NCBI GenBank assembly: GCA_946478845.1
Contig: CAMLDI010000006.1
Coordinates: 49,713-113,712, forward strand
Reading direction: 5' to 3'
Source of the DNA: an uncultured Paenibacillaceae bacterium
Lineage (GTDB): Bacteria > Bacillota > Bacilli > Aneurinibacillales > Aneurinibacillaceae
Length of the DNA stretch: 64,000 nucleotides
In this document: positions 1 through 64,000 of the stretch, piece by piece
Position numbering within the stretch: the stretch's first letter is position 1
Layout: each line of letters opens with the position of its first letter
Position numbers and translations under genes: made by a program
The notes under the pieces: model-generated
Seen by the model: the letters and a program-made list of their open reading frames with translations, nothing else
Databases searched by the model: none
What the model was told of the DNA's origin: nothing

Positions 1-54
1 CTTACGGCGGGAAGCAATGCCTGCTTTGGCCATTACTTTCTGTAAACGTTCCAT
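1..54 (-). CDS. rluB: Pseudouridine synthase RluB, N-terminal 18 codons only
   Basis: Only the first 18 codons lie in the window; the gene runs off the left edge. The translated start (MERLQKVMAKAGIASRRK) is the typical N-terminal S4 RNA-binding motif of the RluB/RsuA family of 23S/16S rRNA pseudouridine synthases. A good ribosome binding site (GGAGGT) lies just upstream at about 65-71. In B. subtilis rluB follows dacB-spmA-spmB, the same order as here, which supports RluB over other S4 pseudouridine synthases. The catalytic Asp domain is outside the window. Confidence 0.8.
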   Translation of the reverse strand, partial: MERLQKVMAKAGIASRRK

Positions 55-96
55 ATCTAATTCAACCTCCACTCCCCACCATCTTACCCTTTTCTT

Positions 97-630
97 TTAC
101 CCGAATACAAGAGATACAATAATAAATGAAGCCACAATTCCTATGAAATCGGCAATCAAACCCACTTTCAAGGCATATCTGGTATTGCGAATCGCCACCG
201 CACCGAAATAGACCGCAAGGACATAAAGGGTCGTCTCTGAACTTCCTTGAATGGTGCTCGCCAATCTTCCAATAAATGAATCAGGCCCAAATTGAGAGAT
301 TAAATCAGAAGTAATGGCTAAAGATCCGGAACCTGTCACAGAACGCAATAAAGCCAGGGGAAGCACTTCAGAAGGAAAATGAATATAGGCTAAAATGGGG
401 TGAATGGCCTTAATGATAAGATCAAGAACTCCTGACTCCCGAAATAAAGTTACAGCGACCATCATCGCCACCAGATGGGGCATAATTTTTATGGTTGTGC
501 CAAATCCCTGTTTCGCTCCTGAAATAAAAGATTCATAAACAGGGATTTTTTTATACAATCCATAAGCCAGAATCACCGAGAGGAGAATCGGAATTGTCCA
601 AAGGGATATAGTAGAAATGAGTGCATACAT
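97..630 (-). CDS. spmB: Spore maturation protein B
   Basis: A 177-residue integral membrane protein of the SpmB family (nucleoside-recognition Gate domain). It has several hydrophobic helices and a conserved central block with SVTGSGSLAI and FGPDSFIGRLAST. SpmA and SpmB act together in spore core dehydration and heat resistance, with an unknown transported substrate. It begins 3 nt after the spmA stop, so the two are co-transcribed and probably translationally coupled. Length matches the family (about 178 residues). rluB follows downstream, as in B. subtilis. Confidence 0.93.
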   Translation of the reverse strand: MYALISTISLWTIPILLSVILAYGLYKKIPVYESFISGAKQGFGTTIKIMPHLVAMMVAVTLFRESGVLDLIIKAIHPILAYIHFPSEVLPLALLRSVTGSGSLAITSDLISQFGPDSFIGRLASTIQGSSETTLYVLAVYFGAVAIRNTRYALKVGLIADFIGIVASFIIVSLVFG

Positions 631-633
631 TGC

Positions 634-1224
634 TTAACCTCCTTTACTCTTGTCCCTCCACTGGTACCAGCGATCCACAAAAATGGCGCCTCCTGTTGCG
701 ATAATGGTCGCTAAAAGAGTCGTTCCCACAATTTCAACCGGATTGGCCGATTCATAGGTCATGCGAATTGCAATAATGGTTGTTGGAATTAAAGTGACCC
801 CTGATGTATTTAAAGCCAGAAGGGTACACATAGCAGGTGAAGCCGTTTTGGGATCGGGATTTAACTTCTGCAATTCCTGCATGGCCCGAATCCCCAGAGG
901 GGTGGCTGCATTCCCCAGCCCAAAAAGGTTAGCACTCATATTCGTTAAGATATAACCAAAGGCAGGATGGTCTTTGGGGACCGTGGGAAAAAGGCGGGAA
1001 GCAAGAGGGCTTAAAAGTTTCGCCAGGATATTCACCAGCCCGGAATCTTCTGCAATCTTCATCATTCCCATCCAAAACACCAAAATGCTTAACAAGCCGA
1101 AGGTAATGGTGACCCCACTTTTCGCCCCTTCAAAAACCGCTTTGTTCACCATCTCCCCATTCCCTGTTAGAATGGCAGAAAGAATGCCCAGTACAATCAT
1201 GCCAAACCAAATATAATTAACCAT
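634..1224 (-). CDS. spmA: Spore maturation protein A
   Basis: A 196-residue membrane protein of the SpmA family, partner of SpmB in spore core dehydration. Conserved stretches seen include GLLSILVFWMGMMKIAE, NLFGLGNAATPLGI and LIPTTIIAIRM. A longer reading frame exists, but I place the start at 1224: the protein then begins MVNYIW like its homologues, a GGGGG ribosome binding site sits at the right distance, and the start overlaps the dacB stop by 8 nt (ATGGTTAA). This argues for tight coupling with dacB, as in other Bacillales. Confidence 0.93.
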   Translation of the reverse strand: MVNYIWFGMIVLGILSAILTGNGEMVNKAVFEGAKSGVTITFGLLSILVFWMGMMKIAEDSGLVNILAKLLSPLASRLFPTVPKDHPAFGYILTNMSANLFGLGNAATPLGIRAMQELQKLNPDPKTASPAMCTLLALNTSGVTLIPTTIIAIRMTYESANPVEIVGTTLLATIIATGGAIFVDRWYQWRDKSKGG

Positions 1225-2356
1225 CTGATAATACCCCCAGCCAGGCTTTCCAGAAGGCATTCCATTGATTTTTCACTCGATAGGTTAAGGTTTGTTGCAG
1301 GGTTTCCTTGGTTTTTTCAGGTGTTGCAAGAGGCACTCTGCCAATAATTTGATCCCCCAGTTTCACTTCCATCATGGGGTTTTCGTCAATGGTTTTCACG
1401 TCCATTTTAATATTTTCCTTTTCCTCAGGACGTAAAGGATAAGAGAAAGATTTGGTTGTATATAATGTTTCTTTACTCTTTCCTTCCACCTTCTCCTGTA
1501 CAGCTTGTGTCGTCTTCAAAAGTTCTGTTTTAGGGAAATGAGAAAAACCGTAATCCATCCATGTAGCAGAATCATCCCAATCATCGGGAGCATTGAGGAC
1601 AACAATGGCTAATTGTTGCCCATTGCGGGTTGCAGAGGAAGCTAGGCAGCGTTTTGCTATTTTGGTATATCCTGTTTTCACACCGTCTGCCCCTTGATAC
1701 ATACGCAACATTTTATTTTTATTCAATAAACGGCGATCCCACTCTTCTCCTTGATTGGGTATATTTTTCACTTTGGTAGATACAATTTTTTGAAAAACGG
1801 GATTGCGCAAGGCATAAGCCGTTAACAAAGCCATATCCCTGGCAGTGGAATAATGGTCATTGCTATCATCAAGGCCATGGGGGTTTGTAAAATGGGAATC
1901 GCTCATCCCAATATAACGGGCCTTTTCATTCATTAAATGGGCAAAGCCTTCTACGGAGCCTCCCACATGTTCCGCAATGGCTACTGCAGCATCATTGCCG
2001 GAACGGAGCATTAATCCATAGAGCATGTCTTCTAAACGTAACTTCTCCCCCTGTTTTAAATAAATGGATGATCCCTCTTTGCCAAAGGCATTATTGGAGG
2101 TTTTCACCATATCATTGATGTTTCCATTTTCAATGGCAACGATAGCCGTCATGATTTTTGTCAAGCTGGCGATTCTCATCCGTTTCGTGCTGTTCTTTTC
2201 CAATAGGACTCGTCCTGATTGCACATCAATTAATGCGGCCGTTTGGGCAGATATAGCCGGTGGTGAAGGAGTTGCAGCCAACCCCATTCCTGGCAGTTGC
2301 AACAAAAAGATCACCAACAATAGTAAGAGAAATGATACCCCTCTTTTCCTTTTCAC
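1217..2356 (-). CDS. dacB: Sporulation D-alanyl-D-alanine carboxypeptidase (PBP5*-type)
   Basis: A 379-residue secreted penicillin-binding protein (peptidase S11). It shows an N-terminal signal peptide with cleavage near GLAA-TP, the catalytic SLTK tetrad at residues 64-67, SGN at 119-121 and KTG at 227-229, then a C-terminal beta domain and an amphipathic tail. In B. subtilis DacB trims spore cortex peptidoglycan in the mother cell. The start is GTG at 2356 with a GGGGG ribosome binding site. A sigma-E-like promoter lies upstream (2409-2437). The neighbours spmA/spmB separate it from the vegetative DacA type. Confidence 0.93.
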   Translation of the reverse strand: MKRKRGVSFLLLLLVIFLLQLPGMGLAATPSPPAISAQTAALIDVQSGRVLLEKNSTKRMRIASLTKIMTAIVAIENGNINDMVKTSNNAFGKEGSSIYLKQGEKLRLEDMLYGLMLRSGNDAAVAIAEHVGGSVEGFAHLMNEKARYIGMSDSHFTNPHGLDDSNDHYSTARDMALLTAYALRNPVFQKIVSTKVKNIPNQGEEWDRRLLNKNKMLRMYQGADGVKTGYTKIAKRCLASSATRNGQQLAIVVLNAPDDWDDSATWMDYGFSHFPKTELLKTTQAVQEKVEGKSKETLYTTKSFSYPLRPEEKENIKMDVKTIDENPMMEVKLGDQIIGRVPLATPEKTKETLQQTLTYRVKNQWNAFWKAWLGVLSDG

Positions 2357-2408
2357 ACGGATCCCCCTTCTTCACAGAGAAAACGGACATTCCTCACTTC
2401 TTATTGCA

Positions 2409-2437
2409 TTTATATGGCTTATCCAGGGGGGATATGA
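2409..2437 (-). promoter_or_regulatory. Candidate sigma-E promoter of dacB-spmA-spmB
   Basis: On the minus strand TCATATC (2431-2437) and CATATAAA (2409-2416) are separated by 14 bp, close to the sigma-E consensus (kmATATT and CATACAnT). It lies 53 bp upstream of the dacB GTG. dacB is a sigma-E gene in B. subtilis, so the position fits. Confidence 0.5.
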
Positions 2438-2525
2438 CTTAAGAGACGGTACGGGTGGAAAAACTTTTGCCTGTCCCTTTGGGACATTGGGAATTATTCT
2501 AGGGAGATGCTTGAGGAAGGGATGC

Positions 2526-2556
2526 CTGGCGCCTGGGTGTTAAAGAATGGCGCCAG
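2526..2556. repeat. Inverted repeat with 8-bp perfect arms
   Basis: CTGGCGCC (2526-2533) and GGCGCCAG (2549-2556) flank a 15-nt loop. No U-run follows on either strand, so this is not a standard terminator. It lies between dacB and a small minus-strand peptide ORF, in an otherwise gene-poor stretch (2357-2840) where I see only this hairpin, the sigma-E-like promoter and the peptide. Confidence 0.5.
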
Positions 2557-2579
2557 TAATTTTATGAATTATAATTATA

Positions 2580-2663
2580 CTAATTCGTCATAAATGAGAG
2601 TAAGGGAACAAACATTGAAATAATCAACATTGCTGCAAGGATTAATAAAGCGAATTTCCGCAA
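2580..2663 (-). CDS. Small hydrophobic membrane peptide, 27 residues
   Basis: A TTG-start ORF of 27 codons preceded by AGGAGT with a 9-nt spacer. The peptide has a basic N-terminus (MRKF), one hydrophobic helix and a short polar C-terminus ending in MTN, the form of a single-pass small membrane protein. The layout recalls Prli42-like stressosome peptides of Firmicutes, but I cannot see enough identity to assign it. The combination of ribosome binding site, start codon and hydrophobic profile in an otherwise empty stretch is the only evidence. Confidence 0.45.
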   Translation of the reverse strand: MRKFALLILAAMLIISMFVPLLSFMTN

Positions 2664-2840
2664 ATCAAACACACTCCTATTTTGATAGTAATTTAGAAAC
2701 AATTAATAGAGATAATAACAACTTGTCCTACTTATATAATAGTATCAAAAATTGGATATATTCATATTCCTTTTCTTTTTAAAAAGCTTGAATCAAAATA
2801 AAAAGTTATTCGAACAATATAAAGAAAAGGATAATTAACC

Positions 2841-3332
2841 ATGAAAAAACTCAGCCTATTAATGATTATATTTGTACTATTATTTTCTACGGGATGTTTT
2901 GATAATGACACTACTAAAAAAGAAACTTATTCCCAGGCAATCGGTTTAAATCCTGATCTAGTTTCAAAAATGAACGTAGGTTTAAGAGCCCCAAATGGTT
3001 GGGAATATACCACAGAAGATAAAAATTTAATCAAAGAGGCAATTAATTTTTTACAGAAACAAACATATATAAAACGAGTAAAACCCAAAGATACAGGACA
3101 ACCTGTCGCCGGAACCCATCCTTTTTATGTGATGAATTTTACGATTAAAGATTCACAAAAAACCTATACCATAAAATTTAATTCATATAGTGGAAATTCC
3201 CTAAGTATAGAAACTTATGGGAAATCCTCCCTCCTTGAAGAAAAATACTATTCAATCTCAAGTTCATTTGAAGAAATCAAAACACTATTTAACACACTAA
3301 AAGAGAAAAAGGCAATTTCTCTTGCTAATTGA
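2841..3332 (+). CDS. Putative lipoprotein of unknown function
   Basis: A 163-residue protein with a lipoprotein signal peptide: basic start (MKKLS), hydrophobic stretch and lipobox FSTGC with the lipidated Cys at residue 19. It is therefore predicted to be anchored on the outer face of the membrane. The mature part is hydrophilic and Lys-rich, with an alternating beta-like pattern towards the C-terminus. I do not recognise a family. It appears monocistronic; the DUF4184 gene follows 57 nt later on the same strand and could share its transcript. Confidence 0.75.
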   Translation: MKKLSLLMIIFVLLFSTGCFDNDTTKKETYSQAIGLNPDLVSKMNVGLRAPNGWEYTTEDKNLIKEAINFLQKQTYIKRVKPKDTGQPVAGTHPFYVMNFTIKDSQKTYTIKFNSYSGNSLSIETYGKSSLLEEKYYSISSSFEEIKTLFNTLKEKKAISLAN

Positions 3333-3389
3333 CAATAGCCATACTATATTGAAGGAAATACGAGTAAAAACAAATCGGAGTTTAAAACC

Positions 3390-4151
3390 ATGCCATTAAC
3401 TTTTGCCCACCCGGCAGCCATATTGCCCTTCTCCCGAAAAAGCAAATACATTCATTTCTCTGCCATGGTTTTAGGCAGTATGTCCCCTGATTTTGAATAC
3501 TTCTTAAGAGGCCAACCTAATGGAGAAATTGGGCATACCTTAACCGGATTTTTCTTTTATAATTTACCGATCGTTGCCCTGGTTTTCTTTATTTATCATT
3601 TCTTTATACATCAAACCTTACTTGCCCATTTGCCCAGTTTTCTGCAAGATACTTATACAAACAAAGCAGATTTAAGTAAAAAATTAAAGATATTGGTCTT
3701 CTGTTATTCTGCATTGTTTGGCATGTTCACTCACGTAGCATGGGATTCTTTTACCCATATCAATGGGTATATGGTACAAACCTTTCCTGCAATATTTTCG
3801 AACACCTTTACCCTTTACGTCTTTGATATCCCTTTGTATAAATTTCTGCAACATAGCAGTACAGTAGTTGGAATCCTTTTAATCATTGGTTATATGTATG
3901 TCAGAGCTTTGCCGCAAAGGCATAATGGTTTTCATGTTTCTCCAAAACAGAAACTCATGTTTTGGATATCTTTCTTCCTTTTAACCATAGGAACTGTCCT
4001 GTTTTGGAATCTGATCGACTACGTTTCCATTGGTGATTACGGAATTATTGTCGTTAGAATCATCGATTCTGCTTTGATAAGTTTATTGGTCATTTCTTTG
4101 TTTTTAAAATATAGACAAACCTTGAAAAAATCAACAACCTTTTTTCATTGA
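3390..4151 (+). CDS. DUF4184 family membrane protein
   Basis: A 253-residue protein starting MPLTFAHPAAILP, the hallmark of the DUF4184 family. It has about six hydrophobic helices and conserved His/Asp positions (FAHPA near the N-terminus, GSMSPDFEYF at 30-39, THVAWDSFTH at about 113-122) resembling metal-dependent membrane hydrolases of the YdjM/LexA-induced type. The function is unknown. The ATG has no strong ribosome binding site, only an AATCGGAG element upstream. A bidirectional terminator follows directly. Confidence 0.8.
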   Translation: MPLTFAHPAAILPFSRKSKYIHFSAMVLGSMSPDFEYFLRGQPNGEIGHTLTGFFFYNLPIVALVFFIYHFFIHQTLLAHLPSFLQDTYTNKADLSKKLKILVFCYSALFGMFTHVAWDSFTHINGYMVQTFPAIFSNTFTLYVFDIPLYKFLQHSSTVVGILLIIGYMYVRALPQRHNGFHVSPKQKLMFWISFFLLTIGTVLFWNLIDYVSIGDYGIIVVRIIDSALISLLVISLFLKYRQTLKKSTTFFH

Positions 4152-4165
4152 ATAATGGTCTAAAA

Positions 4166-4208
4166 AAAAAGCCAGGAATTTAGTAGATAACTATATTCTT
4201 GGCTTTTT
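4166..4208. terminator. Bidirectional terminator between DUF4184 gene and scpB
   Basis: AAAAAGCCAGGAAT (4166 on) pairs with ATTCTTGGCTTTTT (to about 4208) around a 14-nt loop, with A/T runs on both sides. It serves the convergent DUF4184 gene (+) and scpB (-). Confidence 0.8.
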
Positions 4209-4253
4209 AAACGTTTAGAATCTATGTAAGTTAATGTTTTGGAATCAACTTCT

Positions 4254-4826
4254 TTACTCCTTCTTCAAAAACAAATCCTCTTCCAACGTCAGCTCTTTCT
4301 CATCCAGTGGGAAATCCGGGGGCTCTGGAAGTTCGTCCAAATGCCTTAACCCAAAGTATTCCAGAAATTCCCGGGTGGTCCCATAAAGTATGGGACGGCC
4401 AATGGTTTCTGCCCGACCCACTTCCTTCACTAATCCCTTGCCAGCCAAAGTTGTAATGGCCTTTTCACACTTTACCCCCCGAATCTCTTCGATTTCCACA
4501 CGGGTAATAGGTTGCCGGTAAGCAATAATCGCCAATGTCTCCAGAGCTGCCTGGGATAAGGTTGCTTGTGTGGGGCTTTCCGCCATCTTTTCAAAATACT
4601 CTACGAACTCAGGCCGGGTGGTAAACTGATAGGTACGGGCAATTTCTACGATTTGCAATCCCCGGTTATATCGGTGAAAATCTTCTTTCATTTCATCCAT
4701 TAAGGCGATAACCTCTTCAACTTCTAAATCAAGGATTTCGGCAAGTTGCTTGACTTCTAATCCCTGATCCCCTGCCACGAAAAGGAGACCTTCCGTAATG
4801 GCTTTTAACCGTTCGACATCAATCAT
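4254..4826 (-). CDS. scpB: Segregation and condensation protein B
   Basis: A 190-residue ScpB, the winged-helix kleisin-associated (KITE) subunit of the SMC-ScpA-ScpB condensin that organises and segregates the chromosome. Typical motifs are visible: the EGLLFVAGDQGL start, LSQAALETLAIIAYRQPITRVEIEEIRGV in the middle and GRPILYGTTREFLEYFGL near the C-terminus. Length fits the family. The start overlaps the scpA stop by 4 nt, so they are coupled. The tail is acidic, as usual. Confidence 0.96.
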   Translation of the reverse strand: MIDVERLKAITEGLLFVAGDQGLEVKQLAEILDLEVEEVIALMDEMKEDFHRYNRGLQIVEIARTYQFTTRPEFVEYFEKMAESPTQATLSQAALETLAIIAYRQPITRVEIEEIRGVKCEKAITTLAGKGLVKEVGRAETIGRPILYGTTREFLEYFGLRHLDELPEPPDFPLDEKELTLEEDLFLKKE

Positions 4827-5581
4827 ATTCCAACCTCCTTGCTGGCGGTAATAAGAATATCATCGAACAGGTGATGCTGGTAACAGAACACTTTCTTCTC
4901 TTTCATCAGCTCAAGGAGAGCTAAAAAGGTGGTTACCATTTCCACCTTAGTCGTGGGTCCAAGGAGCAAATGGGAAAAACGGATTTCCCCTCCTGCAGCA
5001 TGCAGTTGATCCTGGATTTCCGCCATGCGGACAGTAATCGAGATTTCATCCCGATGTACCCGGGCTGTATACTCCCGTTCCTTCACCCGGGAAAATGCCT
5101 TCTGCAAGGCTTCTACCAGGTCATAAAGGGTTACATCCTTCACCGGATTTTCTTCTTCCTGGGGAAGATAACGGGTTAAATCTTCCGCAGGGCGAGTATA
5201 CACTTTGCTCTGTTCGATTTCTTTTTCCCGCAAATGATCTGCCATGTTTTTAAACTTTTTATATTCTAACAATCGCTGCACCAATTCAGCCCGGGGGTCC
5301 TCTTCCTCATATTCAAAGCCATCAAACATTTCGGAAAGGTCAGGTTCCTCCCGCCGGGGAAGGAGCATTTTACTTTTAATTGCTAAAAGAGTAGCAGCCA
5401 TGACGAGAAATTCACTGGCCACATCCAATTGTAATTCCTGCATGACGTACAGGTAATCCATATACTGGTCCGTTATGGCCACAATGGGAATATCGTAAAT
5501 ATCCACTTCTGCTTTATCAATTAAGTGCAGCAATAAATCAAGGGGACCTTGAAAAGATGTTAGCTTAATATCAAGAGCCAT
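4823..5581 (-). CDS. scpA: Segregation and condensation protein A (kleisin)
   Basis: A 252-residue kleisin subunit of the SMC condensin complex. The N-terminal motif FQGPLDLLLHLIDKAEVDIYDIPI and the block MAATLLAIKSKMLLPR are diagnostic; the C-terminal winged helix contains the conserved VTTFLALLELMKEKKV. The ATG follows a GGGGCGGGAG ribosome binding site. It lies 16 nt after the site-2 protease gene and overlaps scpB, suggesting one operon (protease-scpA-scpB). Confidence 0.96.
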   Translation of the reverse strand: MALDIKLTSFQGPLDLLLHLIDKAEVDIYDIPIVAITDQYMDYLYVMQELQLDVASEFLVMAATLLAIKSKMLLPRREEPDLSEMFDGFEYEEEDPRAELVQRLLEYKKFKNMADHLREKEIEQSKVYTRPAEDLTRYLPQEEENPVKDVTLYDLVEALQKAFSRVKEREYTARVHRDEISITVRMAEIQDQLHAAGGEIRFSHLLLGPTTKVEMVTTFLALLELMKEKKVFCYQHHLFDDILITASKEVGI

Positions 5582-5597
5582 ATCTCCCGCCCCTTCT

Positions 5598-6236
5598 TTA
5601 CGTTACTATATTAAATAATGTTTCTAACACCCAATTAAAGGGAATTTGGAGAATAACGGAAAACACTGGGATGATAATGATTAACAATAAGACAAACATC
5701 CCATAAGGCTCAAATCGGTCAAAGTGAGGATCTAAACGTGCTGGCATGGCGTACCGCAAGATTTTTGACCCATCCAAAGGTGCAATAGGTAAAAGGTTAA
5801 ACACAAACATGGCTGTATTAATTATAAAACTAAACTGGAATACACCCTCAGCCAGTTCAATCCATTTAATAGGCCATGTTGCTACCCACTCCGATTGTCC
5901 TGTCCAAATCCACAATTTCAAGAAAATAAAAGCTAAAATTAAATTGCTAATGGGGCCGGCAGCAGAAATTAAAATAATCCCAAAGCGTTTATTCCCCCGC
6001 AGATTATAGGGATTAAAAGGAACAGGTTTTGCCCACCCGAAAGGGCCGAATAAAATCATAATTAAGCCTAAGGGATCCAGATGGCTAATCGGATTCAGCG
6101 TAAGTCTCCCCATGCGCTTTGCCGTATCATCCCCAAATCCATAGGCCACCATAGCATGGGCCCATTCATGAATGGAGAAGGCGATCGTAAAGGCAAGAAT
6201 ACGAAACAATAAAGTATCTAAATCAAAATTAAACAA
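5598..6236 (-). CDS. Site-2 protease family zinc metalloprotease (M50)
   Basis: A 212-residue polytopic membrane protein with the intramembrane zinc motif HEWAH at residues 23-27 and the third-ligand motif NLLPIAPLDG at about 147-156, both diagnostic of M50/S2P proteases of the small YwhC type. It starts at TTG (6236) behind AGGAG with 8-nt spacing. The gene often sits beside scpA/ribH in Bacillales; the substrate is unknown. It differs from SpoIVFB by lacking a CBS domain and from RasP by lacking a PDZ domain. Confidence 0.9.
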   Translation of the reverse strand: MFNFDLDTLLFRILAFTIAFSIHEWAHAMVAYGFGDDTAKRMGRLTLNPISHLDPLGLIMILFGPFGWAKPVPFNPYNLRGNKRFGIILISAAGPISNLILAFIFLKLWIWTGQSEWVATWPIKWIELAEGVFQFSFIINTAMFVFNLLPIAPLDGSKILRYAMPARLDPHFDRFEPYGMFVLLLIIIIPVFSVILQIPFNWVLETLFNIVT

Positions 6237-6264
6237 GAAGTCATCTCCTCTCCGAGATTACTTG

Positions 6265-6732
6265 CTAGGAAAAGGAACGGGTTAAATTGGCCATTTCAAT
6301 AGCTGATACCGCACAATCCCATCCTTTATTTCCGGCTTTTGTACCTGCACGTTCAATGGCTTGTTCAATAGAATCTGTAGTTAAGACTCCGAAAATGGTA
6401 GGAATCCCTGTTTGCATCCCTACGCTGGCAACCCCTTTTGCAGCTTCATTGCACACATAATCAAAATGGGGAGTTGCTCCTCTAATAACTGTACCAAGAG
6501 CAATCACTGCATCATACTTTTTGGATTCCGCCATTTTTTTCACAATGATTGGAATTTCAAATGCACCTGGCACCCAGGCAATATCCACATTGTTTTCCTC
6601 TACCCCATGGCGTTTTAAAGCATCTTCTGCTCCGCTAAGAAGTTTGCTTGTTATAAACTCATTAAAACGTCCTACCACAATTCCGATTCTAAGTCCTGTA
6701 CCAACAAGATTTCCTTCAAAAATTTGTCCCAT
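6265..6732 (-). CDS. ribH: 6,7-dimethyl-8-ribityllumazine synthase
   Basis: Lumazine synthase condenses 5-amino-6-ribitylaminouracil with 3,4-dihydroxy-2-butanone 4-phosphate and forms icosahedral capsids in Bacillus. Conserved motifs are [42 protein letters not shown] and GVLTTD. The reading frame extends to a TTG at 6747, but I prefer ATG at 6732, which lies 8 nt after GGAGG and gives a standard N-terminus. Last gene of the rib operon; no separate ribT follows, unlike B. subtilis. Confidence 0.96.
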
Positions 6733-6747
6733 GTTCATATCCTCCAA

Positions 6748-7941
6748 TTACATATTTAATAAATGGCCTAATTTGCTTTTTTTTGTTTGCAAATACTTTT
6801 CATTGGCTTCAACTTCGCCAACCTGAAGGGGCACCCTTTCTACCACTTCAAGCCCATATCCTTCAATCCCTTTAATTTTGCGGGGATTGTTCGTTAATAA
6901 ATTCATTTTTTTCACACCCAGGTCACTTAAGATTTGTGCCCCGATGCCATACTCCCTTAAGTCTGCAGGAAAACCTAACTTTTCATTAGCTTCTACTGTA
7001 TCATAGCCTTGTTCTTGCAACTGATAAGCTTTCAGTTTGTTAATCAAACCAATGCCACGGCCTTCCTGGCGCATATAAACCAAGACTCCTTTCCCTGCTT
7101 CCTCAATTTGGCGCAAGGCAGCATGGAGCTGAGGGCCACAATCACAACGATAGGAACCAAAAATATCTCCAGTGAGGCACTCTGAATGTACCCGCACAAG
7201 GACAGGTTCATCCGAAGTAATTTCGCCTTTAACTAAAGCCAGGTGTTCTTTCCCATCTACCTTATTGGTGTAAGCAATAATGCGGAAATCCCCATATTCG
7301 GAAGGAAGGTGGGCTTCTGCTGCTTTTTGTACCAATTTTTCATTTTTTGTGCGATAGCTAATTAAATCTTTAATGGTAATTAATTTTAGATTCAATTCTT
7401 CGGCAATTTTCGTTAATTGGGGCACCCTTGCCATGGTGCCATCTTCATTCATAATTTCACAAATGACTCCCGCAGGTTTTGCCCCACAAAGAATCGCCAA
7501 ATCAACCGCTGCTTCCGTATGGCCTGTCCGCCGCAAAACTCCGCCTTTTCGTGCAATCAATGGGAAAATATGCCCAGGACGTCTGAAATGCTCTGGTTTA
7601 CTGTTTGAATTCACCATGGCTTCTACCGTTTTAGCCCGTTCAAAGGCGGAAATACCTGTTGAAGTGGATACTTCATCAATAGACACAGTAAAAGCTGTTC
7701 CATGGCGATCTGTGTTGTTCTCTACCATGGGATTCAATTGCAATTCATTGGCCCTCTCTTCCGTGATCGGAGCACAAATCAAGCCACGGCCATGGGTAGC
7801 CATGAAATTAATGATTTCAGGTGTGGTTTTTTCCGCAAGAGCGACGAAATCCCCTTCATTTTCCCGATCCTCATCATCCACAACAATAACGGGTTTCCCC
7901 ATTTTCAAGTCTTCAATTGCTTCTTCTATTGTATGGAACAT
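6748..7941 (-). CDS. ribBA: Bifunctional DHBP synthase / GTP cyclohydrolase II
   Basis: About 397 residues in two domains. The N-terminal half (about 1-200) is 3,4-dihydroxy-2-butanone-4-phosphate synthase, with [11 protein letters not shown] and [10 protein letters not shown]. The C-terminal half (about 205-400) is GTP cyclohydrolase II, with the zinc-binding cysteines in [17 protein letters not shown] and the RQEGRGIGL loop. It supplies both precursors of riboflavin. A GTG lies 9 nt further upstream, but ATG at 7941 leaves the AAGG ribosome binding site free. It ends directly before the ribH ribosome binding site. Confidence 0.96.
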
Positions 7942-7961
7942 TCCATTCACACCTTTCTATT

Positions 7962-8618
7962 TTACATAAAACCGTTATCTATAAGGAATTCCTCTGTTAA
8001 GGATGAGGATTTTTTCTTATCTTTGTTCTCCCTTAAAAGAATAAATCGTTCGATATATTTGCCAATCATGTCACATTCTAAATTGACAACATCCCCTGAA
8101 TTTTTATATTTCAGTACGGTTTCTTGCAGAGTATGAGGAATAATAGATACAGTCAACGTTGAAGAGTCAGTATCTACTACTGTTAAACTAATTCCATCAA
8201 TGGAAACGGATCCTTTGGGTATCACATACCGCAAAATATCTTCACTGGCTTCAATGATAACAAGGACTGCATTTCCATAAGGTTTCTTCCCTTTAATGAT
8301 TCCTGTTCCATCCACATGACCAGATACAAAATGGCCGCCAAAGCGGTCTCCGGCTGCCATGGCCCTTTCCAAATTAACTGGAGATCCAATGCCAAGGGAA
8401 ACGAGACTGGTTTTCTTCATCGTTTCCGGCATGACATCCACCGTGAAGGTACTAGCTGTAAAAGAGGTGACAGTTAAACAGGTACCATTCACAGCAATGC
8501 TATCTCCTAATTTCACGCCTAAAAGGACTTTTTTCGCGGAGATTTCTAGAGCAATCCATAATTCCCCCCGTTGAATGCGGCGGATATGCCCTATTTCTTC
8601 TACAATACCTGTAAACAT
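7962..8618 (-). CDS. ribE: Riboflavin synthase alpha subunit
   Basis: A 218-residue riboflavin synthase catalysing dismutation of two lumazine molecules. It begins MFTGIVEEIG and contains two lumazine-binding beta-barrel repeats, visible as paired motifs (NGTCLTV in the first, IDGISLTV in the second; GHVDGTG between them). The start overlaps the ribD stop by one base (TAATG), implying coupled translation. Length matches the family. Confidence 0.96.
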   Translation of the reverse strand: MFTGIVEEIGHIRRIQRGELWIALEISAKKVLLGVKLGDSIAVNGTCLTVTSFTASTFTVDVMPETMKKTSLVSLGIGSPVNLERAMAAGDRFGGHFVSGHVDGTGIIKGKKPYGNAVLVIIEASEDILRYVIPKGSVSIDGISLTVVDTDSSTLTVSIIPHTLQETVLKYKNSGDVVNLECDMIGKYIERFILLRENKDKKKSSSLTEEFLIDNGFM

Positions 8619-9718
8619 TACACTTCACCCCAATCTGGATATCCAGTTATTTTTATATCTTGTCCTAACATATCCACATGAATGTCTTTCACCGGAACAG
8701 CACTTCCCATTTCTTCAATTCCCATTCCGCCAAAGGGAGTGGGGGCGCCCTGGCCTGCCACTAACTTGGGGGCAACATAAGAAATCACTTTATCAATAGC
8801 TCTTCCATGAAGAAAAGCACTATTAATCTGGCTTCCCCCTTCAACCAGAAGAGAAGAAACCATTTCTTTGCCTAAAATCTCTAACAGTTTATTCACATGG
8901 ACTTTCGGTTCCTCTCCTGTAGAAAAAACCCGAATTCCCTGTTGTTCTAGCTGACTTTTTTTCTCTTCATCTGCCCGGTCTGTAGTGATAATCCATGTAG
9001 GAGCCTCCCCATCTATGATGACACGGGATTGCATAGGTATACGGAGTGTGGTATCCATAATGATACGAATGGGGTTTTTCCCTCCCCCTTCTGGCAAACG
9101 AGTGGTCAATTGGGGATCATCCGTAATCACCGTATTTACCCCTACAAGGATGGCATCATGGTGATTTCTCATGCGATGGACATCCAAACGGGCATCTTCC
9201 CCTGTAATCCAACGGCTGCTCCCGGTTTCTGTGGCTACTTTTCCATCCAGGGTGCTTGCGGTTTTCACAGTGACAAAAGGGCGTTTTTTTGTAATAAAGG
9301 TATTGAATACTTCATTTAATCGAGTTGCTTCTTCCCCTAACACCCCGGTCACCACTTCAATGCCCGCATTTTGTAATTTCTTAATCCCTCTGCCGGCAAC
9401 AAGGGGATTAGGGTCAAGGGCTGCGACAACTACCTTTTGTATTCCCTCACGAATTAAAGCATCAGAACAAGGAGGCGTTCTCCCATAATGGCTGCATGGT
9501 TCAAGGGTAACATAGGCAGTAGCTCCCTTTGCCTCATCCCCAGCCATTGCTAAGGCATGAATTTCCGCATGGGGCCCCCCTACCTGTAAGTGGCTTCCAA
9601 CCCCAACCACTCTGCCATCTTTCACAATGACACAACCAACCATAGGATTAGGGCTTGTTTGACCTTTCATTGCTCCTGCTAATGATAAAGCAAGATTCAT
9701 GTATTGATGATCTTCCAT
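8618..9718 (-). CDS. ribD: Bifunctional riboflavin deaminase/reductase
   Basis: A 366-residue enzyme. The N-terminal cytidine-deaminase-like domain carries the zinc site HAE (H50, E52) and C75/C84 in PCSHYGRTPPC; the C-terminal half is a DHFR-like 5-amino-6-(5-phosphoribosylamino)uracil reductase (LDGKVATETGSSRWITGEDAR, LLVEGGSQINSAFL). First gene of the rib operon, with a strong AAGGAGGGGG ribosome binding site. Expression should be switched off by FMN through the riboswitch upstream. Confidence 0.96.
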   Translation of the reverse strand: MEDHQYMNLALSLAGAMKGQTSPNPMVGCVIVKDGRVVGVGSHLQVGGPHAEIHALAMAGDEAKGATAYVTLEPCSHYGRTPPCSDALIREGIQKVVVAALDPNPLVAGRGIKKLQNAGIEVVTGVLGEEATRLNEVFNTFITKKRPFVTVKTASTLDGKVATETGSSRWITGEDARLDVHRMRNHHDAILVGVNTVITDDPQLTTRLPEGGGKNPIRIIMDTTLRIPMQSRVIIDGEAPTWIITTDRADEEKKSQLEQQGIRVFSTGEEPKVHVNKLLEILGKEMVSSLLVEGGSQINSAFLHGRAIDKVISYVAPKLVAGQGAPTPFGGMGIEEMGSAVPVKDIHVDMLGQDIKITGYPDWGEV

Positions 9719-9740
9719 TCTCCCCCTCCTTTTATGTAAA

Positions 9741-9790
9741 GAAAAAATAAAGCCCTAATAGTGGTTTATTTCTAAACCACCCTTAGGGCT
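9741..9790 (-). terminator. Intrinsic terminator of the FMN riboswitch
   Basis: On the minus strand AGCCCTAA plus GGTGGTTTA pairs with TAAACCACTATTAGGGCT (stem 9751-9790), followed by a U-rich tract (9741-9750). It sits between the FMN aptamer and ribD and is the expected expression platform for premature termination when FMN is bound. Confidence 0.9.
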
Positions 9791-9840
9791 CAAATTTCGA
9801 AAAAAATACCGGTATATATACACACGACAGGTACCGTTAT

Positions 9841-9957
9841 CCTTCTCCCATCCAGACTATACTGTCGGTTCCGGAATTTCACCGGATCAACCTTGGCCAA
9901 TTAGCCTCAGTTCACGGACTATCACCGCCGGTCGGGAATTTCACCCCGCCCTGAAGG
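9841..9957 (-). promoter_or_regulatory. FMN riboswitch (RFN element)
   Basis: Reading the minus strand from 9957, the conserved RFN cores are present: GGGCGGGGTGAAATTCCC, GACCGGCGGT, the variable arm, GATCCGGTGAAATTCCGG and GAACCGACAGT, then TCTGGATGGGAGAAGG. The P1 stem pairs CCTTC at 9953-9957 with GAAGG at 9841-9845. It precedes ribD with a terminator in between, so FMN binding should stop transcription of ribD-ribE-ribBA-ribH. Confidence 0.97.
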
Positions 9958-9968
9958 ATTTACAGTTC

Positions 9969-9997
9969 AGTATACCGCAACATAGACCTACTGTCTA
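9969..9997 (-). promoter_or_regulatory. Sigma-A promoter of the rib operon
   Basis: TAGACA (-35, 9992-9997) and TATACT (-10, 9969-9974) on the minus strand with a 17-bp spacer, each 5/6 to consensus. The predicted start near 9962 lies just ahead of the RFN aptamer. It starts immediately after the ppiB stop codon. Confidence 0.8.
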
Positions 9998-10000
9998 TGA

Positions 10001-10432
10001 TTATGCTTCATAAACTTCTACTTTTTGCATGCGGTCCTGGCCACGAAATTGATCTACTTCTTCCATGCCAGATACAACTTTGCCAAATACAGTATGCATG
10101 CCATCTAAATGGGGTTGTGGTTCGTAACAAATATAGAATTGGCTGCCGCCTGTATTGCGGCCTGCATGAGCCATCGCTAAAGTGCCCCGCTCATGTTTGT
10201 TAGGGTTAATTTCACAATTAATGGTATACCCTGGGCCACCCGTTCCATTTCCGCGAGGACAACCCCCTTGAGCTACGAATCCTGGGATTACCCGATGGAA
10301 AGTTAGGCCATTATAAAAGCCTTCATTTGCTAATTTTTCAAAGTTAGCCACTGTGTTAGGGGCATCTTTTTCAAATAAATCAATCACAATTTCCTTGCCA
10401 TTTTCCATGGTAATTTTCCCTTGTTTTGCCAT
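10001..10432 (-). CDS. ppiB: Peptidyl-prolyl cis-trans isomerase B (cyclophilin)
   Basis: A 143-residue cytoplasmic cyclophilin with the family motifs [25 protein letters not shown] and [19 protein letters not shown], which carry the catalytic Arg and the Gln/Phe binding pocket. It accelerates proline isomerisation during protein folding. AGGAG lies about 10 nt upstream of the ATG. No terminator separates it from the rib promoter, so read-through into the riboswitch leader is possible. Neighbourhood conserved in Bacillales. Confidence 0.96.
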
Positions 10433-10463
10433 TATGCAAACACTCCTTCAATCCAAATTTTCT

Positions 10464-12980
10464 TTATCCAACTTTTTCGGTAAGCAATTTTGTAATTTCC
10501 TTTGCTTCCATAGGTTTTCCAAATAGGAACCCCTGCATAATATTACATCCGCTGTTTAACAGAAAATCTTTTTGATTTTCCGTTTCCACTCCTTCTGCGA
10601 TGACTTCCATATTTAAACTTTTGGCAATAGCAATAATGGAAGTCGCAATCATTGCGTCTTCATGGTTAGCGGGAATATCTTTAATAAAGGACCGATCAAT
10701 CTTCAATGTATGGATGGGATATTTCTTTAAATAATTTAAGGATGAATATCCGGTTCCAAAATCATCAAAGGATATTTCGATTCCTAAATCTTTCAACCTG
10801 TGCAAAGTATCGATAACCTGGGTCTCATTCTTCAATGCTACACCTTCTGTTATTTCTAATTCTAAATACTTTGCTTCTAATCCTGTTTCTTCAAGAATTT
10901 TTTTCACATTTTTTACAAGATCCCGCTGTAAAAATTGTTGAGGGGAAAGATTAACGGATACCCTTAATGGTTCAAATCCAGCCTCCTGCCAGGATTTATT
11001 TTGCAGGCATGCCTGGCGTAACACCCATTCTCCAATTGAAATAATCATCCCTGTTTCCTCAGCCAGGGGAATGAAAATATCAGGGGAAATGATTTCCTGT
11101 CCTTTTCGATTCCAGCGGATTAAAGCTTCCATACCTACCAGAGCGCCAGAAGGAATATCAATTTGGGGCTGGTAATAAACCACAAACTCTTTACGTTCCA
11201 GTGCCCTTCGCAAATGGTTTTCCAATTCAATTTGTTCCAGAGCACTGTTTTTCATATCCGGGGTGAAATATTGATAACTGTTTCGTCCCTGTTCTTTAGC
11301 ACGATACATAGCGATATCAGCATTGCGCAACAACATCACAGGGTTATCCCCATCAAAAGGGAATAAACTAATTCCCATACTAGCAGAGATATAAATCTCC
11401 GAGCCGGCAATATGATAAGGTTTTACCAGTTCTTCAGATATTTTCGAAGCAATTCGTCCCGCATCCTGAGGATGGATAATATCGGACAATAAAATAGTAA
11501 ACTCATCCCCACCAAGGCGAGAAACGATATCCCGTTCACCCAGAACATTTTTCAAACGATTGGCCACTTCTTGCAATAATAAATCACCGAAGGAATGGCC
11601 TAAAGAATCATTTATATTTTTAAACCGATCTAAATCAAGAAACAAAACAGCCAGCACTTCATGGTTACGGCAAGCATAATCAAGGGCTACCTTTAAACTG
11701 TTATTGAATAATAACCGATTAGGCAATCCTGTCAACCCATCGTGATAGGACAATTGATGGATCACCTGTTCCGTTCTCTTTAAATCGGATATATCCCGGA
11801 ATACAGTAACACTCCCTGTCACTTCTCCATTTCGAATAATCGGGGTTGTCACATAAGCGACAGGAAAGGACTGTCCACCTTTACGGATAAATAAATCCTC
11901 TTCAGTCCGATATGTTCTTCCAAAATTGAAAGTTTCGTTTAAGGGACACTCATCTTCAGGATAATAAGTACCGTCAGGCCGTTGATAATGAATCATTAAA
12001 TGCATCTTTTTCCCTAGCAATTCTTCCTGAGTCCAACCTAACAACCGTTCCCCTTCAGGATTAAGAAAAGTTACCCGCATCTCGTTATTGAGAACAAAAA
12101 CCCCTTCCCCCATAGTAGATGTAATGGATTTCAAATTTTCTTCACTATTCCGTAATGCTTCTTCCGCTTCCCGTCTTTTCTTAAAAGGCTCCTCAAGGGT
12201 TGCCAGATAAATCCCTTTTAATAAGTAATAATAACCCACAATTTTATAAATATGACCTAATAGATTATCCAAATCATAAATGCTTTTATATTGGGTAAAT
12301 TCAACTTCAGCAATTAATAAAAAGAAAAACGCTGTCAGTAAAGGCAATAAGGCCGCTCTTTTTATTTGCCGATAACTTATTAAAGCCAGGAGAATAGCAA
12401 TAAAATGGCCTATGCAAATCATGACTTCCCCAGCAAATTTTAACCTGGTAACTCCCTGTCCTTCAATCACTAAATCAGGAAGCCAATCCCTCCAAATCAT
12501 AACCCCAAAAACAAAAATAGCTGTATAAACAAAGGAAATGATAAAATACCATCGTTTCTGTACAAATGAAACTTCCCGGTCTTTCCGAATCATAATATAT
12601 AGAATGGCAACAGTTTCCGTTCCCCTGGCAAATAACCAATACCAGGTCGCTAGCTCAGCTGAACTTTCCGTAAAAAAGAATGGCATTCCATGATAGGACA
12701 ATGTATGAAACAAATCTAAAAACCCCACAGAAAGAAAGGCTGCCCCAATGAGAAGACGATGTTGGGATAAATTATGGGGAAATAACAACCAGGCCTGCAG
12801 TGCCACAGTTGCGGAAACAGCAATACTAAATAATTCTAACAGGGTATGGATTGAGAGAAAGTTTTCAGATTTAAACGCTATATGTAATTCCTGTTGGAAA
12901 AAACGAATACAAATAAATATGATAATTGCAAAAACGATTAAGAAAAAAACCTTTTTTTCATATTTTTTTAATGGATTCAT
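10464..12980 (-). CDS. MASE3-PAS-GGDEF-EAL cyclic-di-GMP protein
   Basis: About 838 residues. The N-terminal half is a membrane sensor with 7-8 helices matching MASE3 (LDLFHTLSYHGMPFF near residue 95). A PAS domain follows (about 285-400), then a diguanylate cyclase domain with intact GGDEF (about 490) and an EAL phosphodiesterase domain with intact EAL and DDFGTGYSSL. Both catalytic halves look competent, so the net c-di-GMP activity cannot be told from sequence. The frame opens at 12995, but I choose ATG 12980 because GGAG lies 9 nt before it. Confidence 0.9.
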   Translation of the reverse strand: MNPLKKYEKKVFFLIVFAIIIFICIRFFQQELHIAFKSENFLSIHTLLELFSIAVSATVALQAWLLFPHNLSQHRLLIGAAFLSVGFLDLFHTLSYHGMPFFFTESSAELATWYWLFARGTETVAILYIMIRKDREVSFVQKRWYFIISFVYTAIFVFGVMIWRDWLPDLVIEGQGVTRLKFAGEVMICIGHFIAILLALISYRQIKRAALLPLLTAFFFLLIAEVEFTQYKSIYDLDNLLGHIYKIVGYYYLLKGIYLATLEEPFKKRREAEEALRNSEENLKSITSTMGEGVFVLNNEMRVTFLNPEGERLLGWTQEELLGKKMHLMIHYQRPDGTYYPEDECPLNETFNFGRTYRTEEDLFIRKGGQSFPVAYVTTPIIRNGEVTGSVTVFRDISDLKRTEQVIHQLSYHDGLTGLPNRLLFNNSLKVALDYACRNHEVLAVLFLDLDRFKNINDSLGHSFGDLLLQEVANRLKNVLGERDIVSRLGGDEFTILLSDIIHPQDAGRIASKISEELVKPYHIAGSEIYISASMGISLFPFDGDNPVMLLRNADIAMYRAKEQGRNSYQYFTPDMKNSALEQIELENHLRRALERKEFVVYYQPQIDIPSGALVGMEALIRWNRKGQEIISPDIFIPLAEETGMIISIGEWVLRQACLQNKSWQEAGFEPLRVSVNLSPQQFLQRDLVKNVKKILEETGLEAKYLELEITEGVALKNETQVIDTLHRLKDLGIEISFDDFGTGYSSLNYLKKYPIHTLKIDRSFIKDIPANHEDAMIATSIIAIAKSLNMEVIAEGVETENQKDFLLNSGCNIMQGFLFGKPMEAKEITKLLTEKVG

Positions 12981-13077
12981 GAAATAATTCTCCATTTAAC
13001 ATACGATTTGATAGATTAAAGTTTATCATTTCTCTGTTCAATCGACAATATTTTTCATGTTTTTTACTATCGAGATA

Positions 13078-13110
13078 TTAAAAAGCCGCTATTTCTTTGA
13101 AATAGCGGCT
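13078..13110 (-). terminator. Terminator downstream of the b-type cytochrome gene
   Basis: A perfect 12-bp hairpin AGCCGCTATTTC / GAAATAGCGGCT (13084-13110) with a TTTTTA tract on the minus strand. It ends the two-component/cytochrome transcript. Confidence 0.88.
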
Positions 13111-13117
13111 GAACCTT

Positions 13118-13645
13118 TTAGGCGACGATGTGAAAAAATGCCACTGCCCCAGCAATCATGAAAATCACGGAATGTACCCGGCGCATACCAGGAGACATTT
13201 TCTTTTTCAATGCCAATACGATGCCGAGAATAACAGCAATCACCATCATTCCCAGGGTAGCCATCCCGGTCCATTCGTTCATTTCCAATTCCTTTTCATG
13301 GAAAAACATCATTACCCCATGGATTATAGCAATTCCAAAGGCGATGAGCCCTAAAGGGAAATGCCATTTTCTCATGACAGTCGCCCCTGATTTTAACATA
13401 TCTTTCATCTCTGGTGCTGCATTTTTAAACTTAGCCAATCCTTTACGAAAGAAAAATAAAGAAGCTGCTCCAACAACAGAAACCCCTAAGGTAACCCACC
13501 CGAAAAACTCTCCAATACTTTCTATCGGATCTTCAATATCTCGAAAAGGGGTTTCTCCCTGGGCTTCAGCGAATGCCACGCCTGAAAAACTCATTACAAT
13601 GAAAAGTAAAAATAATACCAGTACAAATTGTTTACGAAGAACCAT
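13118..13645 (-). CDS. Probable diheme b-type membrane cytochrome
   Basis: A 175-residue protein with a signal peptide (cleavage near VAFA-EAQ) and four further hydrophobic helices. Histidines occur as two pairs each 14 residues apart inside helices: H95/H109 and H158/H172. This is the spacing used to bind two stacked b hemes in four-helix cytochromes b and ferric-reductase-like domains. I cannot assign a named family. It lies 15 nt downstream of a sensor kinase gene on the same strand, so it is probably co-transcribed with the two-component pair. The electron partner is not visible. Confidence 0.6.
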   Translation of the reverse strand: MVLRKQFVLVLFLLFIVMSFSGVAFAEAQGETPFRDIEDPIESIGEFFGWVTLGVSVVGAASLFFFRKGLAKFKNAAPEMKDMLKSGATVMRKWHFPLGLIAFGIAIIHGVMMFFHEKELEMNEWTGMATLGMMVIAVILGIVLALKKKMSPGMRRVHSVIFMIAGAVAFFHIVA

Positions 13646-13660
13646 GTAGTAAACCTCTCC

Positions 13661-14983
13661 TTACTGTAACTTGTGCTCCTTATCCTGGATGGGCAATGCG
13701 ATTGTAAATGTACTTCCCTTTCCTACGTTACTTTGCACTTGAATGGTTCCCCCATGAGCGGTAACAATCCAATTTGCGATGGATAAACCTAAACCTGTCC
13801 CCCCCATTTCCCGGGAACGGCCTTTATCCACCCGATAAAAACGGTCAAAAATTCGTTCCGCCTGTTGTGGCGTCATCCCAACTCCATTGTCTTTCACAAT
13901 GATTTGAATTCCTTTTCCCGATGCTTCAATTCCCAGGGAGATGCCTCCTTTTTCCGGGGTGTATTTCATTGCATTATCTAATAGGATATACAAAAGTTGG
14001 GTAATTCTCTCCCGATCCGCAAAAACAGGAATCATCTCATCACCCGTTAAAGTGAAGGTTTGTTCCTTTTTGGCCACTATGGGTTGTAACGTTCTAGCCA
14101 CCTGATCTGCCACCATTCGCAGATCGAAAGATTCCCGGTTTAACTCAAGGGTACCGGAATCAGCCCGGGCTAGAGTTAATAAATCACCTACAAGTTTGCT
14201 CATGCGCCCTACTTCGTCTTTCATATCCTCCAAAACCTGGCGAGAAAAATCATTTAACTGATTTTCCTCTTCGGACTCAACAACCTCAATGGACGATTGA
14301 AGGATACTGAGAGGGGTACGAAGTTCATGGGAAGCATCTGCCACAAACTCTCGCTGGCGGGCAAAAGATTGCATAATGGGAACCATAGTTTTCCCCGTTA
14401 AATAATGTCCAAGAAATGCAGCTAAAATAAGAAAAATTATAGAGAGAATAATGGAAATAACCATGTAAACCTGCAACACACGATGCTGGTCTGTTAAATC
14501 CATTCCCGTATAAATAACCCCGACATATTCGCCAAACACATTATATACAGGCAACCCCGACAGTGCTAAATATTTGGCTCCATCACTTGTTTTAACTTCT
14601 TCAAAGCGAACGTCTTCTTTCGGAATCCAGCCTGATACCTTTTTCAGAATTTCTTCCCGGGCCACAGAATCATATTCTTGTTCTGTTCCACCCATAAATT
14701 GTCCATTACTGCTCACTAAATAGTAGAAATAAAGATTATTTTTGCGCAGGTCTGATTGGTCATCATCTTCATGTTCATCATCGTCATCTTTATTAGGAAT
14801 AAGGATTAACTCATTTCTATGCTTTACAATCTCATGGTCAATGAATTTTTGTATTTCACTCACTCGATTTTTATAGATTGTTGTTGAAAGCATCACATAA
14901 CTCATAATCACGAATGCAAGCAAAAAAATGGCCATGACGCTAGTATATAGGATAGTCAAACGGTTTCTGATTTTTACAAACAT
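13661..14983 (-). CDS. Sensor histidine kinase with acidic extracytoplasmic loop
   Basis: A 440-residue membrane kinase: helix at about 10-34, extracytoplasmic domain to about 170, second helix at 172-194, HisKA with H219 in DASHELRTPLS, N-box ILLDNAMKYTPEKGG, G1 DNGVGM and G2 GGTGLGLSI. The sensor domain contains a striking acidic run at 66-75 (DDDDEHEDDD), which could bind metal cations. The gene follows its response regulator by 4 nt. The linked cytochrome gene suggests a redox or metal signal, but this is inference. Confidence 0.88.
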   Translation of the reverse strand: MFVKIRNRLTILYTSVMAIFLLAFVIMSYVMLSTTIYKNRVSEIQKFIDHEIVKHRNELILIPNKDDDDEHEDDDQSDLRKNNLYFYYLVSSNGQFMGGTEQEYDSVAREEILKKVSGWIPKEDVRFEEVKTSDGAKYLALSGLPVYNVFGEYVGVIYTGMDLTDQHRVLQVYMVISIILSIIFLILAAFLGHYLTGKTMVPIMQSFARQREFVADASHELRTPLSILQSSIEVVESEEENQLNDFSRQVLEDMKDEVGRMSKLVGDLLTLARADSGTLELNRESFDLRMVADQVARTLQPIVAKKEQTFTLTGDEMIPVFADRERITQLLYILLDNAMKYTPEKGGISLGIEASGKGIQIIVKDNGVGMTPQQAERIFDRFYRVDKGRSREMGGTGLGLSIANWIVTAHGGTIQVQSNVGKGSTFTIALPIQDKEHKLQ

Positions 14984-14987
14984 AAAA

Positions 14988-15659
14988 TCAAACCTCTAAC
15001 TTATATCCGACACCGCGCACATTAGAAATAAGCTTCTTCTGACCGGGTCGATCAATTTTTTTACGCAATAAACGAACAAAGGCATCAATGGTATTGCTGG
15101 TCACATCTGCCTCATACCCCCACACCCGTTCATAAATCACTTCCCGGGGAATCACCTGTCCCCGATTACGTGCCAGCAATTCAAGCAATTGAAATTCCCT
15201 TGGGGTTAATTGAATTTCTTCCCCATTGCGATAAAGGGAATGGCTATTGCACTGTAATTCCAAATCCCCTATGGTAATGGTTTCTTCTTTTAAAGGTATG
15301 GCTGCGCGACGGGATAAAGCTCTTAACCGGGCAAAAAGTTCGGCAAATTCAAAGGGTTTTACTAAATAATCATCAGCGCCAGAATCCAGACCCTGTACCC
15401 GATCGTCTAAAGTATCCTTAGCTGTTAACATAAGAATGGGTGTTTGATGCCCTACATTTCGTAACCTTCTGCAAACGTTTACACCAGAATCCCCTGGCAT
15501 CATCCAATCGAGAATAAGGATGTCATAATTGGTGGAAATGGCGTAATCAAAAGCATCCTCCCCATTTTGCACCCAATCCACACTATGCTTTTCCTTTTGC
15601 AACATGTGAGCAATGAGGTTTCCTAATTTCCGGTCATCTTCCGCCAATAAGATTTGCAT
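14988..15659 (-). CDS. OmpR/PhoB-family response regulator
   Basis: About 223 residues: receiver domain (MQILLAEDDRKLGNLI; phosphoacceptor Asp in DILILDWMMPGDSG; Lys in LVKPF) and a C-terminal winged helix (LTPREFQLLELLARNRGQVIPREVI, NVRGVGYKLEV). The open frame extends to 15689, but the family-typical N-terminus starts at ATG 15659, about 10 nt after AAGGA. Partner of the kinase just downstream; the target is probably the cytochrome in the same unit. Confidence 0.9.
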   Translation of the reverse strand: MQILLAEDDRKLGNLIAHMLQKEKHSVDWVQNGEDAFDYAISTNYDILILDWMMPGDSGVNVCRRLRNVGHQTPILMLTAKDTLDDRVQGLDSGADDYLVKPFEFAELFARLRALSRRAAIPLKEETITIGDLELQCNSHSLYRNGEEIQLTPREFQLLELLARNRGQVIPREVIYERVWGYEADVTSNTIDAFVRLLRKKIDRPGQKKLISNVRGVGYKLEV

Positions 15660-15746
15660 CTTTTTCAAATCCTTCCGTCCAAATTCCATTTTACGACCAT
15701 TCTAATCCATTTGGCTGAAAAAAAAGTGAAAAAAATCCGACATTCA

Positions 15747-16496
15747 TTATTCTTCTATATCAAGAAATCCCTCTATTCTCTTTTTCTTACATTTTATCAT
15801 CCTGGAAATGAATTCTTCGAAACTCTCTTCCCCTCTTTGTTCTATTACTAGAGGTTCAGTAGCAGGCACATTTTTCACTTTTACAAGTTGGGAGTATAAC
15901 ACTTTTAATTGTTTTAAATGCTCTTGCAAATCCATTTCCTTGGAAGTAGAGTATCCTGTTTCAATTCTCCGGTTAATCATTTGTTGTACTTTTTCATAAG
16001 AGGCTTCAATGGATTCCGTTCCGCTCCGCACATAAATCGCCCCGCTTCTTACCTTATCCCCTGCTGTTTTAGCCACAAAAGGAATGTGCTGAGGGTCATC
16101 TTCCACCAGGACGACCTGGAACTTTTTCCCTCGAATGCTGGCATATTCACTCTCCACATAATGAAAATCATAGATATTATAATTTAACCAGCCTGGCAAA
16201 TATTTTTTCGTTTTCTGGCTAATCATGGCTTTATCCATGAAATGTTCATCAGAAAGGCCATCAGCATGGAGAGAACCATCCCCTTGCTGGCTTACCCCAA
16301 CCACAAGACAACCTCCACCGGAATTGGCAAAAGCCAGAATATGTTTCGCTAATTTGGCATTATCAGGCCACATGGCCTTAAAATCTAAAAAATCTTCTTC
16401 TCCCGTATTGATTTGCAAGATTTCCCTTAACTTATCCCGGGTAGGATCTTCAAAGAAACGGGCAAATACCTCTTTTACACCTTTTCCAATGGGCAT
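15747..16496 (-). CDS. AlbA_2 (Schlafen AlbA-like) domain protein
   Basis: A 249-residue protein. Residues about 30-170 match the AlbA_2 domain, with ESxxxEFK-like EEDFLDFKAMWPDN, the helix HILAFANSGGGCLVVGV and the SGAIYVRSGTES segment. The C-terminal 80 residues are helical and charged, probably coiled-coil. AlbA_2 proteins bind nucleic acid and some act in defence; the role here is unknown. It starts 15 nt after the nagA stop with a GGGGGG ribosome binding site, so it is the third gene of an lhgO-nagA operon. Confidence 0.8.
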   Translation of the reverse strand: MPIGKGVKEVFARFFEDPTRDKLREILQINTGEEDFLDFKAMWPDNAKLAKHILAFANSGGGCLVVGVSQQGDGSLHADGLSDEHFMDKAMISQKTKKYLPGWLNYNIYDFHYVESEYASIRGKKFQVVLVEDDPQHIPFVAKTAGDKVRSGAIYVRSGTESIEASYEKVQQMINRRIETGYSTSKEMDLQEHLKQLKVLYSQLVKVKNVPATEPLVIEQRGEESFEEFISRMIKCKKKRIEGFLDIEE

Positions 16497-16511
16497 TTGG
16501 TCAATCCCCCC

Positions 16512-17675
16512 TTACCTTTGATAAACAACCTTTCCACCACACAGGGTTAACACAACATCATATTGGTCATCAAGCACCACCAGGTCCCCATCTTTTCCTG
16601 GTGCTATGCTCCCTTTTCGATGATATAAATTTAATTGTTTCGCTGGATTTACAGAAGTGAGGTAAATGGTATCTTCTAAGGTACAAATAGATTCCTCTAT
16701 CATCCTTTTAACCCCTTCATCCAGTTTTAAAACACTACCGGCAAGAGTTCCGTTTTTTAATGTAGCTTTTTCACCTAAAACAGTAACTTCCTGGCCCCCT
16801 AATTCATAGTGGCCATCCCCCATGCATTTTGCTCGCATGGCATCAGACACCAGAATGAAACCATCTCTTCCTTTTATACGGTAAGCCAGATTCATAAGTT
16901 CCTTATGGACATGGATGCCATCAGCAATCATTTCTACCTTTACTTCTTGCTGAAACAAGCCTGCCCCTGCTACCCCCGGATCCCGATGATGCAACCCGGT
17001 CATAGCATTAAACAGATGGGTAATATGGGTCGCCCCTTCCTTGATTCCCAGGAGTGCTTCATTATAAGTAGCATTGGAATGGCCAATAGAAGCCACTACA
17101 CCTGTATCTTGTAAATAATATATGAAAGGAAGAGCACCGGGCAATTCCGGAGCCAGGGTAACAAGGCGAATGGAATTGCCCGATAGCGTTTGCCAGCGTT
17201 GAAAGAGGGGAAGATCCGGTGGAAGAAGATGTTCCTTAGATTGGGCCCCTGATTGTAAAGGGGATAAAAAGGGCCCTTCTAAATGAAAGCCTAAAAAGAT
17301 GGCCCCTTTTTCTACTTGATCATTGGTATATTCCCATCCAGTTTGTAATGCTTTTTCAATTTTGGGGACAGATTCGGTCATCGTTGTCCCTAAAAAACCA
17401 GTCACCCCTTCTTCCGGCAACTTCCTGGCTATGGTGGCGAAAGCCTCCTGTGTCCCATCCATCACATCAGCACCACCTGCCCCATGGATATGCAAATCAA
17501 TACGCCCGGGAATGAGATGATAAGAAGAAGGAAAAGAAAACTCCCAGGCTTCAGCATCATGAAGGTCCCGGGCAATCCTATGAATCAATCCATCTTCCAG
17601 GAGGAGATCATGTTCCTCTAAAATCCCTTGCTCCCCGTAAATGGTTAATCCCTTAATAATCATTTTATTTTTCAT
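16512..17675 (-). CDS. nagA: N-acetylglucosamine-6-phosphate deacetylase
   Basis: About 387 residues of the amidohydrolase superfamily. NagA motifs are present: PGRIDLHIHGAGGADVMDGT, HLEGPFLSP, IGHSNATYNE, HLFNAMTGLHHRDPG and LVSDAM with the catalytic Asp. It converts GlcNAc-6-P to GlcN-6-P in amino sugar recycling. I place the start at 17675, where ATG overlaps the lhgO stop by 11 nt; the open frame reaches further up without a ribosome binding site. No nagB or GlcNAc transporter is adjacent. Confidence 0.92.
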   Translation of the reverse strand: MKNKMIIKGLTIYGEQGILEEHDLLLEDGLIHRIARDLHDAEAWEFSFPSSYHLIPGRIDLHIHGAGGADVMDGTQEAFATIARKLPEEGVTGFLGTTMTESVPKIEKALQTGWEYTNDQVEKGAIFLGFHLEGPFLSPLQSGAQSKEHLLPPDLPLFQRWQTLSGNSIRLVTLAPELPGALPFIYYLQDTGVVASIGHSNATYNEALLGIKEGATHITHLFNAMTGLHHRDPGVAGAGLFQQEVKVEMIADGIHVHKELMNLAYRIKGRDGFILVSDAMRAKCMGDGHYELGGQEVTVLGEKATLKNGTLAGSVLKLDEGVKRMIEESICTLEDTIYLTSVNPAKQLNLYHRKGSIAPGKDGDLVVLDDQYDVVLTLCGGKVVYQR

Positions 17676-18855
17676 GGAGAACCCTGTTGGCGATTTCTTC
17701 TCCAATCATCAGAGATGCGGTAGCTGCAGGAGATGGGGCATTGCATACATGCAAGGAGCGTTTTCCTGTGAAAATCGCAAAATCATCCACCATTTTCCCA
17801 TCCTTTAAAATGGCCTGAGCCCGAACCCCTGCTTCTGCCGGTACGATATCATTCATTTTTAATTCGGGAATTAAACGTTGCAAACTTTTCAGAAAAGCCT
17901 TTTTACTCATGGAGCGAACCATTTCCTTCACTCCTTCTTTGATATTTTTAGTGGCCAAACGCCAGAACCCCCCGTATACCAGCACTTCCCCCAGGTCTTT
18001 CATATTCATATCCTTTTTTAAATACCCTTCCCGTTTAAAACTGAGAACCGCGTTAGGACCAGCATGAATTTCCCCATTTACCATGCGGGTAAAATGGACT
18101 CCTAAAAAGGGAAAATCAGGATTGGGCACAGGATAAATCAAATGTTTCACCAAACTTTTTTTCCCTGAGGCTAATTCATAATATTCACCACGGAAAGGAA
18201 CAATTTTCATATGGGTTTCTACCCCACATAAATGGGCAATCCTGTCACTATGTAACCCGGCACAATTAATCAAATAACGGGCCTGAATCTCTCCCTTGTT
18301 CGTTTGAACAGTTACCATATCTGCCTGTTCTTGAATGCCAGTTACTGTGGTATTTAAACTGATTTCTCCCCCGTGTTCTTCAATGATGCGGGCATAGGCT
18401 TTTGCTACTTCTTGATAATCTACAATGCCACAGGAGGGAACATGAATCCCGGCTAACCCTTTCACATGGGGTTCAATTTCTTTCACTTCTTCCCCTGTTA
18501 ACATGCGAATGGACAATTGATTCTCTTTTCCTCTTTTATATAAATTCTCTAAAAGGGGGAGTTCAGAAGGTTCCGTAGCAACAATGACTTTGCCGCACCG
18601 TTCATAATGAATCCCTTGTTCTTCGCAAAATCGTACCATTCTTTCATTGCCTTCCCGGGCAAAGCGAGCTTTTAAACTGCCAGGTTTATAATAAATGCCT
18701 GAATGGATTACACCGCTGTTATGTCCCGTTTGATGGGCAGCTACTTTATTTTCTTTTTCGATGATAACGATCCGGGAATCTGGCTGGCGGCGCACAAGGG
18801 CAACCCCTGTTGCCAGTCCAACAATTCCGCCACCGATGATTGCAAAATCAAACAT
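17665..18855 (-). CDS. lhgO: L-2-hydroxyglutarate oxidase (FAD-dependent)
   Basis: A 396-residue DAO-family flavoprotein: N-terminal dinucleotide-binding fold FAIIGGGIVGLATG, HQTGHNSGVIHSGIYYKPGS, a middle block YLINCAGLHSDRIA and C-terminal AGVRAQAI. These match LhgO (YgaF), which oxidises L-2-hydroxyglutarate to 2-oxoglutarate and passes electrons to quinone. ATG 18855 lies 8 nt after AGGAAG. It is the first gene of an operon with nagA and the AlbA_2 gene, and divergent from hit. Confidence 0.9.
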   Translation of the reverse strand: MFDFAIIGGGIVGLATGVALVRRQPDSRIVIIEKENKVAAHQTGHNSGVIHSGIYYKPGSLKARFAREGNERMVRFCEEQGIHYERCGKVIVATEPSELPLLENLYKRGKENQLSIRMLTGEEVKEIEPHVKGLAGIHVPSCGIVDYQEVAKAYARIIEEHGGEISLNTTVTGIQEQADMVTVQTNKGEIQARYLINCAGLHSDRIAHLCGVETHMKIVPFRGEYYELASGKKSLVKHLIYPVPNPDFPFLGVHFTRMVNGEIHAGPNAVLSFKREGYLKKDMNMKDLGEVLVYGGFWRLATKNIKEGVKEMVRSMSKKAFLKSLQRLIPELKMNDIVPAEAGVRAQAILKDGKMVDDFAIFTGKRSLHVCNAPSPAATASLMIGEEIANRVLHEK

Positions 18856-18940
18856 TGACAACACTTCCTATTTTTGAGTTAAACTATGGTAAAATGATGA
18901 AAACCTTTAATTTATTATGGGAAAGGATGAAAACAACGAA

Positions 18941-19369
18941 ATGGCACATGATCCAAATTGTATTTTCTGCAAAATCATCCAGGGTGATATCCCCTCCGCA
19001 AAAGTATATGAGGATGAACATATTCTGGCCTTCATTGATATTAGCCAGGTCACGGAAGGTCATACCCTGATCATTCCAAAAGATCATAAGCAAGACATTT
19101 TCGCTCTAACGCCAGAAATTGCACAAAACCTTTTTAAGGCCATCCCTATGCTGGCCAATGCTATTAAAGAAGCTTACAATCCATTAGGATTAAATATGGT
19201 AAACAACAATGGTGAAACTGCTGGACAAACCGTATTCCATTACCATGTCCATTTGATTCCACGTTATGGAAAACAGGACGGATTCAGTGCAAAATGGGCC
19301 AACAACATGGATAAGTATGCGGCCCAGGATTACCAATCCATCGCTGCCAAAATTAAAGAACAACTTTAA
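18941..19369 (+). CDS. hit: HIT family nucleotide-binding protein
   Basis: A 142-residue histidine-triad protein with the catalytic HxHxH motif (HYHVHLIPR) and the N-terminal CIFCKIIQGDIPSAKVYED typical of Bacillus Hit. Members hydrolyse adenosine phosphoramidates or dinucleoside polyphosphates. An earlier in-frame ATG exists at 18917, but it has no ribosome binding site; AAAGGA lies 13 nt before 18941. Followed by a terminator shared with lysA. Confidence 0.92.
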   Translation: MAHDPNCIFCKIIQGDIPSAKVYEDEHILAFIDISQVTEGHTLIIPKDHKQDIFALTPEIAQNLFKAIPMLANAIKEAYNPLGLNMVNNNGETAGQTVFHYHVHLIPRYGKQDGFSAKWANNMDKYAAQDYQSIAAKIKEQL

Positions 19370-19373
19370 GGAC

Positions 19374-19407
19374 TAAAAAAGGCAGGGGAATCCCCTACCT
19401 TTTTTTA
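19374..19407. terminator. Bidirectional terminator between hit and lysA
   Basis: AAAAAAGG-C-AGGGGA pairs with TCCCCT-A-CCTTTTTTT across a minimal loop, with A and T runs on the two sides. It fits termination of both convergent genes. Confidence 0.88.
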
Positions 19408-19413
19408 TTACCT

Positions 19414-20733
19414 TTATGAGTTGATCAATCGTTTTAAGGGTTGGTCGTTTTTCACAAGGTCTTCGTAGGATTCCCGTTCGATCACTAGTTTGGCTTCTCC
19501 ATCTTTCACAAATACAACGGCCGGGCGTGGAATCCGGTTATAATTACTTGCCATTGCATACCCATAGGCCCCTGTGCAAGATATAGCCAGAATATCCCCT
19601 GATTCTGCTCTTGGGATTGAAGCATCCCATACTAGCATATCCCCACTCTCACAGCATTTTCCTGCAATAGACACTTCTTTCTCATTGGCAGCATTGGCGC
19701 GGTTGGCCAACATAACCTCATATTTTGACCCATATAATGCAGGACGAATATTGTCAGTCATACCACCATCTACGGCTACATAGGTACGAATGCCAGGAAT
19801 TTCTTTAATGGAACCAACGCGATAAAGGGTAGTCCCTGCCTCCCCAACAATACTTCTCCCTGGCTCAATCCAAATTTCCGGTAATGGATAATCCATCGCC
19901 TTAAATTGGCGCCTTACTTCTTCAGTAATTTCAGTAATATATTTTTCAACAGGCAGGGGATCATCTTCCGCTGTGTAACGAATGCCAAACCCTCCACCTA
20001 AATTTAAGACTTTTACAGCATATCCTGTTTCTTTGCGAACATGGATTAAGAAATCCCCAAGAACTTGTACCGCACATACAAAGCCTGTGGTCTCAAAAAT
20101 CTGAGATCCAATATGGGAATGAATACCTAACAAACGGTAATTGGATTTGCTTAAGGCTAATTTAATGGCTTCTAAAGCAAGGCCATTGGACACAGTAAAA
20201 CCAAATTTAGAATCATCCTGCCCTGTGGAAATGTAATCATGGGTGTGTGCTTCAATCCCTGGGGTTAAACGAAGAAGAATGGATACATCCCGTTCTTTTT
20301 TCACAGCGATTTCATGCAACACTTCTAATTCATAGAAGTTGTCTACAACAAAACAACCAATATTGGCATCCATGGCAAATTCCATTTCTTCTAAGGTTTT
20401 ATTATTGCCGTGGAAATGAATTCGTTCTGGAGGAAATCCTGCTTTTAGTGCTGTATATAACTCCCCTCCTGATACTACATCAAGGGAAAGATTTTCTTCT
20501 TCGCATAATTGGCACATAGCCATTGACATAAAGGCTTTACTAGCATAAGCTACCTGAAAGGAAAATTTGGTTTTTTTAAATGCTTGAATATAGGCACGGC
20601 ATTTTTCACGAATTAATTCCTCATCATAGACAAATAGCGGGGTACCAAATTGTTTCGCTAATTCAACAGTATCACAACCGCCGATTTCTAAGTGCCCTTG
20701 ATCATTTATTTTACTTGTTCCGTGCAAATACAT
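19414..20733 (-). CDS. lysA: Diaminopimelate decarboxylase
   Basis: A 439-residue PLP-dependent fold-III decarboxylase converting meso-DAP to L-lysine. The PLP lysine is K66 in AYASKAF; HIGSQI, NLGGGFGI and EPGRSIVGEAGTTLY are conserved, and the C-terminal CESGDML carries the dimer-interface active-site Cys. Length fits. It follows the spoVA genes as in B. subtilis but is separated from them by a terminator, so it likely has its own promoter. I see no lysine riboswitch upstream. Confidence 0.96.
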   Translation of the reverse strand: MYLHGTSKINDQGHLEIGGCDTVELAKQFGTPLFVYDEELIREKCRAYIQAFKKTKFSFQVAYASKAFMSMAMCQLCEEENLSLDVVSGGELYTALKAGFPPERIHFHGNNKTLEEMEFAMDANIGCFVVDNFYELEVLHEIAVKKERDVSILLRLTPGIEAHTHDYISTGQDDSKFGFTVSNGLALEAIKLALSKSNYRLLGIHSHIGSQIFETTGFVCAVQVLGDFLIHVRKETGYAVKVLNLGGGFGIRYTAEDDPLPVEKYITEITEEVRRQFKAMDYPLPEIWIEPGRSIVGEAGTTLYRVGSIKEIPGIRTYVAVDGGMTDNIRPALYGSKYEVMLANRANAANEKEVSIAGKCCESGDMLVWDASIPRAESGDILAISCTGAYGYAMASNYNRIPRPAVVFVKDGEAKLVIERESYEDLVKNDQPLKRLINS

Positions 20734-20772
20734 AGGGTCCCTCCTCTAAATATGCCCATGCGTATATGGAAT

Positions 20773-20808
20773 CAAAAATAGCAACTGGCAAACCACCCCA
20801 CCAGTTGC
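20773..20808 (-). terminator. Terminator of the spoVAA-spoVAB unit
   Basis: GCAACTGG / CCAGTTGC hairpin (20781-20808), followed on the minus strand by TATTTTTG. It lies between spoVAB and lysA. Confidence 0.8.
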
Positions 20809-20903
20809 TTCTCTATTACTTTAACATTAACATAATAAAACCCCTCTTACAACCCTTTTCCACCAGAATGAGTATTCCTAGAAGTGCGGATTTTTTCAGT
20901 AAA

Positions 20904-21323
20904 TTAGGGCACATAAATTAACCAGTGAAAGAGAGATCCCAGGGTTTTGCCAAGGGCAATAGCCAGAATAAAAAAGTAGATATATTCAAACAAATGCATT
21001 CTCCTTGTTAATATGGGAATCACATTCAGCACTTCTGTTAAGGCTGCTGCCAATAGCCCAACAAAAATCCCCATAAAAAGGCCGGGGATCGCAAGAACCT
21101 TTTCTGAAAAATACACGGACGTTGGAAAGAAATCCAGTACTGTAAAAAAAATAGGGCCCAGAATGACCGTCCATTGAAAGAGAAAAGTATATTCTTTCGA
21201 ACCAATAATCTGAATCATCCGGGGAATAATGTCTAGCACCGATAATAAAGCAACAAATCCCGCGCCCACCAACAACCCGCCACTAAGGCCAAAAATCATA
21301 AGCAATATACTATTCAAAATCAT
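20904..21323 (-). CDS. spoVAB: Stage V sporulation protein AB
   Basis: A 139-residue integral membrane protein with four to five helices, matching SpoVAB: FGLSGGLLVGAGFVALLSVLDIIPR, GSKEYTFLFQWTVILGP and GLLAAALTEVLNVIPILTRRM. It is part of the SpoVA apparatus for dipicolinic acid uptake in the forespore. The start overlaps the spoVAA stop (ATGA). The usual downstream spoVAC, spoVAD and spoVAE are absent; a terminator and lysA follow. Confidence 0.92.
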   Translation of the reverse strand: MILNSILLMIFGLSGGLLVGAGFVALLSVLDIIPRMIQIIGSKEYTFLFQWTVILGPIFFTVLDFFPTSVYFSEKVLAIPGLFMGIFVGLLAAALTEVLNVIPILTRRMHLFEYIYFFILAIALGKTLGSLFHWLIYVP

Positions 21324-21943
21324 TTTTTCTGATCCTGCCCCATTTGTTCCACAAGGGTATATTGATCCACGTTTTGTTCATATAAAAACACTTCAACTTC
21401 CAGTGGGCTAGGTTCTTCATTAAATCGTTTGCGAAATACATGGTTGAAAAACATTAACATGCCAATGCCAATCCCAATGGAATAAGGAATCTGAATTATA
21501 TAAGGATGCTGTACCTCCTGGCCTGTAACCAGCTGATAAATACGCTGATGAACTTCCTTCATGCTTACATCCACATGAAAGTTCATAATCGCTAATCCAG
21601 AGCCAATAAACAGGGTAAACCAGACAAAAAGCACAACCAAGAAATTCGGCTTTTTCTTTACATCATAAACATGGACAAGGGTCTGGTCATGACCTACAGA
21701 TTGGATATCAAAGGATGAATCTACCTTTCGCAAAAGATGGATTACATGGATTAAATCAATGACAATACGATTTCCGTCTTCTGGCCGTGGAACATACACC
21801 AGTAAATTTTTTAATTCATCCTGTTTATACCGATTGGAGTCCAATATAAAATCAGCAAGCTGGTGCAAATAGATTCTCTGCCCTGGAGGACTGTATATTT
21901 TCGGACGCAATTTGAGGTAAATTCGTGGTATTTCTTGTTCCAT
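21320..21943 (-). CDS. spoVAA: Stage V sporulation protein AA
   Basis: A 207-residue protein with an N-terminal soluble domain (IYLKLRPKI, HQLADFILD) and two C-terminal membrane segments (FVWFTLFIGSGLAIMNFHVDVSMKEVHQRIY and a second near residue 170). This matches SpoVAA, a forespore protein linked to dipicolinate transport. I place the start at ATG 21943, 7 nt after GGAGG, not at the more upstream open-frame start. A possible weak sigma-G site (TGATT then CATACTT, 18 bp) lies upstream but is not convincing. Confidence 0.92.
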   Translation of the reverse strand: MEQEIPRIYLKLRPKIYSPPGQRIYLHQLADFILDSNRYKQDELKNLLVYVPRPEDGNRIVIDLIHVIHLLRKVDSSFDIQSVGHDQTLVHVYDVKKKPNFLVVLFVWFTLFIGSGLAIMNFHVDVSMKEVHQRIYQLVTGQEVQHPYIIQIPYSIGIGIGMLMFFNHVFRKRFNEEPSPLEVEVFLYEQNVDQYTLVEQMGQDQKK

Positions 21944-22031
21944 GTCCTCACCTCCAATGTACAACAAGTTTCTTTCTAGTATTTGTCAGATGAGGAGAAA
22001 GTATGTAATTAAAGATGCTAAAGAATCAAAT

Positions 22032-23009
22032 TTATTTCAACGAATTAGCTATTTTTATCAATTCACCTAACTTTTCTTCACGATTGTTTTTCGTTATTGT
22101 TAAATAATAAAGTAAATCCCCTTTTTTAAACCTCATAGAATCTTTGTGAGATTCTTTTATATGATTATAAACAACCCTCAAACCATTATCTAATTTTATT
22201 AATTTAGCATTTTTTCCTTCTCTAACTTTTTGTTCTGGATTAAAGTAGACAAACATATCAAATCTTTCATTTGTTTTTTGGTTTAAGTAACCAATTTGAA
22301 TTATTTTAGCTGTTTTATTATAAAAACTACCGGAATGTGTAGGAAGAAAAGGAATGTATTGGGGTAACATGACATCCTGATGAAGGTGATTTTCAAATTG
22401 TAAAACAGAAACATCAATAGGGACAAGTCCTCTTACACCCATGGGGTGGTAAGGGTCTAATTCCAGTTCTTCTTTTTTTGGTTCAGAATTAGCAATTTCT
22501 GTTAAAGTAGCAATGGCATTTTTCACTAATTTTTTCTCAAGGCTTAAGGTATAAATCCAACCCTCTTTTTCAAAAGTAAACACAACCACACGACCCTTTG
22601 CAAATGTATGATAATATGCTTGTGTACCATCCTTTAACCGAACCTTTGTATCTATATCAGAATTATATTTCATTCCATATTTTGCAGGTCGAACATTAAT
22701 TATGTAATTGAAATGTTGTTCTACATTTAAGTACACAATTTCAAGTCCATTGTTTGGGTCACCATCTACCTTATGAGATCTTCCGAAAGAATGGGTAAAA
22801 TATAATGGAGGCAACTTACCGGGTATAGGCAATTTTCTTTTAAAGTAATTTTCAGTTTCATAAATTGCATCTTCTACAGATTTATACCCTAAGTCATGAT
22901 AACTTTTTTCTAGTGAAAAATCTTTTTTATCAATGGCTTTAATTGATAGCACTCCATTGAAAGTTAGAATAAACCCCAAAAAAAGAAGGCTTAATTTCTT
23001 TTTAAACAT
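22032..23009 (-). CDS. Secreted protein with two similar domains, function unknown
   Basis: A 325-residue protein with an N-terminal signal peptide or anchor (MFKKKLSLLFLGFILTF). The mature part falls into two halves of the same pattern: P-x-Y-x-P...THS, an Ile/Tyr-rich beta stretch, then LKDGTQAYYHT...EKEGWIYTLSLEK...LTEIANS in the first half and LDNGLRVVYNH...KKGDLLYYLTITK...LIKIANS in the second. This looks like an internal duplication of a DUF4367-like fold. It is downstream of the Bce-type permease but separated by a terminator. Confidence 0.65.
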   Translation of the reverse strand: MFKKKLSLLFLGFILTFNGVLSIKAIDKKDFSLEKSYHDLGYKSVEDAIYETENYFKRKLPIPGKLPPLYFTHSFGRSHKVDGDPNNGLEIVYLNVEQHFNYIINVRPAKYGMKYNSDIDTKVRLKDGTQAYYHTFAKGRVVVFTFEKEGWIYTLSLEKKLVKNAIATLTEIANSEPKKEELELDPYHPMGVRGLVPIDVSVLQFENHLHQDVMLPQYIPFLPTHSGSFYNKTAKIIQIGYLNQKTNERFDMFVYFNPEQKVREGKNAKLIKLDNGLRVVYNHIKESHKDSMRFKKGDLLYYLTITKNNREEKLGELIKIANSLK

Positions 23010-23072
23010 CTTAATTACTCCTTTCTCTCTTTACTTCTTTCGCCTAATGTTTCCCAAATAAAATTTTCGATA

Positions 23073-23099
23073 CAAAAAAAAAGGCACTTTTCAGTGCCC
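23073..23099 (-). terminator. Terminator of the Bce-type ABC transporter
   Basis: GGCACTGAAAAGTGCC hairpin (to 23099) followed on the minus strand by nine U residues. It directly follows the permease stop codon. Confidence 0.9.
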
Positions 23100-23105
23100 A
23101 TTCCC

Positions 23106-25010
23106 TCATTTCGCCAGTTGGAAATACATTTTTCTCCTGGCATAAATGAAAAATCCCAATTGGATCACCAGATAGATGCCAGTAACGATGAAAAAGTATA
23201 AAAGGATTTCAGGATTTTTCAACACGCCACCATTGCCATCATCTTGTGCCGCACCTATGATGTAAAGGAATGCGATTGTACTGCCAACAATGGTTGGAAC
23301 AAAAAATAGGGTTGTTATCTCCCTTGAAATAATTTGCTTTACATTCTCAGCAGTAATCCCTATATGATGAAGCTTAGTATACTTCGCCTTTTCTTCATCA
23401 ATTCGAGAAAATAAATTCAAATACAATAGGATACAAGAACCTAGAAAAAAAACAACACTTGCAAATATGGTCACGAAAAGTGGCATACCATTTACCATCT
23501 TGTTTATATTATTCAGTTCTATTTTAAAATAAAAGGGATAAGCCCTTTCTTCTGTTTTTAAACTTTTTTTCAGTTTATCAACAGTATCCCCCGACTCTTT
23601 CCAATTGGCTACATTGATCAAATGAATGGTTCCCTCAAAACCACCCGGATTCTTTTTTAATTCCTGGAATTCAGAATTGCTTACAAGAAAAATGGTATCA
23701 TTATCAAAATCAAATTGATTAATATGTTGTTTTACTATTTTCTCCTTATATTTATAGCTAATATTTTCATTACCCAGTTCTAAGCTAAGACCGTATTCAA
23801 AATCATTTCGATCAGTAGTTCCAGGTTCTGGATTCCGATTTATGTAATACACAAATTCCTTGTCCTGCAATTTAATATCATTGTTCGTTAATCTATTAAA
23901 ATGATCCACTGGCATAAATGTATACACCGCTGCCGACTCCATATAAGGATGTTTCTGAGTTAATTTATAGAAGGGTATTATATTATGTTCTTGTAGAGGA
24001 TTTTCCTTTTTGTCAATCATTGAATTAATTTCTTCGACACTCAAATTGTCTTCATTCTCTGTTTGGTAAAATGCGATATCATAAGGATTACGTTCTACTA
24101 TTTCCCTTTCACCAAACTTATTAACAATGATTGATATCGTACAATAAAAAATAGTAATCATAATCATCGTCGTCACTAACATAAGGATCGACGTTAGCTG
24201 TTTAAATTTGTAATCTAGATTAGTCAGAAACAAAAGCCGAGGATAATAAAACCCCTTATTTTTTTTAAAAACATCAATTAAAAAACTTGTAATCTGAGAA
24301 AGTGAAAAATACAATCCAAGAAGTGTTAATGTTAACCAGAGAGGCATATAGGCATCTTCATAGTAAACTGTGGTACTAAAATAATTTCCCGCAATAGATC
24401 CAATGAGCATAACCAGTCCAACTACGCCCAATGATGGACTTTTTATTATGGTATCTGCAACTTTCTCGCTTTTTAAATTATCAATCACATTTCCTTTTAG
24501 GATATGGTAAAGGGATGTCGCGATTGCCAGCGTAAAAATGAATAAAAAAGAAAGAATCGCGTAGGTGAACATGTCGCTATTTAAACGAAAAGGAACATTT
24601 GGTAAACCTACACTATTGATTAAAATTAAAAAGAATAGTTTTGAAAATACTGTCCCTCCCAAAATGCCGCACAAAATTGAAACAAGGGCAATCACTCCAT
24701 TTTCCAGCAATAACAATTTGGCAATATCACGGTTAGACATCCCTAATGTAATAAATAGTCCAAATTCACTTCTCCTGTTTTTGATAAAAATATTATGGGC
24801 ATATGTAATGAAAAAGACAGAAAAAACAATAAGTCCAATAATGGGAAGGGTTTGTTGTGGATCTTTTAATACTTGAATAAATGCTTCATTAAAAAAAATC
24901 GTCGAAAACATAAATAAAAACATGACTGCAAAAATGTTACATAATAAATAAAAAATGTATTTTTTATAATTCACCTTTGCCATTTTCCACACAATTTGGT
25001 TAAAAGACAT
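23106..25010 (-). CDS. BceB-type ABC transporter permease (FtsX-like)
   Basis: A 634-residue permease with about ten membrane helices and a large extracytoplasmic domain between helices VII and VIII (about residues 305-525), the architecture of peptide-antibiotic detoxification permeases. Near the N-terminus are AHNIFIKNRRSEFGLFITLGMSNRDIAKLLLLENG, typical of FtsX domains. Partner of the ATPase whose stop overlaps its start by 11 nt. With the adjacent kinase and regulator it forms a Bce-type module for sensing and resisting cell-wall-active peptides; the specific drug is unknown. Confidence 0.88.
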   Translation of the reverse strand: MSFNQIVWKMAKVNYKKYIFYLLCNIFAVMFLFMFSTIFFNEAFIQVLKDPQQTLPIIGLIVFSVFFITYAHNIFIKNRRSEFGLFITLGMSNRDIAKLLLLENGVIALVSILCGILGGTVFSKLFFLILINSVGLPNVPFRLNSDMFTYAILSFLFIFTLAIATSLYHILKGNVIDNLKSEKVADTIIKSPSLGVVGLVMLIGSIAGNYFSTTVYYEDAYMPLWLTLTLLGLYFSLSQITSFLIDVFKKNKGFYYPRLLFLTNLDYKFKQLTSILMLVTTMIMITIFYCTISIIVNKFGEREIVERNPYDIAFYQTENEDNLSVEEINSMIDKKENPLQEHNIIPFYKLTQKHPYMESAAVYTFMPVDHFNRLTNNDIKLQDKEFVYYINRNPEPGTTDRNDFEYGLSLELGNENISYKYKEKIVKQHINQFDFDNDTIFLVSNSEFQELKKNPGGFEGTIHLINVANWKESGDTVDKLKKSLKTEERAYPFYFKIELNNINKMVNGMPLFVTIFASVVFFLGSCILLYLNLFSRIDEEKAKYTKLHHIGITAENVKQIISREITTLFFVPTIVGSTIAFLYIIGAAQDDGNGGVLKNPEILLYFFIVTGIYLVIQLGFFIYARRKMYFQLAK

Positions 25011-25764
25011 GGGTTTTTCCCCCTAAAACAGCAAGGTTGTCCATAATTTGATTAATGAACTCTTTACGGTTGCCTTTTTTTACAATGTTGGAATGGATTA
25101 AGCCATCTTTGATATACACCACTTTCTGACAATAACTAGCAGCAAAAATGTCGTGAGTAATAAGGACCACTGTAGTAGAAAGCTCATGGACTATTTTTTC
25201 AAAACAATCCATGATAATGGCTGAAGATTTAGAATCCAAATTCCCCGTTGGTTCATCCGCAAAAATAATACTCGGTTGGTTCACCAGTGCCCGACAAACC
25301 GCCGTTCGTTGTTGTTGCCCACCAGATATACTGTAGGGGTATTTTTCCAGGATGGGTTCGATTTCAAACAGGCTTGCAAGCTGATTCACTTTCTCTTCCA
25401 TTTCAGCTACGCTTTTCTTTTCCAGTACCATGGGCAGGATGATATTCTCTTTTACTGTTAAGCTGTCTAACAAGTTAAAGTCCTGGAACACGAAACCTAA
25501 TTGTTTACGGCGAAAAAGGGCTAATTTTCCACCTGTCATGGTACTTATTTTTTCCCCCTCAATTTCAACTTCACCTGAAGTAGGCTTATCAATTCCACTC
25601 AATAGGTTAAGCAACGTTGTTTTCCCGCTTCCAGAAGGGCCCATAATTGCAATGAACTCTCCTTTATTAATGGAAAGGCTCACTCCACCTAATGCAGTAG
25701 TAGACCCTTCACCACCTAACTCTCCATAGGTTTTTACAATGTTCCTTGCCTCTAAAATGACCAT
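25000..25764 (-). CDS. BceA-type ABC transporter ATPase
   Basis: A 254-residue ATPase of the MacB/LolD/BceA group. Walker A is GPSGSGKTT, the Q-loop is FQDFNLLDSLTVKENI, the signature is SISGGQQQRTAVCRAL, Walker B is IIFADEPTGNLD and the switch His is in LITHD. It works with the FtsX-like permease just downstream. The promoter region carries a BceR-type box (25849-25862), so transcription is probably activated by the adjacent response regulator. Confidence 0.92.
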   Translation of the reverse strand: MVILEARNIVKTYGELGGEGSTTALGGVSLSINKGEFIAIMGPSGSGKTTLLNLLSGIDKPTSGEVEIEGEKISTMTGGKLALFRRKQLGFVFQDFNLLDSLTVKENIILPMVLEKKSVAEMEEKVNQLASLFEIEPILEKYPYSISGGQQQRTAVCRALVNQPSIIFADEPTGNLDSKSSAIIMDCFEKIVHELSTTVVLITHDIFAASYCQKVVYIKDGLIHSNIVKKGNRKEFINQIMDNLAVLGGKTHVF

Positions 25765-25839
25765 GGTTTCTCCCCCTTTTGTAACTGGCCTTTAACAACA
25801 TCCTAAGTTACATAAAGAATCTCATCCATCGTATATGCT

Positions 25840-25869
25840 AAAAATACCTTACATTTTTGTAAGGTATTT
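25840..25869 (-). terminator. Hairpin at the end of the Bce-type kinase gene
   Basis: An 11-bp perfect stem AAATACCTTAC / GTAAGGTATTT (25842-25869) with a short A/T loop and TTTTTA on the minus strand. It contains the last codons of the kinase gene. The same DNA contains a BceR-type palindrome, so it may serve as both terminator and operator. Confidence 0.65.
25849..25862. promoter_or_regulatory. Candidate BceR-type regulator box upstream of ABC genes
   Basis: TTACA-N4-TGTAA, a perfect match to the TNACA-N4-TGTAA consensus described for BceR-like regulators. It lies 85 bp upstream of the ATPase start and overlaps the stop codon of the kinase gene. The core promoter between it and the ATPase is not clear. 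Confidence 0.6.
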
Positions 25870-26874
25870 CCCAGCAACCCATCGTATAGTGACCGTTGTA
25901 CCTTGGGACACTGTGGATTGTATAGTAATTCTTTGACCCAGTTTGTCAGCAATTTTTTTACATAGATAGAGTCCAATGCCTGTAGAGTTTATAAATTTTC
26001 TTCCATTTTCCCCGGTGAAAAATGGCTGAAATACCCGTTCAAGATCATAGGAAGGAATGCCTACCCCTTCGTCAGTGATAGAAAGGGTTATGTAATTTTC
26101 CTTTTCTTCAATACAAAAGGTGATGGTTTTGTTCCCACTTTTTGTACTGGAGTACTTTATTGCGTTGGAGATAATTTGGTCTAGTAAGATATCGTTCCAC
26201 TTAGAATCAGTGGCAATACAAGGAGTGTTCCCCGCACATTGAATGGAAGGAAAGATAGATTGGTAAATAAATTCCCTTTTTCTCCTGTTAATGATTTTTC
26301 TTAAAGAAGCAAGCAAATCAACAGATTCCACTTCCAAGTCATTTTCGAAGCTATCTAATCGTATCATTGTTAGCCCTTGTTCGATGGATGAATGTAACCG
26401 TTTGTTTTCTTGCATTATTTTTTCAAAAACCTCAGCGGTTTCCTTTGTTTCTTCTTTATTCATAATTAATTCAATCACTGACACAGGGGTTTTTAAATGG
26501 TGCATCCAATGGGATAAAAAGTATATTCTCTCTTGATTTCGCTGTTTCATTTCATGGTATTTATTGGTATGTTCCCGTATTACTTTTTCTAGCAATTGGT
26601 GAAAGGCTTTCTGTTCCTCTGTATATGGTTGTAATTCAACCACTTCATTCCTTAGCATCCTCTCAATTGCATGGTTCAGTTGATAATAGCGAAACCAGTC
26701 AATGACAAGGAATATCGTTAATAAAAAAATCCCGATGGATAAAGGATAGAAAAAATCCTTGTTTGCAGGTTCATTAAGGTGAAAAAAGGAAATAATACAA
26801 ACCATGTTTGCCAGATAAAAGACAATAAGAAGGATTCTATCTTTTAAAAAGTTTTTCAAAATATGTTTAAACAT
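25849..26874 (-). CDS. BceS-type intramembrane-sensing histidine kinase
   Basis: A 341-residue kinase with two N-terminal helices (about 13-32 and 42-60) joined by only about 9 residues, so no extracytoplasmic sensor domain. The phosphoacceptor region SHWMHHLKTPVSV (H125 probable) is typical of BceS-like kinases, which read the flux of their cognate ABC transporter. ATPase boxes N (ISNAIKYSS), G1 (DEGVGIP) and G2 (GIGLYLCKKIA) are intact. It overlaps the regulator stop by 8 nt. Confidence 0.9.
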   Translation of the reverse strand: MFKHILKNFLKDRILLIVFYLANMVCIISFFHLNEPANKDFFYPLSIGIFLLTIFLVIDWFRYYQLNHAIERMLRNEVVELQPYTEEQKAFHQLLEKVIREHTNKYHEMKQRNQERIYFLSHWMHHLKTPVSVIELIMNKEETKETAEVFEKIMQENKRLHSSIEQGLTMIRLDSFENDLEVESVDLLASLRKIINRRKREFIYQSIFPSIQCAGNTPCIATDSKWNDILLDQIISNAIKYSSTKSGNKTITFCIEEKENYITLSITDEGVGIPSYDLERVFQPFFTGENGRKFINSTGIGLYLCKKIADKLGQRITIQSTVSQGTTVTIRWVAGKYLTKM

Positions 26875-27544
26875 TAAACATGTACCCTACCCCTCTTTTG
26901 CTTTTAATCACATGTTCAAACCCTAGTTTTGCAAGAATGCTTTTGATTCTGCTAATGTTTACAGTCAAAGTATTATCATCTACAAATGTAACTGAATCCC
27001 ACACTTCTCCAATTAGCTCTTCTCGTGAAACAAATTTATTTTGATGATCCATTAATTTTTTTAACAATTTATATTCATTTTTGCTGAGTTCAACTTTTTT
27101 CTCATTACAGGTTAAAGTTAGGGTTTTGGCGTCAATACATATTGCACCCACACAGGTTTTTATCATGTCCTTGGCGTATTCCCCGTATATTCTCCTGATT
27201 GTTGCTTTAATTTTTGACTGTAGCAATTCAAAAGTAAAAGGTTTGGTAATATAATCATCCGCTCCAAACTCAATCGCCATAATCTGGTCCAGTTCTTGAC
27301 TGCGTGCAGATATCATAATAATTGGAACATTTGACAGCTTACGAAAACTTCTGCATAAAAAAAAGCCGTCATAATAAGGCAAGTTAATATCAAGCAAAAC
27401 GACGTCAGGTTTAATATTTGTAAATTCCTCCACTATATTAGAAAAACTCTCAGGTTGATAGACCACATATTTGTAGCGCTCCAAATTTTCTTGAATAAGT
27501 TCATTTAACTGTGGGTCGTCTTCAATAAGCATAATTTTATACAT
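26867..27544 (-). CDS. BceR-type response regulator
   Basis: A 225-residue OmpR-family regulator: receiver (LIEDDPQLNELI; Asp in DVVLLDINLPYYDGF; KPF) and winged helix (VELSKNEYKLLKKLMDHQNKFVSREELIGEVWD, KRGVGYMFNV). Paired with the intramembrane-sensing kinase. A second partial BceR-like box lies 29 bp upstream of its start. The unit is inserted directly after sigF, downstream of a strong terminator. Confidence 0.9.
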   Translation of the reverse strand: MYKIMLIEDDPQLNELIQENLERYKYVVYQPESFSNIVEEFTNIKPDVVLLDINLPYYDGFFLCRSFRKLSNVPIIMISARSQELDQIMAIEFGADDYITKPFTFELLQSKIKATIRRIYGEYAKDMIKTCVGAICIDAKTLTLTCNEKKVELSKNEYKLLKKLMDHQNKFVSREELIGEVWDSVTFVDDNTLTVNISRIKSILAKLGFEHVIKSKRGVGYMFNV

Positions 27545-27572
27545 CGTTGATTCTCCTTCCCATTCCTAATAA

Positions 27573-27586
27573 TAACATTTTTGTTA
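27573..27586. promoter_or_regulatory. Second, weaker BceR-like box ahead of the regulator gene
   Basis: TAACA-N4-TGTTA, one base off TNACA-N4-TGTAA, nested inside a longer inverted repeat CATTCCTAA (27561-27569) / TTAGGAATG (27588-27596). It is only 29 bp from the start codon, so a repressive or leader-RNA role is as likely as activation. Confidence 0.35.
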
Positions 27587-27597
27587 GTTAGGAATGG

Positions 27598-27640
27598 CAA
27601 AAAAAGGCCACATTCATTTTTAAAAAAATGAATGTAGCCT
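27598..27640 (-). terminator. Terminator of the spoIIA operon
   Basis: GGCTACATTCATTTTT / AAAAATGAATGTGGCC hairpin (27606-27640) followed on the minus strand by seven U residues. It comes directly after the sigF stop and isolates the spoIIA operon from the Bce-type module. Confidence 0.9.
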
Positions 27641-27659
27641 GTTTCTCATAGAGATTCTA

Positions 27660-28415
27660 TCACCTGGAAAACTGGTCTTTCATCGTTTTTAAAATCTTCT
27701 TTTCCAAACGAGAGACTTGTACCTGAGAAATTCCTAACCGTTCCGCCACTTCAGATTGGGTCTGATCTTTAAAATACCGCAAATAAACAATCAACTTTTC
27801 CCGTTCTGTTAGTTTATTCATCGCTTCTTTCAATGCAAGCTTATCAAACCACTTCTCATCATCATTATCAGAGATTTGGTCCATTAACGTGATAGGATCC
27901 CCATCGTTTTCAAAAACGGTTTCATGAATGGAAGATGGGGGGCGATTTGCCTCCTGGGCATAGACAACTTCTTCAGGAGTAATCCCCATTTCTTCTGCCA
28001 CTTCCAACACCGTTGGCAATTTCCCCAACCGTTTGGATAATTCATCTTTTACCCTGCGAACCTTATGGGCCAACTCTTTCAACGAACGGCTCACTTTCAC
28101 CGTCCCATCATCCCTGAGGAAACGCTGGATTTCCCCAATTATCATGGGAACAGCATAAGTTGAAAACTTTACTTCAAAGTTTAAATCAAATTTATCAATC
28201 GCCTTTAATAGGCCAATACATCCAATTTGAAACAAATCATCTGCCTCATAACCCCGATTGAGAAAACGTTGGACAACAGACCAGACCAAACGAATATTGC
28301 TATTGACCAGGGTATCCCTTGCAGTCACATCCCCTGCCTGGCTATCAGAAATTAATTGTCGCACCTTCTCATCCGATAAATACTGGTGTGCCGCGTTTTT
28401 TACATTGGCTCCCAT
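27660..28415 (-). CDS. sigF: RNA polymerase sporulation sigma-F factor
   Basis: A 251-residue sigma-70 family factor of the forespore. Region 2 has NSNIRLVWSVVQRFLNRGYEADDLFQIGCIGLLKAIDKFD, region 3 has VSRSLKELAHKVRRVKDELSK, and region 4 has LTEREKLIVYLRYFKDQTQSEVAERLGISQVQVSRLEKKIL. It is held by SpoIIAB and released by SpoIIAA. ATG follows AGGTGA, 10 nt after the spoIIAB stop. Its likely target dacF, upstream, carries a matching promoter. Confidence 0.97.
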   Translation of the reverse strand: MGANVKNAAHQYLSDEKVRQLISDSQAGDVTARDTLVNSNIRLVWSVVQRFLNRGYEADDLFQIGCIGLLKAIDKFDLNFEVKFSTYAVPMIIGEIQRFLRDDGTVKVSRSLKELAHKVRRVKDELSKRLGKLPTVLEVAEEMGITPEEVVYAQEANRPPSSIHETVFENDGDPITLMDQISDNDDEKWFDKLALKEAMNKLTEREKLIVYLRYFKDQTQSEVAERLGISQVQVSRLEKKILKTMKDQFSR

Positions 28416-28425
28416 AGTGATTCAC

Positions 28426-28878
28426 CTAATTACAAAGCATTTCGTTTTTTACTAGATTTTTAACCATTCTAATTCTTGTTCCCCTGCCAATCTCACTGGT
28501 GATTTCCATCACATCCATAAAATTCTCCATAATAGTAAAGCCCATGCCCGACCGTTCCAATTCTGGTTTAGTAGTAAACAAGGGTTGACGGGCTTCCTCA
28601 ACATCTGCAATGCCGATTCCATGGTCCTCAACCACAATTTCCACAGCATATTGGTCATAGAAAGTAGAAATCATCACTGTCCCCTGTTCATTCTCTTCAT
28701 ACCCATGGATTATGGCATTAGTAACAGCCTCAGACACCACAGTTTTGATTTCTTCCATTTCATCAAGGTTTAAAGGAAGACGGGAGAGAAAAGCCGCCAC
28801 CGCAATACGGGCAAATCCTTCATTTTCACTGCGGGCAGCAAAATTTAATTCCATAAAATTCATCTTACTTTTTTCCAT
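28426..28878 (-). CDS. spoIIAB: Anti-sigma-F factor / serine kinase SpoIIAB
   Basis: A 150-residue GHKL ATPase-kinase that binds sigma-F and phosphorylates SpoIIAA. Conserved motifs are [20 protein letters not shown] (N-box), [14 protein letters not shown] (G1) and [16 protein letters not shown] (G2). Its start shares one base with the spoIIAA stop (TAATG), as expected for tightly balanced expression of switch and anti-sigma factor. Confidence 0.97.
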
Positions 28879-29234
28879 TATGCCACCCCCAGAATGTGAA
28901 GAGCTTCTTCTTCAGAATCTTTCACTTTAATAATTTTAAACATGCCGGATAATTCGAAGAGTCGATAGATTACAGGATTAATGGAACATACAATCATGTC
29001 TCCGCCACGGGCTGTAATTTGTTTGTATCGGCCAAGAATCACACCTAACCCGGAACTATCCATAAAATGGAGATTTTTCAGACTTAATAAAACATGGCGA
29101 ACATCTGTATCATTAATTTTCCCTTCCATTTTTGAACGCAATACTTCTGCTGTGTGATGATCCAACTCGCCATCTAACCGGACAATTAATATATCCCCAA
29201 TTGATTCCATATCCACACATAAACTCACTTTCAT
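28878..29234 (-). CDS. spoIIAA: Anti-sigma-F factor antagonist SpoIIAA
   Basis: A 118-residue STAS-domain protein. The phosphorylated serine lies in [14 protein letters not shown] (residue about 58), preceded by the strand LLSLKNLHF. In its unphosphorylated form it binds SpoIIAB and frees sigma-F. First gene of the spoIIA operon; a good sigma-H promoter lies 37-64 bp upstream. dacF is upstream but is terminated separately. Confidence 0.97.
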
Positions 29235-29270
29235 CCAACTCCCTTCACCATTGGGTCATAATTTCATGGA

Positions 29271-29298
29271 TTTCTCTACTGAGATGGGCAAATCCTTC
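29271..29298 (-). promoter_or_regulatory. Sigma-H promoter of the spoIIA operon
   Basis: On the minus strand GAAGGATTT (-35, 29290-29298) and AGAGAAA (-10, 29271-29277) are 12 bp apart. This fits RnAGGAwwW-N11/12-RnnGAAT with one mismatch. The B. subtilis spoIIA operon is sigma-H dependent, and the site lies 37 bp upstream of spoIIAA. Confidence 0.7.
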
Positions 29299-29313
29299 CA
29301 GGTGACAAAACTA

Positions 29314-29358
29314 GAAAAAAACCGAGAAGAGACAACAAAACAGGTGCCTCTTCCCGAT
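29314..29358 (-). terminator. Terminator downstream of dacF
   Basis: CGGGAAGAG... pairs with ...CTCTTCTCG over an approximately 15-nt loop, followed on the minus strand by seven U residues. It separates dacF from the spoIIA promoter. Confidence 0.8.
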
Positions 29359-29365
29359 TTTTCTT

Positions 29366-30535
29366 TTATTCTCCACCAAACATTTTGCGGGAAGTACGTT
29401 TCATTAAATCCCACCAGTGTGCTTTTTCCACGGATTCTGATGCAACAAGGTCAACAGTGGTCACTAATTTTCCATGTTTCTTCACAACAACCTGGCCTAT
29501 TTTTTGCCCTTTTTTAATCGGAGCTTTCACTTCAGGGTCAATTTGCACAAGCTTCTGGTATTGGGTAACTTTCTCGCCTTTTTTCAACAGCAAGCTAAAG
29601 TCGTAAGGAATGACGGCTGCAACTTTATCCAATTTTCCTTTTTCTACTTTAATCATGGAAATCATATCGTTTTCCTTATAAAGAGGATAACTTGCATATT
29701 GGTTAAAGGCATAATTTAACATGGATGTCACTTCTGCGTTACGGGTTTTTGAATCAGGTTCTCCCATAACCACGGCAATCATTCTCATATTGCCCTTCTT
29801 CGCTGTTGCAGAGAGGCAAAAACGGGCGTCGTTGGTAAACCCGGTCTTAAGTCCATCGGCTCCCTGATAAAAGCGTACCAGTTTATTGGTATTGACTAAC
29901 CAGAAGGGATTTTCACTTCCCTTCCGTAAATAATCTTGATAAATCCCAGTATATTTCGTAATTTCATCATGCTTTAATAATTCTCTAGACATGACAGCAA
30001 TATCATAAGCTGAAGAGACATGGCCTTCCGATGGCAACCCATTGGAATTTTTGAAGGTTGTTTCTTTCATTCCCAATTCTTTTGCCCGTTTATTCATTTT
30101 TTCCACGAAAGCTTCTTCTGTGCCAGCCATATGTTCAGCCATGGCAACAGACGCATCGTTTCCAGATGCTACGGCAATGCCTTTTAACATTTCATCCACT
30201 GACATTTGTTCGCCAGGTTTAAGAAAAATTTGCGATCCTCCCATGGAAGCTGCGTATTCACTGGTTGAAACCATATCTTTCAAATTGATTTCCCCACGCT
30301 CAAGAGCTTCCATGATCAATAACATGGTCATGATTTTCGTAATACTTGCGGGAGGCAATGGTTTGTGAGCATCTTTCTCAAAAATAACCGTTCCCGTATC
30401 ACGGTCCATTAAAACGGCTGATGATGCTTTTGCCGCTAACTGCAACGTTGGCGCTTTTTCTTCGGCAAAAACAGGTGTCACCGTTGAAAGGATTAGGATA
30501 AAGGGCAAAAACATCAATGTTAGTTTCTTCTTCAT
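29366..30535 (-). CDS. dacF: Sporulation D-alanyl-D-alanine carboxypeptidase DacF
   Basis: A 389-residue S11 penicillin-binding protein with a signal peptide (cleavage after PVFA), SITK at 64-67, SGN at 124-126 and KTG at 230-232, and a C-terminal beta domain with a membrane-binding tail. DacF is the forespore carboxypeptidase that tunes cortex cross-linking. ATG 30535 lies 9 nt after GGAGGGG. The upstream promoter matches sigma-F exactly. Position before spoIIAA matches B. subtilis. Confidence 0.93.
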   Translation of the reverse strand: MKKKLTLMFLPFILILSTVTPVFAEEKAPTLQLAAKASSAVLMDRDTGTVIFEKDAHKPLPPASITKIMTMLLIMEALERGEINLKDMVSTSEYAASMGGSQIFLKPGEQMSVDEMLKGIAVASGNDASVAMAEHMAGTEEAFVEKMNKRAKELGMKETTFKNSNGLPSEGHVSSAYDIAVMSRELLKHDEITKYTGIYQDYLRKGSENPFWLVNTNKLVRFYQGADGLKTGFTNDARFCLSATAKKGNMRMIAVVMGEPDSKTRNAEVTSMLNYAFNQYASYPLYKENDMISMIKVEKGKLDKVAAVIPYDFSLLLKKGEKVTQYQKLVQIDPEVKAPIKKGQKIGQVVVKKHGKLVTTVDLVASESVEKAHWWDLMKRTSRKMFGGE

Positions 30536-30566
30536 GAAAATATACCCCTCCATTCATAACTATCCT

Positions 30567-30597
30567 TAGTTTCACCCGCAATAAAGGGAGATTATAC
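30567..30597 (-). promoter_or_regulatory. Sigma-F promoter of dacF
   Basis: GTATA (30593-30597) and GGTGAAACTA (30567-30576) on the minus strand with a 16-bp spacer. This is a complete match to the sigma-F consensus GYATA-N16-GGnnAnAHTR. dacF is a known sigma-F gene in B. subtilis. Confidence 0.8.
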
Positions 30598-30689
30598 CTA
30601 ATTTGCTGTAAAACTTCACAATATTGTTTTCCACAATTACAATGGATAATGTTAAAATAAAGCAACAACAGCTCTAGGGAGTGGGAGAT

Positions 30690-31280
30690 GTGGAACAACA
30701 GAAAAGTATTTTAAAGGAAGAATGGTTTACCTGGTTAATGTATTTTTTAATCCCCCTATTTGGCATCTTCCTTTTTTGGAAAAACCGCTTTTATCCCGTT
30801 TTTATTAGAATTTTAATTACATGCCTTCATATCATTCCAATGAGTTTGATTATTGGGATTATCCCTTTGTTTATATATACTGACCTTCCAGATCGGCTGC
30901 AATCCATCCCCTCCTCTTTTTTGGACGAATTCCAAACCAATTTCCCATATGAGGACATTGATGAAGATGAGATCGATTATACGGATGACCTCATGTACTA
31001 CCTTGATGAAATGTATAGCGAAGAAGATTGGTATTATGATATGAACGAAATATGGGTTGAAATCAACTATGTTGGTTTAAAAGAAATGGTCACTGTGAAT
31101 GTATACATGGATAATCCACAGAAAAAGGGATATGAAGACAAAATGTACACAGCAATCCTTGAGTATTGCAAAGATTATCATCCCAAAGCCTATGATGGAT
31201 ACACAGTAAAAATATATAATCCAGACGAAAAAGTTCTCTTTGAAAAAAAAGAACAGGGAAAACAAACAGTCATCGATTAA
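30690..31280 (+). CDS. Membrane protein with acidic C-terminal domain, unknown
   Basis: A 196-residue protein starting at GTG (30690), 8 nt after AGGGAG; an upstream in-frame GTG at 30681 overlaps that ribosome binding site. It has two hydrophobic helices near the N-terminus (LMYFLIPLFGIFLFW and the region around 45-65), then a very acidic segment rich in Asp, Glu and Tyr (about 90-125) and a beta-alpha tail. I do not recognise a family. Divergent from dacF and followed by its own terminator. Confidence 0.65.
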   Translation: MEQQKSILKEEWFTWLMYFLIPLFGIFLFWKNRFYPVFIRILITCLHIIPMSLIIGIIPLFIYTDLPDRLQSIPSSFLDEFQTNFPYEDIDEDEIDYTDDLMYYLDEMYSEEDWYYDMNEIWVEINYVGLKEMVTVNVYMDNPQKKGYEDKMYTAILEYCKDYHPKAYDGYTVKIYNPDEKVLFEKKEQGKQTVID

Positions 31281-31287
31281 ATAATGA

Positions 31288-31332
31288 AACCACCTGCAGG
31301 AAAAATAATCCAAAACAGGTGGTTTTTATTTA
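31288..31332. terminator. Terminator after the acidic membrane protein gene
   Basis: AAACCACCTG (31288-31297) pairs with CAGGTGGTTT (31317-31326), followed by TTTATTT. The following stretch to 31555 holds no gene I can support. Confidence 0.85.
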
Positions 31333-31555
31333 TTAAGGGTGTGTTTTAAGTACTTTTCTCCAAAAAAACTTTTCGACACAGATAATACTTGTACGACAAA
31401 TTAATCTAAAATACAACAAATTATTTGTAGAAATAAGGAGAGGAACTACGAAAAATCCCGTAAGTTAAAATATTTTGATTATATAATCCAGTATCATTCC
31501 TGTGTTAATCTAGGTTGAGTAAGGGATGGAAATCCAAATGAAAGGATGAATTGCT

Positions 31556-31720
31556 ATGTTAGAAGATTTAATCAATCATTTTAAAAAAGTAAAACATTAC
31601 TCCCCAACCAATCAAAACGAATTAGTAGCTTTTCTTAAAAAACTATATATACATGACGAACTATCTATTGTTAATTATAAGAAACTCTATTTTGAACTAA
31701 ATCAACTAAAGGCCGAATAA
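31556..31720 (+). CDS. YppF-like small protein, 54 residues
   Basis: A 54-codon ORF with an AAAGGATGA ribosome binding site. The predicted helical protein (start MLEDLINHFKKVKHY, then NELVAFLKKLYIHDELSI and a YKKLYFELN end) fits the YppF-like family: a short helix-turn-helix-like unit of unknown function in Bacillales. It is monocistronic, with a strong terminator 13 nt after the stop. Confidence 0.75.
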   Translation: MLEDLINHFKKVKHYSPTNQNELVAFLKKLYIHDELSIVNYKKLYFELNQLKAE

Positions 31721-31732
31721 ATATAAAGAAAA

Positions 31733-31760
31733 CCAGCCCATACAGGCTGGCATTTTTTTT
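31733..31760. terminator. Terminator after the YppF-like gene
   Basis: CCAGCC (31733-31738) / GGCTGG (31745-31750) hairpin followed by C-A and eight T residues on the plus strand. Confidence 0.88.
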
Positions 31761-31766
31761 AATATT

Positions 31767-32729
31767 TTATTTTGCAGATGGCACTTCTTCCTTCTTTCCT
31801 GCTTTTTGTTGCATTAATTTTAATAGATCTAAGAAGTGATCATCCCGGTTATGGATAGCTTGTGCTCCATAGTCATCATATTCATAGAAACCTTTATTGG
31901 AACGAATGCCAAGCTCCTCCTTTGCGACCATCTCTTTTAAGAATCCAGGAACTTCTCTTGTATTGGATAGGTCTTGTTCGATATTGTGAACCATAGCCTG
32001 GGTTGTTTGCAAACCAGCTAAATCCTGGCTTTCCATGGGTCCGCAGAATGCCCATTTAAAGCCCATGCTTCCTTTTACAGCAATATCGATATCTTCTGCC
32101 GTACATACTCCCTGTTCAATTAAGTTGAAGCATTCTCGGAGAAAAGCAACTTGTACCCGGTTCACAATAAAGCCTGTAATTTCTTTTTTCAATACCACGG
32201 GAGATTTTCCGATTTCTTTCATTAAATCATAGGTTGTTTGGACCACGTGATCGTCTGTTTTCTCAAATCTGGCAATTTCCACAACAGGAACAATTTGTGG
32301 CGGGTTAAAGTAGTGGGTAATAATAAAGCGTTCAGGATGCTTTGCTCTTTGCGTTAAATCTTTTAATGGGAAAGTAGAGGTATTAGACGCAATAATCGTT
32401 TTCTCAGAGACAACCCTTTCAATAATCTCGTAGGTATCTAATTTTAACTCAAGCACTTCCGGAATCGATTCAAGAACGAAGTCAGCATCCTGAATCGTTT
32501 CAAGCAATTCAGTGGTATATGTAATATTAGTTAATATCTGATCCATTGCCTCTTGTATTAGTATTTCCTTTTCTACCATGATTTTCAAACTACTTGTAAT
32601 CAGAGCTCTTGCTTCCTCTAGAGAAGATTCGCGACGAGCTTGAATACGTACGTTATATCCTGCCTGGGCAAATAATTGTGCAGCCCCATGCCCCATAACC
32701 CCTGCGCCAATGACAGCAATATTTTTCAT
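31767..32729 (-). CDS. 3-hydroxyacyl-CoA dehydrogenase family protein
   Basis: A 320-residue NAD-dependent dehydrogenase: Rossmann motif IGAGVMGHGAAQLFAQAGYNV, catalytic SNTSTFPL and HYFNPPQIVPVVEIA with the catalytic His, and C-terminal domain GFIVNRVQVAFLRE. It is closest in form to 3-hydroxybutyryl-CoA dehydrogenase, but about 35 residues longer and without the classic FHFFNPVP spelling, so related activities (L-gulonate dehydrogenase-like) are possible. Divergent from a Crp/Fnr regulator, with a perfect palindrome between. Confidence 0.85.
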   Translation of the reverse strand: MKNIAVIGAGVMGHGAAQLFAQAGYNVRIQARRESSLEEARALITSSLKIMVEKEILIQEAMDQILTNITYTTELLETIQDADFVLESIPEVLELKLDTYEIIERVVSEKTIIASNTSTFPLKDLTQRAKHPERFIITHYFNPPQIVPVVEIARFEKTDDHVVQTTYDLMKEIGKSPVVLKKEITGFIVNRVQVAFLRECFNLIEQGVCTAEDIDIAVKGSMGFKWAFCGPMESQDLAGLQTTQAMVHNIEQDLSNTREVPGFLKEMVAKEELGIRSNKGFYEYDDYGAQAIHNRDDHFLDLLKLMQQKAGKKEEVPSAK

Positions 32730-32790
32730 TACTATACCCCTTCCAAATGATATATTAGTTGGTATTTAGTTTAGCATTTTCCTTTTCAAA

Positions 32791-32814
32791 AGATTGTAAT
32801 GTAGGTTACAATCT
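32791..32814. promoter_or_regulatory. Palindromic operator between the dehydrogenase and Crp/Fnr genes
   Basis: AGATTGTAA (32791-32799) and TTACAATCT (32806-32814) form a perfect inverted repeat around 6 bp. The TTGTAA-N6-TTACAA geometry is that of Crp-type boxes (TGTGA-N6-TCACA). It lies 20 bp upstream of the regulator start and 62 bp upstream of the dehydrogenase start. Confidence 0.65.
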
Positions 32815-32833
32815 ATAAAAAGGAGTTGGAAAA

Positions 32834-33502
32834 TTGAAAATAATTAATAAATTAGAATACACTACAAAAGAATCCAATTTATATAGTGTCATCGAAAGGG
32901 TCGGTACCTTACAGCATTATAAAAAGAACGAAATCATTTATTTACAGGATGATGATGCCCATACCTTTTATCTGCTAAAATCCGGACGGGTGCGGTTATT
33001 CTTTTCTTCTATGAATGGAAATGAATTAACAGTAAAGATTCTTCGGACCCATAATATTTTTGGGGATGCCTCTTACTTCAGCCAGACACCAAGAGTAACT
33101 TCTGCCAGCGCCGTTACTGATGTTAAGCTGGTTTCCGTAGATTTAGAGAAACTGATGCCCTTTTTCACAGAACATCCAGGCTTAATAAGGGAACTCCTGG
33201 ATTTAATGTCCCAAACCATTCGCCTTTTCTCCATTCAGATCTATAGCATGGCTTTTTTATCCGCAGACAAGAAAGTGGCCCATATCCTGGTTCAATTAGG
33301 AACTTATTTTAAAACCAAAGAAACGGATCCATCCTATTCTATTGATTACACACATCAAGATTTAGCTGAATTGATTGGGATTGCCAGAGTGACCACAACA
33401 AAAGAACTGAAAAAATTTGAAAAACGGGGATGGCTATCATTAGCATACCGAAATATCCAAATTCTCAATGAAGGGGCTTTAAAAGAATATTTGTTAACAT
33501 AG
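32834..33502 (+). CDS. Crp/Fnr family transcriptional regulator
   Basis: A 222-residue protein: cyclic-nucleotide-binding-like beta barrel (about 20-120), long dimer helix, and C-terminal winged helix with THQDLAELIGIARVTTTKELKKFEKRGWL. There are no Cys residues, so an Fnr-type iron-sulfur cluster is excluded; the ligand is unknown. It starts at TTG behind AGGAG with 8-nt spacing. It probably controls itself and the divergent dehydrogenase through the palindrome between them. Confidence 0.88.
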   Translation: MKIINKLEYTTKESNLYSVIERVGTLQHYKKNEIIYLQDDDAHTFYLLKSGRVRLFFSSMNGNELTVKILRTHNIFGDASYFSQTPRVTSASAVTDVKLVSVDLEKLMPFFTEHPGLIRELLDLMSQTIRLFSIQIYSMAFLSADKKVAHILVQLGTYFKTKETDPSYSIDYTHQDLAELIGIARVTTTKELKKFEKRGWLSLAYRNIQILNEGALKEYLLT

Positions 33503-33530
33503 AAGAGCCATTCTTAAATCCTTTTTATTA

Positions 33531-33887
33531 TTAATGATTGCATCCACAATTGCATTGATGCTCTTTTTTAGGTTGAGGAAGGGATTTCAGGTTTCCCTCA
33601 TTATATTGTTCGATAATCTCATCAATGGTACCCTGTATCCCTGTAATAATTTCAATTCCCAATTGGGAGAGTTTTTGTTTTGCGCCATCCCCCATCCCTC
33701 CGGATATCACCACATTAACACCAAGGGATGATAAATATCCTGGCAAAGAACCATGGTGATTTCCTTCTGTACCTACTACCTGTTTATTATTAATTGTTCC
33801 ATTTTCAAGTTCAACAAGGGTAAAGGTATCACAGCTGCCAAAATGGCCGTTTACCTTATTCCCATTGGTCGTAATTGCTACCTTCAT
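33531..33887 (-). CDS. NifX/NafY-like (dinitrogenase FeMo-cofactor biosynthesis fold) protein
   Basis: About 118 residues of the NifX/MTH1175 family: MKVAITTNGNKVNGHFGSCDTF at the start, VVISGGMGDGAKQKLSQLGIEIITG in the middle. The C-terminus carries a Cys/His cluster (HQCNCGCNH) likely to bind a metal or cluster. Such stand-alone proteins occur in organisms without nitrogenase, and no nif gene is visible here. ATG 33887 follows AAGGGG. It is 22 nt downstream of the next minus-strand gene and could be in the esterase-dioxygenase transcript. Confidence 0.85.
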   Translation of the reverse strand: MKVAITTNGNKVNGHFGSCDTFTLVELENGTINNKQVVGTEGNHHGSLPGYLSSLGVNVVISGGMGDGAKQKLSQLGIEIITGIQGTIDEIIEQYNEGNLKSLPQPKKEHQCNCGCNH

Positions 33888-33909
33888 GATTAACACCCCT
33901 TCTCATTTT

Positions 33910-34680
33910 CTAATCAAATTTCCATAAGGTTAAACTCAAATTTCCATATTGAAACTCCCGATACATTAACGTTGCATGACGGCATGGATCTGCAGCTCCC
34001 ATAGCCAACAACAAGGGAATAAAATGTTCATTTCGCGGAACAGCTTGTGCCGCGAAGGGCGCTTTTTTCTCATAGTCAAAGAGAGCTGGAAGATCCCACT
34101 TTTCAACATGATCCTTTAACCACTCTTCAAATTGCATGGCCCAGTAATCTACCGTAGAACTTCGCCAATTTACCGCCCGTAAATTGTGCACAGTTCCACC
34201 GCTGCCAATGATTAAAATATCTTCTTCCCGTAATTTAGCCAGGGCTTTGCCTATTTGATATTGTTCCCCCGGGGAGAGAGCTGGATTCACAGATAAGCAA
34301 ACAACAGGAATGTCCCCCTGAGGATATAACAACTGAAGCACCACCCAGGCCCCATGGTCAATCCCCCTTGTTCCATCAATTTGGCTTTGAATCCCCTGTA
34401 GTGAAAAGGCATCTTGAATTTTTTTCGCCAATTTGGGATCTCCTTTTGCGGGATAAATCATACGATACATTTCTTCAGGAAATCCGTAAAAGTCATAGAT
34501 CATATCATACTGTTGTACCCCACTAATCAGAGGAACCGGTGATTCCCAATGGGCAGTAAACAGGATAATCGCCTTTGGTTTGGGAAGGTTTTTAGCATAT
34601 TCTTTTAAAAAACGGGTATATTGGTTGTCCTCCATCACTAATGTTGGGGCTCCATGGGCAATAAATAGAGATGGCAGCAT
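33910..34680 (-). CDS. LigB-type extradiol dioxygenase (YgiD/DODA family)
   Basis: A 256-residue protein of the class III extradiol dioxygenase/4,5-DOPA dioxygenase family. Metal-site residues appear in IAHGAPTLVMED (N-terminal His), LFTAHWES (second His) and GTRGIDHGAW; the SGGTVHNLRAVNW block is also typical. It is downstream of an esterase and divergent from a YodB-like quinone-sensing regulator, so detoxification of catechol or quinone-like compounds is likely. The actual substrate cannot be told. Confidence 0.85.
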   Translation of the reverse strand: MLPSLFIAHGAPTLVMEDNQYTRFLKEYAKNLPKPKAIILFTAHWESPVPLISGVQQYDMIYDFYGFPEEMYRMIYPAKGDPKLAKKIQDAFSLQGIQSQIDGTRGIDHGAWVVLQLLYPQGDIPVVCLSVNPALSPGEQYQIGKALAKLREEDILIIGSGGTVHNLRAVNWRSSTVDYWAMQFEEWLKDHVEKWDLPALFDYEKKAPFAAQAVPRNEHFIPLLLAMGAADPCRHATLMYREFQYGNLSLTLWKFD

Positions 34681-34697
34681 TATAACCCCTCCCTTTC

Positions 34698-35348
34698 TTA
34701 TTCCTTTTCTTGTTCCCGCAACCAGGAGATATAATCCTGCTCATTTTCCGGGATGATTTGATGCCCTGTTTCAAATACTTTGTAATGAACAGACCCGGCA
34801 CGGTTCTCGAAAAAGGCAGCATTGCTATTTCCAATCTCCAGAGGAAATTTCTCATCAAAGGATCCATGGGAGATATACATAGATACCTGATCCATAGGTT
34901 GAATTTTATACTCTTCTTTTACAAAATAAGGGATATATCCAGTACAAGCCACAGCTCCTTTTAACTCATTTCCCATAACAATTGGAAGGGTCATTGCCAG
35001 AATCGCTCCCATGCTAAATCCAAATACATATTTCCTTTCTGGATCAATGGGATATTTCTCTGTGGCATAAGCGATAAAATCGGTTAAATCCTGTACACAT
35101 TTATCGAATTCTTCCCGCACAGGAAATCCAATTTTAATAATATTAAAGAATGTATAACCATTGTTAAAAGGATACTCCCCACGCATGCCAATAAGAATAA
35201 ATTCATCTTTTACAGCATCTAACATCCCTAATATGTTTCTCTCATGACTCCCAATGCCATGCATGGCAAAAATAACAGGATATTTTTTATTGGGATCCAT
35301 GTTTTCTGGATAACGAATCTCGTAGAAAAACGGACTATTCATAAGCAT
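34698..35348 (-). CDS. Alpha/beta hydrolase, phospholipase/carboxylesterase type
   Basis: A 216-residue serine hydrolase: oxyanion strand FAMHGIGSHERN, nucleophile elbow GFSMGAI, acid SHGSFDEKF and catalytic His in FETGHQI. It is similar in type to MhqD/YodD esterases, which belong to quinone-responsive operons in B. subtilis. It starts with a GGGAG-ATG signal; a second ATG two codons later is possible. First gene of a unit with the LigB-type dioxygenase, 17 nt apart. Confidence 0.85.
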   Translation of the reverse strand: MLMNSPFFYEIRYPENMDPNKKYPVIFAMHGIGSHERNILGMLDAVKDEFILIGMRGEYPFNNGYTFFNIIKIGFPVREEFDKCVQDLTDFIAYATEKYPIDPERKYVFGFSMGAILAMTLPIVMGNELKGAVACTGYIPYFVKEEYKIQPMDQVSMYISHGSFDEKFPLEIGNSNAAFFENRAGSVHYKVFETGHQIIPENEQDYISWLREQEKE

Positions 35349-35380
35349 TCCTACTCTCCCTTGTCACTATCGCGACTTAC

Positions 35381-35397
35381 TTACTTAATTATAGTAA
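35381..35397. promoter_or_regulatory. YodB-type operator 1 (esterase side)
   Basis: TTACT-N7-AGTAA, a perfect palindrome fitting the TACT-N7-AGTA YodB box. It lies just downstream of the -10 of the predicted esterase promoter, covering the likely transcription start, so binding would repress. Confidence 0.65.
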
Positions 35398-35425
35398 TTT
35401 TAAAAATATTAGTTACAATTGTCAA
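35397..35425 (-). promoter_or_regulatory. Promoter of the esterase-dioxygenase unit
   Basis: Minus strand TTGACA (35420-35425) and TAAAAT (35397-35402), spacer 17 bp. The -35 overlaps that of the opposing promoter of the regulator gene (TTGTCA on the plus strand, 35419-35424). Confidence 0.7.
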
Positions 35426-35430
35426 GTAAC

Positions 35431-35447
35431 TTACTTTTATTAAGTAT
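35431..35447. promoter_or_regulatory. YodB-type operator 2 (regulator side)
   Basis: A second TACT-N7-AGTA element, overlapping the likely -10 of the regulator gene's own promoter (TTGTCA at 35419, TAAGTA at 35441). This fits autorepression. Confidence 0.6.
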
Positions 35448-35479
35448 GTGTGATAAAATAAGGGAATGGAGGGGTGCTC

Positions 35480-35788
35480 ATGGATTATGAAAAAGTATGC
35501 CCGAAATTTGAAGCGGCTTATGAGTTGCTAGGAAAAAAATGGACGGTGTTAATTATTCGGGTTCTTATGAAAGGTTCACATCGATTTAAAGATATATCTA
35601 ATACTATTCCAACTATGAGTGACCGGATGCTGGCAGAACGCATGAAAGAATTAGAGGCTGCCGGGATTGTCATCCGCCATGTCTATCCGGAGACCCCCGT
35701 CCGCATTGAGTATGAATTATCGGATAAAGGGAAGGATTTACAGGCTGTCTTAGATGAAATGCAAAAATGGGGAGAAAAATGGTTGTAG
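35480..35788 (+). CDS. HxlR/MarR-DUF24 regulator, YodB/CatR-like
   Basis: A 102-residue winged-helix regulator closely resembling B. subtilis YodB: a Cys at residue 7 (KVCPKFEAAYELLGKKWT), then LAERMKELEAAGIV and ETPVRIEYELSDKGK. The N-terminal Cys corresponds to the redox-sensing Cys6/7 of YodB and CatR, which react with quinones and diamide; the C-terminal cysteines of YodB are absent. ATG 35480 lies 5 nt after GGAGGGG. It should repress itself and the divergent esterase-dioxygenase unit through two matching boxes. Confidence 0.88.
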   Translation: MDYEKVCPKFEAAYELLGKKWTVLIIRVLMKGSHRFKDISNTIPTMSDRMLAERMKELEAAGIVIRHVYPETPVRIEYELSDKGKDLQAVLDEMQKWGEKWL

Positions 35789-35795
35789 TTTTTAG

Positions 35796-35830
35796 AAAAG
35801 AGTCCACCATCATGTCAGTGGACTCTTTTT
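35796..35830. terminator. Bidirectional terminator after the YodB-like gene
   Basis: AAAAGAGTCCAC (35796-35807) pairs perfectly with GTGGACTCTTTT (35818-35829) over 10 nt. It serves the regulator (+) and the opposing small gene (-). Confidence 0.88.
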
Positions 35831-35840
35831 GTACCTATGG

Positions 35841-36191
35841 TTATTCAGGATAAGATATCTCCTCAAAGCCAACAATCCCTTTTACCTGATGTACGGCAGA
35901 AATTAATGTCTGGTCCATGGATTGGGAAGCGATTTGCTCCATTTCAGGGATTAGATCATGGAGTAAGAATTTTACATTTTGATCTGTTGCAGCACCCAGT
36001 TGCTGTGAGCCATCAACAGCAATGGCCATATTGGTGCTTTGTTCATATTCTCTTTCTGATAACCCGTTCACTTGTTGTTTAAGCCTGGCCAATTTTTCGT
36101 TAAATTGGCGTGACTTAGATACATTGGCTTTTTCAAAGGCGTCAATCGCCCATAACATTAATTGTTTTTGTTGATTATGGTAATAGTCCAC
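35841..36191 (-). CDS. Small helical protein of unknown function
   Basis: A 116-residue soluble, mostly helical protein (start MDYYHNQQKQLMLWAIDAFEKANV) with two likely long helices and Gln-rich segments. I do not recognise a family. It has a reasonable GGGAG ribosome binding site upstream and a terminator downstream, so it is probably a monocistronic real gene. No membrane segment or metal motif is visible. Confidence 0.6.
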   Translation of the reverse strand: MDYYHNQQKQLMLWAIDAFEKANVSKSRQFNEKLARLKQQVNGLSEREYEQSTNMAIAVDGSQQLGAATDQNVKFLLHDLIPEMEQIASQSMDQTLISAVHQVKGIVGFEEISYPE

Positions 36192-36253
36192 ACCACAGTC
36201 TCCCTTCTCACCTTACCCTTTTCTCCCTTTTAGATTTTCCCAAGGATGGTTTT

Positions 36254-37603
36254 TTAGTCCTCGAAACGTCCCTTTGCATACTTATGTTTCGCTAGAACAG
36301 AAATAATTTCTTTTTCAGGGTAACGAAAAGCAGTAAGTTTCCCGCCAAAAACAACCCCTTGATCAATATTAATCGTATTATTTATCATCACCGCTTCTGG
36401 TTTTGGGTCATGGCCCCAGACAATGACCTCAGGTGATTGATGATGGTTAAACCAGTCTTTTCGAATGGGCCGGCCTTCCTCATCGAAACCATCGGTATCA
36501 CCATATCGGCAAAAGTCTCGTATCCGTTTGGATTCCTTGCCAATATAATGATCTTTTATACCCCCATGGGTGGCCACCGCCACACGAACCCTATTTTGCA
36601 AAAAGATGAAGTGGGAGGGCAGGGATAGCAAAAAGTCCCTCAGCTCACCTTTCAATTTTTCTGTGGCCTTTTTCCCATGGTTTTTCTCATACTGGTTAAA
36701 TTCTTCCTCTACTTTTTCATCACCATGCATTAATAACACTTTCCGTCCATCTAGCCAACGGGCAATTTTCCACCCATGATTGCTATCCACCATATAGGCG
36801 ATCCCTGCATCCACATGTCGTTTTAAAAAAAGAAGGCTATCCAGAGAATAGGGGCCACGGCTCATTACATCCCCAAGGGACACCATTTTTCTGCCTTCAG
36901 GATGCCTGTATAATCCATCCGGGGACAAGGTATAACCCAATAACAGCACTAGCTCCATTAACTCTTCATAACAGGCATGGACATCCCCAATAAAATCCAA
37001 TCCTTTTCCTACATCTCTTTCCATTGGGTTTTTTTGAATGACCACTTTACTCTCTCCCATCACTTCTGGCGTTAAAATATAAGTATCGAAAAAGCCTTCA
37101 TTTTCAAGGGATTTTAAACTTTTCTGAAACCATTGATACTGCTCTTTCACCCGTTTGCGACCTCTTGGATTTTCCCTGAGGGCATCCCTTTCTAATAACA
37201 ACTCGACTGAAACCTTTAGCACCAGGGCAATGACAGGAACATAGTGTTTTCTGCCCATTTGGATATAATTTTTCCGGTGATTTTCATCCAGATGAGTAGC
37301 ATCTACTAAAGTTAATTTTCCTAATTGGCACCGAGTCTCCAACAGTTGATCCATCATTTCAAAGGCTTTCTGGGAAATCAATTCATATTCATAAAAAAGG
37401 GCAACCCCTTCGTCTCCAGAGCGATTTTCCCATTCAATAAAATTTGCATCCCCAACGAGAAACCGAAAATCGTCGGAACTGACCACCTGAGACTTTTTTA
37501 GAATCCCCTGGTTAATTAATTTATGCAAAAAAGTGGTTTTACCGCTGTTAGATGGACCAATGACAAGGACAATTCCTGCAGAAGGCAAAAATAGTTCTCC
37601 CAT
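36254..37603 (-). CDS. Polynucleotide kinase-phosphatase (Pnkp-like, no ligase domain)
   Basis: A 449-residue two-domain enzyme. N-terminal kinase: Walker A GPSNSGKT at 16-23, acceptor motif SSDDFR, lid RENPRGRKR. C-terminal calcineurin-like phosphatase: D207/H209 in GDVH, D245/R249 in GDVMSRG, N275-H276, H293, H346 and H398, ending NIDQGVVFGGKLTAFRYPE as in bacterial Pnkp. All metal-site positions are kept. The ligase domain of bacterial Pnkp/Hen1 RNA repair is missing. It may heal RNA or DNA ends; no ligase or Hen1 is visible nearby. Confidence 0.88.
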   Translation of the reverse strand: MGELFLPSAGIVLVIGPSNSGKTTFLHKLINQGILKKSQVVSSDDFRFLVGDANFIEWENRSGDEGVALFYEYELISQKAFEMMDQLLETRCQLGKLTLVDATHLDENHRKNYIQMGRKHYVPVIALVLKVSVELLLERDALRENPRGRKRVKEQYQWFQKSLKSLENEGFFDTYILTPEVMGESKVVIQKNPMERDVGKGLDFIGDVHACYEELMELVLLLGYTLSPDGLYRHPEGRKMVSLGDVMSRGPYSLDSLLFLKRHVDAGIAYMVDSNHGWKIARWLDGRKVLLMHGDEKVEEEFNQYEKNHGKKATEKLKGELRDFLLSLPSHFIFLQNRVRVAVATHGGIKDHYIGKESKRIRDFCRYGDTDGFDEEGRPIRKDWFNHHQSPEVIVWGHDPKPEAVMINNTINIDQGVVFGGKLTAFRYPEKEIISVLAKHKYAKGRFED

Positions 37604-37657
37604 TATTCATCCCTCCCATGTTATTGTTAATATCCACGTTTTTGCTTGTTTTATCAA

Positions 37658-37692
37658 AGAAAAAAAGCCTATGTTTTTTCAACAAAGGCTTT
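37658..37692 (-). terminator. Terminator of the nucleotidyltransferase unit
   Basis: AAAGCCT / AGGCTTT hairpin (37664-37692) with a run of U residues on the minus strand. It overlaps the end of the nucleotidyltransferase gene and separates it from the kinase-phosphatase gene. Confidence 0.75.
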
Positions 37693-38292
37693 ACCTTCTT
37701 TAATGATTTCCAATAGAGCTTTTTCTACATCAGGCAGACCCGAATTTTTAGTTTCTTTTTTTGCTTCATTTTCTAAATAGGAGAAGTCTACTTCTTCCCA
37801 TTGGGCAACAATCAGGGATAATGCCCAATCCCAATCACCTGGAGACTTCCAATAAATAAAGGCTCGCAGCCGATCCATAATTAAATCTTCAACCCCAATA
37901 ACATAAGCTTTAAAACCAGGTTCTGTCTCAATTTCAATCGCTTTTTCCTCAGAACCAGCTAATAGTTGATCAGGAATTTCAATAGGTAACCTTAATCCTT
38001 CATGGTACCAGTGTCGGCCATCCTCTTTTTTAAAACCAACCAACTCTAATAAACGCCCCGCCTTTTCCCGTCCGGACAATACTAAGTCTACGTCAACAGT
38101 TGTATAATGTCCTGAAGTATACAACTCTACGGCATGTCCACCTACAATAATGGGTTTTATATTATTTTTCTCCAGAAGAAAAGTAAGATAGGCCATGGCT
38201 TTTAAGTTCTTTTTAAAAGAATCCAGTGGCTTTTTTTCTAAGGATTGCAATTTGTCACGAACGATTAAAACATATTGTTCATTAACGGACAA
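37669..38292 (-). CDS. Nucleotidyltransferase-fold protein
   Basis: A 207-residue protein with the minimal nucleotidyltransferase signature: IIVGGHAVELYTSGHYTTVDVDLVLSG (GG...T.D.D), here at about 49-75. The C-terminal half is helical with EDLIMDRLRAFIYWK, typical of AbiEii/NTP_transf_5-like proteins. It could modify tRNA or protein as a toxin, or be a domestic enzyme. Its start overlaps the stop of a small basic protein by 11 nt, a toxin-antitoxin-like layout. Confidence 0.8.
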   Translation of the reverse strand: MSVNEQYVLIVRDKLQSLEKKPLDSFKKNLKAMAYLTFLLEKNNIKPIIVGGHAVELYTSGHYTTVDVDLVLSGREKAGRLLELVGFKKEDGRHWYHEGLRLPIEIPDQLLAGSEEKAIEIETEPGFKAYVIGVEDLIMDRLRAFIYWKSPGDWDWALSLIVAQWEEVDFSYLENEAKKETKNSGLPDVEKALLEIIKEGKAFVEKT

Positions 38293-38512
38293 TCCATTTT
38301 CTCCCCTTCCGAATCAAATTACCTTCTTGTTCTTCTTTCTTTATTGTATCCAGGATAGACTGAATAAGAAGGCGAGTCTCAACGATATCCCTTTTTCTGC
38401 ATACCGGGCGCTTTCCCTGTCTTCCCCGATGAATGATTTGCATGCTTCGTTTAATCCCTAAACGTTGCCGTTCTGGGTTTATAAAGTCATCTAAAGAATA
38501 GCGCTTCCCCAT
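38282..38512 (-). CDS. Small basic partner of the nucleotidyltransferase
   Basis: A 76-residue, strongly basic protein (start MGKRYSLDDFINPERQRLG; end RKGRKWIVR). I place the start at ATG 38512, 8 nt after GGGG. It overlaps the nucleotidyltransferase gene downstream by 11 nt and is probably co-translated with it. The composition suggests nucleic-acid binding. It may be the antitoxin-like or substrate-recruiting partner, but I do not recognise a family. Confidence 0.6.
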   Translation of the reverse strand: MGKRYSLDDFINPERQRLGIKRSMQIIHRGRQGKRPVCRKRDIVETRLLIQSILDTIKKEEQEGNLIRKGRKWIVR

Positions 38513-38588
38513 CAAAAATACCCCGCCTTTCCTTTTACATTCCATACCTAATTATTTAACAGATAAAGCAACAATCCCTTTCAAAAAC

Positions 38589-38708
38589 CTAAAACATTTC
38601 TTCCACCCATTCTATTACTTCTTCTAACCACAGTTTTCTTTGTTCATCGGTGCTTTTATTGACTTCTTTGAACATCACCCGCTGAAAATTCTCCACACCA
38701 CATTTTTT
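38589..38708 (-). pseudogene. Possible remnant reading frame (about 40 codons)
   Basis: In the stretch 38546-38811 one frame reads a coding-like, charged, helical C-terminus (ends EEVIEWVEEMF) with no start codon plus ribosome binding site and a stop at its upstream end. It looks like a leftover C-terminus of a decayed gene. Weakly supported. Confidence 0.25.
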
Positions 38709-38811
38709 CTAAATGTAACATTGGCTTGTACCTAATTCAAGAAAAGACGCCAAAGTTCACCAATATGTAAGATGATTCATTTATTATAAAGGAAAAAGGA
38801 GGGAGTGAATT

Positions 38812-39321
38812 TTGTTAAAGGTACTGCTATTTGACTGGGGAGATACCCTTATGCAGGATCTTCCTGAATATAAAGGGCCTATGGCCAATTGGCCCAGAGT
38901 GGAGAATGTTAAAGGAGCCAAAGAAACACTGGCTAACCTTTCCACCAGATACCTCTGCTGTGTAGCAACTAATGCAGGGAATTCCAAAGAATCTGAAGTT
39001 GCAGCGGCTTTAAAACGAGGGGAAATCGCAACCTATATCCAACGAATTTTTACACCTGTAGAGTTAAAGGCAAGAAAACCATCCCTCCTCTATTACAGAA
39101 AGATTCTCCAACAATTACATGTGGAACCTAATGAATGTGCCATGATTGGCAACAGCTTAAAAAATGATGTCCTCCCTGCTAAAAAAATTGGAATGGCAGG
39201 AATCTGGTATCGAAGCACGGCTACAAAAATTCAGTTTCATCGAACAGGTGGATTCTGGATAATCCCTAAGATGGAAGAACTGCCGAAAGTCATTAGAAAG
39301 ATTGAAAAAGGAAGCTTCTAA
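38812..39321 (+). CDS. HAD family hydrolase with altered motif I
   Basis: A 169-residue HAD-fold protein starting at TTG behind AAAGGAGGG. Motif I reads FDWGDTL, so the nucleophile Asp is present but the second Asp of DxD is Gly. Motif II is TNAG, motif III includes K of ARKPS and motif IV is MIGNSLKNDVLPAKKIGM. The missing general acid may mean altered or weak phosphatase activity. The substrate is unknown. It is 95 nt upstream of the carbonic anhydrase gene. Confidence 0.8.
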   Translation: MLKVLLFDWGDTLMQDLPEYKGPMANWPRVENVKGAKETLANLSTRYLCCVATNAGNSKESEVAAALKRGEIATYIQRIFTPVELKARKPSLLYYRKILQQLHVEPNECAMIGNSLKNDVLPAKKIGMAGIWYRSTATKIQFHRTGGFWIIPKMEELPKVIRKIEKGSF

Positions 39322-39415
39322 CTTTTTTTCCGAAAATTATTGTTCAATTGGATAATTATAGATAAAATACAAAGAGTGAAAATAAAAAGAATATTCTACA
39401 AAAGGGGTTGGAGAC

Positions 39416-40132
39416 ATGAAGCAAGGGAAGAAGCACTTCGTTTTAGCAATGAGCATAGCAACCACAATAACCCTCCTTACAGCCTGTGGAGCACAAAGCA
39501 CATCCCAAAACAACATGCAACATTCCAATATCACCGCCAACGTCAAAACAACCTTTATCAGTAATGTAAGCACTCCTACAGTTGGGGCAGGTACCTTTGT
39601 CCATCCCCAGTCTTCGGTAATTGGAAACGTAAAATTAACAGGAAAAAACTACATCGCACCCTTTGCCTCTATTCGTGGAGATGAAGGGCAACCCATCCAT
39701 ATTGGGAGTGAAACCAACATTCAAGACGGGGTTGTCATCCACGGGTTAGAGACAGAAGCGGAAGGAAAACCTGTTACGAAAAATCAGGTTACCGTACAAG
39801 GAAAATCCTATTCTGTTTACATCGGAGATCGGGTGTCTGTCGCCCATCAGGCACAAATCCATGGTCCTGCAAAGATTGGAAACGATGTGTTCGTGGGAAT
39901 GCAAGCCTTCGTCTTTAAAGCCACCATTGGCAATGGAGTAGTGATTGAACCCACTGCTAAAGTAATTGGAGTAACCATTCCTGAAGGACGTTATGTGCCT
40001 GCAGGCACTGTGTTAACGAAACAAGAAGACGCAGATAACCTCCCAGTGATTGATAAAGATTATACCTTCGCCCATCTTAATCACGAAGTCGTTAAAGTCA
40101 ATAAAGAATTAGCTGAAGGCAATTTAAAGTAG
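39416..40132 (+). CDS. Cam-type gamma-class carbonic anhydrase, lipoprotein
   Basis: A 238-residue protein with a lipoprotein signal (LLTAC, lipidated C24) and a left-handed beta helix. It follows the archaeal Cam enzyme closely: metal ligands H109, H144 and H149 (VVIHGLE, SVAHQAQIHG), the acidic-loop residues E90 (IRGDEGQP) and E112 (HGLETEAEG) that act in proton shuttling, and a C-terminal helix. CamH-type relatives lack the acidic loop, so this should be an active CO2/bicarbonate enzyme on the outer face of the membrane. It ends at a strong terminator. Confidence 0.92.
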   Translation: MKQGKKHFVLAMSIATTITLLTACGAQSTSQNNMQHSNITANVKTTFISNVSTPTVGAGTFVHPQSSVIGNVKLTGKNYIAPFASIRGDEGQPIHIGSETNIQDGVVIHGLETEAEGKPVTKNQVTVQGKSYSVYIGDRVSVAHQAQIHGPAKIGNDVFVGMQAFVFKATIGNGVVIEPTAKVIGVTIPEGRYVPAGTVLTKQEDADNLPVIDKDYTFAHLNHEVVKVNKELAEGNLK

Positions 40133-40136
40133 AGTA

Positions 40137-40171
40137 AAGAATCCTCCCATTTATGAAATATGGGAGGATTC
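40137..40171. terminator. Bidirectional hairpin after the carbonic anhydrase gene
   Basis: AGAATCCTCCCAT pairs with ATGGGAGGATTCT over a 9-nt loop. The minus-strand gene stop lies inside it. U-runs are short, so strength is uncertain. Confidence 0.65.
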
Positions 40172-41749
40172 TGCTTTAGATTGATATAAGCTTTCCAGTG
40201 AATAGGTGGACCCTTTTTCATCCTTATAAACGATATGTTCTTTTCTAAATTGGGTAGGTGAGTCAATCCCGGCGGCTGCCGCTAAGCGAAAAAGCCCTTC
40301 ACGCATGGTGAGTACGTAATTTACTACTCTATATTTCTTCTCATCCACGACTAAGGCTTTCATTAAATTTGGATCCGTGGTCGCCACTCCTACAGGACAA
40401 GCATTGGAATGGCATTTCAATGCCTGGATGCAACCCACTGTAATCATAAAACCCCTGGCCAAATTCACTAAATCTGCCCCCATTGCAAGAGCAATAGCAA
40501 TTCGATCCGGGGTAAAGAGTTTCCCTGAAGCTATGATTTTCACACGATCACGCACACCATGCCTGCATAAAGCATCATCCAAAAGTGGCAAAGCCGATTT
40601 AATAGGCAACCCCACACTATCAGCCAATTCTTGATACGTAGCCCCTGTCCCTCCCTCTCCCCCATCAAGGGTAATAAAGTCCGGGCCTTTGCCTGAATCT
40701 TTCATGAACAAGGCTAACTCGTCGGCTTCCAAAGGACTTCCAAGAACAATCTTCATCCCCACAGGTTTTCCTGTGGCATCCCGAATTTTTTCTATAAAAT
40801 CAAAGAGAGTAGGAAAATCATGAAACTCATGAAATCGGTTGGGGCTATCAATGGATTTATAAGGTTCAACCATGCGAATCTCTGCAATTTCCGGTGTTAC
40901 CTTTTCTGCATCCACATGGCCTCCACGAATTTTCGCACCCTGGGCTAACTTTAATTCAAAGGCCTTGATTTGGGGGATTTCACTTTTTTTCTTTAATTCT
41001 TCCCAACTAAAGTTGCCCTGTTTATCTCTCACCCCAAAGAGGCCAGGGCCAATTTGAAAAATAAGGTCCACATCCCCTGTGAGATGATACTTAGAAAGCC
41101 CACCTTCCCCTGTATTCATCCAGGTTCCTTTAACCATTCCTAACCCTATGGACAGAGCAGTAATGGCATTGCTACCTAATGCCCCAAAACTCATAGCAGA
41201 CATCCCCAAGATTCCTTTCACCTTAAATGGATGCTCTGTTTTTTCACCAATGATCACTGCATCTTCATCTGCAAGTAAAAAAGCCAGAGATTCCTCATCT
41301 ATTAAGTATTCTTTCCGTTGGGCAAATAAGGTATCTTTCACCAAAAGATATTTTTTTGTCTTTACTTTTGTTTCCCTATCCATCCGTAATTCTTCTCCCT
41401 GTTTTGGAAACATCGCGTTTCTGACATAAAAACCGGATTGCTCAAAATCCCGCTTTGAGCCAAATCCAATCACATTCCGTTTATACTTGGCGCTTCTCAC
41501 CACGTGCTCATAATCATCCCGGGAAAAGGGCTTCCCATCCTGATCGCTATTAAACAAATATTGCCGCAGTTCTGGACCAATTTTTTCAAGAAAATAACGT
41601 ACCCTACCAAGGATGGGATAATTGCGCAACACAGGATGCCGTTGTTGATTGATATCTTGCCAGTACAAATAAAAGAAGAAAAAAACGGGAATTAAGAAAA
41701 ACATAATAATAATGCCAAAACCCAACATCAAGACATCGTCATTCATCAT
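40151..41749 (-). CDS. GltB-like FMN-binding glutamate synthase domain protein
   Basis: A 532-residue protein with an N-terminal membrane helix (about 8-30), then a complete glutamate synthase FMN/Fe-S-like domain: MSAMSFGALGSNAITALSIG, NTGEGGLSKYH, LAQGAKIRGGHVDAEKVTPEIAEIR, FITLDGGEGGTGA and KCHSNACPVGVATTDP with Cys residues for a cluster. It is the YerD-like, stand-alone class that lacks the amidotransferase domain. The exact reaction is unknown. ATG 41749 follows AAGGAG. Confidence 0.88.
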   Translation of the reverse strand: MMNDDVLMLGFGIIIMFFLIPVFFFFYLYWQDINQQRHPVLRNYPILGRVRYFLEKIGPELRQYLFNSDQDGKPFSRDDYEHVVRSAKYKRNVIGFGSKRDFEQSGFYVRNAMFPKQGEELRMDRETKVKTKKYLLVKDTLFAQRKEYLIDEESLAFLLADEDAVIIGEKTEHPFKVKGILGMSAMSFGALGSNAITALSIGLGMVKGTWMNTGEGGLSKYHLTGDVDLIFQIGPGLFGVRDKQGNFSWEELKKKSEIPQIKAFELKLAQGAKIRGGHVDAEKVTPEIAEIRMVEPYKSIDSPNRFHEFHDFPTLFDFIEKIRDATGKPVGMKIVLGSPLEADELALFMKDSGKGPDFITLDGGEGGTGATYQELADSVGLPIKSALPLLDDALCRHGVRDRVKIIASGKLFTPDRIAIALAMGADLVNLARGFMITVGCIQALKCHSNACPVGVATTDPNLMKALVVDEKKYRVVNYVLTMREGLFRLAAAAGIDSPTQFRKEHIVYKDEKGSTYSLESLYQSKAESSHIS

Positions 41750-41907
41750 TTTCAACTCCTTATAAGGGTTATTACAATATTACCCCAAAACCTGGGTATT
41801 CATGAAAGTTATTGCCGTTACCTTCCCACAAAAAACCTTTCATAACAACGAAAAGAGAAACAAAAAATAACATATCTATTCCCTTATTTAAAAGGAGGAA
41901 AAAAAGT

Positions 41908-41970
41908 ATGTTAAAACGAATTCTTGTATTGATTCGCAATTGGAACCATGGAACTAATCGTAAAAAATAA
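41908..41970 (+). CDS. 20-residue basic peptide with strong ribosome binding site
   Basis: An ATG behind AAAAGGAGG with 9-nt spacing opens a 20-codon frame ending at TAA. The peptide has a hydrophobic N-terminal half (LKRILVLIRNW) and a basic, Asn-rich tail. It lies 30 nt upstream of a lipoprotein gene on the same strand, so it could be a leader peptide, a small amphipathic peptide, or chance. Divergent from the GltB-like gene. Confidence 0.45.
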   Translation: MLKRILVLIRNWNHGTNRKK

Positions 41971-42000
41971 AAATGCATAAATGCCCTGGAGGGAGATACA

Positions 42001-42573
42001 ATGAAAAAAATATTCTTTCTAATCATCACCATAGTTACTCTGCTAGCCTCCACCGGTTGTGGAAATAATGATACTCCTCCACAACAATCCAACACCAACA
42101 CTACTCCTGCCCCTGCCCCAACGGTAAATACACTGGGCATAACCCCGGAAGTCTTTCATGATCGTTGGAATCGTACAGCAGACATTGCTGAATTCCCAAA
42201 TGTGAAACTGAAAGAAGTCCCAGGAACTGGCGGGACAGATAAAACGACCTATACTTTTTCAGATCATAATACAGTTACGATAAATGTGCTAAAAGACCAA
42301 AAAAAGGTCAATAGCTTTGTTTTAAAATCAAATATTTATAAAGTAGATGAGGCTGAGTCAGAAGTATTAGGAGCCCTCTATTATTTAGTATTCTCAACTG
42401 TTGAACCTAATTTATCAGAACAAGAAATGGATGCCGGATTTGATGAGCTGATGAATGCCTGGGAAGAAGGAAATGATAAAACCATCACAAAAGGAAATAC
42501 CACCTTTATCCAAACCGTTGGCTTAACAGGCAATTTAGAACTTGTTGTTAAACATAAGAATGATACCAAATAA
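42001..42573 (+). CDS. Putative lipoprotein of unknown function
   Basis: A 190-residue lipoprotein: basic start, hydrophobic segment and lipobox LASTGC (Cys at about 20), then a Thr/Pro/Gln-rich linker and a globular domain beginning near GITPEVFHDRWN. The mature domain has alternating beta and helix pattern and no Cys. No family recognised. Good GGAGGGA ribosome binding site. Terminator directly after the stop. Confidence 0.75.
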   Translation: MKKIFFLIITIVTLLASTGCGNNDTPPQQSNTNTTPAPAPTVNTLGITPEVFHDRWNRTADIAEFPNVKLKEVPGTGGTDKTTYTFSDHNTVTINVLKDQKKVNSFVLKSNIYKVDEAESEVLGALYYLVFSTVEPNLSEQEMDAGFDELMNAWEEGNDKTITKGNTTFIQTVGLTGNLELVVKHKNDTK

Positions 42574-42574
42574 A

Positions 42575-42623
42575 AAAAGAACCCCTCCTCGCCAAAGTTC
42601 AAACGAGGGGGGGTTCTTTTTTT
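42575..42623. terminator. Bidirectional terminator, lipoprotein and ABC permease
   Basis: AGAACCCCTCCTCG pairs with CGAGGGGGGGTTCT over a 12-nt loop, flanked by A7 and T8 runs. It ends both convergent genes. Confidence 0.92.
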
Positions 42624-42624
42624 A

Positions 42625-43368
42625 TTATGATCCGCTATGAACATTCATTTTCGAATAATAGAAAAGGTTAAAAATAAAAGGAACGGAAAAAGTAATCACC
42701 AATGTGATAATACTTGTTGTTGAATCTACGAGCAAATCCGGATTAATCTTACTGGCCACAAGCATATATGCCGCAGTCCAGGGGAGGCATTCAGCGTATT
42801 CCCAATTCACTGCCATCATAGATAAAACCACTGATAAAATTCCTAAAGAGATTGCTGGAATAAGATTTTTCCCTACAATGGCCAGAGAAGCAACCAGGGG
42901 AATCAGTAGAAATTGCACTACAATAGCAAATAAAAAACTTTTCCCGGTTGCCCAGGCAATGTCTGCTGTAAAGGGTTCACTAATGAAACCCCATCCTATT
43001 GCGATACATAAAAAATAATCCAGGACAAATAAAAGTGCAGTTACCCCAAGCATGAGGATCGTTTTGACAAAGATAAACTGCCATCTATTTGCCGGATAGG
43101 TAAATAGAGAATTAATAGTATTCTCCTGAAATTCACGGGAAACAATATAGCCGGTAAGCAACGCTAAGAGAGTTGGTCCGATCATTAAAACCATCATGGA
43201 TACATTATTGCCAAATAAATCAAGCCATGACATTTTGAATCCTGTAGCGCCCTCATTAATTAAAATGAATAAATTTAAGAGACAGGGAAAGAATGCGCCA
43301 ATGGGAATTAACCACAAAATTTTAGATCCCTTTAACTTCATTATTTCAGCATATAGAATCTTCATCAT
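42625..43368 (-). CDS. ABC-2 type transporter permease
   Basis: A 247-residue permease with six membrane helices, resembling BcrB/LanE-type lantibiotic or bacitracin export permeases (ILYAEIMKLKGSKILWLIPIGAFFP at the start, FQENTINSLFTYPANRWQFIFVKT in the first cytoplasmic loop). Its start overlaps the ATPase stop by 4 nt. Together with the ATPase and the adjacent two-component pair it forms a peptide-sensing and export module. Confidence 0.85.
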   Translation of the reverse strand: MMKILYAEIMKLKGSKILWLIPIGAFFPCLLNLFILINEGATGFKMSWLDLFGNNVSMMVLMIGPTLLALLTGYIVSREFQENTINSLFTYPANRWQFIFVKTILMLGVTALLFVLDYFLCIAIGWGFISEPFTADIAWATGKSFLFAIVVQFLLIPLVASLAIVGKNLIPAISLGILSVVLSMMAVNWEYAECLPWTAAYMLVASKINPDLLVDSTTSIITLVITFSVPFIFNLFYYSKMNVHSGS

Positions 43369-44282
43369 TGGGAAACACCTCCTGTTAGTTTTAAGAAATA
43401 ATCCTCCAGGCTGTCTCCCATGAGGGTAATTTCACTGACTTCTACCCCATTATTGACTAATAATTTGTTCATGACAGCAGAGTCGGATAGCTTTTCATAA
43501 ACCCGAATAATTCCTAATTCGGGAACCTGATAATCAATAATACCCATGGTTTGCTCCAGCAAACAGGCAGCTTTCTTATCTTGGTTCACCTTAATCTCAA
43601 TATAATTTCGGTTTCTTTTTTGCAGTTCAGCAAAATTAATTTCTTCTATTAATTTTCCTTGATGGATAATGCCCACCCGGGTAGCCAATTGTTGAATTTC
43701 ACTTAGAATATGGCTGGAAATCATAATCGTTATTTTTCGTTTATAGGCTAAATCAAGCAACAGCTGGCGGATTTCTTTAATCCCTGAGGGGTCTAATCCA
43801 TTGGTTGGTTCGTCCAGAATTAAAAGTTCAGGATGATGCATTAAGGCCCTGGCCAAACCTAATCGTTGTTTCATGCCTAGGGAAAACTTTTTTACTTTTC
43901 GATTTCGTACATCTAATAAACCTACCAAGTCCAGGGTTTCCTCAATGCAACTTTTATTGGGCATGTCCATGAGTTGACGGTGAATTTCTAGATTTTGCAC
44001 AGCTGTTAAGTTTTGATAGAAACCCGGATTTTCAATGATGGTGCCAATGCGTTGAAAATGGCGATGGCTCCCTGGTGAAATTTTCTCTCCAAAAAGTTCC
44101 ACCCACCCCTGTGTAGGGTGAATGAGACCCATAATCATGCGAATCGTCGTCGTCTTTCCTGCCCCGTTTTCCCCCAGGAATCCGTATATTTCCCCGGTGC
44201 GAAGAGAAAGGTTCACATCATCGACAGCTTTGGTTCCTTTGTAATGTTTGCTTAAATGATGGGTCCTTAGGATGTATTCCAT
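43365..44282 (-). CDS. ABC transporter ATPase (BcrA/CcmA type)
   Basis: A 305-residue ATPase: Walker A GENGAGKTT, signature FSLGMKQRLGLARAL, Walker B LLILDEPTNGLDP and switch His in ISSHIL. The C-terminal extension of about 80 residues is typical of the BcrA group of antibiotic export ATPases. Good GGAAGGGA ribosome binding site. Its operon partner is the ABC-2 permease downstream. Confidence 0.9.
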   Translation of the reverse strand: MEYILRTHHLSKHYKGTKAVDDVNLSLRTGEIYGFLGENGAGKTTTIRMIMGLIHPTQGWVELFGEKISPGSHRHFQRIGTIIENPGFYQNLTAVQNLEIHRQLMDMPNKSCIEETLDLVGLLDVRNRKVKKFSLGMKQRLGLARALMHHPELLILDEPTNGLDPSGIKEIRQLLLDLAYKRKITIMISSHILSEIQQLATRVGIIHQGKLIEEINFAELQKRNRNYIEIKVNQDKKAACLLEQTMGIIDYQVPELGIIRVYEKLSDSAVMNKLLVNNGVEVSEITLMGDSLEDYFLKLTGGVSQ

Positions 44283-44369
44283 TTTATGTCCCTTCCTTTC
44301 TTTTGTACCTTCAACACCAGTATAGGTCCCACTTCTTAAATCAAATGGGCGAAAATCCTTAAAAAAACC

Positions 44370-45302
44370 TTAACTCTTCCTTAACGTAATAATGAAGGAT
44401 GTTTTCACATAGGGTTCGCTTTTCACCTGAATTTTGCCGTGCATTTTTTCCACTAGGATCTTTACAATAGCAAGGCCTAATCCCGACCCCGTAGTTTCTG
44501 GATTGCGGGAGTGCTCTCCTGTATAAAATCGGGTAAAAACATGGGGTAAATCCTTTTCAACGATTCCAGGCCCTTTGTCCCATACATCAATCTGGACAAA
44601 CTCCTCTTCTTCATTAAGAGAAATACCAAACAATTTTCCTTCTTTCCCATAGCGAAGGATATTAACAAGTAGATTTTGCAGAATCCTCTCCAAACTTTTT
44701 TCCTCACCAAGGACATACACAGGTTTGTGGGGCAAGTTAAGTATTGGCATGAGATTAGCTTTTTGCAAATCATGATAATAAGAAAGTAAGATTTCCTGAA
44801 TTTTTTCAGTTATATTGATTTTTTCCGGTTTCAAGGGAAGGGTGTCCGACTCTAATCGGGCCAATTCAAAAAACTGTTGGATAAAAGAAGAAAGAAGAGC
44901 TCCTTTGCCTGCAATGATTTGCAAATACTGTTTTTTCTCCTCCTTAGTTAAACTTTCATCTTCCTGAAGGGCTTCCACATACCCTAACAAAGAAGTCAGG
45001 GGTGTACGCAAATCATGGGACAAATGGGCGATCATTTGTTTCCGCTCTTCTTCTAACTTTATCGCACGGTCAAAGGTAGCCTGTACCTGGTCTATCATTT
45101 TATTTAAACTGGCTCCCAACTCCTGAACCTTATTTTCCTTAAGATGGGGGCGAAAACGCAAATTGTAGTTTCCCTGGCAAATGCCATCCACGAGAGAACG
45201 GTATTCTTCCAACTGTTTTTTCATCTGAAATTGTCGATTGATTAAATAAATCACAATGCCAAGAATAAGACCAAGAAAAGGAACATAGATCCACCCGCTC
45301 AT
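44370..45302 (-). CDS. Sensor histidine kinase
   Basis: A 310-residue kinase with one N-terminal membrane helix (about 4-22) and a HAMP-like linker, no extracytoplasmic domain. HisKA has H96 in AHLSHDLRTPLTS; N-box ILQNLLVNILRYG; G1 DKGPGIVEKD; G2 TGSGLGLAIVK. The absence of a sensor domain fits kinases of peptide-antibiotic modules that read membrane or transporter signals. The start overlaps the regulator stop by 4 nt, and the ABC genes follow 87 nt downstream. Confidence 0.88.
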   Translation of the reverse strand: MSGWIYVPFLGLILGIVIYLINRQFQMKKQLEEYRSLVDGICQGNYNLRFRPHLKENKVQELGASLNKMIDQVQATFDRAIKLEEERKQMIAHLSHDLRTPLTSLLGYVEALQEDESLTKEEKKQYLQIIAGKGALLSSFIQQFFELARLESDTLPLKPEKINITEKIQEILLSYYHDLQKANLMPILNLPHKPVYVLGEEKSLERILQNLLVNILRYGKEGKLFGISLNEEEEFVQIDVWDKGPGIVEKDLPHVFTRFYTGEHSRNPETTGSGLGLAIVKILVEKMHGKIQVKSEPYVKTSFIITLRKS

Positions 45303-46003
45303 TGCTCCCCCTCCCCTAATTTATAGCCAAAACCCCATACTGTTTGAATGTATTTTGGCTCCGAAGGATCTTTCTCAATTTTTTTCCTTATTTTACGGAT
45401 ATGGACCATCACCGTATTATCATCAGTCATATAATCATCTTTCCACACGGCTTGAAAGAGTTGGGATTTGGTAAACACCCGGGTTGGATTAGTGAGAAAT
45501 AATTTAAGGAGTTCAAATTCTTTTGCTGTAAGAGAGATTGGGGTTTCCCCTGTATAAGCCATGCATGTGGACAAATTTAAAGTTAATCCTTTGTATCGCA
45601 AGATTTCTGTTGTCTCTTCTTTTTTCTCCTGGAAATAGAGAGAACGGCGCAACAGGGCTTTCACTCTAGCAATAAACACACCCATATGAAAAGGTTTGGT
45701 GACATAATCATCCGCACCTAATCCCAGGCCAATAATTTTATCCGGATCTTCACTTTTGGCTGATAAAATTAAGACAGGGGTAACCCCTTTTTCTCGAATT
45801 CTTCGCAACACTTCAAATCCATCCATCACAGGCAACATTAAGTCCAATACAATAAGATGGTATTCATTCTCAGAAATCAATCTAAGAGCTTCTTGCCCAT
45901 CATAAGCGGATTGAATCTCATAACCTTCTTTTCCTAAATAACGGGAAACCAATTGGTTAATTTCACGGTCATCTTCAACCACTAGAATTTTTACAGCTTC
46001 CAT
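45299..46003 (-). CDS. OmpR-family response regulator
   Basis: A 234-residue regulator: receiver (KILVVEDDREINQLV; Asp in LIVLDLMLPVMDGFE; VTKPFHMG) and winged helix (ISLTAKEFELLKLFLTNPTRVFTKSQLF, YIQTVWGFGYKL). It is the VanR/YvcP-like type found next to bacitracin or lantibiotic ABC exporters. First gene of a regulator-kinase unit; the adjacent ABC genes are the likely targets. Confidence 0.9.
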   Translation of the reverse strand: MEAVKILVVEDDREINQLVSRYLGKEGYEIQSAYDGQEALRLISENEYHLIVLDLMLPVMDGFEVLRRIREKGVTPVLILSAKSEDPDKIIGLGLGADDYVTKPFHMGVFIARVKALLRRSLYFQEKKEETTEILRYKGLTLNLSTCMAYTGETPISLTAKEFELLKLFLTNPTRVFTKSQLFQAVWKDDYMTDDNTVMVHIRKIRKKIEKDPSEPKYIQTVWGFGYKLGEGEQ

Positions 46004-46051
46004 TCGTTTTCCTCCTACCGCCTATCCTAACCATAAGATTAACAAAAACAC

Positions 46052-46107
46052 CCAAAAAATAGAAGAAACAACCTACCTAAAGATAAGGTGGATTGTTTCT
46101 TTCTATT
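46052..46107 (-). terminator. Terminator after the LysR gene
   Basis: On the minus strand GAAACAAtCCACCTTA / TAGGTaGGTTGTTTC forms a long stem with two mismatches, followed by TCTATTTTTTGG. It sits right after the LysR stop. Confidence 0.65.
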
Positions 46108-47005
46108 ATCTATTAATTTGTGAAAAAATCTTTTTTGAAGTATTTATCATTGTTTGCTTAATATTTAAGGGAATTGATTCATTTAAAAACAAGAATATTG
46201 AAGTCTGAGGAAGTGTTTTATTAAGGGAGATTTTCTTTAATGTTCCATTCTTAAGTTCTTCTTTAACGATGATTTCTTGTAAAAAAGCTACTCCTAATCC
46301 TTTCCTCACCATCATTTTAAGCCATCCTACATTACTAATTTCTACTTCCTTATATTCTTTCAATTGATTTTTCATAAGAAATTCACTAATTATTTTAGTT
46401 GTTATAAATTCCCGATTAAATACAATAATTCTTTCATTTTCTAAATCTTTCGGAGAAATTTTAGTTAATTTTGTAAGTGGATGATTAGGAGCACAAACAA
46501 GGATATTTTTTTCATCGGCAATTTTCGTCACCGAAAGATTCTCGTGAACTTCTTTAGGATAAATATCCGCAAATCCGATATCAATTGTCCCAGCACAAAT
46601 ATCTTCAATAATTTCCTCATTTGATTTAATATTTATTAAAAAATCCAATCCTGGAAAACTATCATATAAAATTTTTAAAATCTCAGGCATAATTTCTACA
46701 CCCATGTGATTTGTACAGGATATGGCAAACTTTTGGGGAATATTAGATTCTACTTTAAGAATATGAGGTACTTTTTCAATAAGTTGAAAGGCTTCATTTA
46801 GATAGGGGAAAATTTTTTTGCCAAAAGGAGTTAACACTGTTTTCTTCCCATTTTCTCTTTCAAATAACGTAAAATTAAGTTCTCTTTCTAGTTGTTGAAT
46901 TCTTACACTAATCGTAGGTTGACTAATATATAGAGATTCGGCTGCTGCTGAAAAACTTCCTTTTTCCGCTACAGTAAGGAAAGCTTCAATGTTTTTTAAT
47001 TCCAT
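46106..47005 (-). CDS. LysR family transcriptional regulator
   Basis: A 299-residue LysR regulator: N-terminal HTH MELKNIEAFLTVAEKGSFSAAAESLYISQPTISVRIQQLE, then a periplasmic-binding-like effector domain. An open frame extends 26 codons upstream, but the family start is ATG 47005. It is divergent from the TRAP transporter genes and probably controls them in response to the imported substrate. Two palindromes lie in the intergenic region. Confidence 0.9.
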   Translation of the reverse strand: MELKNIEAFLTVAEKGSFSAAAESLYISQPTISVRIQQLERELNFTLFERENGKKTVLTPFGKKIFPYLNEAFQLIEKVPHILKVESNIPQKFAISCTNHMGVEIMPEILKILYDSFPGLDFLINIKSNEEIIEDICAGTIDIGFADIYPKEVHENLSVTKIADEKNILVCAPNHPLTKLTKISPKDLENERIIVFNREFITTKIISEFLMKNQLKEYKEVEISNVGWLKMMVRKGLGVAFLQEIIVKEELKNGTLKKISLNKTLPQTSIFLFLNESIPLNIKQTMINTSKKIFSQINR

Positions 47006-47096
47006 CTCTTTTACTTTCCACCTTTCCCGTTTTATCCCCATTTTTATATTAATAATATTAATATATCCCATGAAAAGAATCAATTTGAATATTCAG

Positions 47097-47142
47097 TTAA
47101 CTAAAGTTAATGTATTTTTATAGAAAATTATTTTAATTTTCT
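47097..47142. promoter_or_regulatory. Two palindromes in the LysR-dctP intergenic region
   Basis: TTAACT-N2-AGTTAA (47097-47110) and AGAAAAT-N7-ATTTTCT (47122-47142). The second contains a T-N11-A core typical of LysR sites. They lie 57-102 bp upstream of dctP and are candidates for LysR binding; AT-rich DNA makes chance matches more likely. Confidence 0.4.
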
Positions 47143-47198
47143 GACAATATATTTTCTATTTTTTTACATTGCATTCAATAATGAAAAGGGGGAAAAAA

Positions 47199-48206
47199 AT
47201 GCTGAAAAAGTTAACTGTATTCTTGCTAATAATTGTAAGCATTTTCAATTTAGCCGCATGTAGTCAAAACACAATAGCTAAATATAAGGACACAAGACAA
47301 ATTACCTTTAAATTATCAACAATTGTACAACCAACCCATGTATGGACAAAAACTGCTGCGAAATTTAACAAAGAACTTCAAGCACGTTCAAATGGTCGAA
47401 TGAAAGTAGAAATTTACCCCTCAAGTCAACTTGGCCAAGAAAAAGACATGATTCAACAGATAGAGTCAGGTGCAGTAGATTTCGGCTTTATTACGAATGC
47501 CTATATCACAACTAGAGCTCCCTATTTTAACGCCTGGTTTCTCCCTTTCTTATTTGATAATACAGAAGAAGTAATAAAAATGAGAGATTCTAAAACTGCT
47601 AAAAAAATGTTAGCTCGTTTAAAAGAACAAAAAATTATTGGGATGGATTATTTATTCACAGGAAATCACCACTTTTTAATGGCAAAAAGTGTAATTGATT
47701 CACCTAATGATCTTAAAGGGGAAAAAATGCGTACCACAGGCGCTCCCCTTATTAATGAAACCTTCGAACAGTTTGGAGCAACTGTAACATCTATTCCCAT
47801 TAACGAAATTTATACAGCACTTCAAACAGGAATCGTTAGTGGAATTCATGCTAGTGTAGACGGAATCATGACGCAAAGGTTTCAGGAGGTATCTAAAGAT
47901 TTCTCTTTAGTTTCAGCTTTTGCCTTTCCGGCAATTGTTGTTGCTAGTGAAAAAACCATGCAAAACCTATCACCCGAAGACCGGAAAATTGTTTATGAAG
48001 CGATGAAAGCTGCCGCCGATTGGGGAATTCAGGAAGCCATGAGAGTGGATCATAGGGACTTAAATAATTTGAAAAAAACAGGACTAAACATTCATGAAGT
48101 AAAGAATAAAGACTTATTTAGAAAAGCAGTCGAGGACATATACAACAAGTACTCTTCAAAAGACCCTTTAGTGAAAGAATTTATTAAAGAAGTTCAAAAA
48201 AATTAG
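47199..48206 (+). CDS. dctP: TRAP transporter substrate-binding protein DctP
   Basis: A 335-residue binding protein of the DctP family with a lipoprotein signal (lipobox LAAC). Typical features: HVWTKTAAKFNKELQARSNGRMKVEIYPSSQLGQEKDMIQQI and the conserved Arg in EKMRTTGAPLINETFEQFGA, which binds a substrate carboxylate. ATG 47199 lies 6 nt after AAAAGGGGG. First of three genes of the TRAP importer; the genomic context suggests an aromatic or other organic acid as substrate. Confidence 0.92.
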   Translation: MLKKLTVFLLIIVSIFNLAACSQNTIAKYKDTRQITFKLSTIVQPTHVWTKTAAKFNKELQARSNGRMKVEIYPSSQLGQEKDMIQQIESGAVDFGFITNAYITTRAPYFNAWFLPFLFDNTEEVIKMRDSKTAKKMLARLKEQKIIGMDYLFTGNHHFLMAKSVIDSPNDLKGEKMRTTGAPLINETFEQFGATVTSIPINEIYTALQTGIVSGIHASVDGIMTQRFQEVSKDFSLVSAFAFPAIVVASEKTMQNLSPEDRKIVYEAMKAAADWGIQEAMRVDHRDLNNLKKTGLNIHEVKNKDLFRKAVEDIYNKYSSKDPLVKEFIKEVQKN

Positions 48207-48231
48207 AACGTGATAATGAGGAGGTAAGATT

Positions 48232-48789
48232 TTGAAGATTATTCGTCATTTAAGTGATGTTGTTTTTAAAATAGAAAAAGGGTTAGTGATTATTTTAGTT
48301 GCGCTTATGTTCATTTCACTAACAACAGGTGTTTTATCTCGATATCTCATTAAAATCCCCTTACATTGGGCTGATGAAACAGCTATTTTCAGCCTGGTCT
48401 GGTTAACTTTTATCGGGGGAAGTATGAGCCTAAAATACGGACATATCTCTGCTGTTACTATTTTTGTAAATTGCCTACCCAGCAAATTACGTAAAATATT
48501 ACGTTTTTTATCTACAGCCCTTGTTTTAGCCTTTGCGATTCTGATTTTTGTCTTAAGTGTAAATTGGATTACACAGCCTACAATTTCTTTTCAAAAATCT
48601 CCCATTATGGAAATTCCAATGATTATTCCATATTTGAGTGTACCAGTAGGACTTCTTTTCTTTAGCATCCATTCATTCAAGCTATTTGCTGATAACTTCC
48701 AAAAATCACATCAAACAATTGAATTATCTGAAACAATAGAATCAAAACAAGTAAAACAAACAAATACATTAGCAAATGAGGGGATATAA
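48232..48789 (+). CDS. dctQ: TRAP transporter small permease DctQ
   Basis: A 185-residue membrane protein with four helices and the DctQ signature: RYLIKIPLHWADETAIFSLVWLTFIGGSMSLKYGHIS. It is the small permease subunit of the TRAP importer. It starts at TTG behind GAGGAGG. The stop codon is directly followed by the dctM ATG. The C-terminal tail is hydrophilic and Glu/Thr-rich. Confidence 0.92.
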   Translation: MKIIRHLSDVVFKIEKGLVIILVALMFISLTTGVLSRYLIKIPLHWADETAIFSLVWLTFIGGSMSLKYGHISAVTIFVNCLPSKLRKILRFLSTALVLAFAILIFVLSVNWITQPTISFQKSPIMEIPMIIPYLSVPVGLLFFSIHSFKLFADNFQKSHQTIELSETIESKQVKQTNTLANEGI

Positions 48790-50064
48790 ATGGCCATCAC
48801 CATAAGCGCATTTGCTTTTTTGTTAGCAATTGGCGTTCCTATTCTTATTGTATTAGGAATTACCAGTATTGCCTATGTTTTAACGACGGGAAATTTAGAA
48901 GTACTTGAAACATTGCCTCTCCGGTTATATTCAGGAATTGAATCTCATGGATTATTAGCAATCCCATTATTCATGTTAGCTGGCGAATTAATGAATGTAG
49001 GAGGAATCACCAATCGATTAATCAAGTTTGCCCAAAATTTATTTGGACATTTTAAGGGCGGTTTAGCTTATGTTAACATTGTCGCTAATATGTTTTTAGC
49101 AGCAATATTAGGTTCTTCATTAGCACAAACTGCAATGATGAGCAGGGTTATGGTACCAGCCATGCAAAAAGTAGGTTATTCAAAAGAATTTAGTGCAGCT
49201 ACGACAGCTTCTGCAGCCATGCTTGGCCCAATTATCCCCCCAAGTATGCTATTTATTCTATATAGCGTGGGAGCAGGAACCTCGGTTAGTAAGATTTTTT
49301 TAGCGGGTATACTTCCAGGAATACTATTAACAATAGCTTTTATTTTAGTCGTCGCTTTTTTAGGATATAAAAAAACATTTCCTCGATCTGAAAAACAACC
49401 ATTAAAAGAAATTTTCACTTCTTTTGTTAAAGTCATCCCTTCTTTAATAATTCCTCTTGTTATTATTTTAGGAGTAACTTTGGGGATATTTACCGCCACA
49501 GAATCAGCTGCAATAGCTTGTGCACTTGCTTTATTAATTGGGGTCTATTTATATCGAGAATTAAAATGGACCGATATTCCTATGATTTTTACTAATACCG
49601 CAAAATCAACGGCAACAGTAACATTATTGATTGCAATGGCTAATTTATTTGGTCTTGTTCTCACTTTTGAACGTGTCCCCCACCTTCTTGCAACATGGAT
49701 GGGTTCAATATCAGATAACCCTCTGATTTTCTTATTAATCCTTAATATTTTCTTACTATTAGTTGGAACTATTATGGATGGAATAGCTGCTATTGTTATT
49801 CTAGTTCCTATACTTATTCCAGTTGCCAAATTATTTGAAATAGACCTTATTCATTTAGGAGTTATTATTTGCCTAAATACTGTAATTGGAAGTTTAACAC
49901 CACCTGTCGGTGCTGGATTGTTTGTTGCTTCAAGCGTGGGGGAAGTCAAACTGGAATCTTTAATAAAAGAAATATGGCCGTTCCTGGGAATATCCATTGT
50001 AGTTCTATTTATCTTGACTTATATCCCACAAATAGTTTTATGGATTCCACGTTTATTTTCTTAG
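48790..50064 (+). CDS. dctM: TRAP transporter large permease DctM
   Basis: A 424-residue polytopic protein of the DctM/ion-transporter superfamily with about 12 helices and typical motifs: IPLFMLAGELMNVGGITNRLIKFAQNLFGHFKGGLAYVNI, AASAAMLGPIIPPSMLFILY (with AATTAS just before) and GTIMDGIAAIVILVPI. It moves substrate with sodium. Starts immediately after dctQ with GAGGGG inside the dctQ end. Confidence 0.93.
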   Translation: MAITISAFAFLLAIGVPILIVLGITSIAYVLTTGNLEVLETLPLRLYSGIESHGLLAIPLFMLAGELMNVGGITNRLIKFAQNLFGHFKGGLAYVNIVANMFLAAILGSSLAQTAMMSRVMVPAMQKVGYSKEFSAATTASAAMLGPIIPPSMLFILYSVGAGTSVSKIFLAGILPGILLTIAFILVVAFLGYKKTFPRSEKQPLKEIFTSFVKVIPSLIIPLVIILGVTLGIFTATESAAIACALALLIGVYLYRELKWTDIPMIFTNTAKSTATVTLLIAMANLFGLVLTFERVPHLLATWMGSISDNPLIFLLILNIFLLLVGTIMDGIAAIVILVPILIPVAKLFEIDLIHLGVIICLNTVIGSLTPPVGAGLFVASSVGEVKLESLIKEIWPFLGISIVVLFILTYIPQIVLWIPRLFS

Positions 50065-50095
50065 CCTTCAATATAACTAGACCTGGTTAAACAAA

Positions 50096-50129
50096 GGCGT
50101 ATAAGAAGGACCAATCTTTCTTATACGCC
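50096..50129. repeat. 12-bp perfect hairpin between dctM and the permease gene
   Basis: GGCGTATAAGAA (50096-50107) and TTCTTATACGCC (50118-50129) over 10 nt, followed by A-rich sequence, not a U-run. An intercistronic mRNA stabiliser or processing site, or a weak terminator. Confidence 0.6.
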
Positions 50130-50162
50130 AAAATAATGTACATTGATAGAAGGAGGCAGAAA

Positions 50163-51443
50163 ATGAATACACAAGCCATTCTTGCTATTATTGTTTTTTT
50201 AGTTAGCTATGCCCTGATTATTTCCGAAAAAATACATAGAACAATAATCGCCATGGCAGCAGCTATTTTATTAATTGGATTAGGCGTCCTTAGCCAAAGT
50301 ACAGCTATTCACCATATCGATTTCAATACTTTAGGACTATTAATAGGAATGATGATTCTTGTTACCGTTACATCTGAAACTGGGGTTTTTCGTTATGTAG
50401 CAATCTGGTCCGCTAAAAAGGTAAAAGGTGAGCCTCAAAAAATACTATTCGTTTTTGCCTTTCTTACAGCATTTGCATCTGCCTTCTTAGACAATGTCAC
50501 CACCGTTCTTCTTATGGTGCCCATTACTTTTACTATTACAAGACAATTAAAAGTAAGTCCTTTTCCTTTTTTAATAGTAGAAATAATAGCTTCAAACATT
50601 GGCGGGTCTGCAACTTTAATTGGGGATCCACCAAATATAATGATTGGCAGTGCTGTGAAGGAATTAGCTTTTGGAGACTTCATAAATAACCTGGCGGTTA
50701 TTTGTGGAATCATACTTTTAATCACTATTCCATTATTAATATTCTTCTATCGTAAACAATTAAAAACCACAAAAGAATTACAAGAGAGTTTAATGGAGTT
50801 AAAGGAAAAAGAAGAAATAAAAGATTATAAACTATTAATAAAAAGTTTATCAATTTTAATTCTTACCATTGTCGGTTTATTTTTAGGTCATTTTCTTAAT
50901 ATGGACTCAGCAACCATCGCTTTAGCGGGAGCTTTTCTTTTACTTCTTATTTCGGGAGAACACCATTTAGAAAAAGCCCTTGTAAATATAGAATGGCAAA
51001 CGATTTTCTTCTTTATAGGATTATTCGTCCTGGTAGGGGGTCTGGTAGAAACGGAAGTTATCTCAACTCTAGCAAAACAAGCTATATGGTTTACAGAAGG
51101 GGACTTAACAAAAACCTCTCTGTTAATTTTATGGATGAGTGCAATTGCCTCTTCTTTTGTAGATAATATCCCTTTTGTGGCAACCATGATTCCATTAATA
51201 AAGGAAATGGGAACATTAGGTATGACGTACCTTGAACCTCTATGGTGGAGCCTGGCTTTAGGTGCATGTTTGGGGGGAAATGGAACTTTAATTGGAGCGA
51301 GTGCTAACTTAATTGTTGCTGGTTTAGCAGACAAGGAAGGTGAGCATATCTCATTCATTAAATACTTATTGGTAGGTTTTCCTGTTATGATTCTCTCCAT
51401 TACGATTGCTACTTTATATATTTATCTTCGTTATCTTCTGTAA
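50163..51443 (+). CDS. ArsB/NhaD-type (SLC13-like) anion/sodium permease
   Basis: A 426-residue permease with about 12 helices in the ArsB/NhaD/CitM superfamily. Conserved hallmark motifs are DNVTTVLLMVPIT, ASNIGGSATLIGDPPN and, in the second repeat, ACLGGNGTLIGASAN with SFVDNIPFVATMIP. Substrate could be sodium/proton or a carboxylate. ATG 50163 follows AAGGAGG. It is in the same direction as the TRAP genes, with a hairpin between them. Confidence 0.85.
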   Translation: MNTQAILAIIVFLVSYALIISEKIHRTIIAMAAAILLIGLGVLSQSTAIHHIDFNTLGLLIGMMILVTVTSETGVFRYVAIWSAKKVKGEPQKILFVFAFLTAFASAFLDNVTTVLLMVPITFTITRQLKVSPFPFLIVEIIASNIGGSATLIGDPPNIMIGSAVKELAFGDFINNLAVICGIILLITIPLLIFFYRKQLKTTKELQESLMELKEKEEIKDYKLLIKSLSILILTIVGLFLGHFLNMDSATIALAGAFLLLLISGEHHLEKALVNIEWQTIFFFIGLFVLVGGLVETEVISTLAKQAIWFTEGDLTKTSLLILWMSAIASSFVDNIPFVATMIPLIKEMGTLGMTYLEPLWWSLALGACLGGNGTLIGASANLIVAGLADKEGEHISFIKYLLVGFPVMILSITIATLYIYLRYLL

Positions 51444-51453
51444 TAATAAAGAA

Positions 51454-51478
51454 AGCTCCCGTTTAAAGGAGCTTTTTT
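51454..51478. terminator. Terminator between permease and zinc dehydrogenase
   Basis: AAGCTCC / GGAGCTT hairpin with six T residues on the plus strand. It ends the TRAP-permease transcript. Confidence 0.82.
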
Positions 51479-51490
51479 CATTTACATCAT

Positions 51491-52585
51491 TTAAAGCCAG
51501 GGGGAAACAGTAACTAACAACCGGGAAAGATCGGTTTCACCTGCAGCTGTCCTGAGGGCCAGGTCCGTTTCACTTAATTTAAAATTATGGGAATTCATAA
51601 TCGACAATGGGAATTTTCCTGAAGAAATGAAGTCTACTGCCATTTGCACAGATTGATAACTATGACCGCGAACCCCTTTAATCGTTAACATTTTATTATA
51701 TATAATATCTAAATCAATATCATTAAAGCGTTGATATTTTGCAGCACCTAGCAATACTGTCCCTCCTATTTTAGCTACTTCAAGTGATGCAACTACGGGT
51801 TCAGTTCCCCCACTGGTAACGTCGATGACAAGATCAGCCATTTTCCCCTTTGTAATTTCATCTACTTTATTAATTAGATTCTCATGACTAACATTAATTG
51901 TATAATCAGCACCTAATTCAAGACCAAGCTTTAATCGTTCAGAACTACTATTTCTTCCTGTCATAATAACTATTTCGGCCCCGGATGCTTTAGCCGCCAA
52001 AGCACAAGCAAGACCTTGTTGGCCTGGTCCTTGAATAACGACAACACTACCAGGACCAACATCTCCTATTATTCGCATCCATTCAAATCCATTTGCTATA
52101 GGTAAAGTTAAAGCCCCTTCTATTGCAGGAACATAAGATGGAAGTTTATGTAAGACTGCATTAGAATGTAAATACATATATTGGCTAAATCCCCCATACA
52201 AATAGGGTTTTGTTGCTATTGGAGTGGCGCCATATCTAATTCCATTTTCTCTTGGATTCGTATTTGAACATAAACGATATAACCCTTTACGGCATAGCTC
52301 ACATTGTCCGCAAGGGATATATTCCTCCATAACAACACGATCCCCCTCTTTCACTCCCCATCGTTTTGATGCTAATTCACCAATTTCATCAATATATCCA
52401 ACAACATGATGACCTAATATCATAGGCTCTTTTATCTTTTCATAATAAGAAACGTCTGTTCCACAAACACCCACAATTTCTACCTTTAATATTCCCGTAT
52501 CCTTTTCTACATTGGGTAATAAAATTTGTTTGATTTCTGTTTGCTTTATTTCTGTTGCTACGGCTACTAAAGCGGATTTGGCCAT
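51491..52585 (-). CDS. Zinc-dependent medium-chain alcohol dehydrogenase
   Basis: A 364-residue MDR dehydrogenase. Catalytic zinc: Cys in GVCGTDVSYYE and GHHVVG; structural zinc: four Cys in PCGQCELCRKGLYRLC. NAD(P) Rossmann segment has IQGPGQQGLACALAAKASGA. ATG 52585 follows AAGGAGG. It follows the Rieske oxygenase gene after a perfect 10-bp hairpin and may oxidise the dihydrodiol or an alcohol of the pathway. Substrate not identifiable. Confidence 0.88.
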   Translation of the reverse strand: MAKSALVAVATEIKQTEIKQILLPNVEKDTGILKVEIVGVCGTDVSYYEKIKEPMILGHHVVGYIDEIGELASKRWGVKEGDRVVMEEYIPCGQCELCRKGLYRLCSNTNPRENGIRYGATPIATKPYLYGGFSQYMYLHSNAVLHKLPSYVPAIEGALTLPIANGFEWMRIIGDVGPGSVVVIQGPGQQGLACALAAKASGAEIVIMTGRNSSSERLKLGLELGADYTINVSHENLINKVDEITKGKMADLVIDVTSGGTEPVVASLEVAKIGGTVLLGAAKYQRFNDIDLDIIYNKMLTIKGVRGHSYQSVQMAVDFISSGKFPLSIMNSHNFKLSETDLALRTAAGETDLSRLLVTVSPWL

Positions 52586-52606
52586 AAAAACCTCCTTATT
52601 CATAGG

Positions 52607-52632
52607 GAAACGGGAGTTTAATCTCCCGTTTC
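52607..52632. repeat. Perfect 10-bp hairpin between Rieske and dehydrogenase genes
   Basis: GAAACGGGAG / CTCCCGTTTC over 6 nt, with no U-run after it on the minus strand. Probable intercistronic mRNA structure that lets two genes differ in level. Confidence 0.6.
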
Positions 52633-52667
52633 GCAAAATATTTCTAATTTTCAGTTATTTTTAGCTA

Positions 52668-53948
52668 TTAAACAGCCTCGTAATCCTTTGCTCTTAATTT
52701 AATAGCTTCCTGTGCCCCTTCTGCAAAAGGAATTCCCTTCGGAAGTAATACTGAAGCAGAACGAATATGATGGGTAACAGGATCAATCGCAGGTAGCCTT
52801 ACCCCTTTTTCCAAAGTTTTCACTGCATTTAACAAGCATTGCCGCGCCTTAATAATCGCTGTATCACTAGTTCCTAATTTTTCTTTTGATCGATCCACAA
52901 TCGATCCCGCACTTACCTGAAGAGCATGGTCCTCCATCCCAATGCCAAAAATGCCAGCATAAGATTCGCCACTCCTCTGCATTTCCCGGTCTAACAAGAA
53001 TCCATTTTCCGGATTTGCCTGTGTAATAAAGGTACCTGGTATTAATAATGGATGAATTCCAGCTCCTGACTTCATCTGATCAATTTCATGTTCTTCAAGA
53101 TCCCGATCAGGAGTCCAACTCCATGTCCAAACCAAACAATTTTCATCATCTATAGGTACCCATGCATGTCCTCCTCGTGGAGCCCCACCAAAAGGAGGTA
53201 TCATTGTATAAAAAGGCATTAGAAATTGAGTAATTCTCCAATAATAATTTTCATCATCCGCTTCTCTTCTTGCGCCAATTAATAATCCATAATCAGTATC
53301 AACCACCTCAAATCGTGGTGCAGTATCTGTCGTTAAAAAGGTTGTACTTTTACTAGATTCTGAAACACCAATTCCACCAACTGATCCAGAATGAAGGAAG
53401 GAAACATGACTGGAATCAATACCTCCCTCTAAAGCCTGGAAGTAATTACACTGTTGTATTTTTTTAGAAATATATCTTTGACTATCTTTAACAAGCATCC
53501 ATTCTTGCTCTGGTAATTTTGGTTTGGATTCTGGCGGTCCCATGTAAGTCCAAATTACTCCACCACGTTCTTCACAGGGGTAAGATTTAATTTTCACACC
53601 ATTTATCAAATTACTTTCTGGTGGTTCAGATGGCAACTCAATACAGCGCCCTTCTGCATCAAATTTCCACCCGTGGTAGGGACATCTAATCCCACAATGT
53701 TCATTCCTCCCATAAAAAAGAGACACTCGACGGTGTGGACAATATTCGTCCATTAATGCAAGCTTACCATTGGTATCACGGAAAGCGATTAACTCTTCAC
53801 CTAAAAGCTTTACTCGAACCGGAGGACAATCAGGATGAGGGAGTTCCTTAGCTAAAAGCGCTGGAATCCAATACTGTCTTAGTACATTTCCCATTTTTGT
53901 ATCAGGGCCAATCTTCGTTAATAATTCATTGTTTTCTTTTGATAACAT
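52668..53948 (-). CDS. Rieske non-heme iron oxygenase, phthalate dioxygenase-like
   Basis: A 426-residue ring-hydroxylating oxygenase alpha subunit. Rieske cluster: C70/H72 in CPHRR and C89/H92 in CPYHGW. Mononuclear iron: D178, H181 and H186 in EGGIDSSHVSFLH. Length and layout fit the phthalate 4,5-dioxygenase/vanillate demethylase group, which use a separate reductase. ATG 53948 follows AGGGAGG with 8-nt spacing. No reductase gene is visible in the window. Divergent from the amidohydrolase operon. Confidence 0.9.
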   Translation of the reverse strand: MLSKENNELLTKIGPDTKMGNVLRQYWIPALLAKELPHPDCPPVRVKLLGEELIAFRDTNGKLALMDEYCPHRRVSLFYGRNEHCGIRCPYHGWKFDAEGRCIELPSEPPESNLINGVKIKSYPCEERGGVIWTYMGPPESKPKLPEQEWMLVKDSQRYISKKIQQCNYFQALEGGIDSSHVSFLHSGSVGGIGVSESSKSTTFLTTDTAPRFEVVDTDYGLLIGARREADDENYYWRITQFLMPFYTMIPPFGGAPRGGHAWVPIDDENCLVWTWSWTPDRDLEEHEIDQMKSGAGIHPLLIPGTFITQANPENGFLLDREMQRSGESYAGIFGIGMEDHALQVSAGSIVDRSKEKLGTSDTAIIKARQCLLNAVKTLEKGVRLPAIDPVTHHIRSASVLLPKGIPFAEGAQEAIKLRAKDYEAV

Positions 53949-54115
53949 TCTCAATTCCTCCCTGTATTTCATTTGTTTTCTACCCCAATTGTTATACAAA
54001 AAGTTGACACTTTCAAATCGAATGTTTTTATCAGCCCTATAGAAAATATTAATAGGGAACAAAAGTAATCCCCAGCCTATTAATTTTTTTTATACCTTTG
54101 ATTAAAAGAATCCAT

Positions 54116-54144
54116 TTGGCTAAAATACTGAGGTTGTTTATAAT
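54116..54144 (+). promoter_or_regulatory. Sigma-A promoter of the amidohydrolase-IclR operon
   Basis: TTGGCT (54116-54121) and TATAAT (54139-54144), spacer 17 bp, about 68 bp upstream of the amidohydrolase start. Confidence 0.65.
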
Positions 54145-54211
54145 AAATTAAAAATTTAGAATATTAGTTATTACTTCAATTTTGTAAGATTATCAAAAGG
54201 AGTGTGTTTAT

Positions 54212-55141
54212 ATGCATGATTTTCATACCCATTTTGTTCCTACTGATGTAATCGACTGGCTCAAAGATCATCAAAATGTAGTAAATGCTAAATGGATTAA
54301 AAAAGAGGAAAAAAAAGATAGTTTTTTAACCATAAATGAAAAATGGGGTTTTGAATTAAAACCAACTTTTATCAATATTGATCTTTATCTAAAAGAAAAA
54401 AATCTTGCTGGTATTAAATATTCCATGATTTCCCCCATTCCACAGCTTTTCTTATATGATTTCCCAACTGACATCTGCAAGGATTTATCAAGGGTTTATA
54501 ATCAATCCTTAGTTAAACTGGTAAAAGAATCTGCTGGAAAACTGTCCGCACTAGGAACAGTGCCATTATCAAACCCTATTCATGGGGCAATGGTTTTAAA
54601 CGAGGCAGTCAATCAAGGTCTAAGAGGTGCCATTATTGGACCAGGATTTTCAGAACATATGCTTTCAGATGAATTTTTTACACCCTTTTTTGAAGAAGCA
54701 AATCGACTTAAGGCTATTCTTTTTATCCATCCCTTATTAAATGAAGATCCCCGCCTAAAAAGAAGGAGAATGCCCAATTTAATTGGAGTGCCCTGGGAAA
54801 CCACCATTTGTGCAACAGATTTATTGCTAAGTGGATTTTTAGATAAATACCCTAATATTAAAATCCTACTTGCTCACGGGGGAGGATTCCTACCTTATCA
54901 AATTGGACGATTAGATAAAGGCTATGAACAATGGGGAATGGTCAATTTAAATACACCACCATCAGAATATTTAAACCGCTTTTGGTATGACACAGTCCTA
55001 TGGAATCAAGATAGTATCGATTTTCTCTTAAAAACAGTTGGAGAGGACAGGGTTGTACCAGGATCAGATTATCCATTTGATTTGTGCGTTTGGCCACCAA
55101 AACAAATAAGTAATCATGGTATAAACTCTTTGCTAGATTAA
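54212..55141 (+). CDS. ACMSD-type amidohydrolase / decarboxylase
   Basis: A 309-residue amidohydrolase_2 (TIM barrel) protein: HxH metal motif DFHTH at 3-7, LFIHP (third His), LLAHGGG (fourth) and GSDYPFD (Asp). This is the complete zinc site of ACMSD and of gamma-resorcylate/5-carboxyvanillate decarboxylases. It could decarboxylate an aromatic acid or an aminomuconate-type intermediate. It has its own promoter and leads two IclR genes. Confidence 0.85.
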   Translation: MHDFHTHFVPTDVIDWLKDHQNVVNAKWIKKEEKKDSFLTINEKWGFELKPTFINIDLYLKEKNLAGIKYSMISPIPQLFLYDFPTDICKDLSRVYNQSLVKLVKESAGKLSALGTVPLSNPIHGAMVLNEAVNQGLRGAIIGPGFSEHMLSDEFFTPFFEEANRLKAILFIHPLLNEDPRLKRRRMPNLIGVPWETTICATDLLLSGFLDKYPNIKILLAHGGGFLPYQIGRLDKGYEQWGMVNLNTPPSEYLNRFWYDTVLWNQDSIDFLLKTVGEDRVVPGSDYPFDLCVWPPKQISNHGINSLLD

Positions 55142-55160
55142 GTTTGTTGAGGTGAATGTT

Positions 55161-55895
55161 ATGAATTGCTTAATTGAAAATAAGCGTCTATTAAAATCAG
55201 TTCATAATGGATTAATTATTCTTAAATTATTCTCTAAAGAAAAACCAGTATGGGGAATAACAGACATATCTAGAAAAGCTGAGCTTCCCAAAAGCACTGT
55301 AAGCAGATTAATAAGCGACCTGGTAAAAGAAGGTTATTTGGAGAAATTGGGGGGGAAATACCAATTAGGCTTATCACCTCTTTATTTAACAGGTATTATC
55401 ACCTCACAAATGGAAATACTTCGAGAATCAGTAAAGCCATTAAAAACTCTATTAAAAAAAGTAAAAGAAACTTCTTACATTTCCATACTTGAAGGGGCTT
55501 TTGTCTTTTATTTGATTCAAATGGACGAATACCATTCGTACCAACTACTATCTGACAATAAAAGTCCTGCTTCCTGCACAAGCTCTGGCAAAGTCTTGTT
55601 AGCTTATGAATCTTTAGATAAAGCATCTAAATTTATTATGAAAGAACAATTACTAATGCAATTAACATTAATAAGAGAAACAGGGTATTGTATTGACGTA
55701 AATGAGGACGTTGTCAGTATCGCAGCACCAATTAGAGATTACACATGCAATGTTATTGCAGCAGTAAGTACAAAAAGTCCCAGACAAAAAATTGATGATC
55801 ATAAAATTCAATTGATTAAAGAAGAAATTATAAAAACTGCGAAGGAAATTTCTTTTCAATTAGGTTATCTGGAAACAATTCGTTATAGTAAATGA
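55161..55895 (+). CDS. IclR family transcriptional regulator 1
   Basis: A 244-residue IclR regulator: N-terminal winged helix (ITDISRKAELPKSTVSRLISDLVKEGYL) and effector domain ending GYCIDVNEDVVSIAAPIRDYTCNVIAAVS. ATG 55161 follows GAGGTGA. It lies 19 nt after the amidohydrolase gene and 15 nt before a second IclR gene. IclR regulators commonly control aromatic pathways such as protocatechuate genes. Confidence 0.9.
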   Translation: MNCLIENKRLLKSVHNGLIILKLFSKEKPVWGITDISRKAELPKSTVSRLISDLVKEGYLEKLGGKYQLGLSPLYLTGIITSQMEILRESVKPLKTLLKKVKETSYISILEGAFVFYLIQMDEYHSYQLLSDNKSPASCTSSGKVLLAYESLDKASKFIMKEQLLMQLTLIRETGYCIDVNEDVVSIAAPIRDYTCNVIAAVSTKSPRQKIDDHKIQLIKEEIIKTAKEISFQLGYLETIRYSK

Positions 55896-55910
55896 GGGAG
55901 GAGCTATACG

Positions 55911-56681
55911 ATGGGATTACATGCCGGGGAAAAAGTATCCTCCATGAGGAATGCTCTCAAACTACTAAAACTTTTTACAATAGAAGAACCTGTAATGTCA
56001 TTAACCGAATTAGCAAAGAAATTGGAAATTGGTGAAAGTGCTGTATATCGATTAATATCTACATTAATACATGATGAATTTATTACAAAGGACAATAATT
56101 CAAAAAAATTTAAACTAAAAACATCTTTAATCACAATGGGAAATACAATCATGTCCTGTAATAATCTATGCCATTTTACTCCCCCTATATTAGAGAAGCT
56201 TGTAAATGAAACAGGAGAAACAACTCATCTCTCTATTTTAAGAGAAAACAAAGTAGTCTATCTGCAAAAATTTGATTGTATAAACTTTGTACATCTGCCT
56301 ACTCATATTGGTAAGCAAAGTCCTTTACATTGTACAAGTTCAGGACAAATTTTTCTTGCTTTTCAATCAGAGCCTCATATTGAAAAAACTATTTTCAAAG
56401 GACTGACTGCCTTCACTTCTAATACAATTACTACCCGAGAAAAATTAGTAGATCGTATCAACAAGATTAAGAAACAAGGCTATGCTTTTACTATAGAAGA
56501 AATGTATCAGGGAATTTCCTCTATCGCAGCTCCTGTTATTTCTCCCTCTGGAGATGTTGTAGCGTCTATAAGTATTACCGGACCAATTACAAGAATAAAC
56601 CAACACACTGCATCTATGCTGTCAAAATTGGTAATAAAAGCATCTGACGAACTATCGAAGAAACTTAAATATAAATTTTAA
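55911..56681 (+). CDS. IclR family transcriptional regulator 2
   Basis: A 256-residue IclR regulator, similar to the neighbouring one in layout: MSLTELAKKLEIGESAVYRLISTLIHDEFI, then an effector domain with GYAFTIEEMYQGISSIAAPVISPSGDVVASISITGP. Strong GAGGGAGGAG ribosome binding site. The tandem arrangement suggests duplication with specialised effectors. Followed by a terminator shared with the opposing LigB-type gene. Confidence 0.9.
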   Translation: MGLHAGEKVSSMRNALKLLKLFTIEEPVMSLTELAKKLEIGESAVYRLISTLIHDEFITKDNNSKKFKLKTSLITMGNTIMSCNNLCHFTPPILEKLVNETGETTHLSILRENKVVYLQKFDCINFVHLPTHIGKQSPLHCTSSGQIFLAFQSEPHIEKTIFKGLTAFTSNTITTREKLVDRINKIKKQGYAFTIEEMYQGISSIAAPVISPSGDVVASISITGPITRINQHTASMLSKLVIKASDELSKKLKYKF

Positions 56682-56685
56682 GAGA

Positions 56686-56734
56686 AAAAAGCTGTTTGAA
56701 TGTACTAAAAAAACAATTCAAACAGCTTTTTTTT
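56686..56734. terminator. Bidirectional terminator after IclR 2
   Basis: AGCTGTTTGAAT (56690-56701) pairs with ATTCAAACAGCT (56716-56727), with A and T runs on both sides. Confidence 0.92.
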
Positions 56735-56740
56735 AGGCAA

Positions 56741-57589
56741 CTACATTACCCATTCTTTTTTAACATCCTCTTTTAACCGTGAAATTTTACTGTTTCCAAA
56801 GCTAATAACAGCATTCCAACTGCCAGAGGATTGACACTCCCCTAAATTTACAGGTTCATAACCATGTGTGATCATACTTAACAGCATAGCCAAATGGCGT
56901 CCACCTGACTCAACTTTTGCCATGCTAGCATACTGTGGGAGCATATCAAAGGCAGATTGTAGATCCTTATTCATAATATATTCAATAAATTGTTTATCAA
57001 GGGCATGTTCAGCAGGAGTTGGATTATGATGTCTTCCGCGAACCAAATTATGGGATAAGGCACCACTTGCCACGAAAACAACACGCTTCTCACTTTTTCG
57101 TAAAACTTCTGCGATTTCCTCGCCCCATCTATAGGTTTCCTCTAAACTGGCTGTTAATGCAACAGAAAAATTGATTACAGGGATAGTTTCATTTGGATTA
57201 AGATACCGTAAAGGCACTACAGTTCCATAATCCCATAAGTAATCAGGGTCATTTACTCCTATTACAGGTATCCCCACTTTTTGTCCTGCTTGTACTAATT
57301 CATCTGCTAATTCCCCGTCACCAGGATAAGAATAGGAAACACCCTTTATCAAATCAGGTGCTTCCATTGCTGTTAAATTCCCTTTATGAATAGAGGTACA
57401 ATCTACATAATGAAAAAAAGTGGATGGCCAATGACAAGAGACCAAAACAATAACATCAGGCTTTAAACCCTGGATTTCCTTTGCAACATCCTTCATTGCT
57501 GCTACAATATTTTGTTGATAATCCGGTGTTTGATCCTCATGGCATATCGTTGGAATATGAGGAACCAATAAACTTAACTCAATTGACAT
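56741..57589 (-). CDS. LigB-type class III extradiol ring-cleavage dioxygenase
   Basis: A 282-residue protein of the LigB superfamily: H11 in LVPHIPT, H53 in VSCHWPS, SGALSHNL with the second-sphere His, and GGRH near the C-terminus. No separate alpha (LigA) subunit is visible, as in the homoprotocatechuate 2,3-dioxygenase type. It likely opens the ring of a catechol formed by the Rieske oxygenase. ATG follows AGGGGG. A 12-bp palindrome CATAATATTATG (57630-57641) lies upstream. Confidence 0.87.
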   Translation of the reverse strand: MSIELSLLVPHIPTICHEDQTPDYQQNIVAAMKDVAKEIQGLKPDVIVLVSCHWPSTFFHYVDCTSIHKGNLTAMEAPDLIKGVSYSYPGDGELADELVQAGQKVGIPVIGVNDPDYLWDYGTVVPLRYLNPNETIPVINFSVALTASLEETYRWGEEIAEVLRKSEKRVVFVASGALSHNLVRGRHHNPTPAEHALDKQFIEYIMNKDLQSAFDMLPQYASMAKVESGGRHLAMLLSMITHGYEPVNLGECQSSGSWNAVISFGNSKISRLKEDVKKEWVM

Positions 57590-57726
57590 GTATTAAAACC
57601 CCCTAACCAATTTGGTACTTCTAAAATTTCATAATATTATGTTAATTTTTTTAGTATCATTTTTCAGCTTTTTTCCTTCTCTATGTGGAACAATTATCAA
57701 TTATTTATTAAACTTGCATAAACTAC

Positions 57727-57762
57727 TATAATTAGTTAAAATAAAACTAATGTAATTAGTTT
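57727..57762. promoter_or_regulatory. Promoter and probable TetR operator of the MBL-TetR operon
   Basis: A TATAAT box (57727-57732) is followed by three half-sites of ATTAGTT in alternating orientation: ATTAGTT (57731-57737), AACTAAT (57745-57751) and ATTAGTT (57755-57761). The last two form the perfect inverted repeat AAACTAA-N5-TTAGTTT (57744-57762). Binding of the TetR protein encoded downstream would block this promoter. Confidence 0.6.
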
Positions 57763-57779
57763 AAGGAAGGAGAAATTTC

Positions 57780-58526
57780 ATGAGAATAACCCATGAATTA
57801 ACAGTGTATCAACTGGCCTTTCTCCCCCGTATTTTCCCTGTGAATTGTTATTTCATTGAAGAGGAGTATGAATTAACGTTGATTGATACCGGACTTCCTT
57901 ACAGTTGGAAAGGTATCCTTCACGCAGCCAGGGAAATTGGAAAACCGATTACCCGAATCCTATTGACCCATGCCCATGAGGACCATGTGGGATCCCTCGA
58001 TCAATTGAAAAATATACTTCCCAAAATCCCTGTTTATGTATCCAAAAGGGATGCCCGCCTGTTGGCCGGGGACCGCTCCCTGGATCCTACAGAATCCAAA
58101 ACCCCGATCCGAGGCGGGGTTCCTAAGAAACTGAAAACAAGAGGAGACATTTTCCTTCAGGATGGAGACAAAATAGGTTCCTTACTAGCCATCAGTACAC
58201 CTGGGCATACGCCAGGCTCCATGTGTTTTCTTGATACAAGGAATCAAGCATTGATTGTGGGTGATTCCATGCAAACCAGGGGAGGATTTGCCATCGCCGG
58301 ACAAATTCGGCCCTTGTTTCCCTTTCCTGCTTTCGCCACATGGAATCCCCTAGAAGCCATTAAAAGCGTGCGAAAACTGCAACAATTAAACCCTACCCTC
58401 CTTGCTGCAGGACATGGAAAAATGGTACTGGAACCTGGGGAGATAATAGAAAAAGCCCTGGCAAAAACAGAAGAAAAAATCCACACCCAAAGGAGCAATA
58501 ATTATGTCACCAAGAATCGGCCTTGA
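57780..58526 (+). CDS. MBL-fold metallohydrolase
   Basis: A 248-residue metallo-beta-lactamase-fold enzyme with the binuclear zinc motif THAHEDHVG, then a second His in STPGHTPGS, Asp in IVGDS and His in AAGHGKM. Broad family (glyoxalase II/lactonase-like), substrate unknown. First gene of an operon with the TetR regulator, which it overlaps by 23 nt, and possibly the ABM gene. ATG follows GGAAGGAG. Confidence 0.9.
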   Translation: MRITHELTVYQLAFLPRIFPVNCYFIEEEYELTLIDTGLPYSWKGILHAAREIGKPITRILLTHAHEDHVGSLDQLKNILPKIPVYVSKRDARLLAGDRSLDPTESKTPIRGGVPKKLKTRGDIFLQDGDKIGSLLAISTPGHTPGSMCFLDTRNQALIVGDSMQTRGGFAIAGQIRPLFPFPAFATWNPLEAIKSVRKLQQLNPTLLAAGHGKMVLEPGEIIEKALAKTEEKIHTQRSNNYVTKNRP

Positions 58527-59079
58527 TTTGCCTACCCTATTGATAGCAGCTACAGAAATCGCTGACCAAAAAGGGATAGAAGCCGTCACCCTTGCTTCTC
58601 TGGCGCAAAAACTGGAGATTAAATCTCCGTCCTTATATAACCATGTCCATGGATTAAAGGGATTGCGGAAAAAAATGGCCATCTACGGTCTTGAACAACT
58701 CCACCAAACGCTGACCCAGGCAGCCATTGGGCGTTCGGGAGACGACGCGATTAGATCCATGGGGAAAGCCTATGTATCTTTTGTCCGTGCCCATCCTGGT
58801 TTGTATGAAGCAACCCTGCTTGCACCTGACCCCCAAAACCCAGAAGTTCAATTGGCGGGAAAACCCATTGTTGATCTGAATCTCCAGATGTTAGACAGGT
58901 TCGGATTAAAAGACGAAGAAGCCCTCCATGTAACCCGGGGTCTTCGCAGCCTTCTACACGGGTTTGCTTCCCTGGAACAAAAAGGCGGGTTTGGACTCCC
59001 TCTTGATTTGGATCAAAGCCTTGATTTATTAATCGATACCTATCTGGCAGGGATTCAAGCTAAAAAAAGGAACTACTAA
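58504..59079 (+). CDS. TetR family regulator (WHG-type C-terminal domain)
   Basis: A 191-residue TetR regulator: N-terminal HTH IADQKGIEAVTLASLAQKLEIKSPSLYNHVHGLKGL, C-terminal ligand domain with YVSFVRAHPGLYEATL and the TetR_C/WHG pattern LRSLLHGFASLE. Starts inside the MBL gene end with AAAGGAG. Probable autorepressor of the operon via the ATTAGTT sites upstream of the MBL gene. Confidence 0.92.
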   Translation: MSPRIGLDLPTLLIAATEIADQKGIEAVTLASLAQKLEIKSPSLYNHVHGLKGLRKKMAIYGLEQLHQTLTQAAIGRSGDDAIRSMGKAYVSFVRAHPGLYEATLLAPDPQNPEVQLAGKPIVDLNLQMLDRFGLKDEEALHVTRGLRSLLHGFASLEQKGGFGLPLDLDQSLDLLIDTYLAGIQAKKRNY

Positions 59080-59108
59080 CAACTTATCATTAAGGAGTGG
59101 ATTAGGTA

Positions 59109-59405
59109 ATGTTTACTGTACACGTCTCATTTCATGTTAAAGCAGATTCTATTTCTGAATTTAAAGAAGCTTCCCTGGAAAATGCCCAAAACAGCATCAA
59201 AGAAAAGGGAATTACCCGTTTCGATGTATTGCAGTATCAAGAAGATCCCTCAAAGTTTTTGTTCGTAGAAACATATCTTTCAACGGAAGACCAACAAAAA
59301 CACAGGGAAACAGAACATTACACAAAATGGCGTTCGATTATTCTTGATTTATTAGAAGAACCCTATACCTTTGAGAAATTCAATCCTATTTCCCTCGCAG
59401 ACTAG
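59109..59405 (+). CDS. Antibiotic biosynthesis monooxygenase (ABM) domain protein
   Basis: A 98-residue ferredoxin-like dimeric ABM protein: FTVHVSFHVKADSISEFKEASLENAQNSIKE, the conserved FDVLQYQEDPSKFLFVETY and HRETEHYTKW with conserved His residues. The family includes quinol monooxygenases and LsrG-like isomerases; the role is not fixed. It follows the TetR gene by 29 nt with AAGGAG and ends at a terminator. Confidence 0.88.
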   Translation: MFTVHVSFHVKADSISEFKEASLENAQNSIKEKGITRFDVLQYQEDPSKFLFVETYLSTEDQQKHRETEHYTKWRSIILDLLEEPYTFEKFNPISLAD

Positions 59406-59438
59406 GAGGTTGACTCCTTAAGGTCTGCTTTTTTTTAT
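59398..59438 (+). terminator. Terminator after the ABM gene
   Basis: GCAGAC-AGGAG stem pairs with CTCCT-GTCTGC around GTTGA with small bulges, followed by eight T residues on the plus strand. It overlaps the ABM stop codon. Confidence 0.85.
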
Positions 59439-59445
59439 TAAACAG

Positions 59446-59473
59446 TTGACTTTTTCGAATTATATCCTATAAT
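59446..59473 (+). promoter_or_regulatory. Sigma-A promoter of nrtR
   Basis: TTGACT (59446-59451) and TATAAT (59468-59473) with a 16-bp spacer. The predicted start falls at the beginning of the NrtR operator. Confidence 0.78.
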
Positions 59474-59477
59474 TAAA

Positions 59478-59499
59478 TTAACAATTAACAAATTGTTAA
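59478..59499. promoter_or_regulatory. NrtR operator upstream of nrtR
   Basis: TTAACAA-N8-TTGTTAA, a 22-bp palindrome, repeated with identical arms and spacing before pncA. It overlaps the predicted transcription start, so NrtR binding should repress its own gene. Confidence 0.72.
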
Positions 59500-59538
59500 T
59501 AATAAAATTGAATATCCTATTCTAAGTGAGGAAAGCCA

Positions 59539-60315
59539 ATGTCAAATAATAAAGCATTAGAACAATACGATGTAAAAAAATATCGTACACCAGACGGTTA
59601 CACTTCCGACATTGCTGTTTTCACCATTGTTTCTGAACATGTTGCTGAATACAAACCCCCACACATGTCTTTGAAAATCATGTTGATTAAACGGTCAAAG
59701 TTTAACACAGAAGGAAATGTTAATATTGAGGCCGATAAATGGGCATTGCCAGGAGGATTTGTTCAAGATTATGAAACAGCTTTTGAAGCAGCTAAAAGAG
59801 AGTTAGAAGAAGAAACGGGTGTCAACGGCATTCATATTCAACATTTTGGAGTTTACGATCAACCTGGAAGAGATCCACGAGGCTGGATTATATCCAACGC
59901 ACATTATGCTATTGTACCCGACCGTTTTTTATCAAGCCGAAAAGCCAACGATGATGCTGCAGAAGTTGAATTATTCTCAACAGAAGAAGTGTTGAATCTG
60001 GATTTAGCTTTTGACCATAAGCAAATTATTGAAGACGCCATCAGTATTATAAAGAAAGATATCCTGCAAACGACGGTGGCTAAAAATTTCTTGCCAGAAC
60101 ACTTTACCTATTCGGAACTTCAGGCTGTTTTATTAACCGTTACAGATGATCCCGCCATTAAGAGCGATGCTGCCTTTTCGAGGAAAATCAAATCATTACC
60201 CTTTATAAAACCCGTTGAAGGCAAAAAAACACAACGCACATCAAAAACACCAACCCAGCTTTACCAATTTATAGATATAGACGTGTTAAAACCCATCTAT
60301 ACCGCCAGTTACTAA
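59539..60315 (+). CDS. nrtR: Nudix-family transcriptional regulator NrtR
   Basis: A 258-residue protein: N-terminal Nudix domain and C-terminal winged helix (FTYSELQAVLLTVTDDPAIKSDAAFSRKI). The Nudix box (about residues 74-96, G-x5-E-x7-RELEEETGV) is intact, so ADP-ribose hydrolysis is possible. NrtR represses NAD-biosynthesis genes and is released by ADP-ribose. It precedes pncA and pncB, and identical palindromes lie before nrtR and pncA. ATG follows GAGGAAAG. Confidence 0.9.
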   Translation: MSNNKALEQYDVKKYRTPDGYTSDIAVFTIVSEHVAEYKPPHMSLKIMLIKRSKFNTEGNVNIEADKWALPGGFVQDYETAFEAAKRELEEETGVNGIHIQHFGVYDQPGRDPRGWIISNAHYAIVPDRFLSSRKANDDAAEVELFSTEEVLNLDLAFDHKQIIEDAISIIKKDILQTTVAKNFLPEHFTYSELQAVLLTVTDDPAIKSDAAFSRKIKSLPFIKPVEGKKTQRTSKTPTQLYQFIDIDVLKPIYTASY

Positions 60316-60334
60316 ATTTTTTTAAGGTTAACTA

Positions 60335-60356
60335 TTAACAATATGTTTATTGTTAA
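60335..60356. promoter_or_regulatory. NrtR operator upstream of pncA
   Basis: TTAACAA-N8-TTGTTAA, identical in arms and spacing to the element before nrtR (59478-59499). It is 36 bp upstream of the pncA start. Confidence 0.72.
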
Positions 60357-60391
60357 TTATAAATTAAGTTACCTTTTAGGAGGAATATCAC

Positions 60392-60940
60392 ATGAAAAAA
60401 GCGCTAATCAATATCGATTATACCAATGATTTTGTCGCACCAAAGGGTGCATTGACCTGCGGTGCACCTGCCCAGGCCATTGAAAAATCCATAACGGCAA
60501 TCACCCGACAATTTATTGAAACGGGGGATTATGTGGTTTTCGCTATCGATCAACACAACGAGAATGATTTGCTTCATCCTGAGGCAAAGCTCTTCCCCCC
60601 TCACAACATTACAGGAACTGCTGGACGTAATTTGTACGGTACATTAAATGAAGTTTACCTGCAAAACAAAGAGAAGGAAAACCTATATTGGATGGACAAA
60701 ACAAGATATTCTGCCTTCGCCGGAACAGATTTAGAAATCAAATTACGGGAAAGAGGCATTAACGAGATTCATCTTGTGGGGTGTGCAACGGATATTTGTG
60801 TCTTTCAAACAGCAGTTGATGCTTATAACAAAGGATTTCACATTGTGATACACAAAGAAGCAGTCGCAAGCTTTAATCCCCTGGGTCACCAATGGGCTCT
60901 AGACCAATTCAAAAACACCTTTGGCGCTAAAATTCTTTAA
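60392..60940 (+). CDS. pncA: Nicotinamidase
   Basis: A 182-residue isochorismatase-fold amidase hydrolysing nicotinamide to nicotinate. Catalytic triad: Asp in NIDYTNDF, Lys in WMDKTRYSAF and Cys in VGCATDICV; metal ligands in IDQHNEND. Strong TAGGAGGA ribosome binding site. Paired with pncB 20 nt downstream for NAD salvage and under predicted NrtR control. Confidence 0.94.
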   Translation: MKKALINIDYTNDFVAPKGALTCGAPAQAIEKSITAITRQFIETGDYVVFAIDQHNENDLLHPEAKLFPPHNITGTAGRNLYGTLNEVYLQNKEKENLYWMDKTRYSAFAGTDLEIKLRERGINEIHLVGCATDICVFQTAVDAYNKGFHIVIHKEAVASFNPLGHQWALDQFKNTFGAKIL

Positions 60941-60960
60941 TCATTTGGGAGGGATTTCAC

Positions 60961-62421
60961 ATGAAACAAAAATACATGGACGATAATTTAGCACTCCATA
61001 CCGACCTGTATCAAATCAATATGGCGGAAACCTATTGGGAGGATGGAATACACAATCGAAGAGCTGTGTTTGACGTTTTTTTTCGCAAGCTCCCTTTTGG
61101 AAATGGATATGCAGTATTCGCCGGCCTGGAAAGAATAATCGAGTATCTACAAAATTTCCGCTTTACGAAAAGTGACATAGACTATTTAAAATACAATTTG
61201 GGTTACAAAGATGATTTCCTGGAATTTCTGCAAACCGTGAATTTTACTGGTACAGTCCGTGGGATGAGAGAAGGTGAATTGGTTTTCGCCAATGAACCTA
61301 TGCTTCGCATTGAAGCACCCCTGGCAGAGGCACAATTAATCGAAACCGCCATTTTAAATATTGTTAATTACCAAACACTCATTGCAACCAAAGCTTCCCG
61401 GATAAAACAAGTGATCGGTGAACAAACCGCAATGGAATTCGGTACCCGACGTGCCCAGGAAATGGATGCTGCCATATGGGGAACCCGTGCCGCTTACATT
61501 GGCGGGTTTGAGGCAACCTCAAACGTAAGAGCTGGCAAACTCTTTGGGATCCCGGTAGCAGGAACTCATGCTCACGCATTAGTGCAAGCCTATCAAGATG
61601 AATATATTGCCTTCCATAACTACGCAAAACGCCATAAGGATTGTGTATTTCTCGTAGATACTTACGACACCTTAAAATCCGGGGTTCCCACAGCTATTCA
61701 AGTGGCAAAAGAATTAGAAGGCCAGATAAACTTCATTGGAATCCGCCTTGACAGTGGCGATTTAGCATATCTATCAAAAGAAGCCAGAAAGATGTTGGAT
61801 GAAGCGGGATTCAAAAAGACGAAAATTTTTGCCTCTAATGATTTAGATGAAGAAACCATTATGAATTTAAAAGCCCAGGGTGCAAAAATTGATTCCTGGG
61901 GAATCGGCACAAAATTAATCACCGCCTTTGACCAACCCGCCTTAGGCGCTGTTTATAAAATGGTTTCCATTGAAGATGATCAGGGAAATTTAGTTGATAC
62001 CATAAAAATCAGCAGCAATCCCGAAAAAGTTTTAACCCCAGGCCTTAAACGGGTGTACCGCATCATTAACACAAACAATCAAAAATCAGAGGGTGATTAT
62101 ATCGCTCTGGAAAATGAAAAACCTCAGGAAGAAGAACGGTTGAAAATGTTTCATCCTGTATACACCTTTATCAGCAAATATGTAACCAACTTTGAAGCAA
62201 AGGACTTGCACCAAACCATCTTTGAAAATGGAGAACTGATCTATACCCTCCCATCCATTCAGGAGATTCAAAGATATGCCAAAGAAAATTTAACGATACT
62301 CTGGGATGAATACAAAAGAATCCTTAACCCAGAAGAATATCCCGTTGATCTGAGCCCGACTTGCTGGCAGAATAAAATGAATCATATTGAGCGAGTTAAA
62401 CAAAAAGTAGGAGGTTGCTAG
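60961..62421 (+). CDS. pncB: Nicotinate phosphoribosyltransferase
   Basis: A 486-residue NAPRTase converting nicotinate and PRPP to nicotinate mononucleotide. Conserved motifs: LHTDLYQINMAETYWEDG, FGTRRAQEMDAA, GTHAHALVQAY (active-site His), FIGIRLDSGDLAYLSKEAR and GIGTKLITAFDQPALGAVYKM. GGGAGGG ribosome binding site. Last gene of the pnc unit; a weak hairpin with U-run follows. Confidence 0.95.
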   Translation: MKQKYMDDNLALHTDLYQINMAETYWEDGIHNRRAVFDVFFRKLPFGNGYAVFAGLERIIEYLQNFRFTKSDIDYLKYNLGYKDDFLEFLQTVNFTGTVRGMREGELVFANEPMLRIEAPLAEAQLIETAILNIVNYQTLIATKASRIKQVIGEQTAMEFGTRRAQEMDAAIWGTRAAYIGGFEATSNVRAGKLFGIPVAGTHAHALVQAYQDEYIAFHNYAKRHKDCVFLVDTYDTLKSGVPTAIQVAKELEGQINFIGIRLDSGDLAYLSKEARKMLDEAGFKKTKIFASNDLDEETIMNLKAQGAKIDSWGIGTKLITAFDQPALGAVYKMVSIEDDQGNLVDTIKISSNPEKVLTPGLKRVYRIINTNNQKSEGDYIALENEKPQEEERLKMFHPVYTFISKYVTNFEAKDLHQTIFENGELIYTLPSIQEIQRYAKENLTILWDEYKRILNPEEYPVDLSPTCWQNKMNHIERVKQKVGGC

Positions 62422-62448
62422 GGGGTTATTATACTTATACCCCTTTTT
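62420..62448 (+). terminator. Possible terminator after pncB
   Basis: AGGGG (62420-62424) can pair with CCCCT (62440-62444) over a long loop, followed by TTTTTCC. Weak stem, so uncertain. Confidence 0.4.
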
Positions 62449-62535
62449 CCTACTCTTTCCAACAACCATCATTTACCCAATTTTTATTGAATACTTTGTG
62501 AAATACGTAATAACAATATACAAATTGGGGAAGAA

Positions 62536-62628
62536 ATGAGTAACAAGGATCTAAAAGGCATCGTCAATGGTTTTAGAAATAACTTGGAAAGTTTAGGAGT
62601 GATCTCATGTCTACATTATGGGTTTTAG
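62536..62628 (+). CDS. Possible 30-residue peptide
   Basis: An ATG after GGGGAAG opens a 30-codon frame (MSNKDLKGIVNG start) whose end overlaps the start of the following small membrane protein gene by 22 nt. It may couple translation of that gene. No family recognised and no other support. Confidence 0.3.
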   Translation: MSNKDLKGIVNGFRNNLESLGVISCLHYGF

Positions 62629-62774
62629 GAATTGTTTGGACAGTTATCTTTTTAATTGGTGCGTTTATTCGTTTTAAAATTGCCATTTTAAAACATCAAT
62701 TGAAAGAGGATGAGTATGAAGAAAAGAATTATGAGCTTAAAAGAAAAAAAACCACAGAATACAAATTTTTATAG
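62607..62774 (+). CDS. Small single-pass membrane protein, 55 residues
   Basis: A 55-codon ORF with AGGAGTGA ribosome binding site. The peptide has one N-terminal hydrophobic helix (about 3-22), then a highly charged Lys/Glu tail. The form fits a small membrane-anchored protein facing the cytoplasm. It is not a recognised family. A terminator follows directly. Confidence 0.6.
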   Translation: MSTLWVLGIVWTVIFLIGAFIRFKIAILKHQLKEDEYEEKNYELKRKKTTEYKFL

Positions 62775-62782
62775 AAAGAAAT

Positions 62783-62822
62783 AAAAAACCCTCCCAGGTA
62801 AATATGTTCCTGAGGAGGGTTA
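62783..62822. terminator. Bidirectional terminator, small protein and PEP-utiliser fragment
   Basis: AACCCTCC / GGAGGGTT stem with internal loop (62785-62822) and a U-run on the minus strand, A-rich on the other. Ends both convergent units. Confidence 0.8.
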
Positions 62823-62826
62823 ACTA

Positions 62827-63108
62827 TTATTCTTCAATCTTGACAATTCCTCGATTTCCATCAACCGTTATTCGTTGCCCATTTTTTAAGTAGTCTGTCC
62901 CTTTTCCTACTCCAAGGACGGCTGGAATGCCATACTCTCGGGCGACAATCGCACCATGGCTTAAGGGCCCGCCATAATCTGTGACTAAAGCCCCAGCAAC
63001 AGAAAATAAAGGGGTCCATGCAGGATTTGTAGTCATTGCTACTAACACCTCTCCCCTTTTCAAGTGGGCAAAATCTTCAGTGGAACGGATGACTTTCACT
63101 GGTCCCAA
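62827..63108 (-). pseudogene. C-terminal fragment of a PEP-utilising enzyme (mobile domain)
   Basis: A 93-codon 3' fragment encoding the PEP-utilisers mobile (phosphohistidine) domain: GALVTDYGGPLSHGAIVAREYGIPAVLGV with the phosphorylated His, then ITVDGNRGIVKI. The family is PEP synthase/rifampicin phosphotransferase/PPDK-like; which one cannot be told. The upstream part is missing: an IS200/IS605-type element begins right at its 5' edge. The frame-start TTG has no ribosome binding site, so it is most likely a disrupted gene. Confidence 0.8.
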
Positions 63109-63114
63109 AAACCT

Positions 63115-63354
63115 ATATAAATTTACGGATTATAGTAAAAATATTAGGTTTTTAAGTTGTTCGCTCCACAAACATAGTGGTCTTGGTTGAGCCAGTGAAC
63201 AAGCTGTAAATCCAAATACTCGACAACATCACCTGTTCTTCCCACAACCGTTGAGATAAAACGATAGAATAGACCTCCCATTACCCCCTTACGGTAAAGT
63301 GCAACGCCTCTGAAGGAGGTTGGCTACACTTGTGATAAAGGGAGGTCTTTTTTA
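63115..63354 (-). ncRNA. Probable TnpB omegaRNA (right-end RNA) region
   Basis: Between the tnpB stop and the disrupted PEP-utiliser gene is about 240 bp without a gene. On the minus strand it holds a large structured block: an outer 9-bp stem AGACCTCCC/GGGAGGTCT (63271-63348) enclosing a GGAGG-type inner hairpin, then further short stems to about 63140. This position and structure fit the omegaRNA/right end of TnpB elements, whose guide would read into the flank near 63100. Exact ends are not determined. Confidence 0.55.
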
Positions 63355-64000
63355 TTAACTTGCTGTGAGTTTCATTCTGTTTTCGAGGATTTTTTTCACT
63401 GTTTTGTAATTTGTATATAGCGTAATTTCTTTATCATCTTTTCGTTGCTTAATATTGTTACTGGCATTTATATCGGCATGCATTTTACCACAGCGTTCGC
63501 AAGTAAATGTATCCCCATTTCTTTTTCCAAAACATCCACATTTATGACATATTTGTGATGTATAAGCCGCATTCACTTTATGCATTTTGATATGATTAAG
63601 CTCTGCTTTGTATTCTAATCGTTCCTTAATGTATCCTTTAATCCAACGGGAAAGCTTACGCTTTATGTGTTTGGGAAACTTATCATCCCAAGAAACGAAG
63701 GTTAAATCTTCCTGAATAATATCACTTGGTTTTTCCATAAAAAGAAATTGATTTAAGGAATGGTTAATGTAACTTTTAACTGTTGTATCATGTTTATTCT
63801 TTTGTTTATTGTATTTCTTCTTGCCTAAGTTGTTTTCTCTTATTCTGTTCGCTGTTTTCAAATTTCCTTCTGCTTCATATTTTCTTACCAGTGCATAATA
63901 GGGGTTCCGTTTTGTATTCACCTTATTCAAACGTTCTGTTTCTGTGTTCAATAAATCATTTAACTTTTCACCATATAAATGGCCTGTTGAAGTAGCAAGC
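63355..64000 (-). CDS. tnpB: TnpB RNA-guided nuclease, C-terminal 215 codons (partial at window edge)
   Basis: The reading frame is open to the right edge; the visible part begins LATSTGHLYG (after RuvC-I). RuvC-II Glu is in IIQEDLTFVSW, a zinc finger CHKCG...CERCG is present, and RuvC-III Asp is in HADINASNN. An internal helical insert lies between. This is the IS200/IS605 OrfB/TnpB nuclease. It ends 247 bp from the disrupted PEP-utiliser gene. Confidence 0.85.
   Translation of the reverse strand, partial: LATSTGHLYGEKLNDLLNTETERLNKVNTKRNPYYALVRKYEAEGNLKTANRIRENNLGKKKYNKQKNKHDTTVKSYINHSLNQFLFMEKPSDIIQEDLTFVSWDDKFPKHIKRKLSRWIKGYIKERLEYKAELNHIKMHKVNAAYTSQICHKCGCFGKRNGDTFTCERCGKMHADINASNNIKQRKDDKEITLYTNYKTVKKILENRMKLTAS

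What the first reader, a model, noticed from the sequence alone, without database searches (positions are those of the whole stretch)
46106..57589. Aromatic-acid catabolic island with TRAP import, Rieske oxygenase, LigB and ACMSD-type enzymes but no visible reductase
A run of genes that fits import and degradation of an aromatic acid: LysR and TRAP transporter, ArsB/NhaD-type permease, Rieske oxygenase and zinc dehydrogenase, ACMSD-type amidohydrolase with two IclR genes, and a single-subunit LigB-type dioxygenase. The set does not match any named operon I know: phthalate-type Rieske enzymes need a reductase, and 4,5-cleavage routes need LigC/LigI/LigJ-type steps, none of which are here. The enzyme order and substrate are open. 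Seen: motifs and gene order. Inferred: shared pathway.
Basis: partly seen in the sequence, partly recalled or inferred. Interest (0 to 1): 0.72.

Follow-up and report, generated by a model that had tools for sequence, protein, structure and literature searches.

The report
Bacillus aromatic-acid to protocatechuate gene island
A block of eleven bacterial genes that probably imports a benzoate-type dicarboxylic acid, converts it to protocatechuate and opens the ring by a known but uncommon route; what is unusual is the pairing of enzymes and the missing electron-supplying partner.

Summary
The eleven genes are real. The ring-opening half is recognisable: in 20 Bacillales loci picked by a LigB match, the ACMSD-like gene lies nearby in 19 and the lower genes of protocatechuate (PCA) 2,3-cleavage (pra) in 18-19. 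So LigB is most likely PraA and the amidohydrolase PraH; LigC/I/J genes are not expected. The window holds only these upper steps. The Rieske/zinc-MDR pair recurs 14-20 kb from a pra operon in three related genomes, with LysR in two and the TRAP genes complete in one. The Rieske is 47% identical to isophthalate dioxygenase and shares 7 of 10 named pocket residues. Best reading: an isophthalate-like acid goes to PCA, then to 2-hydroxymuconate semialdehyde. It is not an iph operon, which has an SDR and a reductase. The missing reductase is not peculiar to this window: in three relatives with the same oxygenase, two domain searches showed no protein of that reductase's make-up, and a ferredoxin-NADP reductase 2 lies in the island. 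Substrate, reactions and electron partner are untested.

The parts
46106..47005 (-). LysR regulator (ATG start; longest frame to 47083)
   Evidence: PF03466 107.6 bits, PF00126 75 bits; 69% and 71% identical LysR near the same Rieske/MDR pair in L138 and L139
47169..48206 (+). TRAP solute-binding protein DctP
   Evidence: PF03480 217 bits; 73% homologue in L138; no solved TRAP receptor close enough to name the ligand (best 122 bits)
48232..48789 (+). TRAP small permease DctQ
   Evidence: PF04290 95 bits; 56% in L138
48790..50064 (+). TRAP large permease DctM
   Evidence: PF06808 397 bits; 80% in L138
50136..51443 (+). CitMHS/ArsB-superfamily permease, cargo unknown
   Evidence: PF03600 327.6 bits; no homologue marked in L137-L139
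51491..52585 (-). Zinc medium-chain dehydrogenase (MDR); proposed cis-dihydrodiol dehydrogenase
   Evidence: PF08240 and PF00107; 77-80% homologue directly after the Rieske in L137-L139, 49-50% in L140-L143, 42-48% in 16 proteobacterial loci; none beside the 70% Rieske of L001
52668..53948 (-). Rieske oxygenase, single-subunit phthalate/isophthalate type; proposed ring-dihydroxylating enzyme
   Evidence: PF00355 69.9 bits, PF19301 135.6 bits; 47% to isophthalate dioxygenase 9INA; 7 of 10 named IPDO pocket positions identical
54212..55141 (+). ACMSD-like amidohydrolase; [quoted passage not shown]
   Evidence: PF04909; best solved relatives are ACMS decarboxylases, 124 bits; homologue in 19 of 20 loci picked by LigB
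55152..55895 (+). IclR regulator 1
   Evidence: PF01614, PF09339; 51% homologue next to PobA in the pra island of G001 (L193)
55911..56681 (+). IclR regulator 2
   Evidence: PF01614 150 bits; 55% homologue in the same tandem pair in L193
56741..57589 (-). LigB-type extradiol dioxygenase; proposed PraA, protocatechuate 2,3-dioxygenase
   Evidence: PF02900 130.6 bits; TIGR02298 126.6 bits, below the 315.95 cut-off for homoprotocatechuate dioxygenase; homologues (one per locus) lie beside the lower pra-type genes in 19 of 20 loci

Best explanation
The island imports an aromatic (di)carboxylate through the TRAP transporter. The Rieske oxygenase makes a cis-dihydrodiol and the zinc MDR oxidises it, with loss of CO2 when the diol carbon carries a carboxylate, giving protocatechuate. 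LigB (PraA) opens protocatechuate at the 2,3 bond to 5-carboxy-2-hydroxymuconate-6-semialdehyde; the amidohydrolase (PraH) decarboxylates this to 2-hydroxymuconate-6-semialdehyde, which enters a catechol-type lower pathway encoded elsewhere in the genome. Isophthalate is the single most likely substrate (about 0.4). Electrons for the Rieske enzyme probably come from a general ferredoxin-NADP reductase 2 plus a ferredoxin, not from a dedicated reductase. Shown: gene content, families, recurrent neighbourhoods, pocket residues, and that domain searches find no such reductase in three relatives. Inferred: every reaction, the substrate, the electron partner, the existence of the lower pathway in this genome.
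For: LigB homologues: 24 genomes in two searches; 20 of these 24 loci were fetched. ACMSD-like gene in 19 of 20, two hydratase/decarboxylase genes 19, 4-hydroxy-2-oxovalerate aldolase 19, acylating acetaldehyde dehydrogenase 19, hydroxymuconic-semialdehyde dehydrogenase family 18, IclR 18, 4-hydroxybenzoate 3-monooxygenase 8 (names from one representative of each). The last enzyme makes protocatechuate, which points to the LigB substrate. The tandem IclR pair has 51% and 55% homologues in the pra island of G001. The Rieske/MDR pair (79-80%, 77-80%) recurs 13.6-19.6 kb from LigB in G251, G334 and G314, with LysR in two of them and DctPQM complete in one. The 4 of 397 order-level genomes with a close Rieske are all among the 16 of 397 with LigB. 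Pocket: IPDO R234 and H257, needed for activity (PMC12445078, sections 6 and 8 read), and G172, V178, I246, F249 and I294 are identical; F249 is F in 5 of 5 of the window clade and 7 of 7 iph-type rows, but R in 12 of 12 rows with a BenC-like reductase nearby. No PhtC-type decarboxylase in the window, as for isophthalate, where dehydrogenation and decarboxylation are one step (PMC13040137, section 12 read).
Against: The lower pathway is absent from the window and the genome is not held. Three pocket positions differ (T175S, L198T, F333I; L198 lies in a poorly aligned stretch), and R234, H257 and V178 are shared far beyond isophthalate enzymes. The dehydrogenase of the iph locus is an SDR, not an MDR, and I know of no MDR shown to be a cis-dihydrodiol dehydrogenase. 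The 70% Rieske of H. ligniniphilum has no MDR beside it. The three related genomes are close kin, so their linkage counts about once; between the two halves they carry a different Rieske, a PhtC-type decarboxylase and, in L138, unrelated-looking genes. Ferredoxin-NADP reductase 2 was found in 6 of 6 genomes searched, including G173, which had no close Rieske, so its presence as such proves nothing.
Confidence: 0.64

Rival explanations
1. The Rieske enzyme is an O-demethylase (vanillate- or methoxybenzoate-type) that yields protocatechuate plus formaldehyde, and the MDR handles the aldehyde.
For: The C-terminal domain family is named after LigXa (PF19301), recalled as an O-demethylase; the product would also be protocatechuate.
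Against: Best solved relatives are isophthalate and phthalate dioxygenases (444, 342 and 282 bits); dicamba O-demethylase scores 54 bits there. The carboxylate-anchoring R234 and H257 are both kept. The MDR scores 64 bits with glutathione-independent formaldehyde dehydrogenase against a cut-off of 637. In L141/L142 a 49-50% MDR and a 59-60% Rieske lie with an extradiol dioxygenase and two hydratase/decarboxylase genes.
Confidence: 0.12
2. The substrate is ortho-phthalate (4,5- or 3,4-dihydroxylation).
For: Many of the 120 listed relatives are named phthalate 4,5-dioxygenase by a source; three related islands carry a PhtC-type 3,4-dihydroxyphthalate decarboxylase (300 bits, cut-off 200, tested for L137; homologues in L138, L139) nearby.
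Against: No PhtC hit in the window; in the relatives PhtC sits with a different Rieske (30-32% identical) and a Gfo/Idh/MocA dehydrogenase; position 249 is F as in IPDO, which does not act on phthalate until V178 and F249 are changed (PMC12445078).
Confidence: 0.12
3. The two halves are chance neighbours serving different substrates.
For: They also occur apart: in G164 about 133 kb apart. Of the 16 LigB-positive genomes only five are known to have a close Rieske (four, G001); the other eleven are not among the matches, but only G058 and G173 are shown there as searched.
Against: Linked within 20 kb in three relatives and abutting in the window; one AT-rich block.
Confidence: 0.1
4. LigB is a homoprotocatechuate 2,3-dioxygenase (HpaD).
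For: Best NCBIfam model and best solved relative are HpaD-type; a source names many relatives so.
Against: 126.6 bits against a cut-off of 315.95; partners in the relatives are 4-hydroxybenzoate 3-monooxygenase (8 of 20 loci) and HMS-type lower genes.
Confidence: 0.05

Closest known systems
Protocatechuate 2,3-cleavage pathway (pra) of Paenibacillus sp. JJ-1b
   Same: LigB-type dioxygenase gene and ACMSD-like decarboxylase gene, with IclR, homologous to those beside the lower pra-type genes in Bacillales; the JJ-1b gene set praRABEGFDCHI was seen in passages of PMC12455638, PraH as ACMSD-related in passages of PMC6362003
   Different: Lower-pathway genes and PobA/PraI are missing from the window; a Rieske/MDR/TRAP module is attached. 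JJ-1b sequences were not compared directly.
Isophthalate (iph) operon of Comamonas
   Same: Single-subunit oxygenase of the IPDO type, 47% identical, 7 of 10 named pocket residues
Rieske-MDR pairs of Proteobacteria (for example L074, Limnohabitans)
   Same: Rieske 49-54% and MDR 42-48%, adjacent, in 16 loci; an IclR gene follows in 5 of them
   Different: No LigB homologue was marked in any of these loci; I know of no characterised member (no literature search was made for this pair)
opa o-phthalate pathway of Pseudomonas sp. PTH10
   Same: Works alike: Rieske, diol dehydrogenase, extradiol dioxygenase, ACMSD-type decarboxylase to HMS (PMC6362003 passages)
   Different: Goes through 2,3-dihydroxybenzoate; multi-component Rieske with own ferredoxin and ferredoxin reductase

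Membership tests
Protocatechuate 2,3-cleavage (pra) operon | LigB-type dioxygenase of the pra-operon family | tested here: met
   56-68% homologues beside lower pra-type genes in 19 of 20 loci; not compared with JJ-1b PraA itself
Protocatechuate 2,3-cleavage (pra) operon | ACMSD-like PraH-type decarboxylase gene beside it | tested here: met
   19 of 20 loci and the window
Protocatechuate 2,3-cleavage (pra) operon | HMS dehydrogenase, hydratase/decarboxylases, aldolase, acetaldehyde dehydrogenase in the locus | tested here: not met
   No tblastn hit in the 64 kb; so only the upper steps, not a complete pra operon
Protocatechuate 2,3-cleavage (pra) operon | 4-oxalocrotonate tautomerase (PraC) gene | not tested
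   Too short for the open-frame limits used (90 residues and more)
Protocatechuate 2,3-cleavage (pra) operon | 2,3-cleavage of protocatechuate | not testable with these tools
   Needs enzyme assay
Isophthalate (iph) operon | IPDO-type oxygenase | tested here: inconclusive
   47% identity, 7 of 10 pocket residues, outside the iph clade
Isophthalate (iph) operon | IphB-type SDR dehydrogenase | tested here: not met
   No SDR hit in the window; zinc MDR instead
Isophthalate (iph) operon | IphD-type reductase | tested here: not met
   Only a 53-residue stretch at E 0.047 in the window
Phthalate 3,4 pathway | PhtC 3,4-dihydroxyphthalate decarboxylase | tested here: not met
   No hit in the window
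Phthalate 4,5 pathway | 4,5-dihydroxyphthalate decarboxylase | tested here: inconclusive
   Only a putative relative (L141, 322 aa; function recalled, no NCBIfam hit) was used as query; 50-residue stretch at E 0.017
5,5'-dehydrodivanillate (LigX/Y/Z/W) route | Amidohydrolase of LigY or LigW type | tested here: not met
   124 bits to ACMSD against 64 (5-carboxyvanillate decarboxylase) and 57 (LigY)

The most novel reading that the evidence does not exclude
A Gram-positive isophthalate-type route in which a zinc MDR replaces the SDR IphB, the product goes into protocatechuate 2,3-cleavage, and a phthalate-family Rieske oxygenase works without any dedicated flavin/2Fe-2S reductase, fed by a thioredoxin-reductase-like ferredoxin-NADP reductase 2 and a ferredoxin not of the plant type.
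Probability: 0.25. Interest if true: 0.6.

Novelty: new variant of a known kind. Interest (0 to 1): 0.42.

Why it matters
A 2026 review says that, to its authors' knowledge, aerobic isophthalate genes have been validated only in two Comamonas strains (PMC13040137, section 12 read). A Bacillales route would extend this to spore-formers, and would add a second kind of dihydrodiol dehydrogenase and a different electron supply for the Rieske oxygenase. It also suggests a function (PraA, PraH) for genes that sources name 3,4-dihydroxyphenylacetate 2,3-dioxygenase and aminocarboxymuconate-semialdehyde decarboxylase, or only by family, in many Bacillaceae.

Tried and rejected
Rejected: LigB as a 4,5-cleaving enzyme (operon partners are HMS-type lower genes). 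Rejected: the amidohydrolase as gamma-resorcylate, 5-carboxyvanillate or LigY-type enzyme. Rejected: Rieske-MDR as a plain iph operon; I had expected IphB to be the MDR, but the locus with a 98% IPDO shows an SDR. Led nowhere: searches of two small families for the window-type Rieske, 0 of 17 and 0 of 4 genomes; TRAP receptor ligand by solved structures. Literature, listings only: Bacillus ligniniphilus plus Rieske, 3 papers; Domibacillus plus phthalate, one paper on tomato rhizosphere; 'Rieske oxygenase' plus YumC, 0 papers; isophthalate plus iphB plus dehydrogenase, 0 papers; two isophthalate plus Bacillus searches, 3 and 5 papers, of which two (PMC13040137, PMC6362003) were then read in part. 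These searches cover open-licence PubMed Central only, so I claim no absence from print. The two original papers on pra and iph genes are not held; their content is recalled or taken from citing papers. Structure prediction was not used.
Full report
What is there. The eleven genes of the finding exist as described. From left to right: LysR (-), TRAP DctP-DctQ-DctM (+), a CitMHS/ArsB-superfamily permease (+), zinc medium-chain dehydrogenase MDR (-) preceded by the Rieske oxygenase (-), an ACMSD-like amidohydrolase followed by two IclR genes (+), and LigB (-). ATG starts that match the relatives shorten three frames. The block has 34.5% GC against 39.2% for the rest of the window, and ranks 5th lowest of 211 overlapping stretches of that length, which fits an acquired island but does not prove it.

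The ring-cleavage half. LigB was sought in 41 genomes of the family of Halalkalibacterium ligniniphilum (9 matches, E<=1e-40) and in 397 genomes of its order (16 matches, E<=1e-90); G001 is in both, so 24 in all. I fetched 20 of these 24 loci; G018, G027, G036 and G039 were left out for the limit of 20 stretches per call. All 20 were picked by their LigB match. Clustering of open frames of 90 residues and more gave: ACMSD-like gene 19 of 20 (the exception, L128, runs off its contig); a pair of hydratase/decarboxylase genes 19; an aldolase 19; an acetaldehyde dehydrogenase 19; a second aldehyde dehydrogenase family 18; IclR 18; PobA-like 8. NCBIfam, asked with one representative of each, names 4-hydroxy-2-oxovalerate aldolase and acetylating acetaldehyde dehydrogenase over cut-off; 2-hydroxymuconic semialdehyde dehydrogenase (681 bits, cut-off 693) and 2-oxo-3-hexenedioate decarboxylase (300 bits, cut-off 351) as best models below cut-off; 4-hydroxybenzoate 3-monooxygenase over a subfamily cut-off. 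The short tautomerase gene (praC) was not looked for. This is otherwise the gene set of protocatechuate 2,3-cleavage: passages of PMC12455638 give the operon of Paenibacillus sp. JJ-1b as praRABEGFDCHI, and passages of PMC10765951 give the order PraH, B, C, D, E after the dioxygenase. [quoted passage not shown] I could not compare with the JJ-1b proteins themselves. The one locus without the lower genes, L116, has LigB, IclR, the ACMSD-like gene and a TRAP system, much like the window. The tandem IclR pair of the window has 51% and 55% homologues, also in tandem, next to PobA in the pra island of G001.

What is missing. In the 64 kb, tblastn at E<=0.1 found none of the lower pra enzymes, PobA, PhtC, the Gfo/Idh dehydrogenase, the SDR, a BenC-like reductase, IphD or ferredoxin-NADP reductase 2; the stretches below interest were 30, 53 and 50 residues at E 0.026, 0.047 and 0.017. 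The rest of the genome is not held. So the window alone holds the two upper steps only.

The Rieske/MDR half. Relatives at 73-81% identity are named from Niallia, Fictibacillus and Alicyclobacillus. In 397 genomes of the order, 4 have a match at E<=1e-150: G334, G314, G251 (79-80%) and G164 (63%). All four are among the 16 LigB-positive genomes; the two samples were drawn around different centres and I did not check that they are identical. G334, G314 and G251 are close kin, so this is not four independent events. In these three the Rieske lies 15.6, 19.6 and 13.6 kb from LigB on the same contig, followed by an MDR of 77-80% identity. L138 (G314) also has DctM 80%, DctQ 56%, DctP 73% and LysR 69%; L139 (G251) has LysR 71% but another permease and no DctPQM of this kind; L137 (G334) ends in a DctM-like piece, by eye. 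Between the two halves lie a different Rieske (30-32% to the window's), a PhtC-type decarboxylase (300 bits, cut-off 200, L137), a Gfo/Idh/MocA dehydrogenase and a flavoprotein, and in L138 also transporter genes of no evident relation. In G164 the two halves are about 133 kb apart; in G001 a 46% Rieske with a 63% MDR lies about 48 kb from LigB, while its 70% Rieske (L001) has no MDR beside it.

What the Rieske does. Its best solved relative is isophthalate dioxygenase of Comamonas testosteroni KF1 (9INA, 444 bits; then two phthalate dioxygenases, 342 and 282 bits; identity of 9INA from PMC12445078, passages and sections 6 and 8). Ten pocket positions named in that paper map without conflict: G172, V178, R234, I246, F249, H257 and I294 are identical; T175 is S, L198 is T, F333 is I (the same on a 103-row alignment). 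Over groups, F249 is F in the window, 3 of 3 of the 79-80% relatives, 1 of 1 of the 70% relative and 7 of 7 iph-type rows (two of these near-identical); it is Y in 3 and F in 1 of the four 60% relatives, Y in 11 and R in 5 of 16 proteobacterial MDR neighbours, and R in 12 of 12 rows with a BenC-like reductase nearby. In the paper, changing V178 and F249 together opened IPDO to phthalate. R234, H257 and V178 are widely shared, so they say only that a benzoate-like acid is bound. In the tree (103 rows, quick method, long-branch warnings for the phthalate references) the window groups with L137-L139 (98*) and L001 (99*), then with the four 60% Bacillales enzymes (88); the iph clade is separate (100*). 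So isophthalate is a lead from the pocket, not from clade membership.

What the MDR does. An MDR within 1 kb of the Rieske was scored in 25 of 103 rows, the window included. In L141/L142 the 59-60% Rieske and its MDR lie with two hydratase/decarboxylases, an extradiol dioxygenase of the VOC type and a 322-residue protein that I take, from memory, for a relative of 4,5-dihydroxyphthalate decarboxylase; NCBIfam had no hit and Pfam only a sub-threshold one. This company suggests dihydroxylation, dehydrogenation, then cleavage, with the MDR as dihydrodiol dehydrogenase. So the window is not an iph operon. For isophthalate and terephthalate one dehydrogenase both oxidises and decarboxylates, and TphB needs zinc (PMC13040137 section 12); the absence of a PhtC-type decarboxylase in the window agrees with that type of substrate.

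The missing reductase. In five relatives I searched the 2Fe-2S ferredoxin domain (PF00111) and a flavin domain of this reductase class (PF00970). G334, G314 and G251 each have one PF00970 protein, 399-408 residues, which by eye is a flavohaemoprotein. Their PF00111 hits (1, 4 and 6) lie in frames of 118-214 or 991-1007 residues, none of the 300-370 expected for a one-chain reductase; the nine of G164 lie in frames of 94-201. G334's single one is a 142-residue protein beside what looks by eye like an encapsulin gene. G001, by contrast, does have a BenC-like reductase of 344 residues; the PF00970 hit of G164 and the second of G001 were not read. The assemblies' completeness is not told. The flavoprotein in the islands of G334, G314 and G251 is a ferredoxin-NADP reductase 2 (L137 to 3LZW, 522 bits; 89-91% in the other two); further copies lie in aromatic islands of G251 and G001. 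Such reductases were found in 6 of 6 genomes searched, including G173 without a close Rieske, so this is a candidate partner, not a proof.

Verdict. The island is real and most of it is now assignable. What stays open and mildly surprising is a phthalate-family Rieske oxygenase with a zinc MDR and no dedicated reductase, feeding this route in Bacillales.

Noticed in passing
L145:9385-9657, L137 about 9608, L138 about 12829, L139 about 11773, L141 about 12511, L142 about 8155: A stand-alone piece of about 70-90 residues with the NADPH-binding domain of ketol-acid reductoisomerase (PF07991, 48.2 bits, cut-off 20.6, tested for L145) lies beside the Rieske or MDR gene in several Bacillales; in L119 and L144 a homologue lies away from it. 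No hit in the window. Function unknown.
   Followed up: partly
window 33910-35348: A second LigB-fold (DODA/YgiD-like, by eye) gene next to an esterase-like gene, away from the island.
   Followed up: no
window 59539-62421: Nudix protein, nicotinamidase-like protein and nicotinamide phosphoribosyltransferase (NadV-like) in a row: an NAD-salvage cluster, by eye; a 76% NadV homologue is in L195.
   Followed up: no
L137-L139 and L194: In Domibacillus-like genomes, a second Rieske (30-32% to the window's) with a PhtC-type decarboxylase, Gfo/Idh dehydrogenase and ferredoxin-NADP reductase 2 forms what looks like an o-phthalate cluster next to pra.
   Followed up: partly
L121, L144, L192, L193 (contig C87 of G001, Halalkalibacterium ligniniphilum): Within about 50 kb of one contig: a Rieske-MDR pair, ferredoxin-NADP reductase 2, what looks by eye like a two-subunit Rieske, a TRAP system, PobA, two IclR and the pra-type operon.
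   Followed up: partly
L141 and L142: Rieske-MDR with LysR, a TRAP-like transporter (by eye), two hydratase/decarboxylases, a VOC-type extradiol dioxygenase and a 322-residue binding-protein-like gene: a second, separate aromatic cluster.
   Followed up: partly
window 23106-27544: Response regulator, sensor kinase, ABC ATPase and large permease in a row, resembling a peptide-antibiotic sensing and export module (by eye).
   Followed up: no
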